A stretch of DNA of 51,450 bases from Deltaproteobacteria bacterium GWB2_55_19 (GTDB lineage: Bacteria; Desulfobacterota; GWC2-55-46). Location of the stretch: NCBI GenBank assembly GCA_001797465.1, contig MGPQ01000005.1, positions 159,032-210,481 on the forward strand, in the 5' to 3' direction. This document shows positions 1-51,450 of this stretch, one piece after another (position 1 is the first letter of the stretch; each line of letters opens with the position of its first letter). The notes beneath the pieces are model-generated. The model searched no databases. It had not been told where the DNA came from and saw only the letters and a list, made by a program, of their open reading frames with translations. Position numbers and translations under genes: made by a program.

Positions 1-1
1 A

Positions 2-1564
2 ATCTGGTCAATGGGCCTTCTCATCGCGCTCGGCTTCCCTGTCCATATCATGACCTCCATGGCCCCTGTCTTCCTCATGGCCATAGCGACCGACAGCATG
101 CATATCTTCAACGAGTTCTACTTCCGCTACAGGGAAAAAAAGGACAAAAAGGCGGCCATCATCGAGACCATGCGCGCCGTTGGACGGCCCGTGCGCTATA
201 CCGCGCTTGCTACAGCCGTCGGCTTCGCCGTGCTCATGTTCATGGATATCGTCCCGGTCAAGGTCTTCGGAGCTGTGGTGGCCTTCGGCACCGTGGCCTT
301 GAGACTCCTGAGCTTCAGCTTCATCCCGGCGATGTTCACCTTCGTGAAAGAAGAAAAGCTCAAGAAGGTTGCTTCAGGAGAGGACGCGTCAACCGGCATG
401 GCATCCGGCTTTCTCCGCGGCCTTGCCTCAGCCGGGGCGCATAGCCCCAAAGCCACTGCTTTCATATGCATCGTCATCTTCGCCCTGTCGGTCTTCGGCG
501 TATCAAGGATCGTCGTAAACAACAACATGGTCGAGTGGTTCAAGGCAGGAAGCTCTGTCCGCTCGGCGGACGCCGCACTGAACGCCGCTCTCGGCGGCAC
601 CTCGCTCGGTTACATAGTAGCCGCGGCAGACGAGGAAGAATATATCAAGGACCCTGAAGCCATGAGGCAGATAGAGGGGCTCCAGAGACGCCTTGAAAAA
701 CTGCCGGTCGTGGGAAAGACAAGCTCGGTCGTCGATTATGTAAAGAGGATAAACAGGGTCCTTCACGACGACGACCCGAAATACGACACTGTCCCGTCAT
801 CGAAAGAGGAGATAGGCCAGTACCTGTTCCTGTTCAGCATGTCGGCGAAGCCTTCCGACCTCGACAATGTGGTTGACTATCCTTTCCAGAAGGCGAACAT
901 CTGGGTACAGCTCAAGACCTGGGACGCAGAGGCCATGCGCGCCGTAATGAAAGCTGTGGACGAGTACAAGCTGGAAAACCCCGGGAAACTGGAGTTCAAG
1001 CCCGCCGGGATAGCGTACTTCAACCTCATCTGGAACGACGAAGTCCTCTGGGACATGCTCAAGGGTTTCATCATAGCCCTCGTAGTGATATTCGTCATAC
1101 TCTCCTTCAACTTCGGCTCAGCCAAATGGGCGGCCATAGGGTATATCCCGCTTCTGTTCACTATACTCATCATCTACGGCGTGGTAGGCTTCATGGGCAA
1201 GGACTTCGACATGCCTATTGCAGTCCTGAGCTGCCTGTCTCTGGGCATGGCGGTTGACTTCTCGATACACTTCATAAGCAGGCTCAGGCAGAGGCTCTCT
1301 GAGGAAGGACCCGCAGGGACGCCCTCCAATGAATCCCTCACAGACGCGCTCCTCTGGACGGCGGCAAGGCCGGGAAAAGGCATAATGCGCAACGCCGTCC
1401 TTTTCGCCTCGGCCTTCTCAGTCATGCTCTTTGCCCCGCTTACGCCCTATATAACGGTCGGTGCTTTTATCGTGAGCATGATGCTCCTTAGCGCGGTCCT
1501 CACCATAATCTGTCTCCCTGCCCTTATAGTCTTGTTCAGAAGCCGCCTTTTTGGAGGGAATTGA
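2..1564 (+). CDS. RND/MMPL-type inner-membrane exporter, C-terminal part (5' end outside window)
   Basis: The frame is open to the left edge (Ile-Trp-Ser precede the first Met at 11), so the N-terminal part is missing. Counting from that Met, hydrophobic helices run to about residue 110 (the end of the first membrane block, with the acidic stretch ATDSMHIFNEF). A soluble periplasmic loop follows to about 345, then a second block of helices to about 510 carrying GMAVDFSIHFISRLR, the Asp-to-Arg pattern of MMPL/RND proton relays. Family members are usually about 750-900 residues, so roughly a third is missing. Known role of the family: proton-driven export of lipids or hydrophobic compounds; the substrate here is unknown. 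The TGA overlaps the first ATG of the next frame, and the next two genes encode a periplasmic carrier and an outer-membrane barrel, which suggests one export system. Confidence 0.85.
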   Translation: MWSMGLLIALGFPVHIMTSMAPVFLMAIATDSMHIFNEFYFRYREKKDKKAAIIETMRAVGRPVRYTALATAVGFAVLMFMDIVPVKVFGAVVAFGTVALRLLSFSFIPAMFTFVKEEKLKKVASGEDASTGMASGFLRGLASAGAHSPKATAFICIVIFALSVFGVSRIVVNNNMVEWFKAGSSVRSADAALNAALGGTSLGYIVAAADEEEYIKDPEAMRQIEGLQRRLEKLPVVGKTSSVVDYVKRINRVLHDDDPKYDTVPSSKEEIGQYLFLFSMSAKPSDLDNVVDYPFQKANIWVQLKTWDAEAMRAVMKAVDEYKLENPGKLEFKPAGIAYFNLIWNDEVLWDMLKGFIIALVVIFVILSFNFGSAKWAAIGYIPLLFTILIIYGVVGFMGKDFDMPIAVLSCLSLGMAVDFSIHFISRLRQRLSEEGPAGTPSNESLTDALLWTAARPGKGIMRNAVLFASAFSVMLFAPLTPYITVGAFIVSMMLLSAVLTIICLPALIVLFRSRLFGGN

Positions 1565-1617
1565 TGTATCCTTTGAAAATAAGCCGTTATCCGATTCATA
1601 TGAAATGGAGGTCAGCC

Positions 1618-2406
1618 ATGCTGAGATACCTGCTTTTACTTGTAGCCCTGCTTTTGCCGCTCAACTCCTTCGCGATAACGCCTGAGGAGGTGATGAAAAG
1701 CTCTCAGGCTGCCTTTCTCTACCCCGGGAAGGACTTCAAGGCAAGGGTCGTCATGCGGCTTGTGAGCAAATCCGGCTCCGAGAGGGCAAGGGAGCTTACC
1801 ATGCTCAGGAAGAACTATGGGGAGACCGGAGGCGACCAGAAGTACTTCATGTACTTTTTACGGCCCGCGGACGTCAAGGACATGGCCTTCATGGTCTATA
1901 AATACCCGGGCAAAGACGACGACAGGTGGCTATTTGTCCCGGCCCTCAATATGGTAAGGAGGATCGCGGCCCAGGACAGGCGTTCGAGCTTTGTTGGCTC
2001 TGACTTCACCTACGAAGACGTATCCGGCAGGGACATAGCCGATGACACGCACGAGATAACAAAGGAAGAAAAATTCGGAGGCTCTGAGAGCTATGTCGTC
2101 AAGAGCACGCCAAAGGCCGGGGATACTGACTACGGCTACAAGCTCTCGTGGATAGACAAACGGACCTTCCTTCCCCTGAAGGAAGAGTACTATGACAAAA
2201 GGGGCACTCTTTACAAGGTCTTTACCGCCGAGGAGATAAAAGAGATAAAGGGCTTCCCGACTGTCGTCAAGAGGACGATGAAGAACCTCCAGAGCGGCCA
2301 TTCCACGGAAACGGTCTTCTCGAAGGTGGATTACAATATCGGCATCGAGGACAGCCTCTTTACCGAAAGATACCTGAAGCAGCCCCCGAAGAAGTGGCTG
2401 GACTAA
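1618..2406 (+). CDS. LolA-like periplasmic outer-membrane lipoprotein-sorting protein
   Basis: A 262-residue secreted protein of the LolA/LolB-like fold family (COG2834 type, often annotated outer membrane lipoprotein-sorting protein). I start it at the ATG at 1618 because GGAGG lies at 1607-1611 and translation then begins directly with a signal peptide (MLRYLLLLVALLLPLNSFA). The same frame could start at 1561 (TTG) or 1564, but that adds 19 polar residues before the signal. The body has the family's alternating beta-strand look, with conserved-type phrases such as DDRWLFVPALNMVRRI and SFVGSDFTYEDV. Such proteins commonly sit beside MMPL/RND exporters and are thought to carry a lipid or lipoprotein between membranes. 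Here it lies between the exporter and an outer-membrane barrel. Confidence 0.85.
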   Translation: MLRYLLLLVALLLPLNSFAITPEEVMKSSQAAFLYPGKDFKARVVMRLVSKSGSERARELTMLRKNYGETGGDQKYFMYFLRPADVKDMAFMVYKYPGKDDDRWLFVPALNMVRRIAAQDRRSSFVGSDFTYEDVSGRDIADDTHEITKEEKFGGSESYVVKSTPKAGDTDYGYKLSWIDKRTFLPLKEEYYDKRGTLYKVFTAEEIKEIKGFPTVVKRTMKNLQSGHSTETVFSKVDYNIGIEDSLFTERYLKQPPKKWLD

Positions 2407-2432
2407 TACATCTTTAAGGACAGGCACAAATC

Positions 2433-3674
2433 GTGAAGCGAATCCTGCATGCTTTTTTCATCCTGGCGTCATGCCTTACGATAAATGCGTATGCCGCGGA
2501 TTACTCGGTCAACGGGTTTGTCCAGGGCAATTATTCGTTCGGGACAGAGACCTCGAACCCGGACGGCGGCGACTTCAAGTGGGCAGAGGAACGAGCACAG
2601 TTAAAGGTCGAAGGCGCCCAGGAGCCAGTGCGCCTTTTTCTCAAGGCCGATATCGCATTCGACCACATTGATAATGATGCCGAAGTCGAGCTCAGGGAAG
2701 CCTACATCGACCTCACGAGGGAAAGGTGGGACCTCAGGGCTGGCAGGCAGATAATCACATGGGGCCTCGGCGACCTTGTCTTCATAAATGATGTCTTCCC
2801 GAAGGACTATGAGGCGTTCTTCTCTGGCAGGCCGCTTGAGTACCTGAAAAAGGGAGTGGACGCGGTCAAGGCCGGTTTCTATCCGGACATAGCCTCATTT
2901 GAGCTTGTCGTAGTCCCTTTCTTTGAGCCTAACAACTTTCCTGATGCGAACAGGTTCTGGATGTTCGACCCCATGTCAAGCGTGACGGACAGGACTGAGG
3001 AAGAGCCGGCCTCGACCCTCAAGAATACGGAGGTGGCCTTGAGGGTTTACCGCGACATAGCCGGATTCGATACATCCATATATCTTTACAAGGGCTTCCA
3101 CAGGGAGCCCTCGATGTTGCCGGACAGCCTTTCCTCGCCTTCAAGAATAGATCTCATCTATTCTGAACTCGCGGTTTACGGGATTAGCCTGCAAAGGAGC
3201 GCGCTGGACGGGGTCGCGGGGTTCGAGGCAGGCTATTACGATTCGCTGGACGACAGGAACGGGTCAGACCCTCTCATCCCCAATTCCCAGACCCGTTTTC
3301 TATTGAGCTATCAGAGGCAGCTGATCGAGGATTTGAGCGTCACGTTCCAGTATTACGGCGAATACATGCACGACTATTCGGAGTACGAAAGGACCCGGGT
3401 AGTGTCTTTCCCGAAAAAAGCGAGGTACAGGGACCTCACGACGCTGCGCCTGACCTACCTGCTATTGCATCAGAACCTGAGAGTTCAGTGGTTTTCCTTC
3501 TGGTCTCCTGCTGACAGGGACTACCTTTTCAATCCCGAGGCCAAATATAACTTCTCGGACAACTTCTGGGCTGCTCTTGGAGCCAACATCTTCGGCGGGC
3601 AAGAGGATACGACCCAGTTCGGTTCGCTCGACCGGAACGACAACCTGTACATGCAGGCGCGGTATGAGTTTTAG
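2433..3674 (+). CDS. Outer-membrane beta-barrel protein (DUF1302/porin-like)
   Basis: 413 residues with a cleavable signal (MKRILHAFFILASCLTINAYA), then many amphipathic strands separated by acidic turns, and a C-terminal Phe (QARYEF), the usual outer-membrane insertion signature. The central RAGRQIITWGLGD phrase resembles DUF1302-type barrels that accompany RND and LolA-like genes. The start is GTG at 2433 with an AAGGA-like site at 2416-2420. It lies 26 bp after the LolA-like gene, so the trio is probably one transcript. The function (substrate exit or uptake across the outer membrane) is inferred from context only. It is the last gene before the gene-free attachment-site region. Confidence 0.75.
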   Translation: MKRILHAFFILASCLTINAYAADYSVNGFVQGNYSFGTETSNPDGGDFKWAEERAQLKVEGAQEPVRLFLKADIAFDHIDNDAEVELREAYIDLTRERWDLRAGRQIITWGLGDLVFINDVFPKDYEAFFSGRPLEYLKKGVDAVKAGFYPDIASFELVVVPFFEPNNFPDANRFWMFDPMSSVTDRTEEEPASTLKNTEVALRVYRDIAGFDTSIYLYKGFHREPSMLPDSLSSPSRIDLIYSELAVYGISLQRSALDGVAGFEAGYYDSLDDRNGSDPLIPNSQTRFLLSYQRQLIEDLSVTFQYYGEYMHDYSEYERTRVVSFPKKARYRDLTTLRLTYLLLHQNLRVQWFSFWSPADRDYLFNPEAKYNFSDNFWAALGANIFGGQEDTTQFGSLDRNDNLYMQARYEF

Positions 3675-3752
3675 GGCTGCGTTGATTGAAAATACAGAAA
3701 CTTTGATGAAGGATAAAAAACGCGATGAGAAAATGAAACTGCGCTGGAACTT

Positions 3753-3961
3753 GTACTAATTTTGTACTAGCATTGGCGCCAGTCCTGAGACTCCAGAGAC
3801 TCTAAAGACTACAAAGGAAGCTCCCAAACCCCCTATTTCATAAGGTAAAACGGGGAATCAAGCCTGATATCAGGGAGTTGGGTTTTTGGGCTTAATTGCC
3901 CTCAAAATCCCATGGCGCAAGGCCATGCAGGTTCACCCAGCCAGACAGTACTAATTTTGTA
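3753..3961. repeat. Direct repeat pair GTACTAATTTTGTA
   Basis: An identical 14-mer occurs at 3753-3766 and 3948-3961, 195 bp apart. The first copy continues as GTACTAATTTTGTACTA and so forms an imperfect dyad. Paired short repeats a few hundred bp from a tRNA-type attachment site are the normal layout of integrase arm-binding sites. No integrase gene is in the window, so this remains inference. Confidence 0.5.
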
Positions 3962-4018
3962 TTATTTTTTTTCGAGGCAGTCGGCTACTGTCTCTCATCA
4001 TGATCTTTCAAAGACTCC

Positions 4019-4038
4019 ACTGTTGCAAAACTGTTGCA
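4019..4038. repeat. Tandem ACTGTTGCA repeat
   Basis: The 9-mer ACTGTTGCA occurs at 4019-4027 and again at 4030-4038, separated by two A's. The 11-bp period is about one helical turn, so both copies face the same side of the DNA, as expected for a cooperative binding site. What binds is unknown. Confidence 0.45.
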
Positions 4039-4095
4039 GACTGGGAGGGAATAGAGGGACTTAAGGGAAACAGAGGGAATAGGGAGACAACAATT

Positions 4096-4158
4096 AACCC
4101 CTTGATTTTCAAGTCAAAACCGGAAAGTCAGACCAAAATCAAGGGGTTATAGTTTTTT
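4096..4158 (+). terminator. Long-loop hairpin followed by T-run
   Basis: AACCCCTTGATTTT (4096-4109) pairs perfectly with AAAATCAAGGGGTT (4135-4148). The loop is 25 nt and TTTTTT follows at 4153-4158. It could end transcription coming from the export cassette. The right arm recurs as a direct repeat at 4217-4230, just past the tRNA fragment, so part of this structure may instead come from a duplication of the tRNA's own terminator. Confidence 0.45.
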
Positions 4159-4170
4159 GCTGTTTCATAC

Positions 4171-4214
4171 TGGCAGTCTTGAGGTCAGGGGTTCGATCCC
4201 CCTCTGCTCCACCA
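4171..4214 (+). pseudogene. 3' half of tRNA-Ala(GGC), from anticodon loop to CCA
   Basis: The sequence folds as tRNA positions 33 to 76: U33, anticodon GGC (4172-4174), A37, the 3' anticodon-stem strand TCTTG, variable loop AGGTC, T-arm AGGGG-TTCGATC-CCCCT, acceptor strand CTGCTCC, discriminator A and encoded CCA (4212-4214). U at position 70 and A73 fit alanine identity. Upstream of the loop the bases (TCATA) cannot pair with TCTTG and no D-arm or 5' acceptor strand exists, so the gene is incomplete. A break in the anticodon loop is a known crossover position for tyrosine integrases in tRNA genes, so I read this as the distal attachment site (attR-like) of an element lying to the left. Confidence 0.75.
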
Positions 4215-4222
4215 GTAAAATC

Positions 4223-4260
4223 AAGGGGTTTGGCGAAAACGCCAAACCCCTTTTTGTTTT
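4223..4260 (+). terminator. Rho-independent terminator behind the tRNA-Ala fragment
   Basis: GGGGTTTGGCG (4225-4235), loop AAAA, CGCCAAACCCC (4240-4250), then TTTTTG. A perfect 11-bp GC-rich stem with a T-run directly downstream of the CCA end; it probably belonged to the original tRNA gene. Confidence 0.85.
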
Positions 4261-4431
4261 CATTATCCGCTGCGCGCCTGCCGCAATATCCTTACATGCG
4301 GGGCTCGTCAGTCCGGCATATCGAAATAAAGCAGGCGCGGTCCTCTGCGTCGCCCCCCATTCAGTCCTCCTTGAAATCGACCCGCGAATTGGAATAGAAT
4401 AGCCCTGTACCTGTTTATTAAAAGAGGCTCT

Positions 4432-4842
4432 ATGCCTGTGGACGACGACAAAAAAAACGAGCTCTACGCGGGGCTTGTCTTCCTTGTACAGGGCTCCTTC
4501 CCGAAGAGGTGCTCTAACTGCGGGACGGTCTTTGAGACCGAGGCGGAATTTCTCGCGAATACCGCCTCGCTCCAGACCGGAAGCGGCCTACGGGGGACTC
4601 TCGACGAAGAAGATCGCTCGATCGTAGAGATATACCGGAACTGCGTCTGCGGCTCCACCATGATGGAGCCGTGCAGGGACAGACGCGACACAAGCGAGGA
4701 AGGCTTGAGGCGGAGAGACAGATTCAGAGAGATCATGAAGATATTGACCGACAAAGGGGTCGCTTTCGATGAGGGTAGGGGCGAGCTACTGAAGGTCATG
4801 CGGGGGGAAGAAAGCGCGCTCATAAAAGACCTGCTTAAATGA
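4432..4842 (+). CDS. Small zinc-ribbon-like hypothetical protein
   Basis: 136 residues, no signal peptide, no membrane segment. Two cysteine pairs, CSNC near residues 27-30 and CVC near 73-75, suggest a metal-binding knuckle; a further Cys follows in MEPCRDRRD. The C-terminal half is charged and helical. The ATG at 4432 has AGAGG at 4423-4427. I do not recognise a named family. It is the first intact gene right of the tRNA fragment and is separated by about 200 bp from the downstream NosD-like gene, so a common operon is uncertain. Confidence 0.7.
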   Translation: MPVDDDKKNELYAGLVFLVQGSFPKRCSNCGTVFETEAEFLANTASLQTGSGLRGTLDEEDRSIVEIYRNCVCGSTMMEPCRDRRDTSEEGLRRRDRFREIMKILTDKGVAFDEGRGELLKVMRGEESALIKDLLK

Positions 4843-4912
4843 AGAGTCTGAATGGAGTGAAAAACCCCCGGCCCAAGCCCTTCAAAAACCTCAATTTTTT
4901 TTGGACAACCCG

Positions 4913-4941
4913 TTGTCTTTTTGATAGAATCCTGCTTTAAT
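4913..4941 (+). promoter_or_regulatory. Candidate sigma70 promoter for the NosD-like gene
   Basis: TTGTCT (4913-4918), 17 bp, TTTAAT (4936-4941). Placed about 100 bp before the preferred start at 5045. Match is moderate; no other element supports it. Confidence 0.3.
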
Positions 4942-5044
4942 ACTGTCATTAATATAACCTATGCAGGGGACTGGCGGGCCTGGCAGAATAGCCTTCCGCG
5001 CGGGAACTCCTGAAATCTTTCAACAACCCCAGGGCTTACTCTTG

Positions 5045-5863
5045 ATGCTCAGGCTACTATACATTTCAATCTTCCTGATATCGCTTCTGACCGGCAGAGG
5101 CGCGCTCGCGGCAGACCTCCTCGTGCCGGAAGCCTACAAGACCATTCAGGGGGCGATAGAGGCCGCCTCCCCTGGCGACACCGTCCTCGTAAACGAGGGC
5201 GTCTATACGGAGAACCTCTCCATACGGAAGCCCATAAAATTAAAATCCGTCAAGGGGCCGTCCCTCACTGTCATAAAGGCGGCTGTAAAGGAAGAACCTT
5301 CCATACTCGTCTTTGGGACAGACGGCGCTGTCGTCTCCGGCTTCACCGCAAAGGGGTCGTTAAGCTCGGGCATCGCCCTCAAAAACGTATCGAAATCAGA
5401 GGTGAGCGGCAACAACGCGGATGAGAACGTCTACGGCATAGCGCTCTATGACTCGAACGAGAACGCCATAACGGGCAACATGGCGGACAGGAACGAATAC
5501 TACGGCATTTATCTGGAGAAGTCGCACCACAATACCATAGAGAGGAACAACGCTAACAGGAACGACGACAAGGGCCTCTTCATAAGCTACTCGAACAGCA
5601 ACGTCATAAGAGAAAACACCGCGAACCTGAACACCTGGAACGGGCTTACGCTCTGGTCTTCCAACGACAACGTGATAGTGGACAACACCGCGCTCCGGAA
5701 CATGTACAGCATAGTGGTAAGCGACTCAAAGGACAACGAGATATCCGGGAACACGACCTTGCCGAACGTCTTCCTGATACTCCCTGTTGTCCTCATCTAC
5801 CTCGGCATAGTCACTTACCTTATACAAAAGAACGCCCTTAAACTGGTGTACGGGGTACAGTAA
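5045..5863 (+). CDS. NosD-like right-handed beta-helix protein with C-terminal membrane anchor
   Basis: 272 residues. The ATG at 5045 begins a clear signal peptide (MLRLLYISIFLISLLTGRGALA); an earlier in-frame ATG at 4961 would put about 28 non-signal residues in front. After the signal come a PEAYKTIQGAIEAASPGDTVLV strand start, typical of NosD/pectate-lyase-like helices, and then successive rungs rich in Asn (NxxNxVxxN-type: GNNADENVYGIALYDSNENAITGN and so on). Near the C-terminus lies one hydrophobic helix (FLILPVVLIYLGIVTYLI) and a short basic tail, so the helix is anchored with its body outside the cytoplasm. Nothing else in the neighbourhood is a nos gene, so a role in nitrous-oxide reduction is not supported; a surface-carbohydrate role fits the downstream glycosyltransferase (inference). 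The TAA overlaps the next ATG. Confidence 0.75.
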   Translation: MLRLLYISIFLISLLTGRGALAADLLVPEAYKTIQGAIEAASPGDTVLVNEGVYTENLSIRKPIKLKSVKGPSLTVIKAAVKEEPSILVFGTDGAVVSGFTAKGSLSSGIALKNVSKSEVSGNNADENVYGIALYDSNENAITGNMADRNEYYGIYLEKSHHNTIERNNANRNDDKGLFISYSNSNVIRENTANLNTWNGLTLWSSNDNVIVDNTALRNMYSIVVSDSKDNEISGNTTLPNVFLILPVVLIYLGIVTYLIQKNALKLVYGVQ

Positions 5864-6243
5864 TGCAACGAATACTCAAAATGCTCGGCGTCTTCAGCAC
5901 CGCCTCCATCGTGCTCGCGAGCTTCGGACTTGTACTGGCCACGTCGAGCTTCATAAGCGGGCTTCAGCTCGTCAAGTCCGCCTCTATGGTAGAACGGAAG
6001 ATACACCGCTTCAACGGGTTTACGGCGCTCACCCTGTACGTCATACTCGCCATCCTCGCCTTCTGGTACGAGGGGTTCGGGTTTCTCCGCCTCCTCGGCT
6101 GGTCCTCCGGGCTCTGCGTATTCCTCCTCAAGATATTAATAGTGAGGTCCAAGAAGCGACGGGCGTTCAAGTACCTGAGCTGGCTCGGGGGCACGCTCAT
6201 ACTCGTCTGGCTCTACATGGTCTACATCCACATACCTGTATAA
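5863..6243 (+). CDS. Uncharacterised four-helix integral membrane protein
   Basis: 126 residues with about four transmembrane helices (near 8-33, 52-68, 75-92 and 105-122). A basic loop KSKKRRAF-like segment lies between helices 3 and 4, and single His residues sit near helix 2 (KIHRFNGF) and at the C-terminus (YIHIPV). The start codon shares a base with the upstream stop (TAATG), so it is translationally coupled to the beta-helix gene. The His placement vaguely recalls small haem-binding membrane proteins, but no motif is decisive. Function unknown; a membrane partner of the anchored beta-helix protein is possible. Confidence 0.65.
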   Translation: MQRILKMLGVFSTASIVLASFGLVLATSSFISGLQLVKSASMVERKIHRFNGFTALTLYVILAILAFWYEGFGFLRLLGWSSGLCVFLLKILIVRSKKRRAFKYLSWLGGTLILVWLYMVYIHIPV

Positions 6244-6283
6244 AAGGTCCGGCCCTTGACGCCGGACGCATCACACCCGGAGG

Positions 6284-7735
6284 ATGAATACCCGCGTGGA
6301 AAATGAGGACCGTCGAACCGGGAGGGGCCGGGCAATCGCGCTTATCCTGCTTGTGGCGGCCTTCGGGGCGCTCCGCGTAGCTTCGGCATTAAACGACCTC
6401 TACATCGACGAGATATGGTCCCTCCACTTCGCCTCGCGCGCCTCATCCGTCATTGACGTCTTCTCGGTCCGCCACGACAACAACCATATCCTGAATACCG
6501 TCTACCTCTATTTCGCCGGGAGCGGCTCGATCTTCCCGTCCATCCCGCCGGTATTCATCCATCAGAGGCTCCTCTCGGTTGCGGCGGGGACGCTTTCGCT
6601 CGGAGTCCTCGCGTATATCGGCCTCAAGCGCGGCTTTATCGAGGCAATGACGCTCGTGCTGATCGCGGGCGCCTCTTACCCGCTCGTCCTCTACTCATCC
6701 GAGGCGCGTGGCTACGCTCCGTCCATCCTCTTCGCGCTCATTGCCTTTACGCTCGCCGGGAGATGGCTTAAGACGAGATCGGCTGTCATCCTCCCCTTCT
6801 ACTGGGCCTCTGTCTCACTCGGCCTCCTCTCCCACTCGAGTTTCTTCTATGTCCTTCTCGCGCTCTCAGGCTGGTCGGTCGCAGGGAGGCTTAAGTCCGG
6901 CCTGGATAACATAGCGATAAGGGACCTCATCCTTTTCAACGCGGTCCCGTTCGCCGTCCTTGCCGCCTTGTACATCTTTTTCATAAGCGGCATAGCCATA
7001 GGCGGCGGCACGCGCGGGGATATATTCGGCGCTACGCTCCACGCCTCCAAGATGGCCTTCGGAGTGCCGGGTACGGGGTGGGCATCCAACGCCGCCGGCG
7101 CGGCCATCGCGCTCTTTTTTTTCGTTTCCGGCGTGTTGATGGAATTACGGTCAGGCTCTGGGAGGTGGGTCTTTTTCGCGCTCTGCGTCGTCGTAGCCCC
7201 GGCCCTTGCTATCGCGGCCGCGAAGCCGGAGTTCTTCTACTTCAGGTACTTCATAGTCTCTTTCCCGTTCCTCTACATCCTCGCCGCATTCGTCCTCGCA
7301 AGGGCCTTCCGTTGGTCATCGGCCGGAAAGGCCCTCTACGCGGCGTGCATGGCCTTATTCCTCTTATCCAACTTATATTCGGACTGGAGGCTCGCGACAG
7401 TCGGCAGAGGCGCTTACTTTGACGCCATGATGTTCATGGCGGATAACGCGCCCGGGGGAGAGGCCGCGATCGGGAGCGACCACGACTTCAGAAATAAGGC
7501 CGTCCTCTCGTTCTACGCGAAGTTCCTGCCTGAGGGCAGGACGGTCACATACTTTGACAGAAACGAATGGCCCGAAAATGGACCGGGCTGGCTCATACTC
7601 CATAGCGTGGACCCCGGCTATAAGCCTTATGAGAGGACATTCGACGCGGGCGTTGAATATTCTCTGGCAAAGAGTTACGGGTTTGCGGGGGATTCAGGCT
7701 TCAGCTGGCACATATACAGGAAGGCAGGGCCTTAG
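6284..7735 (+). CDS. GT-C fold glycosyltransferase (family 39/ArnT-like)
   Basis: 483 residues with 10 or more predicted membrane helices. The first extracytoplasmic loop holds NDLYIDEIWSLHFA, the Asp-Glu motif of GT-C enzymes that use polyprenyl-phosphate sugars, followed by RHDNNHILNTVYLYF. The C-terminal 100 residues are soluble, as in this family. Expected role: transfer of a sugar from a lipid carrier to a protein or glycolipid outside the cytoplasm. Start choice is awkward: the GGAGG directly abuts the ATG at 6284 with no spacer. An in-frame GTG at 6296 lies 12 nt after the same site, so the true N-terminus may be four residues shorter. It closes the plus-strand cluster and converges with the TPR gene. 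Confidence 0.8.
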   Translation: MNTRVENEDRRTGRGRAIALILLVAAFGALRVASALNDLYIDEIWSLHFASRASSVIDVFSVRHDNNHILNTVYLYFAGSGSIFPSIPPVFIHQRLLSVAAGTLSLGVLAYIGLKRGFIEAMTLVLIAGASYPLVLYSSEARGYAPSILFALIAFTLAGRWLKTRSAVILPFYWASVSLGLLSHSSFFYVLLALSGWSVAGRLKSGLDNIAIRDLILFNAVPFAVLAALYIFFISGIAIGGGTRGDIFGATLHASKMAFGVPGTGWASNAAGAAIALFFFVSGVLMELRSGSGRWVFFALCVVVAPALAIAAAKPEFFYFRYFIVSFPFLYILAAFVLARAFRWSSAGKALYAACMALFLLSNLYSDWRLATVGRGAYFDAMMFMADNAPGGEAAIGSDHDFRNKAVLSFYAKFLPEGRTVTYFDRNEWPENGPGWLILHSVDPGYKPYERTFDAGVEYSLAKSYGFAGDSGFSWHIYRKAGP

Positions 7736-7780
7736 ATGGATGAGACAAGGACCAGCTAAGGGGTGTCTCTCTATGCTTAC

Positions 7781-7800
7781 CCTCCCCGGTCACGGGGAGG
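7781..7800. terminator. GC hairpin between convergent genes
   Basis: CCTCCCCG (7781-7788), loop GTCA, CGGGGAGG (7793-7800) in the 100-bp gap between the convergent glycosyltransferase and TPR genes. There is no T-run on either side, so it is at best a weak bidirectional terminator or a REP-like hairpin. Confidence 0.35.
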
Positions 7801-7835
7801 ATGCAAAATCACTGAAGACCGCATGGATGAAGCGC

Positions 7836-9611
7836 CTATCTTTGCGCGTCCAGCATCTTCTGCAGGTTCTGTATGGCGGCTGTGTTGTCCGGGTTCATTG
7901 CGATGGCCTCGTTGAACGCGCCTGCCGCCTTATCCGTTGAGCCGGCCCCGGCGTACGCCATGCCGAGCCAGTTGAAGAGGTCGTCGGATGCGCCTCTGGA
8001 AGAGGCGGATTCAAAACTCGCCGCCGCCTCCGCGAACATCCCTTTCTGATAATAGGCCTTCCCCATAGCGAAGAGCATATTGGCCCGGACCGACTCGTTC
8101 TTTGTGAGCCCGACCGCCTTCTGGAACATCGGCAACGCCTTATCGAACTCCCTTAAGTTGTAATAGACGACGCCAATGTTCATGTAAAGGCCGCCCGCGT
8201 CAGGCGCAAGGGCGAGCGACTGTTCATACTCCCTTATGGCCTCTCCGTAAAACCCGGCCTCCGCGTAGGCGACCCCGAGGCTCCCGTGGGCCGTCGCGCT
8301 CTTCGGGGCGTCCTCGACCGCCCTTTTCCAGTACGACAACTCGTCCTTCCAGGTCTTTATCGAAGCTACCGTATCCACTGAATAGAATACGAGGAGCGGT
8401 AGTATTATAACGACCGGGACGGCCTTCATGAGGCTCCCGGAAGGCCCCCTGGAGGCCGTCTCCCGCGCGCCCAAAAACGACTTGAGGATGAGCGTAAAGA
8501 GTATCGCGAACCACGCGCTCGGCATATACAGGTACCTCGACGCGAAGACCCATTCCCCCTGTATGTACTTTATGAGCAAGATCGCCGGTGAGAGAGGGAC
8601 GAGTATCCAGAAAACACATAATACGATACCCCTGTCACGGGTCCTGTGGAGAGAGTAAAGGACGAGCGCAACAAGCAGGAGCGCGAGGATGACCTCGTGG
8701 TTCAATAGCCCAGTAATCGCATCCGTCGGCCTGAACGCGTAGTAGAGCTTCAGATCGAACGGGAAGACGAGCTTTCCGACATATTTGCCTGCTATCGCGG
8801 CAACGGACAGGACGTACTGTAAAGGCGTCATGGCGTGCTCGACGTTCAACGGGCCTCCGATCCATGACCGCGCGATAAGGAACGCGCCCGTCGCCATCGC
8901 ATATGGCATATAGCGCGCGACGGACTTAAGCGAGAGCCTCGAGGCTGAATAATCGTAAACAATAATGAGGAGCGGGAGGAAGATCGCCGTCTCCTTTGAG
9001 ATGAGGGCGACGGCGTAAAAGAAGACCGAGAGGGCGTAGAGGGGCATCGCGCCGGAGCGCGAGCTCAAGGACCTCGCGTAGAGATAGAAGGACAGGAGGC
9101 AAAGGAGCGTGAAGAAAAGCTCCATCACCGCGGCGACCCACGTGACCGCCTCGACATTGACCGGGTTAAGCGCGAACATGAGGGAAGCGGCGAGCGGCAA
9201 CGCGCCTAAAGCGCCGGCTCCCTGCCCCTGGTCGGCAAGCACGGGGCGGGCTTCCCTATCGGAGGAGAGGACGACCGACGCCGCCAGATAGACCATGATC
9301 GCGTTCAGGATATGCAGGACGACATTTACGAGGTGATACCCGAACGGCTCCTTTTCCGCGAAGGCGTATATGGCCATGTTGACGATGTGGAGCATCGGCC
9401 TGTAATAATTGGACGCACCCTGGACAAAGTCGCCCTCGTAATACCCCCACGGCGGAGAGGTGAATATGACGGGTATGTAGCGGGCGCTCGTCAGCCACTT
9501 GTTCTCGGTTATCTGGGGAAAGTCGTCGCGAAAAAAACCTGACGAGAGGGCGCCGAAGTAAACGGCGAAGGTGACGGCTATTATGACGAGGAACGGGAGG
9601 TACTTTTTCAT
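7836..9611 (-). CDS. Polytopic membrane protein with C-terminal TPR repeats (TMTC/DUF1736-like)
   Basis: 591 residues. The N-terminal about 430 residues contain roughly ten membrane helices, starting with MKKYLPFLVIIAVTFAVYFGALSSGFFRDDFPQITEN; the Asp-Asp in the first loop is the GT-C-like acidic motif. The C-terminal 160 residues are tetratricopeptide repeats (for example AHGSLGVAYAEAGFYGEAIREYEQSLALAPD and GGLYMNIGVVYYNLREFDKALPMFQKAV). This layout matches proteins annotated as TPR/DUF1736 or TMTC-like, suspected O-glycosyltransferases whose TPRs bind the acceptor protein. The upstream region has no strong ribosome site. Its pairing with a convergent GT-C gene suggests a cell-surface glycosylation locus (inference). 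Confidence 0.75.
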   Translation of the reverse strand: MKKYLPFLVIIAVTFAVYFGALSSGFFRDDFPQITENKWLTSARYIPVIFTSPPWGYYEGDFVQGASNYYRPMLHIVNMAIYAFAEKEPFGYHLVNVVLHILNAIMVYLAASVVLSSDREARPVLADQGQGAGALGALPLAASLMFALNPVNVEAVTWVAAVMELFFTLLCLLSFYLYARSLSSRSGAMPLYALSVFFYAVALISKETAIFLPLLIIVYDYSASRLSLKSVARYMPYAMATGAFLIARSWIGGPLNVEHAMTPLQYVLSVAAIAGKYVGKLVFPFDLKLYYAFRPTDAITGLLNHEVILALLLVALVLYSLHRTRDRGIVLCVFWILVPLSPAILLIKYIQGEWVFASRYLYMPSAWFAILFTLILKSFLGARETASRGPSGSLMKAVPVVIILPLLVFYSVDTVASIKTWKDELSYWKRAVEDAPKSATAHGSLGVAYAEAGFYGEAIREYEQSLALAPDAGGLYMNIGVVYYNLREFDKALPMFQKAVGLTKNESVRANMLFAMGKAYYQKGMFAEAAASFESASSRGASDDLFNWLGMAYAGAGSTDKAAGAFNEAIAMNPDNTAAIQNLQKMLDAQR

Positions 9612-9676
9612 GGGACCGGCTCTGCCCCTGCCTCTCAGAGCGAGGCTTTTCTCGCGTTATTAGCCCGGCGTAACGA

Positions 9677-9708
9677 GCGGACGTCCGTCCGCCGGCCAGG
9701 GAGGCCGG
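9677..9708. repeat. Two adjacent short hairpins in an intergenic spacer
   Basis: GCGGAC-GTCC-GTCCGC (9677-9692) is followed directly by CCGGCC-AGGGA-GGCCGG (9692-9708), both perfect 6-bp stems, in the 249-bp spacer between the TPR gene and the hemerythrin-like gene. The following GGAAGCGTTA resembles part of the longer dispersed repeat at 27609-27735 and 32881-33006, so it may be a degenerate relative. Confidence 0.4.
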
Positions 9709-9793
9709 AAGCGTTATGGGGCAAAAGATTATATCAAAATTACATCCGTGAGGGAATACCATAAATGCCGGGGGACCCTCGGTATGAGGAAGA

Positions 9794-9826
9794 CAAAAAA
9801 AGAGGCTGGCGCAAGCGCCAGCCTCT
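9794..9826 (-). terminator. Terminator of the hemerythrin-like gene
   Basis: On minus: AGAGGCTGGCGC (9826-9815), a tight 2-nt turn, GCGCCAGCCTCT (9812-9801), then seven T's (9800-9794). Perfect 12-bp stem, 35 bp beyond the stop codon. Confidence 0.9.
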
Positions 9827-9860
9827 TTCATTACATCCCAAAATGGGATACGGTCAACGG

Positions 9861-10661
9861 TCAGTGGCAACACCCCTGATGCGTAAGCTCCCTTAAGGCG
9901 ATGATCTCTTCGTTGAACGCGCCCCTCTCCTCATTAACCCGCTTCACCATCTCGGCTATCGGGACGGGCGTAAACTCCGCCTCTATCTTCCTCATCCCCT
10001 CGGCGAGGTCTCTCCGCATCGCCTTGTCAAGGCACTTGTCGACCATCTCGAAGAACTCCTGGTCCTCTTTCCTTATATGCCCCTTGAGAGAGACGATCAT
10101 GGAGGTTATGATGCCGTCAAGGATGGTCTCCTCCTCGAGGGCGTTGCGGAAGTTCGAGAGGAGCGACATGATTTCCCTGTGCTCCTCCTTTATGATCTCG
10201 GTAAGGGACTCCCCGAACGCCACGACACCCCTCATCGCCGGAAAGAGTACCTCCTCCTCCTTGAGCCCCGAGTGGAGGTGAATGGCGTTGGCGAGCTCAT
10301 AGGTTGAGACCCAGAGGGCTTTGATGTCGCGCCTCTTGACCTGCTCCTCAACCTCCTCGAACTTCCGAATAATCTGCCTGTGCTCGAGGATGAGTGTGCC
10401 GATGGGGTCGTTCTCGTCGAGCCACTGTTCCTCTGCCCCGTTGGACTCGGGCGCGATCCTGACGAGCTCCCTCACCTTGAATGGCCTGGAGAACCCGAGC
10501 TTACAGAAGCCCTTCGGGCTCCTGAAGAGCTCGGGGTCATCGTATGCGGCCTTTAGCTCCTTGAAAAGGTCCTCGTAAACGGCTATGGTACCCTCGCGGC
10601 AGTTGGCGCAGCATGTACCCTGCGTGCAACGGTACTTTATCTCTATTTTAAGATTTGACAT
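9861..10661 (-). CDS. Hemerythrin-like (HHE) di-iron protein with Cys-rich ends
   Basis: 266 residues, soluble. The central part is a hemerythrin/HHE helical bundle with candidate iron ligands H94 (LEHRQI), H128/H130 with E134-E136 (HLHSGLKEEE), H161 (EEHREIM) and H195 with the acidic residues after it (GHIRKEDQEFFE). Upstream of the bundle is a 70-residue region with four clustered Cys (C12, C17, C18, C21) and C53. The protein ends in HQGCCH, which could bind a further metal. HHE proteins bind oxygen or NO, or serve Fe-S repair. Its place in the nar region and its gene pairing with a DUF2299-type protein (28-bp gap) make a role in nitric oxide or oxygen stress during nitrate respiration reasonable, but this is inference. 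Confidence 0.8.
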   Translation of the reverse strand: MSNLKIEIKYRCTQGTCCANCREGTIAVYEDLFKELKAAYDDPELFRSPKGFCKLGFSRPFKVRELVRIAPESNGAEEQWLDENDPIGTLILEHRQIIRKFEEVEEQVKRRDIKALWVSTYELANAIHLHSGLKEEEVLFPAMRGVVAFGESLTEIIKEEHREIMSLLSNFRNALEEETILDGIITSMIVSLKGHIRKEDQEFFEMVDKCLDKAMRRDLAEGMRKIEAEFTPVPIAEMVKRVNEERGAFNEEIIALRELTHQGCCH

Positions 10662-10689
10662 TGGAATGACCTCCTCCTCGCCGGTGCTA

Positions 10690-11202
10690 TCAGGCGTGGC
10701 CTACGGTCTCGCCCTTATTAGCGGAGGGCATGACCGGCATGCCGAACTCGTCGTTGAACTTCGTTATTATGTAAAGTAGCGTCCTGTGATTCAGGAGGAG
10801 CCCCTCGTAGAGCTTGGTCTTTGTGAGGCTGTCGACGTAGAACTCATATGAGAACTGGACCTGCTTGGCCACGCCATGATCGTCCAGGTTCATATCGTAG
10901 GAGTTCTGCAGGAAGATGAGGTCCTTCCTTATCTCGCCGTAGAACGCGTCGCGGTCGTTCTCGTTCATCTTCTTAATCTTCTCCATGTGCTCGTTTGCGA
11001 TGGCGACACCGTTAAGGAGCACGATAAGCCCGGGGTAGTCCTTGGGCTGGATGACCCTCTGCCTCTTCATCGAACCGAGGGGATAATCGACCTCAAGGTG
11101 GAAATTAACGTTGTCGTCCTTGATGTCGGTCACCTGGTGGTGGTTCTCCTCAAGCCACTTCTTTATGATTTCCTTCGCCTGCTCCGTGGTAGTATTCTCC
11201 AT
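10690..11202 (-). CDS. DUF2299-like conserved hypothetical protein
   Basis: 170 residues, cytoplasmic. The N-terminal helix EIIKKWLEEN, the NFHLEVDYPLG strand, the QPKDYPGLIVLLNGV core and a C-terminal helical section (FSYEFYVDSLTKTKLYEGLL) match what I remember of DUF2299 (PF10061), a family without assigned function; the assignment is from memory. The ATG at 11202 has GGAGAGG just upstream. It is followed by the hemerythrin-like gene on the same strand, so the two are probably co-transcribed. Confidence 0.65.
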   Translation of the reverse strand: MENTTTEQAKEIIKKWLEENHHQVTDIKDDNVNFHLEVDYPLGSMKRQRVIQPKDYPGLIVLLNGVAIANEHMEKIKKMNENDRDAFYGEIRKDLIFLQNSYDMNLDDHGVAKQVQFSYEFYVDSLTKTKLYEGLLLNHRTLLYIITKFNDEFGMPVMPSANKGETVGHA

Positions 11203-11310
11203 TTAAGCCTCTCCTGAATATGATTTATCCCTGTATTTGGGTGTATTTTATCTTACTACAATGCGAGGGCTGTTGTCCAGTCCAAAGAGCCGTTTTCACA
11301 TATTTTGGCC

Positions 11311-11352
11311 CAAAAAATGAACAGGGCCGACCCCTCTTGGGGCCGGCCCTGT
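11311..11352 (-). terminator. Terminator of the DUF2769-type gene
   Basis: ACAGGGCCGACCCC (11321-11334), loop TCTT, GGGGCCGGCCCTGT (11339-11352): a 14-bp stem with one mismatch. On minus it is followed by TTCATTTTTTGG. It separates the DUF2769-type gene from the DUF2299/hemerythrin pair, which therefore probably has its own promoter. Confidence 0.8.
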
Positions 11353-11398
11353 CCTGTCGAATAATACGGGCCGCCGTCTGTCTAAAGGCGATACGTCT

Positions 11399-11719
11399 TT
11401 AGCCGCCCCCGCCCTGGTCGGATATGCCCTCGACCTTCAGGGCCTGGCAGACCTGGGAACACCTCGTGCAATAGAATGTGTGGGTGAGCTCATATTCCTT
11501 ATAGATCGCGCATGTCTGGCAGACGCAGTCCTTTTCCCACTGTATCTTCTTTGAGGTGCCGATGAGCGGAAAACAGTACCCCGTGGGGGCGTCGCCCGCC
11601 ACGTATGTCGGGCAAGCCGGGCACTTGCACTTCTTAAGGACATAATCCTGACGCTTCTGGTACTCCGCCTTCTCCATCTTCTCGATGCCGAACTTGTCGA
11701 TCCTGTCGTACTTGCCCAT
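11399..11719 (-). CDS. DUF2769-like cysteine-rich small protein
   Basis: 106 residues with ten or more Cys arranged as CKCPAC, GYCFP, CVCQTC, YCTRC and QVC, the pattern I associate with DUF2769; the family has no firmly known function and probably binds zinc or an Fe-S cluster. I start at the ATG at 11719 because AAGGAGGT lies between it and an earlier in-frame ATG at 11734, which would place the ribosome site inside the gene. Ends in a run of glycines. It lies 264 bp downstream of the nitrate transporter, beyond that gene's terminator, and may respond to the same signals. Confidence 0.7.
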   Translation of the reverse strand: MGKYDRIDKFGIEKMEKAEYQKRQDYVLKKCKCPACPTYVAGDAPTGYCFPLIGTSKKIQWEKDCVCQTCAIYKEYELTHTFYCTRCSQVCQALKVEGISDQGGGG

Positions 11720-11905
11720 TTGTACCTCCTTCATGGTTTACGCCGCCTTGGCGGCAAAAGTCTCAAATATAGACAACTCAAATCAAGGCCTCTGTATGCA
11801 TGGAATATATCGGGGTTAATGGAAATCGTCAAGTGAGACAGACGCATATTTTTGGATAGGTTTGAAAGGGGCGCATTGCATGTTGGATGACAGGCCTGTT
11901 AGAGC

Positions 11906-11944
11906 AAAAAAAACAGGGTGGACGCTTTCGCGCCCACCCTGTTT
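11906..11944 (-). terminator. Terminator of narK
   Basis: On minus: AAACAGGGTGGGCG, loop around CGAAAG, CGTCCACCCTGTTT with one mismatch pair, then eight T's (11913-11906, partly shared with the stem). Strong Rho-independent form, 40 bp beyond the narK stop. Confidence 0.9.
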
Positions 11945-11983
11945 GAATTACAACTTACTAAAGCCTTGCGTTACAGCCCGGGA

Positions 11984-13684
11984 CTACTGGCCCTGCCAGG
12001 ACCCCTTGGCCTTGTCCCACCATGTGCCGCCGGAGTTGCCGTAGTCATATCTCTCCGCGCCCTTACGGGTGTAGTACCACCAGTTGAGGAAGTTGGCATA
12101 CGCGTAGAAGACTGCGGCGCCGATGAAGAACGGCACAGCGCTGCCGTACTTGGTAATGGAAGCGCCAATGAGGCTTGTGAATATAAACGGGCCGAATGCG
12201 GCCCAAGCGCCGGTCCATCCGAGCATCTGCGCGCCCTTGGCCGGCGAATACGCGAACACTATTGGGTACTGGCGGAAGGTCGCCGCGTTGGCTATGCCGG
12301 TCATGAGGAATATCCATAGCATTATCAGGACAAACCCGGTGAACGACTCAAGCCCGGTCGGCTTAAGGAACCCGCCGAATACAAGGGCCAGACATCCGAT
12401 GATCTGCCCTATGAAGCACCACAACATGCCCTTTGACCCGCCCCACTTGTCGAATATAGGGCCGGTTAACGCGCGGGATAAACCGCCGATTAGCGGGCCG
12501 AGGTACGCGTACTGCAACGCGTCAGGCGCGCCGTCAAAACCGCCGTAGATGGTCTTGATCATTATCGGGAACGCGGCCGCATAACCGGAGAACGAACCGA
12601 ATGATGCGATATAGGTTACTGTGCAGTTCCAGGTATGCGTCAGCGCCCTGTCCTTGGTGCTGAGTATTTCAAACTGTTTCTTGAAGCCGCCGCTCTTGAC
12701 ACCGAGCGCGGCCGGGTCGATGCTTCTCAGCAACAACACGCAGAGTATGAAGGCCACGATGAGGAAAGGTACGTACCAGAACGCGGCGTTCTGTACCCAC
12801 ATGCCCTTCTTTATCACATTCTTGACCGTTACATCAGTGATTGCGCCGGCGTCGTTTCTCTTGACCTCTACCTTTACGCCTTTAGCAGTCCTTACTTCCG
12901 TAATGGCGCCCTTATCGTTTCTCGTTACATCTTCCTTTATAGCCTTGATGGTATCGGTCTCCTGAAGGACCACGTCCTTCAGCACGCCGCCTTCTTTTAC
13001 GACCATTACAGCGGGGATCCACTCAGGCTTGTTGATCACTACGTCAGTAACAACGCCGTTGTCCTTGATAACCGTTATCGCGCCCTTGATCGCATCGGCC
13101 TTCGTGAATAACTGCGGGCCGCCGGCTATCGCGCCGAGGACTGCGCCGCCGATGATGACGGGGGTTACGAACTGGACTACGCTAACGCCGAAGTTGCCTA
13201 TGCCGGCCTGGAGGCCCATGGCGAGGCCCTGGAGCCTCTTCGGGAAAAAGATGGAGGTGGAAGGCATATAGGAGGAGAAGTCGCCGCCGCCCATCCCGGT
13301 AAGGAACCCGATTATCATGAACGTGCCCCAGGTCGTGTTAAGGTCCTGCACCGCGTAGCCAAGCCAGACCATCGGTATGAGCTTGATGATCGTCGCTATG
13401 CTTACGACCGGCCTTGTCCCGAGTATTGGGATGAAGAATGAGTGAATGAGCCTCAATATGCCGGAAGCGAACCCGGGTATCGCCGCGAGCCAGAAGAGCT
13501 CCATGGTTGTGAACTTGAAGCCTATGGCGGGAAGCCTCACGACCACGGCGCTCATGACGAACCACGTGGCGAATGAGAATATCAGCGAGAACGTGGTTAC
13601 GCCGCATGTGCGCCACGCTATCCCGCTGGCGGTTTCGCGCCAGAACTGTTCATTCTCCGGCTGCCATTTTGTCAGTTTTGCCAT
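11984..13684 (-). CDS. narK: NarK-type nitrate/nitrite MFS transporter with a periplasmic repeat insert
   Basis: 566 residues. Start is the ATG at 13684 (MAKLTKWQPENEQFW) with AGGAG upstream; an earlier Met at 13789 adds 35 unrelated residues. It aligns by eye with E. coli NarK along the first five helices, including the TM2 arginine (ILRLIHSF, R78), the nitrate-signature glycines (AGIGNFGVSVVQ, 160-171) and the second arginine (GLSRALTG). Between TM5 and TM6 (about residues 194-294, nt 12803-13105) it carries a hydrophilic insert absent from E. coli NarK. The insert is built of four units of the form V-x-V-x-(2)-[DN]-x-G-x-[IV]-x-[DE]-V. By NarK topology this loop is periplasmic. Role: nitrate uptake and nitrite exchange for NarG. 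It follows narI on the same strand but has its own upstream region. Confidence 0.9.
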   Translation of the reverse strand: MAKLTKWQPENEQFWRETASGIAWRTCGVTTFSLIFSFATWFVMSAVVVRLPAIGFKFTTMELFWLAAIPGFASGILRLIHSFFIPILGTRPVVSIATIIKLIPMVWLGYAVQDLNTTWGTFMIIGFLTGMGGGDFSSYMPSTSIFFPKRLQGLAMGLQAGIGNFGVSVVQFVTPVIIGGAVLGAIAGGPQLFTKADAIKGAITVIKDNGVVTDVVINKPEWIPAVMVVKEGGVLKDVVLQETDTIKAIKEDVTRNDKGAITEVRTAKGVKVEVKRNDAGAITDVTVKNVIKKGMWVQNAAFWYVPFLIVAFILCVLLLRSIDPAALGVKSGGFKKQFEILSTKDRALTHTWNCTVTYIASFGSFSGYAAAFPIMIKTIYGGFDGAPDALQYAYLGPLIGGLSRALTGPIFDKWGGSKGMLWCFIGQIIGCLALVFGGFLKPTGLESFTGFVLIMLWIFLMTGIANAATFRQYPIVFAYSPAKGAQMLGWTGAWAAFGPFIFTSLIGASITKYGSAVPFFIGAAVFYAYANFLNWWYYTRKGAERYDYGNSGGTWWDKAKGSWQGQ

Positions 13685-13775
13685 TTTCAGATTACTCCTT
13701 TCACACTTATTGAAGTACGAGATAGTGCAGGGTGTAGCCGTGCGTCTGATGGAAGGGCCGGAAAAACCCCTCTGT

Positions 13776-13789
13776 CTTATATCGATCAA
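13776..13789 (-). promoter_or_regulatory. FNR/CRP-type box upstream of narK
   Basis: On minus TTGAT-CGAT-ATAAG: one perfect half-site and a 3-of-5 second half against TTGAT-N4-ATCAA. Its centre is about 98 bp before the narK ATG, which leaves room for activation at -41.5 with a 5' leader of about 55 nt. Suggestive for anaerobic control; weak match. Confidence 0.35.
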
Positions 13790-13866
13790 GTTTTTTAGTA
13801 GGTAGGTATTTGTGCTGAAACAGGGTGGTGCGCTACTGCGAAAGGCGTCTACTGGCGAAACTCAAA

Positions 13867-13892
13867 GAGGGTGGGCCCGAAGGCCCACCCTC
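13867..13892 (-). terminator. Hairpin after narI
   Basis: GAGGGTGGGCC (13867-13877), loop CGAA, GGCCCACCCTC (13882-13892): perfect 11-bp stem 6 bp beyond the narI stop. On minus only a short TTTGAG follows, so termination may be partial, giving attenuated read-through into narK. Confidence 0.7.
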
Positions 13893-13898
13893 CCGTGA

Positions 13899-14597
13899 TT
13901 ACTTGTACTGTACGATATTCTCGGTCTGCGGTGTCCTCTTGTACCACCTGACGACCTGGTAAGGCCTTACGAGGTACTTGTAAGGGTTCAATACCACGAA
14001 GTGGGCGAGCCTTGAGAACGGGATGAAGCCGATGAATATCAAAGCGTTGAAGATATGGACCTTGGTTATGAGGGGAAGCGTGGCCACATAATCGACGTTC
14101 GGGTTGAGCTTAAGGATCGACCAGATCCACGGTACAGCCGCTCCGGCGTACCAGTTGGAGCCCCACCTGTACATGGTGGCGTTAAGGACGCCCGTCACAA
14201 CCTGTATGAGGAGGACGATGAGTATGAGCACGTCCCAGGAGCTGGTAAGGGCCTTGACCCTGGAGTTCGTGAGCCTCCTGTAGATGAGGGCGAGGAGACC
14301 GAAGAGCGCCAGGAACCCGCACGAGAGCGCGGTGAGCTCAAGTATGTAGAGCCTTACCGGAGCTCCGTTCCACGCAAGGATCGCGCTCGGGAAGAATATC
14401 CCGAATATGTGTCCGAGAAGGATCGTTATGATCCCGTAGTGCCAGGGAAACGACCCGAAGAACAGGGTCTTGTTCTCCAGGAACTGCGAGGACTGCGACG
14501 ACCATGTGTATGCGTTGCTTTTGAATCTCCATATCGCGCCGACTATTGCTGTAAAGATCAGCACGTACGGCATTGCGCCGAACAGGACCTTATCCAT
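13899..14597 (-). CDS. narI: Respiratory nitrate reductase gamma subunit (cytochrome b)
   Basis: 232 residues with five membrane helices. The four haem-ligand histidines of NarI are present in the right spacing: H53 (PWHYG), H63 (LLGHIFG), H181 (KVHIFNA) and H199 (RLAHFVV), compared with 56/66/187/205 in E. coli. It oxidises quinol at the periplasmic side and passes electrons through two b haems to NarH. The ATG overlaps the narJ stop (TAATG). Last gene of the narGHJI block. Confidence 0.97.
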   Translation of the reverse strand: MDKVLFGAMPYVLIFTAIVGAIWRFKSNAYTWSSQSSQFLENKTLFFGSFPWHYGIITILLGHIFGIFFPSAILAWNGAPVRLYILELTALSCGFLALFGLLALIYRRLTNSRVKALTSSWDVLILIVLLIQVVTGVLNATMYRWGSNWYAGAAVPWIWSILKLNPNVDYVATLPLITKVHIFNALIFIGFIPFSRLAHFVVLNPYKYLVRPYQVVRWYKRTPQTENIVQYK

Positions 14598-15145
14598 TAT
14601 TTAGCCTCCTTAACATCCTTTTCTATGACTCTGTATATGGCACTTATCACGTGGAAATATATGCTCTTTCTGTTCTTTTCGAAGTTCTTGTAGAGCTTCT
14701 CCATCCCCATGATCACGAACGATTCCCTGAAGTCCTTCTTAAGGGCCTCGTCCTTGACTAAACCCAGGAAATGAAGCATGACAGGCAGATGGTCCGGAAG
14801 CTCGCCCTTGGCAAACGCGTCGAAAGGGAAACCGTTCTCATTGTACATCGACTTTATCGCGGAGAGCTTGCTCGCCCTCTTGAAGCCGTCGTAGATATGG
14901 TATCCCATGTCGAGCGTGAAGTCCGAGGTAAGCTCGAAGGTGTAGGAGTATACCCCTTGAAGATCATCAAGGGGTATCTCCTCCAAATCCTTCTGGAATT
15001 TCTTGAGCTCTTCCACAGACTCTGCCGGGTGGCCAGGCAGGGAGGAGAGCGTCTTTACGCACTCCTCGGCCTTAAGCTTTATATCCTCTTTCGGATATTC
15101 AAGCAACCCCGCAAGCTGTGTATATAAGCTCTTTTCCATGACCAT
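14597..15145 (-). CDS. narJ: Nitrate reductase assembly chaperone
   Basis: 182 residues, all-helical, TorD/NarJ family. It shows the typical start (LYTQLAGLLEYP), the central ELTSDFTLDMGYHIYDGF segment with DLPVML-like continuation (LPDHLPVMLHFLGL) and its usual position between narH and narI. NarJ binds apo-NarG and holds it for molybdenum cofactor insertion; it is not part of the finished enzyme. Start at 15145, three bases after the narH stop; a second ATG at 15139 is possible. Confidence 0.95.
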   Translation of the reverse strand: MVMEKSLYTQLAGLLEYPKEDIKLKAEECVKTLSSLPGHPAESVEELKKFQKDLEEIPLDDLQGVYSYTFELTSDFTLDMGYHIYDGFKRASKLSAIKSMYNENGFPFDAFAKGELPDHLPVMLHFLGLVKDEALKKDFRESFVIMGMEKLYKNFEKNRKSIYFHVISAIYRVIEKDVKEAK

Positions 15146-15148
15146 CGC

Positions 15149-16669
15149 CTACCAGGTCCTCCCAAGGAACTCCTTCTTCTTAGGACCGAAGCCGACGGAG
15201 CCCCTCTTCTCGTACATGGTCCTCGGGTCCACCGTCGTCATGTGCTCGCGGTGGGTCTCGGGGATCACGAACCTCTCCTGGAAGGTACCGAGCGAGGTAA
15301 GTCTGTAGATGTCCTCTGCGTCCTGCGGGGTGAGCCCGACGGACGAAAGGACGCTCTTCGCCTTGGAGTCGCCGATGTCGCCGACCCTCTTCTGGCGTAT
15401 GTAGATACGGACGGCCATCTGCTTCTTCAGCGATTCGAGTACTACCTGCTCGTTGCCAGCCGAGAGCATGTTGGCAAGGAATCTTACAGGTATCCTCATC
15501 TTGTCTATCTCGTTGAAGAACTCGGTCGACTCGGGGTCGAACGTGCCGCCGTTTTCAGCCTTCGCGTTGTGGAGTATCGGCGAAAGAGGCGGTATGTAGA
15601 AGTTCATCGGAACGGTCCTGAACTCGGGGTGGTTCGGCATCGCTATGCGCCACTTCTTGAAGAGGTTGTACGCAGGCGACTGCTGAGCGGCCCTTAGCCA
15701 GTTCTCGTCGATGCCGGCCTTCCTGGCTTCTTCGATTACCCTCGGGTCGTTCGGGTCGAGGACTATCTCCCTCATCGCCTCGACGAGCCTGTCGTCTGGG
15801 GTCTTGGCGACGTCTTCGATCCTGTCGGCGTCATAGAGGAGCGCGCCAACGAACCTGATCCTGCCGGTGCATGCGTGCGCGCAGGCGTTCGGCTGGCCGG
15901 TCTCGGTCCTGGGGTAGCAGAATATGCACTTCTCACTCTTGCCGTTCGCCCAGTTGTAGTAGGGCTTTTTGTACGGGCAGGCGCTCACGCAGAATCTCCA
16001 GGCCCTGCAGGTATCCTGGTCGATGAGCACGATGCCGTCCTCGCCCCTCTTGTATATCGCGCCTGACGGGCAGGACGCGACGCACGCGGGGTTCAGGCAG
16101 TGGTTGCATATCCGCGGGAGGTAGAAGAAGAAGAGCTTGTGGAACTTGGTGAGCATCTCCTTCTGCGATTCCGACAGACCCTTAAGGTTCGGGTCGTTCG
16201 CGGCGTACAAGGGGCTTCCGGCCATGTCGTCGTCCCAGTTCGGGCCGAGGACTATCTTCTCCATGAACTCGCCGGTGATGAGCGACTTAGGCCTCGCAGT
16301 CGGCTGGTCGTCTCCGGCCGGCGCGTTGAAGAGGTTCTGGTAGTCGTAGGTGAACGGCTCGTAGTAGTCGTCCACGGTCGGCAGGTTCGGCTGGAAGAAG
16401 ATGTTCGCCAGCGTCCTGATCTTGCCGGGGCCTTTGAGGAGCTTCAACCTCAAGGACCCGCCGGAGACCTCCCAGCCGCCCCTGTACCTCTCCTGGTCTT
16501 CCCAGGTGAGGGGGTAGCCGGCGCCGGGCTTGGTCTCAACGTTGTTCCACCACATGTACTCGGCACCCCTGCGGGATGTCCACACGTTCTTGCAGGACAC
16601 GCTGCAGGTGTGGCAGCCGATGCACTTGTCCATGTGAAAACTCATCGATAACTGAGCTCTTATATCCAT
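15149..16669 (-). CDS. narH: Respiratory nitrate reductase beta subunit (four Fe-S clusters)
   Basis: 506 residues from the ATG at 16669, which overlaps the narG stop (TAATG) and lies 9 nt after GGAGGT; a GTG two codons earlier is closer to the site and less likely. Cluster motifs visible: C16-x2-C-x2-C-x3-C (CIGCHTCSVSC), CNHCLNPACVASCPSG, CRAWRFCVSACPYKK and KCIFCYPR with the following ACAHAC. The third has the Trp-for-Cys pattern that makes the NarH [3Fe-4S] centre. It carries electrons from NarI to NarG. Length matches the family. Confidence 0.97.
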   Translation of the reverse strand: MDIRAQLSMSFHMDKCIGCHTCSVSCKNVWTSRRGAEYMWWNNVETKPGAGYPLTWEDQERYRGGWEVSGGSLRLKLLKGPGKIRTLANIFFQPNLPTVDDYYEPFTYDYQNLFNAPAGDDQPTARPKSLITGEFMEKIVLGPNWDDDMAGSPLYAANDPNLKGLSESQKEMLTKFHKLFFFYLPRICNHCLNPACVASCPSGAIYKRGEDGIVLIDQDTCRAWRFCVSACPYKKPYYNWANGKSEKCIFCYPRTETGQPNACAHACTGRIRFVGALLYDADRIEDVAKTPDDRLVEAMREIVLDPNDPRVIEEARKAGIDENWLRAAQQSPAYNLFKKWRIAMPNHPEFRTVPMNFYIPPLSPILHNAKAENGGTFDPESTEFFNEIDKMRIPVRFLANMLSAGNEQVVLESLKKQMAVRIYIRQKRVGDIGDSKAKSVLSSVGLTPQDAEDIYRLTSLGTFQERFVIPETHREHMTTVDPRTMYEKRGSVGFGPKKKEFLGRTW

Positions 16670-19600
16670 TACCACTTCACCTCCTGATTTCTCATTTTTC
16701 TCACCAACACTGTGGTGTCCCTGATGATCGGGATCGGGCCCCAGCCGTTAAAGGCGTAGGAGAACTGCCCGTAGCCGCCGGTCATGAGGGTCGGCTTCAG
16801 ACGCTGTCTGGTGAGCGAGTTGTGGAATCCGCCCCTGATCTTGTTCCTCTGCTCCGCCTTCGGGATGTTGATGGTCCTCTCCTGAGAGTGGTACGCGAAG
16901 CAGGTGCCGGTCGGGATCCTGGCGCTTACTACGGCGCGGCAGACGAATATACCGTTGTCGTTGTAAGCCTCCACCCAGTCGTTGTCCTTTATGCCGACGC
17001 TCTCGGCGTCCTTGTCGTTAACCCAGCAGGAGTTGCCTCCGCGGGACAGGGTCAACATCCTAAGGTTGTCGTAGTGTGTCGAGTGTATCGCCCACTTGCT
17101 GTGCGGGGTGATGTAGTTGAGCATAAGAGCGTCGGTCTTATCCGACTTCTGGAGCTCGTTCATCCTCGCCGGGTTCAGCTTGTACTTATGGGCGCACAAC
17201 CCCTCGCCGTACTCGAGGAATATCGGGTGGTCGAGGTAGAAGTGCTGTTTGCCCGTAAGCGTCCTCCAGGGCACCCTGCGCTCGGTCTGGATGGTCCAGG
17301 TGCCGTACGCGCGGCCCTTCCTGTTGTCGCCGGTCCAGAGGGCGCTGGTGAGCCACCTTCTCGGCTGGGCTACGATGTCGTCGTAGGTGACCGTGAAGTT
17401 CCTGTCCGGGCCCGCGATCTCCTCGGCAAGGCCGTGCGCGCCAGCCCTGAACTCGACCTCGGGGTATATCTCTCTGACGGCCTTCTTCGCCGCGTCGTAA
17501 GTCTCGGCGTGGAGACCGGTGTGGTGCTCTTCCTCAACCCACTGCCTGTAGCCCACTTCACCGTTGGTCGTGCCGGAGAAGGCCATGACAAAGTTGCAGG
17601 CCTCCTTGGCGGTCCTGATGGAGATGAACTTCTGGCCGTTGAAGTCGACGGAGTCTATGTGCTCCTGCTTCAGGTAGTTCTCGTAGAGGTCCTTGCCGTC
17701 GAGCATGATCCCGTGGAACCCGTACTTGCCCTTCATGAGCGGGCCGACCGAGATGTACTGCTTGTCGATGTTGGCGTAATCCCTCTCGACCACGCTGATG
17801 GACGGCATGGTCTTGCCGGGTATCGCCTCGCACTGGCCCTTCTTCCAGTCCTGTACGCCGTTAAGCGCGGGCTGGGCGATCTCGCCGGGGGTGTCATGTC
17901 CAAGCGGAGCGGTCATGACCTCCTTTACCGGCCTCGGGAAGTGCTTCTTGGCTATCTCGGCGAACTTCTCCGAGAGGAACCTGTATGCGTCGTAATCGCT
18001 CTTCGACTCCCAGTTCGGCTGTACGGCCGCGCCCATCGGGTGGATGAAGGAGTGGAGCTCTGTCGTGTTGATGTCTTCCTTCTCATACCAGTGGGCCGCC
18101 GGGAGCACGATGTCGCAGTACGTCGGGGTCGTGTTCATACGCATGTTAAGGTCGACGAGAAGGTCGAGCTTTCCAAGCGGGGACTCCCTGTACTTGAGCT
18201 CTTTCAGGTACGGCTTGGCAACTTCCTCGGTTACGAGGTTGTTGTGGGTGCCGAGGAGGAACTTGAAGAAGTACTCCTGGCCTCTGGCGCTGGAGCCGAG
18301 CGCGTTAGCCCTCCAGATCAACCAGACTCTCGGCCAGTTCTCCGGGGCGTCCGGGTCTGCGATGGCGAAGTCGAGAGTGCCGCTCTTAAGCTGCTTCACG
18401 ACATAGTCCACGACGTCGGCGTCTGTCTTGGCGCCGGACCTCTGGGCCTCATCGTAGAGCGCTATCGAGCTCTTGTTGAACTGCGGGTAACCTGGCATCC
18501 AGCCGAGCCTTACCGACCTTACGGCGTAGTCGGCGGTGTGCTGGTACTCAAGCGCGGACTTGTCCGGGACGACGTGGTAGTCGGTTATCGCAGAGTCGTA
18601 CTTGAACTGCTGAGTGTGGAGATACCAGTTGATCGGGTTGGACATGAGTCTCGGGGGCCTTACCCAGTCGAGCGAGTGGGCGATCTGACCCCAGGAGTCG
18701 AACGGGGCGAGCTTTTCCTGTCCGACGTAGTGCTGGAGACCGCCGCCGTTCCTTCCGACGCAACCGCAGAGCATAAGGGCGTTCATGCCCGATCTGTACA
18801 TGAGGTCGGAGTGGTACCAGTGGTTGAACGAGGCGCCGCAGATGATCATCGAGCGGCCCTTCGTCACCTCGGCGTTGGAGGCGAACTCCCTGCCGACCTG
18901 GATGATGGTGTCCCTGCCGATGCCGGTGTACTTCTCCTGCCATGCAGGCGAGAAGCCCCTGTCGTCATCGTAGTTCTTGCAGTAGTCGCCGGAAAGGCCC
19001 TTTCTGCCGACGCCGCAATGCGCCATGTAGAGGTCGAATACCGTGGTTACGGGTGTCCTGCCTTCCTTGGTCTCCACGTACTTAACGGGCACCTGCCTCT
19101 TGTATCTCTCGGGCTTGTCGAGCTCGTGGAATACGACCTCGATAGCGTCGTCCTTTATGTCAAGGAGGGTAAGGGCCGGGGAGATGTCCTCGCCGGTCTT
19201 GCCGTCCTTAAGGAGCGTGTTCCACTTGCCGTGGCTCTCGTGCTTCTGGGGGTACCTGTAACCCATACCGCCGTTCACTACGCGGGCCTTGCCGGTCTTC
19301 TCGTCCCACATGCAGAACTTCCACTCCGGGTTGTCCTCTTCGGCGTAGGCGGCCAGATCGCAGGCCTTGAGATAGCGGCCGAGCTCGTAGCCGTCCTTGC
19401 CCTTCGTTAGCTTAACGAGGTTCGGCAGGTCGGTGTAGTTCTTGCAATATACGTCAAAGTACGGCGTCTTCTTGTCGACGAAGTACTCCTTCAGGATGAC
19501 ATGGTTCACGCCGAGCCAGAAGGCCGTGTCGGAACCTGTCTTCAAAGGCACCCAGAGGTCGGCGTACTTGGTGACCTGTGAGTAGTCCGGGGCGCAAACG

Positions 19601-20388
19601 ACGAGCTTGGCGCCGCCCATCCTGAGCTCGGAGACGAAGTGCGCGTCCGCGGTCCTGGTCATGTTCGGGTTCGCGCCGTTCATGACTACGTAGCCGGCGT
19701 TGTACCAGTCCGCGCTTTCGCACGAGTCGGTCTGCTCGCCCCATACCTCGGGTTCCGCGTTCGGCAGGTCGGTGTAATAGTCGTAGAAGCTAAGATGCAC
19801 GCCGCCGATGAGCTGGTTGTAGCGGGCGCCGGAGGTGTAGCTGATCTGGCTCATGGCCGGGATCGGTGAGAAGGCTATGTTCCTGTCCGGACCGTACTTC
19901 TTTATGGTGTAGATCTGGGCCGAGACGATGATCTCGGCGGCGGTGTCCCAATCGAACCTGCGGAATCCGCCCTTGCCCCTCGACCACTTTATCTTCTTGG
20001 AGAGCTCTGCGTTCTCGACGATCGACCTCCAGGCGTCAACGGGGTCGGCGTGCTTCGACCTCGCTTCCTTCCAGGCGTCGATGACGATGCCCCTGACGTA
20101 GGGGTACTTGATCCTTACCGGGCTGTAAACGTACCAGGAGGCGGATATGCCCCTCTGGCAGCCGCGCGGCTCGTAAGGCGGCAGAGACTGGTCGAGCTTC
20201 GGGTAGTCAACGGCCTGGAGCTCCCAGGTGATGATGCCGTCCTTTACGTATACCATCCAGGAGCAGCCGCCGGTGCAGTTGTTGCCGTGCGTAGACCTTA
20301 CGGTCTTGTCGTACTGCCAGCGGTTCCTGTAGAACTCTTCCCATCCCCTTTTACCGGGGTTGATTTCATCCTGTATCCAGTTAGACAT
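16669..20388 (-). CDS. narG: Respiratory nitrate reductase alpha subunit (Mo-bisMGD catalytic)
   Basis: 1239 residues, the usual length. The N-terminal FS0 cluster motif H34-x3-C38-x3-C42-x34-C77 (THGNNCTGGC ... RGCQRG) is intact, and the Mo-ligand aspartate is D221 in GEQTDSCESADWYN. Long stretches match E. coli NarG by eye (YGPDRNIAFSPIPAMS, GRSMIICGASFNHWYH, PWRTLTGKQHFYLDH). No twin-arginine leader is visible, so the active site should face the cytoplasm, unlike the archaeal-type exported enzymes. Start ATG 20388 has AAGGAGG in front and follows the cytochrome c gene without a gap. Reaction: nitrate + 2e + 2H+ to nitrite and water. Confidence 0.98.
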   Translation of the reverse strand: MSNWIQDEINPGKRGWEEFYRNRWQYDKTVRSTHGNNCTGGCSWMVYVKDGIITWELQAVDYPKLDQSLPPYEPRGCQRGISASWYVYSPVRIKYPYVRGIVIDAWKEARSKHADPVDAWRSIVENAELSKKIKWSRGKGGFRRFDWDTAAEIIVSAQIYTIKKYGPDRNIAFSPIPAMSQISYTSGARYNQLIGGVHLSFYDYYTDLPNAEPEVWGEQTDSCESADWYNAGYVVMNGANPNMTRTADAHFVSELRMGGAKLVVCAPDYSQVTKYADLWVPLKTGSDTAFWLGVNHVILKEYFVDKKTPYFDVYCKNYTDLPNLVKLTKGKDGYELGRYLKACDLAAYAEEDNPEWKFCMWDEKTGKARVVNGGMGYRYPQKHESHGKWNTLLKDGKTGEDISPALTLLDIKDDAIEVVFHELDKPERYKRQVPVKYVETKEGRTPVTTVFDLYMAHCGVGRKGLSGDYCKNYDDDRGFSPAWQEKYTGIGRDTIIQVGREFASNAEVTKGRSMIICGASFNHWYHSDLMYRSGMNALMLCGCVGRNGGGLQHYVGQEKLAPFDSWGQIAHSLDWVRPPRLMSNPINWYLHTQQFKYDSAITDYHVVPDKSALEYQHTADYAVRSVRLGWMPGYPQFNKSSIALYDEAQRSGAKTDADVVDYVVKQLKSGTLDFAIADPDAPENWPRVWLIWRANALGSSARGQEYFFKFLLGTHNNLVTEEVAKPYLKELKYRESPLGKLDLLVDLNMRMNTTPTYCDIVLPAAHWYEKEDINTTELHSFIHPMGAAVQPNWESKSDYDAYRFLSEKFAEIAKKHFPRPVKEVMTAPLGHDTPGEIAQPALNGVQDWKKGQCEAIPGKTMPSISVVERDYANIDKQYISVGPLMKGKYGFHGIMLDGKDLYENYLKQEHIDSVDFNGQKFISIRTAKEACNFVMAFSGTTNGEVGYRQWVEEEHHTGLHAETYDAAKKAVREIYPEVEFRAGAHGLAEEIAGPDRNFTVTYDDIVAQPRRWLTSALWTGDNRKGRAYGTWTIQTERRVPWRTLTGKQHFYLDHPIFLEYGEGLCAHKYKLNPARMNELQKSDKTDALMLNYITPHSKWAIHSTHYDNLRMLTLSRGGNSCWVNDKDAESVGIKDNDWVEAYNDNGIFVCRAVVSARIPTGTCFAYHSQERTINIPKAEQRNKIRGGFHNSLTRQRLKPTLMTGGYGQFSYAFNGWGPIPIIRDTTVLVRKMRNQEVKW

Positions 20389-21024
20389 TTACCTTCCTCC
20401 TTTTCCGCCGTAATTTCTCCATAAGGCATCGTGGGCGGTGCCCTTGTTCCTGTTCCTGTACCTTCCGCTCCAGATTATGTTGAATAAGATCAGTATGCCT
20501 ATGAAGCCGCCAATGCCCACGATCGTGAAGGTCCCGGTCGAAGAGGGGGCCACGTTGCCCTGAGACTGCTTGGCGAAGAACGCCCTCAGGTGCCCTACCT
20601 CGTCGTCGGAGACCGGCCTGTTGGAGAATACAGTGCCCATTACGGGGGTCGACGGGTTGTTGATCCACGCCGAATTGATGAGCGGGTTCTTCGACTCGTC
20701 GGCATACACCTTCGTCAGGTTCGGCCCGAGCACTCCGCCGCCCAGGGCGCCGACACTCGCGCTGTGGCACGAGATGCACGGAGGCGCTCCGCTTGCGAAC
20801 CTCTTGCCGCCCGTGAAGTAGAGCTCGCCAAGTCTCGCGTCACCAGGCTCTGCAGGGACCGGAGCCGCCTCGACAGCAGGCGCCGCTTCAGCCGTTGCAA
20901 CAGCCGGGGCCGGAGTGGCCTGGTCAGCGGCCTCGACCGTCACGACAGCTCCCGTGACGAGGAACGCGGCCAAACCGAGTTGCAGCCCTTTCCAGAAAAC
21001 TCTTTTACAACTCTTTAAATCCAT
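20389..21024 (-). CDS. Monoheme c-type cytochrome with C-terminal membrane anchor, first gene of nar operon
   Basis: 211 residues in this order: signal peptide (LQLGLAAFLVTGAVVTVEA, to about 32), an Ala/Pro-rich linker (33-60), a class I cytochrome c domain with one haem site C83-I-S-C86-H87 and likely distal ligand M129 (TPVMGTVF), then one membrane helix (about 166-185) and a basic tail inside the cell. The haem faces the periplasm. It abuts narG with no spacer, so it is a true operon member. It could feed electrons to, or draw them from, the NarI side, comparable in position though not in architecture to the NarC of Thermus (from memory). AAGGAGGTGT lies upstream of the ATG. Confidence 0.92.
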   Translation of the reverse strand: MDLKSCKRVFWKGLQLGLAAFLVTGAVVTVEAADQATPAPAVATAEAAPAVEAAPVPAEPGDARLGELYFTGGKRFASGAPPCISCHSASVGALGGGVLGPNLTKVYADESKNPLINSAWINNPSTPVMGTVFSNRPVSDDEVGHLRAFFAKQSQGNVAPSSTGTFTIVGIGGFIGILILFNIIWSGRYRNRNKGTAHDALWRNYGGKGGR

Positions 21025-21057
21025 ACCCTACACCTCCTTTTAACTGCTACTTTCTTT

Positions 21058-21071
21058 TTGATGTATATCTA
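21058..21071 (-). promoter_or_regulatory. FNR-like box before the cytochrome c-narGHJI operon
   Basis: Read on plus: TTGAT-GTAT-ATCTA, nine of ten positions of TTGAT-N4-ATCAA. Centre at 21064.5, about 40 bp before the ATG. This is too close for a standard -41.5 activator site if transcription starts upstream of the ribosome site, so it may act in another position or the start codon may lie elsewhere. Confidence 0.45.
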
Positions 21072-21087
21072 TGACCGCCCATAGATA
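21066..21087. promoter_or_regulatory. Perfect dyad TATCTATG-N6-CATAGATA before the nar operon
   Basis: Left arm 21066-21073, spacer ACCGCC, right arm 21080-21087; all eight pairs match. It overlaps the FNR-like box and lies 42-63 bp upstream of the cytochrome c start. It looks like an operator for a dimeric regulator; it does not match the NarL heptamer arrangement I know. Confidence 0.55.
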
Positions 21088-21150
21088 GCGTATGTAATCC
21101 CCGCGGGTGCCGATGATGCCGGCCCCCTAAGAACGCCGGGGTGTATCGTG

Positions 21151-21576
21151 TTATAAGGGGAACGCCGCGGCGCAAGAGGAGCCTTCGAGGTTCCCCCTCG
21201 CGAGATTGAGAGTGAGACGGATGAGGTCGAAGCCGGTCTTAAGCGGCTTGCCTGAGCGCCCGTAGTCCACGAGCGGCTCAGTATCCTCGGAGACCTGCTT
21301 GGTCCCGAGCTCTATTAGATGGTCCTGGAAATCGAATACGAACGTGTCGGCGCTATTGTTGGGCCCTGCAACGGCGGGGATGGATGAGATGAACTTGCCT
21401 AAAATGGACGCGGCGCCTCCGGCCTCGAAGGCCCCGGCCGATTCCGCGCGCGCAATATGCTCTACAACGGCGCCGCCGCAAGCCCTCTTCCTGACGGCCG
21501 GACACAGACGCACCGCAATCACGTAGATAAGACACTTGCAGAGGCGGACGATCGCTATCCTGATAGATTGACTCAC
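21151..21576 (-). CDS. Possible small hypothetical protein upstream of the nar operon
   Basis: A 141-codon open frame on the same strand as narG, ending 127 bp before the cytochrome c gene. GTG start at 21576 with GGAGG (21589-21593) 12 nt away, longer than usual. The N-terminal third looks non-native (many Cys and Arg), while the rest (ILGKFISSIPAV, DTFVFDFQDHLIELGTK) reads more like a real protein. I recognise no family. It may be a genuine small regulator, a decayed gene or chance in GC-rich DNA. Confidence 0.3.
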   Translation of the reverse strand: MSQSIRIAIVRLCKCLIYVIAVRLCPAVRKRACGGAVVEHIARAESAGAFEAGGAASILGKFISSIPAVAGPNNSADTFVFDFQDHLIELGTKQVSEDTEPLVDYGRSGKPLKTGFDLIRLTLNLARGNLEGSSCAAAFPL

Positions 21577-22056
21577 TTGGTACCGAGTCCTCCGGATCTA
21601 AAGCCTTTGTATTTTTCTTTTGGGTTTATACTGGGGTCTTGCGGCTACCGCCCTCGCCGCTCCGTTGTCAGGACGGACCGGCAGGGCAGGCCGTAAATTA
21701 CCAGATTCAAAATAGCCTGTCCAGCTTTTTTTCGTGCATCATGAAAAAAACAGGACAGCCGTTCTCGGTCTTTGGATTATGGCGCGGTTATAATGCTGAA
21801 GAGCGCCGCCATCCACCGCAATGTCATGTTCCGGTTCCGAGGGTAATACCACAACCGAAATACCGTGTAAAGAGGTTTCTTATCGCGGCACCGTTTTTTC
21901 TGTTTCGCCGTTTTTTCGAACTCGGTAGGGTTTTATATAAAGCAATAAACGTACCATCGCCCGTAACTGCGGGCCGCCTTCCTCAAAACAGCGCGATATG
22001 CGACGCTAAATCCCCGCGCATCACTGAACGGCCAATTTGGCGGACCCGACGAGACA

Positions 22057-22074
22057 TGTTACGAAATGGTAACA
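22057..22074. promoter_or_regulatory. Operator-like dyad TGTTAC-N6-GTAACA, copy 1
   Basis: TGTTAC (22057-22062), spacer GAAATG, GTAACA (22069-22074). Perfect 6-bp arms; the same arms and spacer length recur 82 bp downstream, which makes chance unlikely. Confidence 0.6.
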
Positions 22075-22135
22075 GTATGGTCGCTGAAATAATAGAACCC
22101 CCCTGCAAGGACTCATAAACCAGGGACCATGGAGA

Positions 22136-22159
22136 AAGTGTTACCATCCCGTAACACTT
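22136..22159. promoter_or_regulatory. Operator-like dyad TGTTAC-N6-GTAACA, copy 2 (9-bp arms)
   Basis: AAGTGTTAC (22136-22144), spacer CATCCC, GTAACACTT (22151-22159). It contains the same TGTTAC-N6-GTAACA core as copy 1 with three more pairs. Centre-to-centre distance 82 bp, close to eight helical turns, allowing side-by-side binding on one face. It lies about 210 bp upstream of the candidate -35 box. Confidence 0.65.
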
Positions 22160-22365
22160 CCGAATGTAAGCGGTCGCACCAGGACAACGCCCCGGCAATC
22201 CGTCAACCAGTTTGCGTCGCCCAGCCGCAATTCATCTCAAATGGGGCATTTTTCCAGACCCACACGTAAAACTGCCCCACAGGCCAACTAACCGATTTAC
22301 AAATATTATTTTAACAATTTGCAGGCGTAATTCGCATTTGCCGCCGTTTAATTCGATTTTATGTC

Positions 22366-22394
22366 TTGACATGAAACCGCAAAATTGGTAAATA
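22366..22394 (+). promoter_or_regulatory. Candidate sigma70 promoter of the second narK
   Basis: TTGACA (22366-22371), 17 bp, TAAATA (22389-22394) preceded by an extended -10 TGG. A perfect TATAAT follows at 22399-22404 but its spacing to TTGACA (27 bp) is wrong. A transcript from here would have a leader of roughly 250 nt. Confidence 0.5.
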
Positions 22395-22649
22395 AGAATA
22401 TAATAACTGACCAATATCATATAGTGGAAATAGGTGGATTCAGGGGGCTCATTCACTAAGGGGCATCAGTATATCCTGGCCGGGGTTCAACGCAATATTT
22501 ATTTGAGAATATCCCAATTACCAGCCGGATACTGAAGCCCGCGCCTTGGCACCGCCTCCAGGCTCTCCCGAAGACGCCCTCAACGCCCCCATTCCGCTTA
22601 TGTATTGGCAATCCGGGTGGAAAATTTCTGAAAGGAGAGAAGGAGAGAA

Positions 22650-23885
22650 ATGGCAAACTTCAAGACATTTTTAAAGGCTGGTCACCCTCCGACCCTGTTC
22701 GCCTCGTTCCTGTACTTCGATTTCTGCTTTGCAATTTGGGTGCTAAACGGTGCCATGGCCCCGTTCATCAGCGAGGCCTTCGCCCTGACACCTGCACAGA
22801 AGGGCTTCATGATCTCGGTGCCTATCATGTCAGGCGCCATCATGAGGTTCCCGCTGGGCGTTTTATCGCAGTACATCGGGAGGAAGCGGGCCGCGCTCGT
22901 CGAGATGGGTCTCATACTCGTAGCGATGATCTACGGCTACATGGCGGTAAGCACCTATAACGACGTGCTCGCCATGGGCGTCCTCCTCGGTATCGCAGGC
23001 GCGAGCTTCGGTGTTGCGCTCTCGCTCGGTTCCGGCTGGTTCCCCCCGCAGTACAAGGGCCTTGCGATGGGTATAGCGGGCGCGGGAAATAGCGGCACGG
23101 TCCTCGCCGTCCTCCTCGCCCCTCCCCTTGCCACGTCGTACGGCTGGCAGACCGTCTACGGTTTCGCGGCGCTCACCATGATCATCCCGTTCCTCGTAAT
23201 GCTCATATTCGCCAAGGAGCCACCGGACAGGAGCGACGACCACAGCCTCAAAGAAATGCTCAAGTGCCTCGTCGAGAAGGACGGCTGGGTCTTCAACGCC
23301 ATCTACATCATCACCTTCGGCGGGTTCATAGGCCTGTCCAACTTCCTGCCGACCTACTTCCACGACCAGTACGGCGTAACCAAGATACAGGCCGGACAGC
23401 TCACGATGCTCGCGGCGGTCATGGGTAGCGGCATACGCATCCTCGGCGGCTACGTCTCCGACAGGTGGGGCGGCATCAACTCGCTCACCCTCGTATTCGT
23501 CATGGTCACGATCCTCATGTTCATAAACGCTTCAATTCCGTCGATCACGGCCACAACGATACTCTTCATGTGCACCTTCGCCTTCCTCGGCATGGGCAAC
23601 GGCTCGCTCTTCCAGCTCGTCCCGCTCCGCTGGCCGGTAACGACGGCGGTCGCCGGCTCCATGATAGGCGAGATAGGCGCGCTCGGCGGCGGCTTCATCC
23701 CGAACGCGATGGGCATCTCCAAGCAGTACTACGGCTCCTTCTCCTACGGCTTCATAGCCTTCGGCGTCTTCTCAGCGCTGGTATTCATAGTCCTCCGGGT
23801 CGCCCAGCGCCGCTGGACCCGCACCTGGGTCGGCAAGGGCGGCAAGGCCCTTGAGAACGTCCAGGAAGTCAAGACCTACTCCTAA
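22650..23885 (+). CDS. narK: NarK/NasA-type nitrate MFS transporter
   Basis: 411 residues with 12 membrane helices. TM2 arginine in GAIMRFPLGVLSQYIGRK and a second in GSGIRILGGYVSDRWGG; nitrate-signature glycines GIAGAGNSGTVLAVLLAPPLA and GSMIGEIGALGGGFIPNA. No extra domain, in contrast to the 566-residue paralogue at 11984-13684, so the two probably differ in mechanism (NarK1-like nitrate/proton uptake versus NarK2-like nitrate/nitrite exchange is the usual pairing, not proven here). ATG 22650 with GGAGAGAAGGAG in front. It is transcribed divergently from the nar operon. Confidence 0.92.
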   Translation: MANFKTFLKAGHPPTLFASFLYFDFCFAIWVLNGAMAPFISEAFALTPAQKGFMISVPIMSGAIMRFPLGVLSQYIGRKRAALVEMGLILVAMIYGYMAVSTYNDVLAMGVLLGIAGASFGVALSLGSGWFPPQYKGLAMGIAGAGNSGTVLAVLLAPPLATSYGWQTVYGFAALTMIIPFLVMLIFAKEPPDRSDDHSLKEMLKCLVEKDGWVFNAIYIITFGGFIGLSNFLPTYFHDQYGVTKIQAGQLTMLAAVMGSGIRILGGYVSDRWGGINSLTLVFVMVTILMFINASIPSITATTILFMCTFAFLGMGNGSLFQLVPLRWPVTTAVAGSMIGEIGALGGGFIPNAMGISKQYYGSFSYGFIAFGVFSALVFIVLRVAQRRWTRTWVGKGGKALENVQEVKTYS

Positions 23886-23912
23886 AGAGTGGCCTTTCTC
23901 CGCTTCCAGAGG

Positions 23913-23951
23913 GGGCACCGTTCTAAAGAAACAAGAACGGTGCCCCTTTTG
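23913..23951 (+). terminator. Terminator of the second narK
   Basis: GGGGCACCGTTCT (23913-23925), 9-nt loop, AGAACGGTGCCCC (23935-23947), TTTT. Perfect 13-bp stem. Confidence 0.93.
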
Positions 23952-24001
23952 TTCGTCCGGTGTGAGCAAAGACCAAAAAACGGGTTTGTTTCAGCCGGAA
24001 C

Positions 24002-24030
24002 TTGCCAGTATTCAGGTATTCTGCTAAAAT
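24002..24030 (+). promoter_or_regulatory. Sigma70 promoter of the UspA gene
   Basis: TTGCCA (24002-24007), 17 bp, TAAAAT (24025-24030) with an extended -10 TGC directly upstream. Lies 20 bp before the ATG at 24050, with AGGAGG between. Confidence 0.7.
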
Positions 24031-24049
24031 AACGCAGGAGGAAAAACAA

Positions 24050-24487
24050 ATGGAGTACAAACACATCATCTGCCCGATCGACGGTTCCGAGATCTCCGAC
24101 GTAGCCCTCAAGCACGCGGCTTATCTTAGCAAGGCCTCCGGGGCCCAGCTAACGGTCCTCCATGTGGTTGAAAAATGGTACAGGGCCGCCGGCATGGTAA
24201 CGAACTCAGAGGAATGGTCGACTATACACGAAGACTGGCTGAGCAAAGGCAGGGAGCTCCTTGAGACCACCGCCAACAGGCTCAGGGACGAAGGCCTCCA
24301 TAACATCGAGACGGTGCTCAGGGAAGGCGACGCCTCTCACGAGATAGTCGCTATCTCCGTAGAACACCGCGCCGACCTCATAGTAATGGCCACCCACAGG
24401 TACTCGCCCATGGGCAAGCTGTTCATGGGCTCGGTCATCGACAGGGTCACGAAAAAATCCCCCTGCCCTATACTCTGGGTGTTTTAA
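24050..24487 (+). CDS. Universal stress protein A family protein
   Basis: 145 residues from the ATG at 24050 (AGGAGG 9 nt upstream); the frame extends back to 24002 but that would cover the promoter. UspA fold signs: MEYKHIICPIDGSEISDVALKHAAYLSK at the start, LTVLHVVE, and DLIVMATHRYSPMGKLFMGSVIDRV near the end. In the nucleotide loop G-x2-G-x9-G-S the first two glycines are Ala and Arg (A-TH-R-x9-G-S), so ATP binding is probably lost, as in the UspA-type branch. It follows the nitrate transporter as a separate unit with its own promoter and terminator; likely a stress or growth-arrest protein. Confidence 0.9.
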   Translation: MEYKHIICPIDGSEISDVALKHAAYLSKASGAQLTVLHVVEKWYRAAGMVTNSEEWSTIHEDWLSKGRELLETTANRLRDEGLHNIETVLREGDASHEIVAISVEHRADLIVMATHRYSPMGKLFMGSVIDRVTKKSPCPILWVF

Positions 24488-24515
24488 ACGCTAAGGGTAG
24501 CGGATAAAAAGAATA

Positions 24516-24552
24516 AAAAGGCCTGGACATTATCAATGTCCAGGCCTTTTTT
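24516..24552. terminator. Terminator after the UspA gene
   Basis: AAAAGGCCTGGACATT pairs with AATGTCCAGGCCTTTT around a 3-nt loop, with further T's to 24552. A-runs on the left make it usable in both directions, though the minus-strand gene ends before it. Confidence 0.92.
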
Positions 24553-24674
24553 AATTGCGTCAGCCGCTCAACTCAAACTTTGCAAGTCCGGCAAACGGGG
24601 CCAAAGTATCTGGAGCCTCCTGAATCAACTAAAGCCTCTGGCGAGGATATGAACTCTGCCCGTCCGGCAAGGAC

Positions 24675-26513
24675 CTAACCTATCTCCTTCACCCTCTCCT
24701 CGAACTCCTTGACCTTTGAGTCGTGATTGTCTGTCAGGGCTTCGAGCCTGTCGAAGAGCATATCGATGCGCTCCCTGGACTCGTGGTATGTCTTTGAGAG
24801 CTTCGCTATAAGGTCGGCCTCGCCCCTTTCGGAGGCGAGGAGGAGCTCCCTGCTGGAGGCCTCCGAGACGCGTTCAAGCTCCGTTATCTCAGCCTCAAGC
24901 CCGTTCATCTCCTTCTTAATGGGCCCGAGTACGCGGAACTTCTCCGACAACACTTCAGCCCGGAGCTTTTTGGCGTCCTTCCAGTTCACCTTGTCGGCCT
25001 TTTTTTTCGTTGGCCCGGCGGATTCGCCCTCCCAACCTATCTTTTCGAGGAACTCGTCGTAACTGCCGTCGAATACGGTCACCGCCCCTTTGTCGAATAT
25101 GATGAGCTTGGTGGCGATGGCCTTTAAGATAAGCTCGCTGTGCGTGACGATGACTACCGCGCCGTCGAACGCGTCTATCGCCTCGACAAGGGAATCTATG
25201 GAGTCCATGTCGAGGTGGTTAGTCGGCTCGTCGAGCAAAAGTAGGTTCGCCGGACTTGCCAGGAGCTTGCCGAGAAGGACGCGCGCCCTCTCGCCGCCGG
25301 AGAGCACGCTTATCTTTTTGAGCGCCGAGTCCCCCGAAAACATCATCGCCCCGGCTATCCTTCTGGCGCCTTCGCGCCTTAGGTACGGGTCGGCGGACAT
25401 GAGCTCCTCTTCTATCGTCCTTGAGAGGTCGAGCCTCGCTATGTTCGTCTGGCCGAAATAGGCTATTTTGAAGTTAGGGTGGTATTTTACCGCGCCCGCT
25501 ATCGGCTCGAGGTCTCCATCGAGGAGGTTTAAAAGCGTAGTCTTGCCCTTGCCGTTCTTGCCTATTACCGCTATGCGGTCTTCCTTCCCTATCGAGAAGG
25601 AGAGCCCCTTTATAAGCGGCGCAGTGCGGTCGTACCCGAAAGAGACGCCGTCGGCCTCGATGAGCCACTTGCCCATGAACGGAGAGGAGTTGAACTCGAA
25701 GTCGAGCGTCCTGATATTGTCGAGCTTGTCTTTCTTGTCCATCTTGTCGAGCGCCTTTATCCTCGACTGGACGGCGCTCGCCTTCGTCGCCTTTGCCCTG
25801 AAGCGGTTTACGAACTTCTCTATCTCGGCCCGCTTTTTCTCGTCGCGCTCTCTCGTCTGCTCGTAGACCTCTTCTTCGAGGAGTATCTGCGCGTAGAGCT
25901 TCTCGGTGCCGCCGGAGACCCTCTTCACCTTCCCCCTGTGGATGGCCATGGTGTGCGTCGTGACGCTGTCCATGAACTCCCTGTCGTGCGTGATGAGCAT
26001 CAGCTCGCCCTTCCAGGACTGGAGGAACTTTTTCAACCACCTGACGGATACGATGTCGAGGTAGTTGGTCGGCTCGTCGAGCAGAAGGAGGTTCGGCTCC
26101 GCTACGAGGGTCCTCGCGAGGTTCAGCCTGATCTGTAAGCCGCCTGAGAGGCCGGACGGGTGTATGTTGAACTGGTCTTCGGAGAAGCCGAGCCCCATGA
26201 GAATGGCTTCGGCCTTGTAGGTCTCGTCTATCCCGTCCTCGTGCCTCGGGAGCCCGAGAAGCGCCTCTTTTATTACGGTATCCTCGCTGAGCTTCAAGTG
26301 CTGGGATAGGTGGCCTATCCTGTAATTTTTCGGCGCGGTTATCGTCCCTGAGTCCGCCTCCTCCTCGCCGAGTATGAGTTTAAAGAGCGTCGTCTTCCCG
26401 GTGCCGTTCCTGCCGACGAGCCCGAGCCTTTCACCGGGTGTCAGGGAAAAACTGACATCGCGAAAGAGATAATCCATGCTGTAACCTTTGCTGAGGCTAT
26501 TGAACTTAAGCAT
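24675..26513 (-). CDS. ABC-F family ATPase (Uup/YheS-like)
   Basis: 612 residues with two complete ATP-binding cassettes and no membrane segments. First: GRNGTGKTT, LSGGLQIRLNLAR, LLLLDEPTNYLD; second: GKNGKGKTT, LSGGERARVLLGK, LLLLDEPTNHLD. Between them lies the charged, helical P-site interaction linker typical of ABC-F (roughly residues 205-260). A C-terminal coiled coil (about 525-610) resembles Uup. Known roles of the family are translation-factor functions on the ribosome or, for Uup, DNA-related effects; which applies here is undecided. Single-gene unit. Confidence 0.92.
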   Translation of the reverse strand: MLKFNSLSKGYSMDYLFRDVSFSLTPGERLGLVGRNGTGKTTLFKLILGEEEADSGTITAPKNYRIGHLSQHLKLSEDTVIKEALLGLPRHEDGIDETYKAEAILMGLGFSEDQFNIHPSGLSGGLQIRLNLARTLVAEPNLLLLDEPTNYLDIVSVRWLKKFLQSWKGELMLITHDREFMDSVTTHTMAIHRGKVKRVSGGTEKLYAQILLEEEVYEQTRERDEKKRAEIEKFVNRFRAKATKASAVQSRIKALDKMDKKDKLDNIRTLDFEFNSSPFMGKWLIEADGVSFGYDRTAPLIKGLSFSIGKEDRIAVIGKNGKGKTTLLNLLDGDLEPIAGAVKYHPNFKIAYFGQTNIARLDLSRTIEEELMSADPYLRREGARRIAGAMMFSGDSALKKISVLSGGERARVLLGKLLASPANLLLLDEPTNHLDMDSIDSLVEAIDAFDGAVVIVTHSELILKAIATKLIIFDKGAVTVFDGSYDEFLEKIGWEGESAGPTKKKADKVNWKDAKKLRAEVLSEKFRVLGPIKKEMNGLEAEITELERVSEASSRELLLASERGEADLIAKLSKTYHESRERIDMLFDRLEALTDNHDSKVKEFEERVKEIG

Positions 26514-26671
26514 AACAGAGACTCACTATCCTTCCTGGTATAAAAAACTTATCCCTTTATTTTACAGCAGAGGGGCATGCGTTTAAAAGGTTTTTTTCAA
26601 TTGATGCGGAAAATATTGGTTTAAATCCCTTGTCCCGCCTGTCTTGACGATAAAACGATGCGCGACTCCCC

Positions 26672-26704
26672 AAAAAAATCTCCCCTCCCTTGACGGGAGG
26701 GGAG
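26672..26704 (-). terminator. Terminator of the rhodanese-HIT pair
   Basis: CTCCCCTCCC (26680-26689), loop TTGAC, GGGAGGGGAG (26695-26704); on minus an A followed by seven T's comes after the stem. Lies 37 bp beyond the HIT stop. Confidence 0.85.
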
Positions 26705-26740
26705 AAAGGGAAGTGTGAACGCATTATCGAAGAATTTCCT

Positions 26741-27148
26741 TCAGGCGCGGTTAAAGGCGTCCTGGAGGCGCGAGACTATCGAAGCGAGTTCCGCTTCAGA
26801 ATAAGGGTCTCCTGGTCCGTTACCCCAGACAGGGCCGGGCCAGGCGCGGTCGTTCTCAAAGCGGGCGATGACATGTACATGCAGTTGCGGGACGATGTTA
26901 CCGAGCGCGCCGACGTTTATCTTTGCGGGGGCGAAGAGCTTTGTGAGGATAAGGGAGGCGAGAGAGACTTCTTCTATCAATAGCGCACGGTCGTCCGGCG
27001 TAAGCGCATGTATCTCCCTTACCCCCTCTATCTTCGGCACAAGGATAAGCCAGGGGAAGCCCTTGTCTTTCATGAGGAGGACGCAAGAGAGCGGGAGGAC
27101 TGTGATTTCACAGGTATCGCTTTCAAGGGTGGGATGGAGGGAGAACAT
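26741..27148 (-). CDS. HIT family protein (histidine-triad nucleotide hydrolase-like)
   Basis: 135 residues from the ATG at 27148, which overlaps the rhodanese stop (ATGA), so translation is coupled. The triad reads Q88-L-H90-V-H92-V-I: the first His of the classical H-x-H-x-H is Gln. Together with WLILVPK and AWPGPVWG this marks a known bacterial HIT subgroup rather than damage. H90 would be the nucleophile position to test. The family cleaves nucleoside phosphate or phosphoramidate bonds; the substrate here is unknown. Confidence 0.87.
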   Translation of the reverse strand: MFSLHPTLESDTCEITVLPLSCVLLMKDKGFPWLILVPKIEGVREIHALTPDDRALLIEEVSLASLILTKLFAPAKINVGALGNIVPQLHVHVIARFENDRAWPGPVWGNGPGDPYSEAELASIVSRLQDAFNRA

Positions 27149-27498
27149 CAGGGCTTGACGACCTTTCCGCAAGCCCCTATCCAGGCCTCAATGCCGCCTT
27201 TCAGGTCCACCGCGTCCTTGATGCCGCGGCCTTTCAGTATATTCAGCGCCTTCATGGACCTGCTACCTGCCCTGCAATAGAGCACGAGCCTGCCCTTTGA
27301 GGGGATGTTCTCCGCGCCCTCCAATTCGCTCAAGGGTATGAGTACGCAACCGGGTATGTGGCCGGAGCTAAACTCGTCCGGGTTCCGGACATCGATGATG
27401 GAGATTGCTTCTTTACTATCCATCATGGTCTTGAGCTCCTCGGCGGTTATCCTGTTGTCGCTACCTCCGAAGAGGTTGAGTATGGAAGAGATGGGCAT
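27148..27498 (-). CDS. Single-domain rhodanese-like sulfurtransferase
   Basis: 116 residues, one rhodanese domain. Features: IIDVRNPDEFSSGHIPG, then the active loop C75-RAGSR, and the C-terminal GGIEAW. The catalytic Cys is present, so it should carry a persulfide. A short N-terminal segment (SSILNLFGG) is hydrophobic but not a clear signal peptide, so it is probably cytoplasmic. First gene of a two-gene unit with the HIT protein. Confidence 0.9.
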   Translation of the reverse strand: MPISSILNLFGGSDNRITAEELKTMMDSKEAISIIDVRNPDEFSSGHIPGCVLIPLSELEGAENIPSKGRLVLYCRAGSRSMKALNILKGRGIKDAVDLKGGIEAWIGACGKVVKP

Positions 27499-27608
27499 GG
27501 GGTTTACGCTTTCTTTTTAAGAGGTGGGCGGAGCCCACCCTACATTATTTTGCTGTATTTTTACAAACACACGGGCGCATGGCGGAGAGCGCCTAAGGGC
27601 GGCTGGGG

Positions 27609-27735
27609 TGAGCGAGCCGATGGTGGATAGACGCGAAGCGCTCAGGGGGCGAGCGAACGAGGAAGGGGAGGAAGGAAGCGCTCGGAGCCATCGACAAAAA
27701 CGCGCGGAGCGCGCAAAAAGGCCTTTGCGCAAAGA
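27609..27735 (-). repeat. Dispersed structured repeat, copy A (behind ispG)
   Basis: Read on minus, this follows the ispG stop directly. It begins with a hairpin (GCGCAAA around GGCC, then TTTTTGCGC), continues with GC-rich palindromes (GCTCCGCGCG) and a CTTCCTTCCTCCCC tract, then GCGCTTCG-type blocks. About three quarters of positions match copy B at 32881-33006 by eye, in the same orientation relative to the upstream gene. Non-coding. Confidence 0.6.
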
Positions 27736-27738
27736 CTA

Positions 27739-28815
27739 TCACCCCCCCCTCTTCCTCGCCTCCACGATCTTCTCTACCTCGTCTATCAGCGCCTCGACGA
27801 TGTCCGCCTCCTTTACCTTCCTCATTGCCTCGCCCTTTACATAGATGAAGCCGACGCCGTCGCCCCCGGCGATGCCTACATCTGATTCCACCGCCTCGCC
27901 GGGCCCGTTCACGACGCACCCCATGATCGCGACGTTCAGAGGCTCCACAATATGGGAGAGCCTCTTTTCGACCTCTGTCGCGATTCTGATGCTGTCGAGC
28001 TTTATGCGCCCGCAGGTCGGGCACGAGATGATGTTAACGCCGCGCTTCCTCAAACCCAAAGACTTGAGTATCTCCCATCCGACCTTTACCTCATCGACCG
28101 GGTCGCCGGTAAGGGATACCCGGAGCGTATCTCCGATGCCGTCGTACAAAAGCACGCCGAGCCCGACAGACGATTTTATCGTGCCGCCGAAGGTCGTCCC
28201 TGCCTCGGTTATGCCGATGTGGAAGGGGTAGTCTACCTTTGTTGCGAGCAGCCTGTAACTTTCGACGGTCAAAGGCACGCTCGAAGCCTTGAGGGAAATT
28301 TTAATATCCCTGAAGTCCATGTCTTCGAGGATGGAGATATGGCGCATGGCGCTCTCAACAAGCGCCTCTTTTGTGGGGTGTCCGTGCCTCTCCAAAATAT
28401 CTTTTTCAAGGGACCCAGCGTTGACGCCTATGCGTATCGGGACTCTCCGCTCCTTTGCGGCCTTTACGACCTCGCCGATCCTCTCTTTAGAGCCGATATT
28501 GCCGGGGTTGAGGCGGAGGCCCTGCACTCCCTCGTCAAGGGCTTTCAACGCGAGCCGCCAGTCGAAGTGTATGTCGGCGATGAGAGGTATGTTTATCTCC
28601 TTGATTATCCTCCCGAGGACCCCCGCCGCCTCCTCGTTCGGGACGGCGACGCGGACTATCTCGCACCCGACCGCCTCAAGCGCCTTTATCTGCGCGACGG
28701 TCGCCTTGACGTCCGAGGTGTCCGTATTCGTCATCGACTGGACGGTAACAGGGGCGTCCCCCCCGACGCTTACGTCGCCTATCTTTATCTCGCGGGTCTT
28801 TCTTCTCGTTGTCAT
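27739..28815 (-). CDS. ispG: 4-hydroxy-3-methylbut-2-en-1-yl diphosphate synthase (MEP pathway)
   Basis: 358 residues from the ATG at 28815 (GAGGT 9 nt upstream; a TTG two codons earlier is less likely). Fe-S ligands C265 and C268 (SCPTCGR) and C300 with catalytic E307 (GCVVNGPGEA) match the E. coli arrangement. The TIM-barrel half shows VTVQSMTNTDT, LIADIHFDWRLA and LRLNPGNIG. It converts MEcPP to HMBPP with a [4Fe-4S] cluster. It is the standard short form without the plant-type insert. Monocistronic; divergent from pabB. Confidence 0.97.
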   Translation of the reverse strand: MTTRRKTREIKIGDVSVGGDAPVTVQSMTNTDTSDVKATVAQIKALEAVGCEIVRVAVPNEEAAGVLGRIIKEINIPLIADIHFDWRLALKALDEGVQGLRLNPGNIGSKERIGEVVKAAKERRVPIRIGVNAGSLEKDILERHGHPTKEALVESAMRHISILEDMDFRDIKISLKASSVPLTVESYRLLATKVDYPFHIGITEAGTTFGGTIKSSVGLGVLLYDGIGDTLRVSLTGDPVDEVKVGWEILKSLGLRKRGVNIISCPTCGRIKLDSIRIATEVEKRLSHIVEPLNVAIMGCVVNGPGEAVESDVGIAGGDGVGFIYVKGEAMRKVKEADIVEALIDEVEKIVEARKRGG

Positions 28816-28996
28816 GGGCAAATAACCTCAATTGGAAATGATACTATAAACACCTTTGATTTTCACCTCCATTTTATCAGGTAATTTGAACCCCCTCACC
28901 CATGCCCCCGTCCGGCAAGGACCGCTCGGCGCGGGGCCAGTGTTCTTTGGAGGCTATTAAGGTAAGAGTAAATCATAGTCACGTGCAAGGCCTTTC

Positions 28997-29023
28997 TTGA
29001 CCATAAAGGGAAAAGGTTATATT
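28997..29023 (+). promoter_or_regulatory. Candidate promoter of pabB, very close to its ATG
   Basis: TTGACC (28997-29002), 15 bp, TATATT (29018-29023). The -10 box ends only 8 nt before the ATG at 29032, so transcription would begin at or just before the start codon. Confidence 0.45.
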
Positions 29024-29031
29024 CTATCCAC

Positions 29032-30420
29032 ATGCTAATGGAATTTCTAAACGGACTTGAGCCTTACAGCGCGTTTGCGCAACTCCGGGACCTGACATGG
29101 CCCTTCATGCTCACATACGGCCCGCCTGAGAACAGACATACGGCGATGAGCGCTGAGCCTGAGATAACGATACAGACCATCCAGGGCTCTACCGTCGCCG
29201 AGGGCGGAGACCTCGAAAAACGCGTCTTCGCGGACCCGTTCGAGGCGGTCACGGAAATAATGAAGGTCTACAAGAATCGGGAGCGCGGGCCGCTCCCTTT
29301 CAGCGCAGGCGGCGTCGGTTATTTCTCTTATGACCTTAAAGACTTGATAGAGCCCGGCAGGTTCGAAAAAAAAACCGGACTGGAATTGCCCGACGCCCTC
29401 TTCGGCTTCTACGACCCGGTCTTCATATACCGGCACAGGGACGCAACAGGCTTTCTCATCTCGTCATCTGAGGACACGACAAAGCTCGAAGAGTTCAAGT
29501 CGCGGATACTCGCCTCCCGCGGGTCGGGAAGGCCGGGAGAGTTTCAGCCCGCCTGCCACCTCTCCTCGAACATGACAAAGGGAGAGTACCTGGAGGCCGT
29601 CCTGAAGGCGCAGGAGTACATCTCAGCCGGGGACATCTATCAGATAAACCTCTCTCATCGGCTCAATATGCATTTTCACGGCGACCCGCTCGCCTACTAC
29701 ATGGAACTCGCCTCCCGGCACCCGGCCCCTTACAGCTATTTCCTCGACTACAAGGGCTTTCAGGTGATATGCAACTCTCCTGAGAGGCTCCTTAAGGTCA
29801 AGGAGCGGGCGATTGAGACTTCCCCCATAAAAGGGACGCGGCCGAGGGGCTTAACCCCCGAGGACGACGCGGCGTTGATGGAGGAGCTTAAGAAAAGTGT
29901 TAAGGAGAACGCCGAGCACGTGATGATAGTCGATCTCGAAAGAAGCGACCTCGGCAAGGTCTCTGAGGCCGGGTCAGTCGAGGTCGCCGCCTTCGCGGGC
30001 ATAGAGACCTTCCCAGCGCTCCACCACATGGTATCGACCGTAAAGGGAACGCTGAAACATGGCGTGTCCGGCACAGACGCCCTGCGGGCCATCTTCCCGG
30101 GCGGGTCTATTACAGGCGCCCCGAAGGTTCGCGCCATGGAGCTGATAGACGAGCTCGAGCCTGATGGCCGCGGCATCTACACCGGGGGCATCGGCTGGAT
30201 CGACTTCAGCGGCAACATGGACATCTCGATGGCGATAAGGACGGCCGTCTTCAAGGACGGACAGATGTACCTCCACGTAGGCGGCGGTATAGTCGCGGAC
30301 TCCGTCCCTGAGGACGAATATAGAGAGACTCTGCTCAAGGCAAAGGACTTCCTCGACGCGGCCGGGATAGAGCCAGGGGAGGCTATCGATGGGAAAAACA
30401 AAACTCACGGCGTACATTAA
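29032..30420 (+). CDS. pabB: Aminodeoxychorismate synthase component I
   Basis: 462 residues, chorismate-binding family. Lys267 in ETSPIKGTRPRG is the PabB-type nucleophile (anthranilate synthases have Ala there), which decides PabB over TrpE. Other family blocks: DIYQINLSHR, CNSPERLL, HVMIVDLERSDLGK, FPGGSITGAPK and GGGIVADSVPEDEY. It makes 4-amino-4-deoxychorismate for folate from chorismate and ammonia; no pabA lies nearby. No ribosome site precedes the ATG at 29032 (a second ATG is at 29038), consistent with a leaderless message. It overlaps pabC by 32 nt. Confidence 0.93.
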   Translation: MLMEFLNGLEPYSAFAQLRDLTWPFMLTYGPPENRHTAMSAEPEITIQTIQGSTVAEGGDLEKRVFADPFEAVTEIMKVYKNRERGPLPFSAGGVGYFSYDLKDLIEPGRFEKKTGLELPDALFGFYDPVFIYRHRDATGFLISSSEDTTKLEEFKSRILASRGSGRPGEFQPACHLSSNMTKGEYLEAVLKAQEYISAGDIYQINLSHRLNMHFHGDPLAYYMELASRHPAPYSYFLDYKGFQVICNSPERLLKVKERAIETSPIKGTRPRGLTPEDDAALMEELKKSVKENAEHVMIVDLERSDLGKVSEAGSVEVAAFAGIETFPALHHMVSTVKGTLKHGVSGTDALRAIFPGGSITGAPKVRAMELIDELEPDGRGIYTGGIGWIDFSGNMDISMAIRTAVFKDGQMYLHVGGGIVADSVPEDEYRETLLKAKDFLDAAGIEPGEAIDGKNKTHGVH

Positions 30421-31261
30421 CGGGAAGTTCGTCTCCGAGGAAAAGGCCTCGGTTTCGGTATTCGACAGGGGCTTCTCTTACGGAGACGGCCTGTTTGAGA
30501 CGATAAGGGCGCGCGACGGCAGGCCTCTGCTCCTTGCGGAGCATCTTCAAAGGCTCCGGGCCGGGGCGGAAGCTATCCGCCTGTCCAAAAAAACCCTGAA
30601 TACGCTCCTTATTAATATAGATGAAAAACTGATAGCGAGACTCCTTAAGGCGAACGGCCTTACTGACAATGAATCGTACGTAAAGATCATCGTCACTCGC
30701 GGCGTTGACAGGGGCGGCCCCCTGCCTTCGTCCGGCCTCAACCCCACCATCATCATATTGACCAAGCCCCTTGACCCTGCCTTCCTCGAAAGGGTCCGCG
30801 GAAAGGGGCTGAAGGCCGCGCTCATAAGGGGCTTTGCCCCGGCCCTCCCTGCGATAAAATCCTTGAATTACCTCTCCAACGTCCTTGCCAGGATGGACGC
30901 TGATGACGCCGGGGCCGACGAGGGGCTCTTCACGACCCCGAAGGGGCGTGTAACAGAAGGCACATCCACGAACCTCTTTATCGTATTAAAAGGTATCCTC
31001 CGGACGCCTTTGCTCACCAAGGGGGCTCTGCTCCCGGGCACGACCCGTTCCGCGGTCATGGGAATAGCCAGAGAAAACGGCCTTACAGTCACGGAAGGCA
31101 TTGTCTCCGCCGCCGGGCTCCTTGCCTGCGAGGAGGCCTTTCTGACCAATGCGGTAATCGGTGTTGCGCCGCTCGTAAGGGTCGACAAGTCATTGATAGG
31201 CTCCGGCAGGAGAGGCCCTCTGACAAAAAGGCTCCAGGGGCTTTACTTCCGGGAATATTAG
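30389..31261 (+). CDS. pabC: Class IV PLP-dependent aminotransferase family, probable aminodeoxychorismate lyase
   Basis: 290 residues, fold-type IV. PLP lysine K157 in AIKSLNYLSNVLA; start block INGKFVSEEKASVSVFDRGFSYGDGLFETIR; EGTSTNLF cofactor-phosphate block. Sequence alone does not separate lyase (PabC) from branched-chain or D-amino-acid transaminases. Its overlap with pabB makes PabC, which releases p-aminobenzoate and pyruvate, the best call. The ATG at 30389 has GGGGAGG inside the 3' end of pabB. Confidence 0.82.
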   Translation: MGKTKLTAYINGKFVSEEKASVSVFDRGFSYGDGLFETIRARDGRPLLLAEHLQRLRAGAEAIRLSKKTLNTLLINIDEKLIARLLKANGLTDNESYVKIIVTRGVDRGGPLPSSGLNPTIIILTKPLDPAFLERVRGKGLKAALIRGFAPALPAIKSLNYLSNVLARMDADDAGADEGLFTTPKGRVTEGTSTNLFIVLKGILRTPLLTKGALLPGTTRSAVMGIARENGLTVTEGIVSAAGLLACEEAFLTNAVIGVAPLVRVDKSLIGSGRRGPLTKRLQGLYFREY

Positions 31262-31314
31262 GGGTCGGCTTGCTTATAGGCCTGCCCGGCTTTTGCCCCC
31301 AGACGGCCCTTTTC

Positions 31315-31343
31315 TTGATTTTTTCGCCTCTCTGAGCTATATT
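31315..31343 (+). promoter_or_regulatory. Promoter of the GAF-GGDEF gene, giving a leaderless transcript
   Basis: TTGATT (31315-31320), exactly 17 bp, TATATT (31338-31343). The expected start point is about 31350 and the ATG is 31352-31354; there is no ribosome-binding sequence. The best-formed example of the leaderless pattern in the window. Confidence 0.6.
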
Positions 31344-31351
31344 TTTTTCTA

Positions 31352-32422
31352 ATGGATATGAAGGACGCCGAAAACCTCATTATTTGCAACCAGGCCGACT
31401 CGCTCGAACTCAAGCAGAGGAGGCTTCAGCTCGCCACCTTCACGGAGATCGGCAAGGCCCTCACCTCTTCCCTCGTCTTAAGGGATATACTCAATATCGT
31501 TATGGTGAAGATAAGCGACCTCCTGCACCCAAGGAACTGGTCGCTCCTTTTACTCGATGAGGAGACGAACGATCTCAAGTTCGAGATAGTCGTCGGAAAG
31601 GGCTCGGAGAAGATAAAGGACCAGCGGCTTAAGGTCGGCGAGGGCGTGGCTGGATGGGTCGCGCTCGAAAAAAAGCCGCTCCTCGTCCCTGACGTGGCGA
31701 TGGACCCGCACTTCAGCCCAAAGATCGACAGCGTATCGAACTTCAGGACCAAATCAATCGTATGCGTGCCGCTCCTTACGCGCGGCAAATGCCTCGGCGT
31801 AATCGAGCTTATCAACAAGGACGAGGAAGGCGCCTTCTCGGAGGACGACCTGCTCGTACTGACAACACTCGCCGATTACACGGCGATAGCCATAGAGAAC
31901 GCCATATTCTTCAACCGGGTCCAGGAGCTGACCATCACCGACGACCTCACGAAGCTCTACAACTCGCGCTTCCTCCACAGCAGGCTCGAATACGAGGTCG
32001 AACGCGCCAGACGCTTCAAATACGACCTCTCCATGATATTCCTCGACCTCGACTGCTTCAAGACCGTTAACGACACCCACGGCCACCTGAGAGGCTCCAA
32101 GCTCCTCAAGGAAGTGGCCCGGCTCATACTCTCGATGATCAGGAACGTGGACATGGCGTGCAGGTACGGCGGGGACGAGTTCCTCGTGCTCATGCCCGAG
32201 ACCTCGAAGAAGAACGCGTCGCTGGTGGCGGAGAAACTCTGCTCGGCAATGAGGGAGACTGTCTTCCTCTGCGACGAGGGCTTGAACATAAGGCTTACCG
32301 GGAGCTTTGGCGTCGCGTCTTTCCCGGTGGACGCCGTGGACAAGGACGACCTGATACATTTGGCCGACGCGGCGATGTACAAAGTAAAGAATTCCAGCAA
32401 GGACGGGGTGGCGGAGGCATGA
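31352..32422 (+). CDS. GAF-domain diguanylate cyclase (GGDEF)
   Basis: 356 residues, soluble. A helical lead (1-25), a GAF sensory domain (about 26-186, with GEGVAGWVALEKKPLLVPDV and LGVIELINKDEEGAFSEDD), then a GGDEF domain (about 190-350) with intact GGDEF at 273-277. The allosteric inhibition motif RNVD (264-267) lies five residues before it. An active, product-inhibited c-di-GMP synthase is therefore expected. The GAF ligand is not predictable. Its stop overlaps the start of a BamE-like lipoprotein gene. Confidence 0.93.
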   Translation: MDMKDAENLIICNQADSLELKQRRLQLATFTEIGKALTSSLVLRDILNIVMVKISDLLHPRNWSLLLLDEETNDLKFEIVVGKGSEKIKDQRLKVGEGVAGWVALEKKPLLVPDVAMDPHFSPKIDSVSNFRTKSIVCVPLLTRGKCLGVIELINKDEEGAFSEDDLLVLTTLADYTAIAIENAIFFNRVQELTITDDLTKLYNSRFLHSRLEYEVERARRFKYDLSMIFLDLDCFKTVNDTHGHLRGSKLLKEVARLILSMIRNVDMACRYGGDEFLVLMPETSKKNASLVAEKLCSAMRETVFLCDEGLNIRLTGSFGVASFPVDAVDKDDLIHLADAAMYKVKNSSKDGVAEA

Positions 32423-32796
32423 TGAAGACCGGCATGATATCAAGGACGGCGGTAGTTTTAGCGGTAATGCTCGCGGTTGCCGGGTGTTCGTCGGCTATGA
32501 CCAGAAAGACCGAGAGCGTTGAAGGCGCGCGGATCGAAAGGCAGGCCGTAATAGACGGGATAAAGCCGGGCGAGACGACAAGGCAGATGGTAATCGACGC
32601 CTTTGGCCCGCCGACAAGCGTCAATTCGGACGACGGGTCCGAAAAGATAATCTACGAGTTCAAGGAGAAGAAGGTCCCGGTCTACTTCGGGGTCGTGGAA
32701 AACGAGGCCGCGAGGACCGAGACCTCGGCCACTCTTGAAGTCATCTTCAAGGGCGATATCGTCTCGTCCTTCAGGTACAGGGCGTCGGAGAAGTAG
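32419..32796 (+). CDS. BamE/SmpA-like small lipoprotein
   Basis: About 125 residues. A type II signal with lipobox LAVAGC makes it a lipoprotein; the residue after Cys is Ser, so outer-membrane sorting is expected. The mature part contains IKPGETTRQMVIDAFGPPTSVNSDDGSEKIIYEF, the SmpA/OmlA (BamE-like) fold signature. ATGATG at 32419-32424 overlaps the diguanylate cyclase TGA; GGAGG at 32413-32417 favours the second ATG (32422). Role: probably envelope integrity; whether it is the Bam-complex subunit is not shown by context. Confidence 0.8.
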   Translation: MMKTGMISRTAVVLAVMLAVAGCSSAMTRKTESVEGARIERQAVIDGIKPGETTRQMVIDAFGPPTSVNSDDGSEKIIYEFKEKKVPVYFGVVENEAARTETSATLEVIFKGDIVSSFRYRASEK

Positions 32797-32880
32797 GAGA
32801 GCTTTTGCAATCGTTAGGGTTCAGGCTTGTAACCTTAACCTTTTGATTCGTGACCCGGCATGCTTGTTGGGCTAATTGAA

Positions 32881-33006
32881 TTATTGCACAAAGCCTTTTT
32901 GCTCGCTCCGCGCGCTTTCGCGCAGGGGCTCCTAACGCTTCCTTCCTCCCCCTCCTGCTTGCGCGCCCCTTAGGGCGCTTCACGCCTAATCCACCCCGGC
33001 GCGCTC
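32881..33006 (+). repeat. Dispersed structured repeat, copy B (behind the lipoprotein gene)
   Basis: Read on plus: TTGCACAAAGCCTTTTTGC, then GCTCCGCGCGC-TTTC-GCGC hairpin material, CTAACGCTTCCTTCCTCCCC, GCGCGCCCCTTAGGGCGCTTCACGCC. It aligns with copy A on minus and has the same placement, shortly after a gene's stop. Most of the 335-bp gap between the lipoprotein gene and HU is this repeat plus the HU terminator. Confidence 0.6.
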
Positions 33007-33071
33007 GCATCTTCCTCCCTTATGCGTTTTCCGCCCTGCGCCCGTGAATTGGTAAGACAGGACAGAAATAA

Positions 33072-33106
33072 AAAACAGGGGGGGCTCATAGAGCCCCCCC
33101 TGTTTT
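33072..33106 (-). terminator. Terminator of the HU gene
   Basis: AAAACAGGGGGGGCTC, loop ATA, GAGCCCCCCCTGTTTT: perfect 16-bp stem with flanking A/T runs, 26 bp beyond the HU stop. Symmetric, so it may also stop read-through from the plus-strand lipoprotein gene. Confidence 0.93.
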
Positions 33107-33131
33107 GAAATTCTCTTCCGCGCCGCGTCTC

Positions 33132-33416
33132 TTACTTCTTCAATACCGCGTCCTTGCACGCCTTGGCTATCCTGAATTTTACGACCTGCTTGTCCGGTAT
33201 CTGGATCGCCTCGCCGGTCCTCGGGTTCCTGCCGGTCCTCGCCGGACGGTTGACAAGGACGAGCTTGCCTATGCCCGGGATGGTGAATGAGTTAGGCGCC
33301 TCCTGGTACGCGAGGTTTGAGAGCTCGGCAAGGACGTCCTTTACGCCCTTCTTCTGAATGCCGGTCTTTTTCGAAATCGAATCCTCTATCTGTGACTTTG
33401 TCATAGCCTTGGCCAT
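33132..33416 (-). CDS. HU/IHF family DNA-binding protein
   Basis: 94 residues from the ATG at 33416 (GGAGG just upstream; the frame runs four codons further back). The family signature is present as GKLVLVNRPARTGRNPRTGEAIQIP, including the proline-tipped DNA-binding arm. It starts with MAKAMTKSQIEDSI rather than the usual MNKxxL. Bends and packages DNA as a dimer. It lies just beyond the end of the ribosomal array with its own terminator. Confidence 0.93.
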   Translation of the reverse strand: MAKAMTKSQIEDSISKKTGIQKKGVKDVLAELSNLAYQEAPNSFTIPGIGKLVLVNRPARTGRNPRTGEAIQIPDKQVVKFRIAKACKDAVLKK

Positions 33417-33563
33417 AAATACCTCCATATGGAAAAGTTAGGAATATTGTCCGTCCGCTAATTTTCTGCGCGGGGCTTTTCGCCCTTAATGAGCTCTGCA
33501 GGGCGTAGCGTCTGCTCCCTCTCCCGTGACTCAATCACGCCCCAACGGGCCTTAATGTAAAAA

Positions 33564-33591
33564 GGGCAAGGAGAAATGCTTCCCCTTGCCC
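33564..33591 (-). terminator. Terminator of the ribosomal superoperon (after rplQ)
   Basis: On minus: GGGCAAGG, 12-nt loop, CCTTGCCC, TTTTTA. Lies 17 bp beyond the rplQ stop and ends the rpsK-rpsD-rpoA-rplQ transcript. Confidence 0.85.
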
Positions 33592-33607
33592 CCGGAAGCC
33601 TGCCTGC

Positions 33608-34156
33608 TTAGGTCCCTGATCTGGCCTTTGTCGCGGTCTTTCTTGGCTTTTTCTCCACGGGCTCCTTCTTGGCAATCGCCTTTGGCGCCTTTTCCCTCGC
33701 GGGGGCCGTTGAGGCCGCCTTCTTCGCCGGCGCCTTGGCGCGCGGCTTTGCGGGCGCCTTCTTCGCCTTGGCCTTCTCAGCCGCCTGGGCCACGGTTGCG
33801 GCGCCTTCGACCAGCTCTATAAAGGCCATCGAGGCGTTGTCGCCGGGCCGGACGCCGAGCTTCAGTATCCTCGTGTAGCCGCCGTTCCTCTCCTTGTACT
33901 GGGGGGCGACCTCCACGAACAGCTTCGTGACCGCCTCCTTGCTCCTCATAAAGGCCATCGCCCTTCTGCGCGCGGCGAGCGTCCCGTCCTTGCCGAGGGT
34001 TATCATCCTCTCGGCGAATCTGCGGAGCACCTTCGCCTTGGGTATGGTGGTCTTGATCCTCCCGGAGATGACAAGGTCGTTCGTCATATTGGAGAGCATG
34101 CTCTTCAAGTGTCCGGGCCTGCGGTCGAATCTCTTCTCGTCTCTATTGTGTCTCAT
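33608..34156 (-). CDS. rplQ: 50S ribosomal protein L17 with Ala/Lys/Pro-rich tail
   Basis: 182 residues; the L17 core (MRHNRDEKRFDRRPGHLKSMLSNM ... GYTRILKLGVRPGDNASMAFIEL) occupies about 1-117. Bacterial L17 is usually 115-130 residues. Here about 60 extra residues rich in Ala, Lys and Pro follow (for example APAKPRAKAPAKKA), resembling histone H1-like tails. The tail is in frame with normal codon use, so it is probably translated; it may reach rRNA outside the normal site. Last gene of the array, 10 bp after rpoA. Confidence 0.95.
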   Translation of the reverse strand: MRHNRDEKRFDRRPGHLKSMLSNMTNDLVISGRIKTTIPKAKVLRRFAERMITLGKDGTLAARRRAMAFMRSKEAVTKLFVEVAPQYKERNGGYTRILKLGVRPGDNASMAFIELVEGAATVAQAAEKAKAKKAPAKPRAKAPAKKAASTAPAREKAPKAIAKKEPVEKKPRKTATKARSGT

Positions 34157-34166
34157 GGCTTTCCTT

Positions 34167-35186
34167 TTAGGCGGTTTCCTTGTGGTCCGTGTGCATAGCG
34201 TCTAAGTCTTTCCTCAATGGGAACCCATCGACCTTCATCCCGAAGTCGAGCCCCATGCTGTGGAGGAGCTCCTTTATCTCGTTCAGCGACTTTCTTCCGA
34301 AGTTCTTCGTGCGGAGCATCTCCTGCTCGGTCTTCTGTACCATCTCGCCTATGTACTTTATGTCGGCGTTCTTGAGGCAGTTCGCGGACCTGACGGAGAG
34401 CTCCAGCTCGTCCACGGTCTTGAAGAGGTTCTCGTTGAACTGGGGCTTCGCCTCCGACCTCTCGCCATGCGCTTCATCCTCGGACTCTTCGAAGGTGATG
34501 AAGACCGAGAGCTGGTCCTTCAATATCTTCGCGGCTATGGAGACAGCGCTCTGCGGGTCGATAGCGCCTGTCGTCCAGAGCTCGAGCACGAGCTTGTCGT
34601 AGTCGGTCCTCTGCCCTACCCTCGCGTGGGTCACGTTGAAGTTTACGCGCATCACGGGCTGGAATATCGAGTCGATGGGTATTACACCGATCGGCTGGTC
34701 GGGCTGTTTGTTCCTTTCGGACGGGACGTACCCCTTGCCGGGGGTGGCCATGAACTCGCATTCGAACTTCGCGTCCCTGGAGACAGTGGCTATCGGCTGA
34801 TCAGGGTTAAGCACCTCGACGGTTGAATCGCAGATGATGTCGCCGGCCCTGACCACGCCTTCGTTAGAACCCTTTATGCGGAGCACCTTGGGCCCATCGC
34901 CGTGCATCTTGAGCCTCACCTGCTTCAGGTTCAGTATTATGTCGGAAACGTCCTCTTTTACGCCAGGTATCGAGGAGAACTCGTGAAGTATCCCGTCTAT
35001 CTTGACGGATGTGATGGCGGCGCCCTGAAGCGAGGAGAGGAGTATCCTCCTTATGGAGTTGCCGATGGTGACTCCGAAACCCCGCTCGAGCGGCTCCGCC
35101 ACGAACTTCCCGTAGGTGTTCGTGAGGGTCTCTTTCTCGACCTCGAGCTTTTTCGGTTTTATAAGGTCACGCCAGTTTTTTTGCAT
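34167..35186 (-). CDS. rpoA: RNA polymerase alpha subunit
   Basis: 339 residues: N-terminal dimerisation domain (ERGFGVTIGNSIRRILLSSLQG), linker around 235-250 and C-terminal domain (LELSVRSANCLKNADIKYIGEMVQKTE ... NFGRKSLNEIKELLHSMGL) that contacts UP elements and activators. Length and domains are standard. ATG start. Sits between rpsD and rplQ, as usual. Confidence 0.98.
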   Translation of the reverse strand: MQKNWRDLIKPKKLEVEKETLTNTYGKFVAEPLERGFGVTIGNSIRRILLSSLQGAAITSVKIDGILHEFSSIPGVKEDVSDIILNLKQVRLKMHGDGPKVLRIKGSNEGVVRAGDIICDSTVEVLNPDQPIATVSRDAKFECEFMATPGKGYVPSERNKQPDQPIGVIPIDSIFQPVMRVNFNVTHARVGQRTDYDKLVLELWTTGAIDPQSAVSIAAKILKDQLSVFITFEESEDEAHGERSEAKPQFNENLFKTVDELELSVRSANCLKNADIKYIGEMVQKTEQEMLRTKNFGRKSLNEIKELLHSMGLDFGMKVDGFPLRKDLDAMHTDHKETA

Positions 35187-35266
35187 GGTTCCCCCGTCGT
35201 TTTATTATAAGAGAGACCCTGATTTCTATATAAACGTGCGGCTCAATCAGATGAAACGGTCTTTAT

Positions 35267-35893
35267 TTACTTGGAGTAGAGCTCGACAATGAGCTGCTCG
35301 TGCATCGGGAGCGTGGTGTCGTCCCTTCTCGGGAGCCTTGTTACCGTCCCCTTGAGCGCGTCCTTATCCAGCGACAGCCACTCCGGTAACGGGTGCCTCT
35401 CGGCGGATTTGATGTTCGCGAGGATGCGCTCTTCCTTCTTCTTCTTTTCGGCTATCTCGACGAAGTCGTTGGTCTTCAGCCTGAAGGACGGGATGTCGAC
35501 CTTCCTGCCGTTCACGCGGATGTACCCGTGAGTGACCATCATCCTCGACTCTGCCCTGCTTCCTGCGAAGCCGAGCCTGTAAACTGCGTTGTCGAGCCTT
35601 CTCTCCAGCAGGGTTACGAGGTTCTCGCCCGTTATTCCCTTTGCCCTGTCCGCGTCCCTGAAGGTGCCCTTAAACTGCGACTCAAGGAGGCCGTATACCC
35701 TCTTCACCTTCTGCTTCTCGCGTAGCTGTAAAGCGTACTCGGAGACCTTGCCCCTGCCCTGGCCGTGCTGTCCCGGGGCGTAGCTTCTCCTCTCAAAGGC
35801 GCACTTGTCTGTATAGCACCTGTCTGCCTTGAAGAAGAGCTTCATCCCCTCTCTTCTGCACATCTTGCATACTGATTCCAAATACCTGGCCAA
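35267..35893 (-). CDS. rpsD: 30S ribosomal protein S4, zinc-binding (C+) form
   Basis: 208 residues. N-terminal cysteines C9, C12, C26 and C31 form a zinc site; the S4 domain includes RLDNAVYRLGFAGSRAESRMMVTHGYIRVNG. S4 starts 30S assembly on 16S rRNA. The start codon is TTG at 35893 with GGAGGAG just upstream; no ATG is available near it. Between rpsK and rpoA. Confidence 0.97.
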   Translation of the reverse strand: MARYLESVCKMCRREGMKLFFKADRCYTDKCAFERRSYAPGQHGQGRGKVSEYALQLREKQKVKRVYGLLESQFKGTFRDADRAKGITGENLVTLLERRLDNAVYRLGFAGSRAESRMMVTHGYIRVNGRKVDIPSFRLKTNDFVEIAEKKKKEERILANIKSAERHPLPEWLSLDKDALKGTVTRLPRRDDTTLPMHEQLIVELYSK

Positions 35894-35990
35894 CTTCTCC
35901 TCCCATCTGTTCGGGTTAATTCGTTAATAAATACTTTATATGTCAGATCGCCGCATAAGGCCCTCGCGGACCGCGGCGAACAAGTACGGC

Positions 35991-36365
35991 TTAGACCCTG
36001 CGCCTCTTAGGGGGCCTGCAACCGTTGTGCGGAAGAGGCGTAACGTCCCTTATGAGGCTTATGCTGAAACCGGCGGACTGGAGCGCGCGGAGCGCGGCTT
36101 CCCTTCCGGCACCGGGTCCGTTTATGTAGACGTCAACGGATTTAACGCCGCTGTCCATCGCCTTCCTGGCGGCCGTCTCCGCCGCGACCTGCGCCGCGAA
36201 AGGGGTGCCCTTCCTTGAGCCCTTGAAGCCCTGTCCGCCTGAGGACGACCAGGCTATGACGTTGCCGGCCGGGTCGGCTATGGTTATTATCGTGTTGTTA
36301 AAGCTGGACTTTATGTGGGCGATACCCTTCGATACCGCCCTTTTTTCCTTCTTGGCCTTTGACAT
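35991..36365 (-). CDS. rpsK: 30S ribosomal protein S11
   Basis: 124 residues from the ATG at 36365 (GGAGG 6 nt upstream); the frame is open further back but those residues overlap the promoter. Typical blocks: [32 protein letters not shown]-like ([10 protein letters not shown]) and the C-terminal [18 protein letters not shown]. Binds the 16S platform near the mRNA exit. First gene after the terminator and promoter that split the alpha operon. Confidence 0.97.
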
Positions 36366-36404
36366 CAATTTCCTCCAGAATCTCTTTTCAAGCGCAAAGG
36401 GATT

Positions 36405-36451
36405 ATTATACGACAAATTAAAACGTTATAAAAGATATTTTTTCAAGTCAA
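36405..36451 (-). promoter_or_regulatory. Promoter region in front of rpsK
   Basis: On minus: TTGACT (36451-36446), 15 bp, TATAAC (36430-36425). A perfect TATAAT follows at 36410-36405, with only a weak -35 (TTTTAT) 17 bp before it. The 80 bp here are strikingly AT-rich for the array. It lies downstream of a hairpin with T-run behind rpsM, so rpsK-rpsD-rpoA-rplQ can be transcribed separately. Confidence 0.55.
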
Positions 36452-36657
36452 TCAAGGAGGGCTAAAACCGGAAACTCTCGCCATTATGACCTTACAGAGC
36501 GGCCTCCGCCCCGGATTTGCGCGCTTAATCACGGCCACATTTCCAAGCCTTGCGGGGTATCCCGGAGAGGCTATGAACGCCCCCTCCCCCTCGGCCTTGC
36601 ACCCGCCCCGCCAGTTACGTGAGCCTCTTCATCGGCCGCTTGCCGGGCCCTTTTAAA

Positions 36658-36692
36658 GAAAAACGGGGGGTCGACAGTTCAGACCCTCCCCC
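36658..36692 (-). terminator. Terminator-like hairpin after rpsM
   Basis: On minus: GGGAGGGTC, 9-nt loop, GACCCCCC with one bulged A, then GTTTTTCTTT. Seven bp beyond the rpsM stop. Probably partial termination inside the ribosomal array. Confidence 0.65.
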
Positions 36693-36698
36693 AGCGGG

Positions 36699-37073
36699 TT
36701 ATTCGGTCTTTCTGACGGCTACGACGCCCTTCCTTGGCCCCTTCCTCGTGCGCGCGTTGGTGTGCGTCCTCTGGCCGCGCACCGGGAGGTTTTTCCTGTG
36801 ACGGAGCCCCCTGTAACACCCCATGTCGATGAGCATCTTCACATGCATGGAGACCTCTTTCCTCAAATCTCCCTCGACCTTGAACTCAGTGTCGATGACC
36901 TTCCTTATCGCGGCCACCTGCGGCTCGGTCAGGTCCTGGGTTTTGACAGCCGCATCAACGCCGGCCTTTCCGAGGATCTTTGACGCGGATGAGTTCCCAA
37001 GGCCGTATATGCGCGTCAAGGCCACGTCTATCCTTTTGTTCTTTGGTAAGTCTACTCCTGCGATTCTTGCCAA
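36699..37073 (-). CDS. rpsM: 30S ribosomal protein S13
   Basis: 124 residues: [26 protein letters not shown] at the start, helix-two-turn-helix middle and a basic C-terminus [17 protein letters not shown] that reaches the P-site tRNA. Start is TTG at 37073 with GGAGG 6 nt upstream. Follows rpmJ. Confidence 0.97.
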
Positions 37074-37194
37074 CGTCTTCCTCCTTGCGTTTAAGGCAAA
37101 CGGCTTTAAAACTAATTAGTGGGGACTATTCTTGCCAGGGCAATTGACTCCGTAGTAGTCCATGGAGTACCGCCGCTTAAGACGCCCTTCAGGG

Positions 37195-37308
37195 TTATCC
37201 CTGTCTCTGCTTGTGCTTGGGGTTGGAGCAAACGACGCGGACGACCCCGGTCCTCTTTACTATCTTGCACTTGACGCATATTTTCTTTACCGAGCTTCTT
37301 ACCTTCAT
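37195..37308 (-). CDS. rpmJ: 50S ribosomal protein L36 (zinc-ribbon form)
   Basis: A 37-residue gene read directly from the sequence: [20 protein letters not shown], then [17 protein letters not shown] and TAA. Cys11, Cys14, Cys27 and His32 form the zinc site of the C+ type. It binds 23S rRNA near the peptidyl-transferase region. Position between infA and rpsM is canonical. Only this one copy is in the window. Confidence 0.97.
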
Positions 37309-37355
37309 CGTCTGCACCCGTTCTGTTTTTTTAGGCTATATCAAAAAATTACTTT

Positions 37356-37574
37356 TTACTTCGCCCTGTATGTTATCCTGCCCCTTGTAAGGTCATACGG
37401 CGAGAGCTCGACCGTGACCTTGTCTCCGGGGAGTATCTTTATGAAATGCATCCTCATCTTGCCTGATACGTGCGCCAGCACCTTGTGCCCGTTCTCAAGC
37501 GCGACTCTGAACATCGCGTTCGGGAGGGTCTCCAGGACCGTTCCTTCTACCTGTATCGCCTCTTCCTTGGCCAT
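37356..37574 (-). CDS. infA: Translation initiation factor IF-1
   Basis: 72 residues, a single OB-fold: [41 protein letters not shown] and the C-terminal [15 protein letters not shown]. It occupies the 30S A site during initiation. Between map and rpmJ, same strand. Confidence 0.98.
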
Positions 37575-37607
37575 TTAAACCTTTCTGTGTTTCGTAGCCC
37601 CTGCCCT

Positions 37608-38369
37608 TTAAATGCGGCTCAAGACATATGGGCCGTCGGAGGTGACGGCCACGGTGTGCTCGAAGTGCGCTGAAAGGCTTCCGTCCACTGTGACCGCCGT
37701 CCAGCCGTCGTCTAACACTCTTACGGCGCTCCCGCCCATGTTGATCATGGGCTCTATCGCCAGAACCATGCCGGGTTTCAGCCTTATACCCCGCCCCGGT
37801 AGCCCGAAGTTCGGGACCTGCGGCGGCTCGTGTAGCTCTCTTCCGATGCCGTGCCCCACGAACTCCCTGACGACCGAAAAGCCGTGTGACTCGACCAGCC
37901 TTTGAACCGCCGACGATATATCGGTAAGCCTGTTGCCGGGCACCGCCTTTTCTATCGCGGCCTCGAGCGATGCCTTAGTTACTTCTATAAGCCTTGCCGC
38001 GTCGTCCGATACGCCGCCGACCGGGACCGTTATGGCCGAATCGCCGTAAAAGCCATTGTAGCGGACCCCGAAGTCTATTGATAGGATATCGCCGCTTTTA
38101 AGCGCCCTCTTCGAGGGCATCCCGTGCACGACTTCGCTGTTAATCGAGGTGCACAGGCAAAACGGATAACCCCTGTAACCCTTGAACGCCGGTTTTGCGT
38201 CCCGCTTCATTGTCTCTTCCTCGGCGATGCGTTCGAGGTCGAGCGTCGTCGCGCCCGGCTTTACGCTGTCTTTAACGATACCGAGGACCTCTGCCACTAT
38301 AAGGCACGCCGCCCTCATTATCTCGATTTCATCCGGCGATTTAAGTATTGCTTCTTCCTTCAATGGCAC
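37608..38369 (-). CDS. map: Methionine aminopeptidase, type I
   Basis: 253 residues. All metal and catalytic residues are visible: H82 (VVHGMPS), D99, D110 (LSIDFGVRYNGFYGDSA), H173 (GHGIGRELHEPPQVPNFG), E206 (IEPMIN) and E237 (FEHTVAVT). Removes the initiator Met after deformylation. The start is uncertain: the GTG at 38369 lies 29 nt inside adk with no good ribosome site, while AAGGAAG sits just before the family-typical ILKSPDEIEIMR start, where only an ATA codon is found. Confidence 0.95.
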   Translation of the reverse strand: MPLKEEAILKSPDEIEIMRAACLIVAEVLGIVKDSVKPGATTLDLERIAEEETMKRDAKPAFKGYRGYPFCLCTSINSEVVHGMPSKRALKSGDILSIDFGVRYNGFYGDSAITVPVGGVSDDAARLIEVTKASLEAAIEKAVPGNRLTDISSAVQRLVESHGFSVVREFVGHGIGRELHEPPQVPNFGLPGRGIRLKPGMVLAIEPMINMGGSAVRVLDDGWTAVTVDGSLSAHFEHTVAVTSDGPYVLSRI

Positions 38370-38997
38370 CCACGATGTTTCCGGTTATCTGGTCGACTGT
38401 GCCTATCCCGTCCACGCGTGAGTACAGGGATTTTTTAGAGTAGTAATCGACAAGCGGCAACGTCTCCTTCTCGTACACTGCGAGCCGTGCCTCAATCGTC
38501 TCCTCCTTGTCGTCGTCGCGCTGGTATATCTCCGAGCCACACTTGTCGCAGGTCCCGATATTCATCGGGGGGCTGAATATGACGTGGTAGTTCTCGGCGC
38601 ACTGCCTGCAGACCCTCCTGCCCGAGAGCCTCCTTACGAGCTCTTTCCTCTCGACCTCCATGCCGATGACGCGGTCGATCCCCTTGCCCAGGCCCTCAAG
38701 CGTAGCTTCGAGCACCTCTGCCTGGTTTATGTTCCTCGGGAAGCCGTCGAGTATGAAGCCTTTCTCGGCGTCCTCCTCGCGGATCCTGTCCGAGACCATG
38801 CCTACTACTATGCTGTCCGGGACGAGCGCGCCCTTGTCCATGAACTCCTTGGCCTTGAGGCCAAGCGGCGTCTTCGACCTGACGTTGGCGCGCAGTATGT
38901 CGCCTGTCGATATCTGGGGTATCCTGTACCTCTCAGAGAGGTTCTTACCCTGTGTGCCTTTGCCCGCGCCCGGGGCCCCGAGGAGTATAAGATTCAT
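38341..38997 (-). CDS. adk: Adenylate kinase with zinc-type LID
   Basis: 218 residues, long form. P-loop GAPGAGKGT (7-15), TGDILRANV, LDGFPRNINQA. The LID contains C130, C133, C150 and C153 (C-x2-C-x16-C-x2-C), a structural zinc site known from many Gram-positive and some other enzymes. Reaction: ATP + AMP to 2 ADP. Six bp after secY and overlapping map by 29 nt. Confidence 0.97.
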   Translation of the reverse strand: MNLILLGAPGAGKGTQGKNLSERYRIPQISTGDILRANVRSKTPLGLKAKEFMDKGALVPDSIVVGMVSDRIREEDAEKGFILDGFPRNINQAEVLEATLEGLGKGIDRVIGMEVERKELVRRLSGRRVCRQCAENYHVIFSPPMNIGTCDKCGSEIYQRDDDKEETIEARLAVYEKETLPLVDYYSKKSLYSRVDGIGTVDQITGNIVGAIEGRSNT

Positions 38998-39003
38998 GTT
39001 TAG

Positions 39004-40314
39004 CTAAAGGCCTCTGCCCTTTATTTTTCCCTTTTTGAGAAGCCCGTCGTAGTTCCTTGCCAAAAGGTGCGATTCTATCTGCTGGGCGGTGTCCATCGCC
39101 ACGCCCACGACTATGAGGAGCGCTGTGCCGCCGAAGTAGAACGGCGCGTTGAACTGCGAAATGAAAAACGACGGCAGTACGCAGACCGCCGCGAGGTAGA
39201 TCGCCCCCCAGAGCGTGAGCCTGGAGAGCACGGTGTCAATGTAATCGGCTGTGTTGGCCCCAGGCCTTATGCCGGGGACGAAACCGCCGTATTTTTTCAG
39301 GTTCTCCGCCACTTCCTTGGGGTTAAACTGTATGGCCGTGTAAAAATAGGTGAAAAATATTATAAAAACTACATAGAGCACGTTATAGAGCACACCACCG
39401 GGGTTAAGGCTGTTCGATACCATCTTCATGAACGGGACGTCTATGAAGTTCGCGACGGTAGCCGGGAATACTATTATTGACGACGCGAATATGGGCGGGA
39501 TTACGCCCGCCGAGTTTACTTTAAGAGGCAGATACTGAGTGCCGCCTCCCATGACCTTCCTGCCGACGACCCTCTTCGGGTACTGTATCGGTATCTTCCT
39601 CTGCCCCATCTCCATGAAGACGATGAAGCCCACGACCGCTATCATCAGGGCTATGAGAAAGAGGATGAAGAGAAAGCTCATCTCTCCGGCCCTCACGAGC
39701 TGTATCGTGCTATACAGCGCCGACGGCATGTTCGCGACGATGCCGACGAATATTATAAGGGAAATGCCGTTTCCTATGCCGCGCTCGGTTATCTGCTCGC
39801 CGAGCCACATGAGGAACGACGTCCCCGATGTGAGCGTTATGACGGTCATTAACCTGAAACCCCACCCTGGGGTCAATACTATCGCCTCGCCGGCCGGGCC
39901 GGTCATGGACTCAAGCCCGATGGCTATCATCATCGACTGGATGACGCTTAATACAATCGTAAGATACCGCGTGTACTGCGTTATCTTGTTTCTGCCGGAC
40001 TCGCCCTCCTTCTGGAGCTTCTCAAGCTGAGGCACCACCGACGCGAGGAGCTGGAGGATGATGGATGCGCTTATATACGGCATGATGCCGAGCGAAAATA
40101 TAGAGAAGCGCTCGAGGGCGCCACCGGTGAACATGGTGGCGAAGTCCAGGAGCGTGCCGCTCGCCGCCTTGAAGAACCCCGCGAGCGCTACCGAGTCGAT
40201 CCCCGGGGTGGGTATGAACACCCCGACCCTGAATATGGCGAGCATGACTAGGGTAATGAGTATTCTACGGTTTAACTCCGGGACCTTGCTTATGTTCGGT
40301 GTCAAAGCCGCCAA
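39004..40314 (-). CDS. secY: Protein translocase channel subunit SecY
   Basis: 436 residues with ten membrane helices. Family blocks: RRILITLVMLAIFRVGVFIPTPGID, the plug/TM2 region around GALERFSIFSLGIMPYISASIILQLL, IQYPKRVVGRKVMGG in the fifth cytoplasmic loop and FNPKEVAENLKKYGGFVPGIRPG. Start is TTG at 40314; GGAGG (40324-40328) inside the end of rplO is 9 nt away. Forms the SecYEG pore. One nt separates it from rplO. Confidence 0.97.
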   Translation of the reverse strand: MAALTPNISKVPELNRRILITLVMLAIFRVGVFIPTPGIDSVALAGFFKAASGTLLDFATMFTGGALERFSIFSLGIMPYISASIILQLLASVVPQLEKLQKEGESGRNKITQYTRYLTIVLSVIQSMMIAIGLESMTGPAGEAIVLTPGWGFRLMTVITLTSGTSFLMWLGEQITERGIGNGISLIIFVGIVANMPSALYSTIQLVRAGEMSFLFILFLIALMIAVVGFIVFMEMGQRKIPIQYPKRVVGRKVMGGGTQYLPLKVNSAGVIPPIFASSIIVFPATVANFIDVPFMKMVSNSLNPGGVLYNVLYVVFIIFFTYFYTAIQFNPKEVAENLKKYGGFVPGIRPGANTADYIDTVLSRLTLWGAIYLAAVCVLPSFFISQFNAPFYFGGTALLIVVGVAMDTAQQIESHLLARNYDGLLKKGKIKGRGL

Positions 40315-40315
40315 T

Positions 40316-40756
40316 CTATACTACCTCCGCGGCGCCGCCCGCGGCCTTTATCTTGTCGATAGCGGCCTTGCTGAAAAGGTTGGCCTTCACGGTTATGGCT
40401 GTCTTCACGTCCCCGTTGCCAAGCACCTTCACAGGGCCTTTCCTGCCCTTTATAAGGCCCTTTTCCGCGAGTGCCGCGGGGTCAACTACTTCGCCCGCCT
40501 TGAAGGCCTCGGCGATGTCCCCTACGTTCACGATGCGGGCCCTTACCTTAAACTCGTTGGTGAAGCCCCTCTTCGGGAGCTTCCTCTGGAGCGGCATCTG
40601 TCCGCCCTCGAAGCCCGGCTTTATGTTCCCGCCGCTCCTTGCGGTCTGTCCCTTGCCGCCCCTGCCGGAGGTCTTGCCCAGGCCTGAGCCTTCGCCCCTG
40701 CCCCTCCTGGTCTTCTTCTGGTTGGCCCCCTTCGGCGCCTTTAGCCTATTTAACAT
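40316..40756 (-). CDS. rplO: 50S ribosomal protein L15
   Basis: 146 residues. The basic, Gly-rich N-terminus KKTRRGRGEGSGLGKTSGRGGKGQ is the L15 hallmark, followed by GFEGGQMPLQRKLPKRGF. Late 50S assembly protein. ATG at 40756; GAGG lies 12 nt upstream. A 177-bp gap without a gene separates it from rpmD. Confidence 0.97.
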   Translation of the reverse strand: MLNRLKAPKGANQKKTRRGRGEGSGLGKTSGRGGKGQTARSGGNIKPGFEGGQMPLQRKLPKRGFTNEFKVRARIVNVGDIAEAFKAGEVVDPAALAEKGLIKGRKGPVKVLGNGDVKTAITVKANLFSKAAIDKIKAAGGAAEVV

Positions 40757-40933
40757 GGTATCGTCTACCTCGGTCCTTTTTAACTTTTCTTGGCAGGCCG
40801 CTCTACATGCCGCCCTGCTTCGTCTCTTATGCCCAAAGACCCGGCGCGAGAATCTTTGCGCCTCTTTACCCGCTTGTCTATCACATCGCTCATCGGCGGA
40901 CGCGCCCGACGCCCGCTCGGAGGCCCGTCTATG

Positions 40934-41113
40934 CTACTTGAGTTCCTCGACCTGGACGAGGTGGGAGACCTTTCCGATCATCCCGCGCGCGGCCGGGGTG
41001 TCGGTAAGCGTCCTTGTGCTGTCTATCTTATTCAGCCCAATGCCCTTGAGTATCACGCGGAGCCTCTGGGTCGCGGGCCTTTTTCTGAGAGTAACCTTTA
41101 CCTTGCCGGCCAT
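40934..41113 (-). CDS. rpmD: 50S ribosomal protein L30
   Basis: A 59-residue gene read from the sequence: [31 protein letters not shown], then [22 protein letters not shown] and TAG. The short bacterial L30 fold and place between rpsE and rplO are as expected. The ATG shares a base with the rpsE stop (TAATG), so translation is coupled. Confidence 0.96.
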
Positions 41114-41610
41114 TATCTTACCTCGTGTACTTGCTTACCCCTGAGTTCAGCAACACTTTCAGGGCTCTTCAGTTGTTTTAAAGCCTCTAATGTGGCCTTG
41201 ACGACGTTGTGCGGGTTAGAAGTGCCGAGCGACTTCGTAAGCACGTTGGATACGCCCGCCGCTTCTACGACCGCCCTTACGGCTCCTCCGGCGATGATGC
41301 CGGTACCGGGCGCGGCGGGCCGTAAAAACACCCTGCCTGCGCCGAAGGCCCCGGTTACCTCGTAGGGGATCGTCCCGTTGGCAACAGGGACGCGCAAAAG
41401 GGTCTTCTTTGCCTGCTCTATCGCCTTCCTTATAGCCTCGGGCACTTCGTTGGCCTTTCCGAGGCCCGCTCCGACGTGGCCTTTTCCGTCGCCGACCACG
41501 ACTATGGCGTTGAAGCTGAACCTCTTGCCGCCCTTGACGACCTTGGCGACTCGGTTCAGGTATACGAGCTTGTCTTTCAGTTCCAGGGCGCTAGCGTCGA
41601 TCTTGTCCAA
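41113..41610 (-). CDS. rpsE: 30S ribosomal protein S5
   Basis: 165 residues: double-stranded-RNA-binding N-terminal part ([45 protein letters not shown]) and C-terminal S5 domain ([39 protein letters not shown]). Start TTG at 41610 with AAGGAGG 8 nt upstream. Helps decoding fidelity and mRNA entry. Confidence 0.97.
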
Positions 41611-41683
41611 AAGAAAAACCTCCTTATTATTGCAACAGCTTGGGCCTTATATGCCTCGTCCCTAAGAGGCCTTTGATATCAAA

Positions 41684-42043
41684 TTAGAACTTGAGCCCGG
41701 CCTCTCTTGCGCCATCGGCGAGGGCCTGTATCCTGCCGTGGTATATGTATCCGCTCCTGTCGAAAACGACCATCTCAACGCCCTTTTCCTTCGCGAGCCT
41801 GCCGATGATCTCTCCAACCTTCTTTGCCGCCTCGGCCTTCTTTGCGTTATCGGCTATCCCGTCGACCCGGGTGGATGCCGCTACGATGGTCCTGCCCGCG
41901 GCGTCGTCTATGACCTGCGCGTAGATGTGCCTGTTCGACCTGTAAACGTTAAGCCTCGGCCTCTCCGCGGTGCCCAGCACCTTCTTCCTTACGCGGGCCT
42001 TTCTGCTCAGCCAGCCGCTCTTCTGTGTTTTCTTCGCGTTCAT
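41684..42043 (-). CDS. rplR: 50S ribosomal protein L18
   Basis: 119 residues: [31 protein letters not shown] and the C-terminal [26 protein letters not shown]. Binds 5S rRNA in the central protuberance. ATG at 42043, three nt after rplF. Confidence 0.97.
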
Positions 42044-42046
42044 CTC

Positions 42047-42598
42047 TTATTTACCTCCGGCGGCTTTACCGGCCTTACCGGCCTTTCTCCTGATTACCTC
42101 ATCAGAGTACTTTATGCCCTTGCCCTTGTACGGCTCTGGCGGCCTCAAGGCCCTTATGTCGGCGGCGACCTGGCCGACCACCTGCTTATCCGGCCCTTTC
42201 AAAGTTATCGCTGTCTGCTTTTCGACTGTCGCGGTAACGTTTTTCGGGAGCTCGTACCTTACCGGGTGCGAGTAACCGAGCGCGAGGTTCACGACGTTGC
42301 CCTGCACGTCGGCCTTGTATCCCACGCCGACTATGTCGAGCTTCTTCGTAAAGCCCTCGGATACGCCTTTTACCATGTTTGCTATGAGGGTGCGCGTGAG
42401 CCCGTGGAGCGAGCGTCCCTCCCTCGTCTCGGCGTCCCTCGTAACGATTATCTCAGTCCCCTTGACTTCGACCGATATACCTGGCCTTACGCTTAAGTCG
42501 AGGGAGCCTGCCGGGCCGTTCGTCTTTACGACGCCTGAATCGATCGCCACCTTCACATTCGACGGTACAGTTATCGGAAGTTTGCCTATTCTGGACAT
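42047..42598 (-). CDS. rplF: 50S ribosomal protein L6
   Basis: 183 residues: MSRIGKLPITVPSNVKVAID at the start, GRSLHGLTRTLIANMVKGVSEGF in the middle and PEPYKGKGIKYSDEVIRRKAGKAG at the end, with a few extra Lys/Gly residues. Two RNA-binding repeats near the factor site. AAGAAGG 7 nt before the ATG. Confidence 0.97.
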   Translation of the reverse strand: MSRIGKLPITVPSNVKVAIDSGVVKTNGPAGSLDLSVRPGISVEVKGTEIIVTRDAETREGRSLHGLTRTLIANMVKGVSEGFTKKLDIVGVGYKADVQGNVVNLALGYSHPVRYELPKNVTATVEKQTAITLKGPDKQVVGQVAADIRALRPPEPYKGKGIKYSDEVIRRKAGKAGKAAGGK

Positions 42599-42674
42599 TT
42601 TAAAAACCCTTCTTGTGTTTTCTGGCCTGGATTATTCCGATTCTCAAAACGCCGCGCCAAAAGGCGCGGAGCGG

Positions 42675-43073
42675 TTAATATACGGTGCAGACTACCTCTC
42701 CGCCTACCCCGAGCTCTCTGGCCTTCCTGTCGGTCATGAGCCCCCTGGAGGTGGAGATTATCGCGATCCCGAGCCCGTTCAATACCTTAGGGACATCTTC
42801 CTTGCCGACGTATTTGCGTAACCCCGGCTTGCTGACCCTCTTTATCGCCGATATGGAGTTCTTCTTCGCAGGAGTGTACTTTAAGGATATCTTCAGAACC
42901 ATGCGCCCGTCGCTCTTGACCGTGCCGCAGTCCCTTATATAGCCCTCTTCCTTGAGGATCCTGGCTATGGCGAGCTTTACGTTCGAGAGCTGCATGGTGA
43001 AGTCGCTCTGTCTCGCCTGTATCGCGTTTCTTATCCTTGTGAGCATATCCGCAATGGGATCGGTCATCGACAT
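42675..43073 (-). CDS. rpsH: 30S ribosomal protein S8
   Basis: 132 residues: [20 protein letters not shown] at the start, [36 protein letters not shown] at the end. Primary 16S central-domain binder and, in E. coli, translational repressor of the spc operon. A 187-bp gap lies between it and rpsN, with only small hairpins. Confidence 0.97.
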
Positions 43074-43260
43074 CTCTTAATTCTCCGTTCTGATTGTTCT
43101 TGGAGGCCCGTTAAAGGCCGATTGTTCAATTCATTCCATTCGAAAAAATTAAATCAACGCCGCTTCCCCATACGCCCGTAAAGGTAACCATCACCCCTGC
43201 ACCCTGTTTCTACGCGGCCCGCCCTATTTTCACTCGCCGGGAGGCTCCGCGGGAGCCGGG

Positions 43261-43446
43261 TTACCAGCTTGACTTGGTGACGCCGGGGAGCTCGCCCTTA
43301 AGCGCCATCTTGCGGAAGCAGAGCCTGCACATATCGAACTTCCTGTAATATGCGCGCGACCTGCCGCAGATGGGGCAACGGTTGTACTCCCTCACCTTGA
43401 ACTTCTGCTTCCTTTTAGCCTTCGCTATGAGCGACTTTTTAGCCAA
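43261..43446 (-). CDS. rpsN: 30S ribosomal protein S14, short zinc type (type Z)
   Basis: 61 residues with C24-x2-C27 (CPICG) and C40-x2-C43 (CRLC), the zinc-ribbon S14 form rather than the roughly 100-residue zinc-free one. [24 protein letters not shown] start; C-terminal LPGVTKSSW. 3' head of the 30S subunit. Between rplE and rpsH. Confidence 0.97.
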
Positions 43447-43524
43447 GCTTTCCTCCGAATGCGTTAGAGCGCGTGTTTATTTGTATAGTATATCTGCGTT
43501 GCAACCGGCCGCGGTGCTCTGCGC

Positions 43525-44067
43525 CTACGAGCGGAACTTCAGGCCCAGACTCTTAAGGAGGGCCTTGGCCTCCTCGTCATTGCCGGCGGTCGTATTTATC
43601 GTGATGTTCATGCCCCTGATCTTGTCGATCTTGTCGTACTCGATCTCGGGGAATATTATCTGCTCTTTGATGCCTATGGTGTAGTTGCCCCTGCCGTCGA
43701 AAGACTTATCCGGCATCCCCTTGAAGTCGCGTATCCGGGGGATGCTGAAGTTCACCAGTCTGTCGAAGAACTCGTACATCTTCTGGCCGCGGAGCGTTAC
43801 CATGCACCCGATCGGCATCCCGGCGCGGAGCTTGAAGGTCGCTATCGACTTCTTCGCCTTGGTCACGACCGGCTTCTGGCCGGCTATCATGGTCATGTCG
43901 CGCACAGCCGCGTCCATGATCTTTATGTCCTTTACGGCCTCGCCTACCCCGATGTTGAGTACTATCTTCTCGAGCTTCGGGACCTGCATGACGTTTGAGT
44001 ATTTGAATTCCTTCATGAGCGAAGGAACTATCTCTTTCTGGTATTTGTCGATAAGCCTTGCAGTCAT
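43525..44067 (-). CDS. rplE: 50S ribosomal protein L5
   Basis: 180 residues from the ATG at 44067 ([17 protein letters not shown]), which overlaps the rplX stop as ATGA; upstream codons of the same frame belong to rplX sequence. Blocks: [50 protein letters not shown]. Binds 5S rRNA and contacts P-site tRNA. Confidence 0.97.
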
Positions 44068-44381
44068 TTGTCGAGCACCTCGCCGCACTTTTTACAGACC
44101 CTGACCCTCTTGTCGCCGTCCGCCTTTACGCCGGTCCTTACCGGCCCCTTGCACTTGGCGCAAAGAAGCATGACGTTTGAGATCGCTATCGGGCCCTCTT
44201 TTTCGATTATCCCGCCCTGCTTGTACTTGGCCGTGGGCTTCTGGTGGCGCTTCACCATGTTGACCTTCTCTACAAAGACCTTGCCCTTGTCGGGCTGGAC
44301 CCTCATTACCTTACCGGTCTTGCCTTTTTCCTTCCCGGCTATGACCATTATCTGGTCTTCTTTTCTTATCCTGAGTGACAT
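44064..44381 (-). CDS. rplX: 50S ribosomal protein L24 with C-terminal zinc-ribbon cysteines
   Basis: 105 residues: KOW motif ([22 protein letters not shown]), [10 protein letters not shown], then C74-x2-C77 and C96-x2-C99, a likely zinc site found in a subset of bacterial L24 and absent in E. coli. Assembly initiator of the 50S at the exit tunnel. Confidence 0.96.
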
Positions 44382-44513
44382 TTGTCCAAACCCTTTTCGT
44401 TTAATGGACTCGTTGCACTAAGCCCTTTGGTCCGCCTGCGTTCCTTCTTGTCAGCCTTCAAACCGGCCAGGCCCTGAGATTCCGGCGCCGGCCGCCGTCC
44501 GCCGCTTCCGGCC

Positions 44514-44882
44514 TTAGAGGACCTCTGGGGCGAGAGAGACTATCTTCATGAACTTCCTGGCCCGGAGCTCCCTTGCCACTGGTCCGAATATCCTTGTGCC
44601 GACGGGCTCGTTGTCCTTGTTGATGATGACGACCGAGTTCTCGTCGAACTTTATGTAGGAGCCGTCAGCGCGCCGCACTTCCTTCACGGTCCTTACGATC
44701 ACCGCGCGCACGACCTCGCCCTTCTTGACCTTGCCGTCAAAAACAGCCTCTTTCACGTTGACGACAATGATGTCGCCTACCTCGGCGATGAGCTTGTTTG
44801 AGGCGCCTATGACCTTTATACACGAGACCCTCTTGGCGCCCGAGTTGTCCGCGACTCCGAGTATCGAACGGATCTGTATCAT
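44514..44882 (-). CDS. rplN: 50S ribosomal protein L14
   Basis: 122 residues: [26 protein letters not shown] at the start and [28 protein letters not shown] at the end, nearly invariant in bacteria. Lies at the subunit interface; also the binding site of the silencing factor RsfS. ATG overlaps the rpsQ stop. Confidence 0.98.
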
Positions 44883-45142
44883 TTCGCCTTCTCCAGTATT
44901 TCCTTAACGCTCCACCTCTTGGTCTTGCTGATGGGCCGCGTCTCTACAATAAGGACCTTGTCGCCGGCCACGCATTCGTTCTTCTCGTCGTGGGCCTTGT
45001 ACTTTACGCGCCTCTTGACGTACTTGCCGTAGAAGGGGTGCTTGGAGAGCCTCTCTATGGAGACTACTATGGTCTGGTTCATCTTGCCGCCGGAGAGGAC
45101 GCTTCCGATGAGGGTCTTTCTCTCTGTTCTCGCTTCCGTCAT
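44879..45142 (-). CDS. rpsQ: 30S ribosomal protein S17
   Basis: 87 residues, OB-fold: [45 protein letters not shown] and [18 protein letters not shown]. Binds 16S 5' domain. Starts directly after the rpmC stop and overlaps rplN by 4 nt. Confidence 0.97.
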
Positions 45143-45337
45143 TTACTTGGACCTCCCCTTCTCGGCTATGACTGTCTTCACCCTTGCTATCTCCCTCTTT
45201 ATAATGCGGAGCTTCAACGGGTTTTCAAGCTGGTTGGTGGCGTGTCGCATCTTCAGGTTGAAGAGCTCCTTGGAAAGCTCCGCCTCCTTCGCCGTCATCT
45301 CCTCGGGGGTCAAATCTCTTATCTCAGCCGGTTTCAT
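45143..45337 (-). CDS. rpmC: 50S ribosomal protein L29
   Basis: 64 residues, two helices: [44 protein letters not shown] and [12 protein letters not shown]. Near the tunnel exit where SRP and trigger factor dock. ATG overlaps the rplP stop. Confidence 0.97.
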
Positions 45338-45747
45338 ATTACATCCCTTTTGATGAACTTGGTCGGAATCGAAATCTTGTGGGCGGCGAGCCTGAACGCC
45401 TCTCTCGCGATGGCCTCGGTCACGCCCTCCATCTCATAGAGGATCCTGCCGGGCTTTATGACCACTACCCAGTCCTCCGGGCCGCCTTTGCCGCTTCCCA
45501 TCCTGGTCTCGGCTGGCTTCTTGGTGACCGGCTTGTCCGGGAACACCCTTATCCATATCCTGCCGCCCCTCTTGATGTAGCGGGTCATGGCAATGCGCGC
45601 GGCCTCTATCTGCCTCGTCGAGAGCCAGCCGCACTCGATTGCCTGCAGGCCGTAGTTTCCAAAGTCAAGAGTGGCTCCCCTTGTGGCGAGGCCTCTTCTC
45701 TTGCCCCTCTGGTGTTTCCTGAATTTTACCTTCTTTGGCATCAACAT
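45334..45747 (-). CDS. rplP: 50S ribosomal protein L16
   Basis: 137 residues. [19 protein letters not shown] is the family-typical start, so the first ATG (45747) is kept over the one two codons later. Blocks [45 protein letters not shown]. Supports the A-site tRNA; the site of oxazolidinone-unrelated evernimicin-type resistance in other bacteria. Confidence 0.97.
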
Positions 45748-45759
45748 GGCAATATCACC

Positions 45760-46419
45760 TTACTGGGCCGCTGTCTCGCCGGTCTGTGCCCTGACCGCGA
45801 CGACGTCGCCCTTATATATTAATACTTTTACGCCTATTATCCCGAATGTCGTCAACGCCTCGGCCTGGCCGTAGTCTATGTCCGCCTTCAACGTATGGAG
45901 CGGTACCCTGCCTTCCCTGTACCACTCGGTCCTGGCTATCTCGGCGCCGCCGAGCCTTCCGGCACAGGTGATCTTAATCCCCTTGCCGCCCATCCGTAGG
46001 GTCGAGGTTACGGCCTTCTTCATCGCCCTCCTGAAGGATACCCTTCTTTCGAGCTGGAGCGCGACGTTTTCCGCGACGAGCTGGGCGTCCGTATCCGGCT
46101 TTCTGACCTCCACGATCTCAAGCGCCACTTCCCGGCCCGTGAGCTTGGCGAGCTGTTTTTTCATTACGTCGATCTCGGCGCCCCTCTTGCCTATGACGAT
46201 CCCGGGCCTCGCGGTCCTGATGATGACCTTTACGGCGTTGGCGGTCCTCTCTATCTCTATTGAGGATATGCCGGCGTGGAAGAGCTTCTTTTTGATGAAC
46301 TTCCTTAACTTCAGGTCCTCGTGGACGAAGGCGGCGTAGTTCTTCTCGCTGTACCACCGGGAGTTCCAGCCCTTTGATATGCCGAGCCTAAAGCCTATTG
46401 GATGAACCTTCTGACCCAA
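45760..46419 (-). CDS. rpsC: 30S ribosomal protein S3
   Basis: 219 residues: [25 protein letters not shown] domain ([24 protein letters not shown]) and C-terminal domain ([43 protein letters not shown]). Start is TTG at 46419 with GGAGGT 7 nt upstream. mRNA entry site helicase activity. Confidence 0.97.
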
Positions 46420-46482
46420 AAAACTACCTCCGTTATCTCTACAGGTTTAAATTTTAAGAATGTCCTTTATATCAAGCCGCGG

Positions 46483-46815
46483 TTATTTTTCGCCGACGAC
46501 TATCGTCACGTGGCTCGACCTTTTCCTGATGAGCGCGCCCCGGCCCATCGCCTTGGAGTGCGTCCTCTTTATCGTCGGGCCCGGGTCTACGAAGGCCCTC
46601 GTCACGAAGAGCTTGTCCACGTTCAGGTTCTTCGTGTTCTCGGCGTTGGCCGCCGCGCTCTTTACGAGCTTCGATATCTCGCGGCTGACGGCCTTGGCGT
46701 TGAATTTAAGGATTGTGATGGCCTCATCGACCTTCTTTCCCCTTATGAGGTCAACGACCAGGCGCGTCTTCTGCGGCGAGGTTCTCAGGTATTTTAATAT
46801 TGCCTTGGCTTCCAT
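46483..46815 (-). CDS. rplV: 50S ribosomal protein L22
   Basis: 110 residues: MEAKAILKYLRTSPQKTRLVVDLIRGK and the C-terminal tunnel loop region GPTIKRTHSKAMGRGALIRKRSSHVTIVV. The extended hairpin lines the exit tunnel at the macrolide site. A 185-bp gene-free gap with a small perfect hairpin (CCGTTCC-TACC-GGGAACGG, near rpsS) precedes it. Confidence 0.97.
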   Translation of the reverse strand: MEAKAILKYLRTSPQKTRLVVDLIRGKKVDEAITILKFNAKAVSREISKLVKSAAANAENTKNLNVDKLFVTRAFVDPGPTIKRTHSKAMGRGALIRKRSSHVTIVVGEK

Positions 46816-47000
46816 TTTAAGCGTTGCTCCTTATTGGCGCTTGCCGCCCGCATTCCATCGGCGGCTCGTGTATCAATGCTCGAATCCGTATTTGACCTTC
46901 AAACATTCCAGCAGAGGGGGAGGCTCACTTCATCCGCGCCCCGCGCCCTGCCGTCATAAAACCGCAACCCCGTTCCTACCGGGAACGGCGTCCTTCCGGA

Positions 47001-47288
47001 CTATCCCTTTGCCCCCGGCACCTTCGCCTTTTTTATGCCGGCGTGGCTGTGGAAGGTGCGTGTCGGCGAGAACTCGCCGAGCTTGTGCCCGACCATGTTC
47101 TCGGTGATGAAGACCGGGATGAACTTCTTGCCGTTATGCACAGCGATCGTGAATCCGACCATCTCAGGGGCTATCATCGACCTCCTGGACCAGGTCTTTA
47201 CTACTTTCTTCGACCTCGCTTCGGTCGAGTCTTTTATCTTGTCGAGCAGGTGTCCGTCTATAAACGGCCCTTTCTTTAAGGAGCGCAC
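47001..47288 (-). CDS. rpsS: 30S ribosomal protein S19
   Basis: 95 residues: [63 protein letters not shown]. Start GTG at 47288 with AGGAGG 8 nt upstream. Head of the 30S with S13. Confidence 0.97.
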
Positions 47289-47290
47289 TC

Positions 47291-48112
47291 TTACTTCCTC
47301 CTGGTTATTATGTACTTGTCGCTCGTCTTGTGTTTCCTTGTCTTATATCCCTTTGTCGGCACGCCCCACGGGTTCGTCGGGTGGTTGCCGCCCTTGCTCT
47401 TTCCTTCGCCGCCGCCGTGCGGATGGTCAACCGGGTTCATGGCGACACCCCTGACCTTCGGGTTCCTGCCGAGCCAGCGTGACCTTCCGGCCTTGCCGAT
47501 CGTCACGTTCTCGTGGTCGAGGTTGCCGACCTGGCCGATCGTAGCGTAGCAGTCCTGGAGTATGTACCTGACCTCGTTGGAGGGGAGCTTAAGCGTCGCG
47601 TGGCCGCCCTCTTTCGCCATTAACTGCGCATACGCGCCGGCGCTCCTGGCGAGCTGTCCGCCCTTGCCCCTCTTCATCTCGATATTATGTACGAACGTGC
47701 CTACCGGGATGGATTTAAGCGGGAGCGCGTTGCCGGGCTTTATGTCGGCGTTGGCGCCAGCGACTACGGTATCCCCCACCTTAAGGGTAACGGGTGCGAT
47801 TATGTACCTTTTCTCGCCGTCCGCGTAAGCGAGGAGCGCTATGTTACAGGTCCTGTTCGGGTCGTACTCTATCGCCTCGACCTTTGCCGGGATGTCGATC
47901 TTGTCGCGCCTGAAGTCGATGATCCTGTAGAGCCTCTTGTGCCCGCCGCCTATCCAGCGTACCGTGACCCTGCCGAAGTTATTCCTTCCGCCGGTCCTCT
48001 TGTGAGGCAGGGTGAGCGCCCTTTCGGGGCGCTTCTTGTCGATACCCTCGAAGACCAGAGTAGTCTTTTCCCTCATGGAGGGCGATGTAGGTTTATACTT
48101 TTTAACTGGCAT
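47291..48112 (-). CDS. rplB: 50S ribosomal protein L2
   Basis: 273 residues: [45 protein letters not shown] and the conserved [35 protein letters not shown] with the histidine needed for peptidyl transfer. Standard length. Two nt before rpsS. Confidence 0.98.
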
Positions 48113-48185
48113 GGCTCTTATCTTTCCTGTTTAGTGATCGTCCCTGTTTTTTATCTAAAGGCCGGCCCGAAGGCCGCCGCGGGCA

Positions 48186-48473
48186 CTATACGCCCTCGAA
48201 TATCTCTATCTTGTCGCCTTCTCTGAGCGAGATGTACGCCTTCTTCCTCGTCGGCTTCTGCCCTGCGTGCTTGCCCATCCTCTTCATCTTGCCAGGGACC
48301 CTGTTGGTGTTGACGTCGAGGACCTTTACGTTGAATATTTTCTCGACCGCTGACTTGATGTCGTTCTTATTGGCGTCCACGTCCACCCAGAAGACGACCT
48401 TGCCTTCGGCGGTTTTTGCGGTGGACTTTTCGGTTATTACCGGCGACTTTATTATCGAATAGGAGTTCTTCAC
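48186..48473 (-). CDS. rplW: 50S ribosomal protein L23
   Basis: 95 residues: IIKSPVITEKSTAK, VFWVDVDANKNDIKSAVEKIFNVKVLDVNT. Tunnel-exit protein that docks trigger factor and SRP. The ATG overlaps the rplD stop. Confidence 0.97.
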   Translation of the reverse strand: MKNSYSIIKSPVITEKSTAKTAEGKVVFWVDVDANKNDIKSAVEKIFNVKVLDVNTNRVPGKMKRMGKHAGQKPTRKKAYISLREGDKIEIFEGV

Positions 48474-49087
48474 TGTACAAAAGCCTCCACTTTTTCAAGC
48501 GCGCCTCTGGTGATCACGAGGTTTTCGTAGTTCAGTATGTCGTATACGTTTATGCCGCCCGCGCTAATGAGTTTATAGTCCTTGAGGTTCCTGATAGCGA
48601 GTTCGAGGTTCCTGTTCCTGCCGTCGATGACTATGAGCGCACTCGTAAGCTTTGCGGCCCTCAACACTTCGAGAGCGAGCTTTGACTTCGGGGCGTCAAT
48701 ATCGAGTGCCTCGTACACCTTGAGCCTGCCGTCCTGAATCTTCAGCCTCAGGGCGGACTTGAGCGCCTCTTTCATGACCTTCTTCGGGAGCTTGTAGGAG
48801 TAATCCCTGGGGTGCGGCCCGAAGACCGTTCCGCCGTGCCTCCAGACAGGCGACCTCGTGGAGCCGGACCGCGCGCGGCCGGTGCCCTTCTGCTTCCAGG
48901 GCTTTATGCCGCCGCCGGAGACTTCGCCCTTGGTCTTCGTGGACGCTGTTCCGGCCCTGCGGTTGGCCATCTGCATCTTAACGACCTCGTAAAAGAGGTG
49001 CTCCTTTACCTCGCCGCCAGATAGCTCGTCGTTCAGGTTTATATCAGAAACCTTGCTGCCGTTCTTGTTTAAGACCTCTATTATCAT
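48470..49087 (-). CDS. rplD: 50S ribosomal protein L4
   Basis: 205 residues: [60 protein letters not shown] is the tunnel loop. In E. coli L4 also represses the S10 operon. Between rplC and rplW. Confidence 0.97.
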
Positions 49088-49155
49088 CTTCCGGTTCCTT
49101 GGATTTTCAGTAAACTAGTAATATATACAATCCCGGCGTAATTAACAAGGGATAT

Positions 49156-49785
49156 CTACTTCTTTCTCGCCTTTTTTATCACGACCAGCCCGTTTATCGC
49201 CCCTGGCACGGCACCGCTCACCAGGAGGACGTTCTCCTCCGCGCGCACGCCTACGACCTTGAGGTTCTGCACGGTGATCTTGGCCGCGCCCATGTGCCCG
49301 GCCATCCTCATGCCCTTGTAGACCCTCGAGGGGTCAGAGCTCGACCCGATGGACCCCGGGGCCCTGTTGTGCATGGAGCCGTGGGACTCGCCGCCGCCGC
49401 TGAAGTGGTGCCTCCTCATCGAGCCCATGAAACCTTTGCCCTTTGAGGTGCCGGATACGTCGATGAAGTCGCCGATCTTGAAGACGTCGCCGCAGTTCAA
49501 GGCCTGCCCCGGCTTGTAGTCGTCGAGCTTGTCGCCCTTCAATTCCATGAGCTTGTAGAGGCATGGCGTTCCCGCCTTCTTGAAGTGCCCCTTCATGGCC
49601 TTATTGACCCGTGACTCTTTCTTCTCGAGAATGCCGATCTGGAGCGCCTCATAGCCGTCGGCCGCCTTCGTCTTCCTCTGGACGACGAAGTTGCCGGCCT
49701 GTATGACGGTTACGGGGACCATCGCCCCGGTCTCCGAGTAGATGTGTGTCATCCCTAATTTTTTTCCAAGCACGCCTTCTATCAT
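49156..49785 (-). CDS. rplC: 50S ribosomal protein L3
   Basis: 209 residues: MIEGVLGKKLGMTHIYSETGAMVPVTVIQAG at the start, the W-finger/Gln-methylation region GSMRRHHFSGGGESHGSMHNRAPGSIGSSSDPSRVYKGMRMAGHMG. Reaches the peptidyl-transferase centre. Confidence 0.98.
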   Translation of the reverse strand: MIEGVLGKKLGMTHIYSETGAMVPVTVIQAGNFVVQRKTKAADGYEALQIGILEKKESRVNKAMKGHFKKAGTPCLYKLMELKGDKLDDYKPGQALNCGDVFKIGDFIDVSGTSKGKGFMGSMRRHHFSGGGESHGSMHNRAPGSIGSSSDPSRVYKGMRMAGHMGAAKITVQNLKVVGVRAEENVLLVSGAVPGAINGLVVIKKARKK

Positions 49786-49857
49786 AATCCCAACCTTTTG
49801 AGCGCCGCCTCTAAAACACGCGGACGCCGCTATTTTAGCTTAGAGTTTACGCGGCCC

Positions 49858-50169
49858 TCAGTCGAGCTTTATCTCGACGTCCACGCCAGCAGGCAGATCC
49901 AGCTTCATCAGCGCGTCGACCGTGCCCTGCGACGGCTCCATTATGTCCATGAGCCTCTTGTGGGTCCTGATCTCGAACTGCTCACGGCTCTTCTTGTCCA
50001 CGTGCGGGGAACGCAACACGCAGAACTTGTTTATCCTCGTGGGCAGCGGGATCGGCCCCTTTATCCGGGCGCCTGTCCTCTTGGCCGTGTCGACTATCTC
50101 CTTTACGGATTTGTCGAGTAGCCTGTGGTCGAAAGCCTTAAGCCTTATCCTGATCTTCTGATTGTCCAC
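49858..50169 (-). CDS. rpsJ: 30S ribosomal protein S10
   Basis: 103 residues: [68 protein letters not shown]. Also NusE, the antitermination partner of NusB. Start GTG at 50169 preceded by GGAG. First gene of the S10 block after tuf. Confidence 0.98.
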
Positions 50170-50250
50170 CCTATGACTCCTCGGATCTTTTAGCGACTGT
50201 TCTTTAATATCAAACCCTGAAAAGCCCGTGCCACATCCGGCCCGTAGCCG

Positions 50251-51450
<1,200 letters not shown>

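Follow-up and report, generated by a model that had tools for sequence, protein, structure and literature searches.

The window analysed here, the whole 51,450-nucleotide stretch of DNA from Deltaproteobacteria bacterium GWB2_55_19, contains a nar cluster in which the genes are arranged in the order cytochrome c, narGHJI, transporter, DUF2769, DUF2299 and hemerythrin. The narGHJI genes (13899..20388, reverse strand) were placed by gene order, which is kept in relatives, and their subunits were named by sequence reading: narG (16669-20388), narH (15149-16675), narJ (14597-15145) and narI (13899-14597), each on the reverse strand. Directly downstream of narI is the gene for a NarK-type MFS nitrate/nitrite transporter of 566 aa (11984..13684, reverse strand), which is the host of the insert described below. 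The first gene of the cluster (20389..21024, reverse strand) encodes a one-heme (CISCH) cytochrome c with a C-terminal membrane anchor; both N-terminal and C-terminal hydrophobic segments are present, and no Pfam match was found at E 0.01. The DUF2769, DUF2299 and hemerythrin genes after the transporter (9861-11734) occupy the same place in several relatives. A second NarK-type gene (22650-23885; 411 aa, without the insert) is located upstream of the nar cluster on the opposite strand, with a universal stress protein gene after it.

The layout of the cluster resembles the nar operon of Thermus thermophilus, in which narCGHJI is followed by two NarK-type genes, NarK and NarT (PMC6394727); the order from narH on was observed here. 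The Thermus NarK and NarT proteins have 443 aa and lack the insert, whereas the window host has 566 aa and carries it. In a Thermus nar operon, the position of the window's DUF2769, DUF2299 and hemerythrin genes is taken by DUF2249 genes together with one for a protoglobin.

In a profile search, the host protein matched TIGR00886 with E 4.7e-67 and 226.6 bits, which is under the curated NCBIfam cut-off of 311.7 bits that serves as naming threshold; it is therefore termed NarK-type here, and not a certified TIGR00886 member. The insert is not the cause of this shortfall, since the score was 236.3 bits after its removal and 274.7 bits for an insert-less paralogue. With regard to structure, the best seven PDB matches of the host were all E. 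coli NarK-type entries (Z 42.7-44.9; next match, 35.1), including the VIA match to 4jre (Z 44.9, rmsd 2.2, 382 residues). The substrate-site residues of E. coli NarK (R89, F147, N175, Y263, F267 and R305) are all identical in the 41 of 41 orthologues with the insert (R78, F136, N164, Y358, F362 and R404 in host numbering) and are also kept in 9/9 insert-less relatives. Given this unaltered transport core, the host protein, whose gene adjoins narGHJI, is expected to transport nitrate/nitrite.

Anatomy of the inserted beta-domain

NarK is the textbook nitrate/nitrite exchanger and is pictured as a bare 12-helix bundle, in which the N and C termini are cytoplasmic and the TM5-TM6 loop is periplasmic. 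In the window host, this loop contains an inserted beta-domain (residues 194-294; 12803..13105, reverse strand). Translation of this segment returned the residues given by the original prediction, and alignment upheld its claim that they lie between TM5 and TM6 and are missing from E. coli NarK: the alignment covers host residues 3-184 and resumes from 295, with 14 residues of E. coli NarK in between (196-209 of 4u4t). As E. coli NarK has only these ~14 residues where the host has ~110, about 96 residues are extra in the host loop. The periplasmic location, which had been deduced from NarK topology, is supported and is consistent with the structural match to E. coli NarK.

The insert had been described as four related units sharing the pattern V-x-V-x-x-[DN]-x-G-x-[IV]-x-[DE]-V, each with two short strands around a turn. 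The four related units were recovered, whereas the literal pattern fits none of them. All are on the reverse strand: hairpin unit 1 (residues 203-216, ITVIKDNGVVTDVV; 13037..13078; model strands 203-208 and 211-217), unit 2 (residues 226-239, VMVVKEGGVLKDVV; 12968..13009; model strands 226-231 and 234-240), unit 3 (residues 252-265, DVTRNDKGAITEVR; 12890..12931), which is missing in three-unit relatives, and unit 4 (residues 272-285, VEVKRNDAGAITDV; 12830..12871; model strands 267-276 and 282-292). A relaxed hairpin pattern gave 3 non-overlapping matches in the insert; of 20,000 shuffled versions, 9 had two such matches and not one had three. Aligned to itself, the insert gave a top score of 68, whereas 500 shuffled versions gave 27 ± 5 and never more than 46. 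Chance or low complexity as the source of the repeats is ruled out by these shuffles. Units 3 and 4 also form a repeat at the DNA level (48 nt, 75% identical, 63 nt spacing), which is the pattern expected from internal duplication. No array was detected in the insert by Tandem Repeats Finder, because the units are too divergent.

When the insert was modelled alone, AlphaFold2 predicted nine strands with pLDDT 93.8 and pTM 0.77, values that are to be read in view of the shallow alignments (33-40 rows) and of the over-confidence that AlphaFold2 can have on beta-repeat folds. Hairpins were formed at units 1, 2 and 4, and shorter strands at unit 3. In the model of the whole protein, strands were present in all four units, with pLDDT ~80 except at unit 3, where it was lower, and the joints flanking the insert (178-196 and 293-300) were of low confidence, as for a tethered domain. 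Two short strands around a turn in each unit are thus supported by AlphaFold2, those of unit 3 being shorter, and the insert of the 566-residue protein is predicted to be folded, not a disordered loop. Based on these models, the insert is probably a well-folded domain. Where relatives have extra residues, most of these lie in the unit 1 turn or in the stretches that separate the units, as expected for hairpins. Several insert residues outside the repeats are conserved, E242, K247, K292 and K293 among them.

Nothing convincing was found for a known domain in Pfam, NCBIfam, PDB sequence, Foldseek (PDB and viral library) or VIA searches. In Pfam and NCBIfam, the window insert had no match near a curated cut-off, and the inserts of other members gave scattered weak matches. 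Foldseek found nothing above noise for the insert model in the PDB (best E 1.3) and VIA gave a best Z of 2.5 on Foldseek's candidates, such absence of a match being no proof of a new fold. The search of the viral model library by Foldseek also had no insert match above noise.

Distribution and evolution of the insert

We identified 40 further orthologues with the insert, so that all 41 sampled orthologues carry it. Their hosts belong to at least three phyla and include deltaproteobacterial metagenome-assembled genomes from the group to which the window belongs, as well as Desulfuromonadaceae, Nitrospirota and Betaproteobacteria (Gallionella, Sulfurimicrobium and Hydrogenophilales); different kinds of narG are present in their nar loci. 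A frame or assembly error is ruled out, as the insert is in frame in all 41 orthologues, which come from many different assemblies. The transporter orthologue of L018 (G021) has one in-frame TAG within the insert region. In Nitrospirota, 8/8 close matches carry the insert, and two matches without it are distant (46-48%). Some insert-bearing genomes also have tandem paralogues of 440 residues that lack the insert and show an empty site (FTKGEIV followed directly by KDIWLQN). Being missing from these paralogues and confined to a single clade on the transporter tree, the insert is not a general feature of NarK, and searches of an open-access literature library found no description of periplasmic insertions in NarK.

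Profile searches were extended to ~1,370 genomes sampled from the phylum of the window, one order of Betaproteobacteria, the phylum of the Nitrospirota genome and one further class. Matches to the insert were confined to NarK-sized frames, plus one frame of 351 aa that may be a fragment. Other NarK-type hosts were thus found, as had been suggested for checking, with no free-standing copy among these genomes. The viral contigs and plasmids searched likewise contained no copies, neither free-standing nor phage-borne.

On a transporter tree built without the insert columns, the presence of the insert corresponds to one change (support 100/99), so that it has a single origin on this tree. No loss was observed among close orthologues, and the insert is under purifying selection, with dN/dS mostly 0.06-0.34. 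Unit number varies: 22 of the 41 orthologues have three units and 19 have four. On the transporter-body tree, seven changes of unit number are needed, at least four of them forced, and the body data reject one single three-unit clade. On the insert's own tree, one change is enough. Even when this tree was restricted to the 85 columns shared by the two forms, the three-unit inserts made up one side of a branch with SH-aLRT 92, a grouping that was picked after the sequences had been seen. By AU tests, the body and insert trees are each rejected by the other data (p 0.0003 and 9e-7). For several close pairs, synonymous divergence in the insert is about twice that in the rest of the gene (e.g., 0.66 vs 0.31), and for other pairs the two do not differ; the protein sequence of the insert also evolves faster than the transporter body in several close pairs.

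Because seven changes of unit number compare with one and the two trees reject each other, the insert appears to have moved between transporters. The simplest reading is that inserts were probably exchanged between transporter genes by recombination. Convergence associated with unit number may account for part of the conflict between the body tree and the insert tree, the latter being based on 85 columns.

Possible roles of the insert

His is not conserved in the insert, Cys is almost absent, aromatic residues are few and the net charge averages +2.8, so that no obvious metal, heme or anion site is present; metal or heme binding was rejected for want of conserved Cys or His. The sensing or capture of nitrate or nitrite that the original prediction put forward as a possible role would thus have no evident binding site in the domain. 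In one relative (L012:1495-3249; insert 2290-2691), the turn of the first hairpin is lengthened by a two-cysteine segment, VDCKVKGAKC. These are the sole cysteines in any insert and possibly form a disulphide, which would fit an oxidising compartment.

The best explanation overall, which we consider to fall just short of probable, is that the insert is an exchangeable folded beta-domain that serves as a tethered interaction module on an intact NarK-type transporter. Its anatomy and evolution we put forward with high confidence: a predicted folded domain of ~80-125 residues, made up of three or four repeated beta-hairpins in the periplasmic TM5-TM6 loop, which would have arisen once, grown through hairpin duplication and later been swapped between transporters by recombination. 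The insert is modular, folded and lineage-specific, and the transporter that carries it is a familiar one. Tethered to the N-terminal bundle, the module may interact with some other part of the envelope or with another copy of the transporter, and take no part in nitrate chemistry. This interaction role is tentative; it is a best guess that draws on the modularity of the insert, its loose joints and the missing binding site, features that are not peculiar to such a role.

Several MFS proteins with outer domains are known. SV2A and SV2B are eukaryotic MFS-fold proteins with a luminal beta-domain, which is of pentapeptide-repeat type and lies between other helices than the insert of the host; in VIA, they were listed with Z 30-32 for the MFS part. 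PepT1 and PepT2 have a folded extracellular domain in an outer MFS loop that is independent of transport and binds trypsin (PMC4597091). Like the host, these transporters carry a folded beta-domain in an outer loop, but theirs consists of two immunoglobulin-like folds in mammalian proteins, whereas the insert model had no PDB match above noise in Foldseek. In mycobacteria, the periplasmic TM11-TM12 extensions of Rv1410 and MHAS2168 work with a periplasmic partner, which is LprG for Rv1410 (PMC10576003). These are also periplasmic extensions on a bacterial MFS transporter, although they are helical extensions of TM11-12 and serve lipid transport. By analogy with the PepT1/PepT2 domain and the Rv1410 extensions, an interaction module is favoured.

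One alternative, which appears somewhat unlikely, is that the domain lies over the periplasmic mouth as a lid or regulator and alters how fast the transporter opens or whether it prefers nitrate or nitrite. The insert is joined directly to TM5 and TM6, and the insert-less tandem paralogue of some genomes could differ in kinetic role, in the way that Thermus NarK and NarT split preferences (PMC6394727). However, the joints are of low confidence in the model, the core site is unchanged whether three or four units are present, and inserts were apparently swapped between transporter bodies. Unlikely, too, is a near-neutral decoration, that is, an expansion of the loop that can fold and is merely kept from disturbing the transporter. 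Such a decoration would suit the variable unit number and turn lengths and the protein sequence that in several close pairs changes faster than the body, but not the dN/dS values mostly well below 0.35, the lack of losses among close orthologues or the conserved non-repeat residues. It is quite improbable, in our view, that an undescribed repeat-hairpin domain, possibly with a new fold, is passed between nitrate transporters as a cassette and diversifies more quickly than they do because it meets a changing periplasmic partner; if true, this partner might be an envelope protein specific to the host or a factor used for entry by phages or toxins.

Outside the Desulfuromonadaceae-like group, all 13 of the tested hosts from Deltaproteobacteria and Nitrospirota have the cytochrome of the locus (E 1e-51 or better). 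Among Betaproteobacteria that carry the insert, six had no detectable homologue and two more gave only weak matches (28-32%). In the readable betaproteobacterial loci, where the transporter adjoins an insert-less NarK-type gene and a narG that is just 45-47% identical, no cytochrome was seen beside narGHJI. Docking of this periplasmic cytochrome to the insert, a role proposed in the original prediction, would couple transport to nitrate reduction. It is therefore disfavoured as the general role of the domain and is improbable, and NarG moreover reduces nitrate on the cytoplasmic side.

A NarK clade found among environmental nitrate reducers from several phyla has a conserved and apparently exchangeable outer domain, and the genomes with both insert-bearing and insert-less tandem copies offer a clean natural case for the roles of accessory domains in bacterial MFS proteins. 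The NarK-type proteins of L031, L032 and L039:7536-9143 (~535-584 aa) have no TM5-TM6 insert and contain additional hydrophobic segments after TM6, perhaps making up 14 transmembrane helices.

Follow-up and report, generated by a model that had tools for sequence, protein, structure and literature searches.

A one-haem, NarC-related cytochrome c encoded directly before narG as a probable fourth subunit of nitrate reductase

To our knowledge, the NarGHI nitrate reductase of E. coli works without a cytochrome c subunit. The nar cluster of Thermus thermophilus, narCGHJIKT, begins with a gene for such a protein, NarC, which has two haems. A 2008 abstract reportedly describes the distal haem of Thermus NarC as necessary for growth on nitrite and the proximal haem as not; by distal we understand the N-terminal haem, as we infer from the C-terminal position of the anchor. 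The accessible text of a review (PMC7694296) gives the distal haem the greater relevance for the route to nitrite and NO, and reports that narC mutants contain soluble, immature NarG and that NarC binds NarI in two-hybrid tests. The same text describes NarC as absent from the nar operons of mesophiles. According to the part of PMC10609526 available to us, NarJ binds to the first 15 residues of E. coli NarG, whose N-terminus also contacts NarI and, when deleted, leaves anchoring impaired. Thermus NarG lacks this segment and the hairpin that follows it, which the same source offers as a possible reason why assembly there needs both NarC and NarI.

The locus described here lies in a 51,450-nucleotide stretch of DNA from Deltaproteobacteria bacterium GWB2_55_19, which we call the window. 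The ORF list, alignments and BLASTP identify the gene at 20389-21024 on the minus strand, the strand of all features of the nar locus given below, as that of a one-haem NarC-type cytochrome c of 211 residues. A signal peptide of about 33 residues (20926-21024) is probably cleaved near VEAA-DQ, judged by eye from AxA-like sites that recur in homologues. It is followed by a variable Ala/Pro-rich stretch (about residues 34-58; 20851-20925) and by a haem c domain (residues 59-155; 20560-20850), in sequence comparison the counterpart of the C-terminal, membrane-near haem domain of Thermus NarC. This domain carries the haem attachment motif CISCH (residues 83-87; 20764-20778) and M129 (20638-20640), the probable distal axial ligand. 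A transmembrane helix (about residues 165-184; 20473-20532) is indicated by hydropathy and AlphaFold2, and the cytoplasmic end, residues 185-211 (WSGRYRNRNKGTAHDALWRNYGGKGGR; 20392-20472), is the most conserved part of the alignment. The hydropathy maximum spans residues 166-184, and the sequence SGRYRNRNKG next to it predicts a C-terminus on the inside. In the AlphaFold2 model (mean pLDDT 79, pTM 0.59) the haem domain is folded and helices lie at 163-192 and 197-204; residues 24-62 are without secondary structure, with pLDDT below 50 at 30-37.

The protein is thus predicted to be a periplasmic haem domain with a membrane anchor, as in Thermus-type NarC. The anatomy that the earlier note had read from the sequence, namely a signal peptide, one haem with CISCH and M129, and a C-terminal helix, agrees with the open reading frame, alignments, hydropathy and model, and the ATG of narG does follow the stop codon of the cytochrome gene immediately, as the note had said. 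Its flexible Ala/Pro tether was a misreading, as the stretch lies between signal peptide and haem domain rather than between haem and anchor, and is often missing (42% gaps in an alignment of 21 homologues, and almost absent from several). Cleavage of the signal peptide at the AxA-like site would leave it as a free N-terminal end and no tether. Only about nine residues separate the haem domain from the helix, and the domain must therefore sit near the membrane.

The closest described relative is Thermus NarC. BLASTP with composition adjustment off aligned the window protein to NarC of T. thermophilus JL-18 (L125:7210-7998, directly before narG) with 58 identities in 169 columns (34%, E 1e-23). 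The alignment covers the C-terminal haem domain and the anchor, and the distal haem domain is absent from the window protein. As the match is to the C-terminal half only, we take the protein for a NarC relative with the membrane-near haem alone. Its single CXXCH, in place of two, sets it apart from the NarC described for Thermus, and we call it a one-haem variant related to that protein. In a plasmid collection searched at E 1e-3, the sole cytochrome relatives were five Thermus records, each just upstream of narG. The window NarG agrees: its 14 best matches among the plasmid records were all from Thermus, at about 52% identity, with the next at 46%. Other searches with the cytochrome were less specific. 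Pfam gave no cytochrome family, NCBIfam only weak SoxX and generic haem matches, and PDB sequence searches generic cytochromes c. A Foldseek search with the model gave no match below E 0.001, cytochromes c being the best, and among viral contigs 86 pattern matches included no cytochrome relative. The source genome holds a single copy at E 0.001.

The CXXCH ligands and M129 are strictly kept. C83, C86, H87 and M129 are invariant in the 21 homologues and also in a set of 39 relatives in which two- and three-haem forms are represented by their C-terminal domain. In these 39, 14 positions are invariant, among them these four residues, E142, W185 and R188, part of the GG..GP.L block among them having belonged to the search pattern. 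Taken over its length, the cytoplasmic tail is better conserved than the parts before it: among the 21 cytochromes the mean pairwise identity is 0.81 for residues 185-207, whereas the haem domain reaches 0.60 and the helix 0.59. The last tail residues are partly explained by the needs of narG. In 45 distinct tails G209 is encoded by GGA in 44 and K208 by AAA in 35, which places AAAGGAGG within a few bases of narG, and this codon choice suggests that the end of the cytochrome gene (20392-20403) is likely to double as the narG ribosome-binding site, with AAAGGAGGA (20395-20403) as the codons of K208, G209 and G210 and the likely site itself. At T196, H198, N204 and Y205 the synonymous codons vary but the amino acid does not in any of the 45 tails; for N204 and Y205 this invariance is built in, because the loci were partly fetched by the pattern WRNYGGKG. 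Both residues are also invariant in the 21-row alignment, whose loci came from a scan without this pattern or GGxLGP[ND]LTK. The tail of the two-haem branch differs from that of the window type, so docking by this tail would not be common to the whole NarC family.

The earlier note had assigned the cytochrome to the nitrate reductase and asked whether its homologues might lie mainly outside nar operons; homology and gene linkage uphold the assignment. Among 59 related genomes the cytochrome is present in 36 and narG in 37, with both in 35 and neither in 21, and the presence of the cytochrome exceeds chance. The two genes agree in 35 of the 38 genomes that carry either, and the remaining three are contig breaks: the G001 contig covers only 140 residues of narG before it ends, and in G049 and G012 it starts inside narG, so that the upstream gene is not visible. 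narG lies directly downstream of the cytochrome in 20 of 20 loci in each of two partly overlapping locus sets. A scan of named genomes, whose loci overlap in genomes with those of the separate scans and whose patterns (WRNYGGKG and GGxLGP[ND]LTK) partly build in the conservation of those residues, matched 99 relatives, of which the best 80, in 79 loci, were kept. The cytochrome is directly upstream of narG in 78 of these 79, and the other, L094, ends 71 bases past the cytochrome. The gap between the genes is -4 to +24 bases in 76 of the 77 of these loci that could be measured, and 103 bases in L073. One genome, G044, has two separate cytochrome-narGHJI operons (L032, L033).

The loci from the best 80 matches come from MAGs titled Deltaproteobacteria (Myxococcota at NCBI), a Desulfuromonadales MAG, Nitrospirae, Planctomycetota, Acidobacteria, Chloroflexi, Thiotrichaceae, Fraserbacteria, Krumholzibacteriota and one MAG titled Aquifex, and NarC-type cytochromes are spread over about ten bacterial phyla. 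Within the phylum of the window, 296 genomes at least 90% complete were sampled, and narG was found at E 1e-200 in 25. A NarC match lies directly upstream in 20 of these (11 of the window type and nine more distant) and is missing in four; in the 25th, L151, the contig ends about 190 bases upstream of narG, too soon to show NarC. The groundwater and sediment MAGs with NarC are presumably from mesophiles, and speak against the claimed absence of NarC from mesophile nar operons.

All NarC-bearing NarG proteins measured have a short front end. In the loci from the best 80 matches, 32-39 residues precede the FS0 histidine in 77 of 77, the start being set by rule as the first start codon at or after the narC stop, with up to four bases of overlap allowed; L083, with a broken frame, and L094, where the locus ends, gave no value. 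In the sampled-phylum set the figure is 32-36 in 20 of 20 when the start nearest narC is taken, although L163 and L174 have a further in-frame start upstream, inside narC, and 11 of the 20 belong to the window clade, mostly from genomes that the 77 include as well. NarG proteins without NarC are longer. Eleven of them in ten plasmid loci (without a CXXCH open reading frame of over 100 residues within 2 kb upstream) have 44-58 residues, keeping the longer frame where inner starts would shorten it (to 34 in one L141 copy), and in six annotated loci the annotated starts are at 49-58. The four NarC-less proteins of the sampled-phylum set have 55-58, and L151 likewise. The window narG (16669-20388) encodes 33 residues before the histidine, and PF14710, the NarG N-terminal segment that E. 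coli has but the family does not require, matches its product only at positions 26-38 of 38 (E 0.0096, under the cut-off). In a quick NarG tree built without the N-terminal segment, the 77 NarC-bearing rows form one clade (SH-aLRT 100) against 15 rows without NarC, which include L151, left out of the NarC-less counts. The association of NarC with a short NarG thus maps to one change on this tree and counts as a single event. The absence of the segment appears to extend beyond Thermus across the sampled NarC branch.

The remaining nar genes are those of a cytoplasmic-type enzyme. narH (15149-16675) overlaps narG, with no gene in the nxrX position between them, unlike the Nitrobacter-type nitrite oxidoreductase, and is followed by narJ (14597-15145; 182 residues) and narI (13899-14597). 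NarG, NarH and NarI exceed the NCBIfam cut-offs (TIGR01580, 1385 bits; TIGR01660, 681; TIGR00351, 137), while NarJ falls below that of NCBIfam (53 against 59 bits) and above that of Pfam. Using what we take to be the haem b ligand numbers of E. coli NarI, the four histidines of the window NarI are H53, H63, H181 and H199, and all four are kept in 28 of 28 NarC-bearing rows, the window included. K86, presumably the quinol-site lysine of E. coli NarI, was considered as a marker of NarC and rejected: it is R in 26 of the 28 NarC-bearing rows and K in only four of nine NarC-less ones, and the local alignment is unsure. NarJ, measured from the first start codon, has 171-201 residues in 26 of 27 NarC-bearing loci (the other, at 675, has a wrong start) and 216-249 in eight of nine NarC-less loci, with one at 176; as a marker its shortness is suggestive only.

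Downstream of narI, a narK-like transporter of the MFS type (11984-13789; 601 residues) is a recurrent neighbour in relatives; about 85 of its residues (around 235-320) break the alignment with several homologues, not all. After the nar genes come a hemerythrin-domain protein and a DUF2299 protein (9861-10661 and 10690-11202), a pair that recurs behind narK in several relatives (L022, L023, L030, L040, L138), and a second narK and a universal-stress gene are divergent from the operon. Upstream, on the same strand and 126 bases from the cytochrome, is an open reading frame of 141 codons (21151-21576) with no assigned function. Its frame matches 54 fetched loci from overlapping sets, compared with 3-16 for other frames of the region, at 27-95% identity except in two copies of the window itself; seven of the 54 have a stop within the matched stretch, each near its very end. 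Neither Pfam, for the frame, nor Rfam, around it, gave a match. It looks like a real gene of the NarC family loci, judging by this conservation of frame, and the earlier description of the cytochrome as first gene of the nar operon holds for its junction with narG and is unsure for its place at the head of the transcript. An FNR-like box with one mismatch, which both the window and the near-identical L041 have 47 bases before the cytochrome, was rejected as it has no fixed place in most other homologues. Elsewhere, locus L134 (G000:C20:24000-43900) encodes at 5339-10416 a weak CuA-type subunit II, an unusual COX1-family protein of 505 residues, a protein that by eye resembles SCO and a cytochrome b-4Fe-4S-FlpD fusion, possibly a complex resembling NO reductase. 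A second odd COX1-family protein is at L135:7356-8789.

The number of haems varies within the family. Among the 79 loci from the best 80 matches, 48 are of the window type, 45 with one CXXCH and three masked, broken or cut. Of the other 31, 21 have two motifs, seven have three and three have one; two of these last are cut at contig ends and one, L107 from the Aquifex MAG, is apparently complete. The seven three-motif frames, all in Thiotrichaceae (L089, L092, L093, L094, L097, L115, L117), are NarC-type and run to more than 400 residues before narG, the L094 locus stopping short of where narG would begin; other Thiotrichaceae have two. For the nine more distant NarCs of the sampled phylum, the NarG tree pairs one-haem L161 with two-haem L156 as sisters and likewise L162, with one haem, with two-haem L159. 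Parsimony on this tree used 73 rows, without L056 and L085, whose haem region is masked or cut, and without L098 and L103, which contig ends cut short; it needs four changes from a two-haem ancestor and five from a one-haem ancestor at equal costs; with loss twice as dear as gain the one-haem ancestor wins, 5 against 7. We slightly prefer a two-haem ancestor that would have lost the distal domain about four times.

We think it probable, from sequence, models and analogy with Thermus, that the window cytochrome is a fourth, membrane-anchored subunit of NarGHI: a one-haem NarC that helps NarGH to mature and anchor and places a haem c beside NarI. NarC would be exported and hold one probable His/Met haem c near the periplasmic face of NarI, and its helix and conserved tail of about 25 residues would reach the cytoplasmic side, where NarGH may dock. 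Its constant job would be to mature NarGH, as the Thermus mutants suggest, and to attach it to NarI, replacing the N-terminal segment that NarG appears to lack in the whole branch. The conserved tail on the NarGH side together with the missing NarG segment makes a fourth subunit for maturation and anchoring the best explanation. NarI retains all four of its haem b histidines, so that electron transfer to or from the NarC haem is conceivable, and the contact of this haem with NarI may be an electron inlet or outlet.

It is less probable that NarC is purely a part for assembly and anchoring, with a haem domain that only folds the protein and carries no electrons. The conservation of the tail above all other parts, the repeated change in haem number and the assembly defect of narC mutants in the available Thermus text would all fit, but the ligands of the CXXCH and M129 are invariant in 39 of 39 relatives and the motif is kept in every intact copy among the loci from the best 80 matches and the tree rows, and we consider this reading unlikely. 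A larger part for the haem is possible but doubtful: NarC as an exporter, with NarI taking electrons from quinol and the NarC haem handing them to periplasmic cytochromes for the reduction of nitrite, NO or oxygen in place of complex III. The available text of the review (PMC7694296) proposes this for Thermus, which without NarC no longer grows on nitrite and NO, so the nitrite/NO route raised in the earlier note is not new. The source genome has an aa3-type oxidase (652 bits, just below the cut-off of 671) and a cbb3 oxidase, and its sole PF13631 match (51 bits) is a cytochrome b/4Fe-4S/FlpD fusion, no ordinary complex III being seen; something else must then reduce the cytochrome c pool, and NarC could be part of it. 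Against export stand the missing distal haem domain and the model searches of the source genome for NirS, NirK and NrfA, which found nothing, and these weaken the nitrite/NO branch of the added electron route that the note had suggested.

A wider comparison of 19 NarC-bearing genomes, hand-picked as good assemblies from the 36 with the cytochrome (G003, with 6% contamination, and G034 qualified on completeness and are outside the 19), bears on both sides. The cytochrome d1 family, which also covers NirS relatives, exceeds 200 bits in ten, in favour of export, and reaches E 0.001 in 13; NirK is above the cut-off in none, with weaker matches in eight (best 178 bits, G035), and NrfA is found in none. 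However, the cytochrome is kept in the nine draft assemblies without a cd1 match above 200 bits, and with or without complex III cytochrome b (above 100 bits in ten, weaker in three, none in six). That it is retained whatever the status of the nitrite reductases covered (cytochrome d1 family, NirK, NrfA) and of complex III cytochrome b favours a task within nitrate reductase. The electrons might instead run inwards, from a periplasmic donor through NarC to NarI, or leave through the cytochrome in a Nitrobacter-like oxidation of nitrite. The available texts offer precedents in a c-type cytochrome gene upstream of nxrA in Nitrobacter (nwi_0773; PMC4786786) and in the comparison of the Thermus and Nitrobacter clusters in the Thermus review (PMC7694296). 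Sequence gives no direction and the tree held no Nitrobacter sequences, while the cd1-family genes of ten of the 19 genomes, though none is found in the source genome, fit nitrate respiration there, and we judge this very unlikely. That an unrelated cytochrome adjoins narG by accident would agree with the lack of a Pfam cytochrome family and the weak SoxX-like NCBIfam match, but is refuted by the linkage in 78 of 79 loci from the best 80 matches and by the homology to Thermus NarC, and its probability is negligible.

Our preferred reading thus remains a fourth Nar subunit with a role in maturation and anchoring. Going beyond it, and only tentatively, we suggest that NarGH may be fastened to the membrane in two ways. 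In most bacteria the N-terminal segment of NarG would do this, checked by NarJ. One large branch would have lost the segment, its anchoring being gated by the helix and cytoplasmic tail of NarC, with the membrane-near haem as the fixed core and the distal haem as an electron outlet that is optional and would have disappeared some four times, one of these losses falling in the ancestor of the window clade.

Models of Nar enzymes with NarC should not treat them as a NarGHI that uses quinol only, and the series of one-, two- and three-haem forms found in nature is a direct way to separate assembly from electron export. In the available parts of the literature NarC is known from Thermus and, by analogy, Nitrobacter, and our survey places it in one NarG branch that includes groundwater Deltaproteobacteria, Nitrospirota MAGs and Thiotrichaceae. 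The two-haem NarC and the Nitrobacter upstream cytochrome are already known. In the literature surveyed, most of it outside subscription journals, a one-haem NarC is not described and no experiment on such a protein was found, and every paper that uses 'narCGHJI' concerns Thermus, judging from its title or abstract. As far as can be told within this literature, the new points are the one-haem form with its spread and its conserved cytoplasmic tail, and the coupling of NarC with a short NarG throughout the branch.

The haloarchaeal narC shares only its name with the gene described here, being a cytochrome b gene in Haloferax mediterranei in the accessible text of PMC2483277. Nitrobacter winogradskyi nwi_0773, upstream of nxrA, has a like gene position and, in the available text of PMC4786786, a proposed link to a cytoplasmic NarG-type enzyme; its nitrite oxidoreductase cluster includes nxrX, and the comparison with the window is by gene position, not by sequence. 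E. coli NarGHI has NarG and NarI homologous to those of the window, as the PDB search found, with the four NarI histidines kept. Its NarG has the N-terminal segment that the window NarG lacks, and it has no cytochrome c subunit, as the review text (PMC7694296) states for model bacteria. Thermus thermophilus NarC is closest, sharing the place before narG, the signal peptide, the C-terminal anchor and a homologous C-terminal haem domain, and there too the partner NarG has a short N-terminus. The window-type NarC differs from it in having one haem instead of two, in a strongly conserved cytoplasmic tail unlike that of Thermus NarC, and in its presumably mesophilic groundwater lineages.
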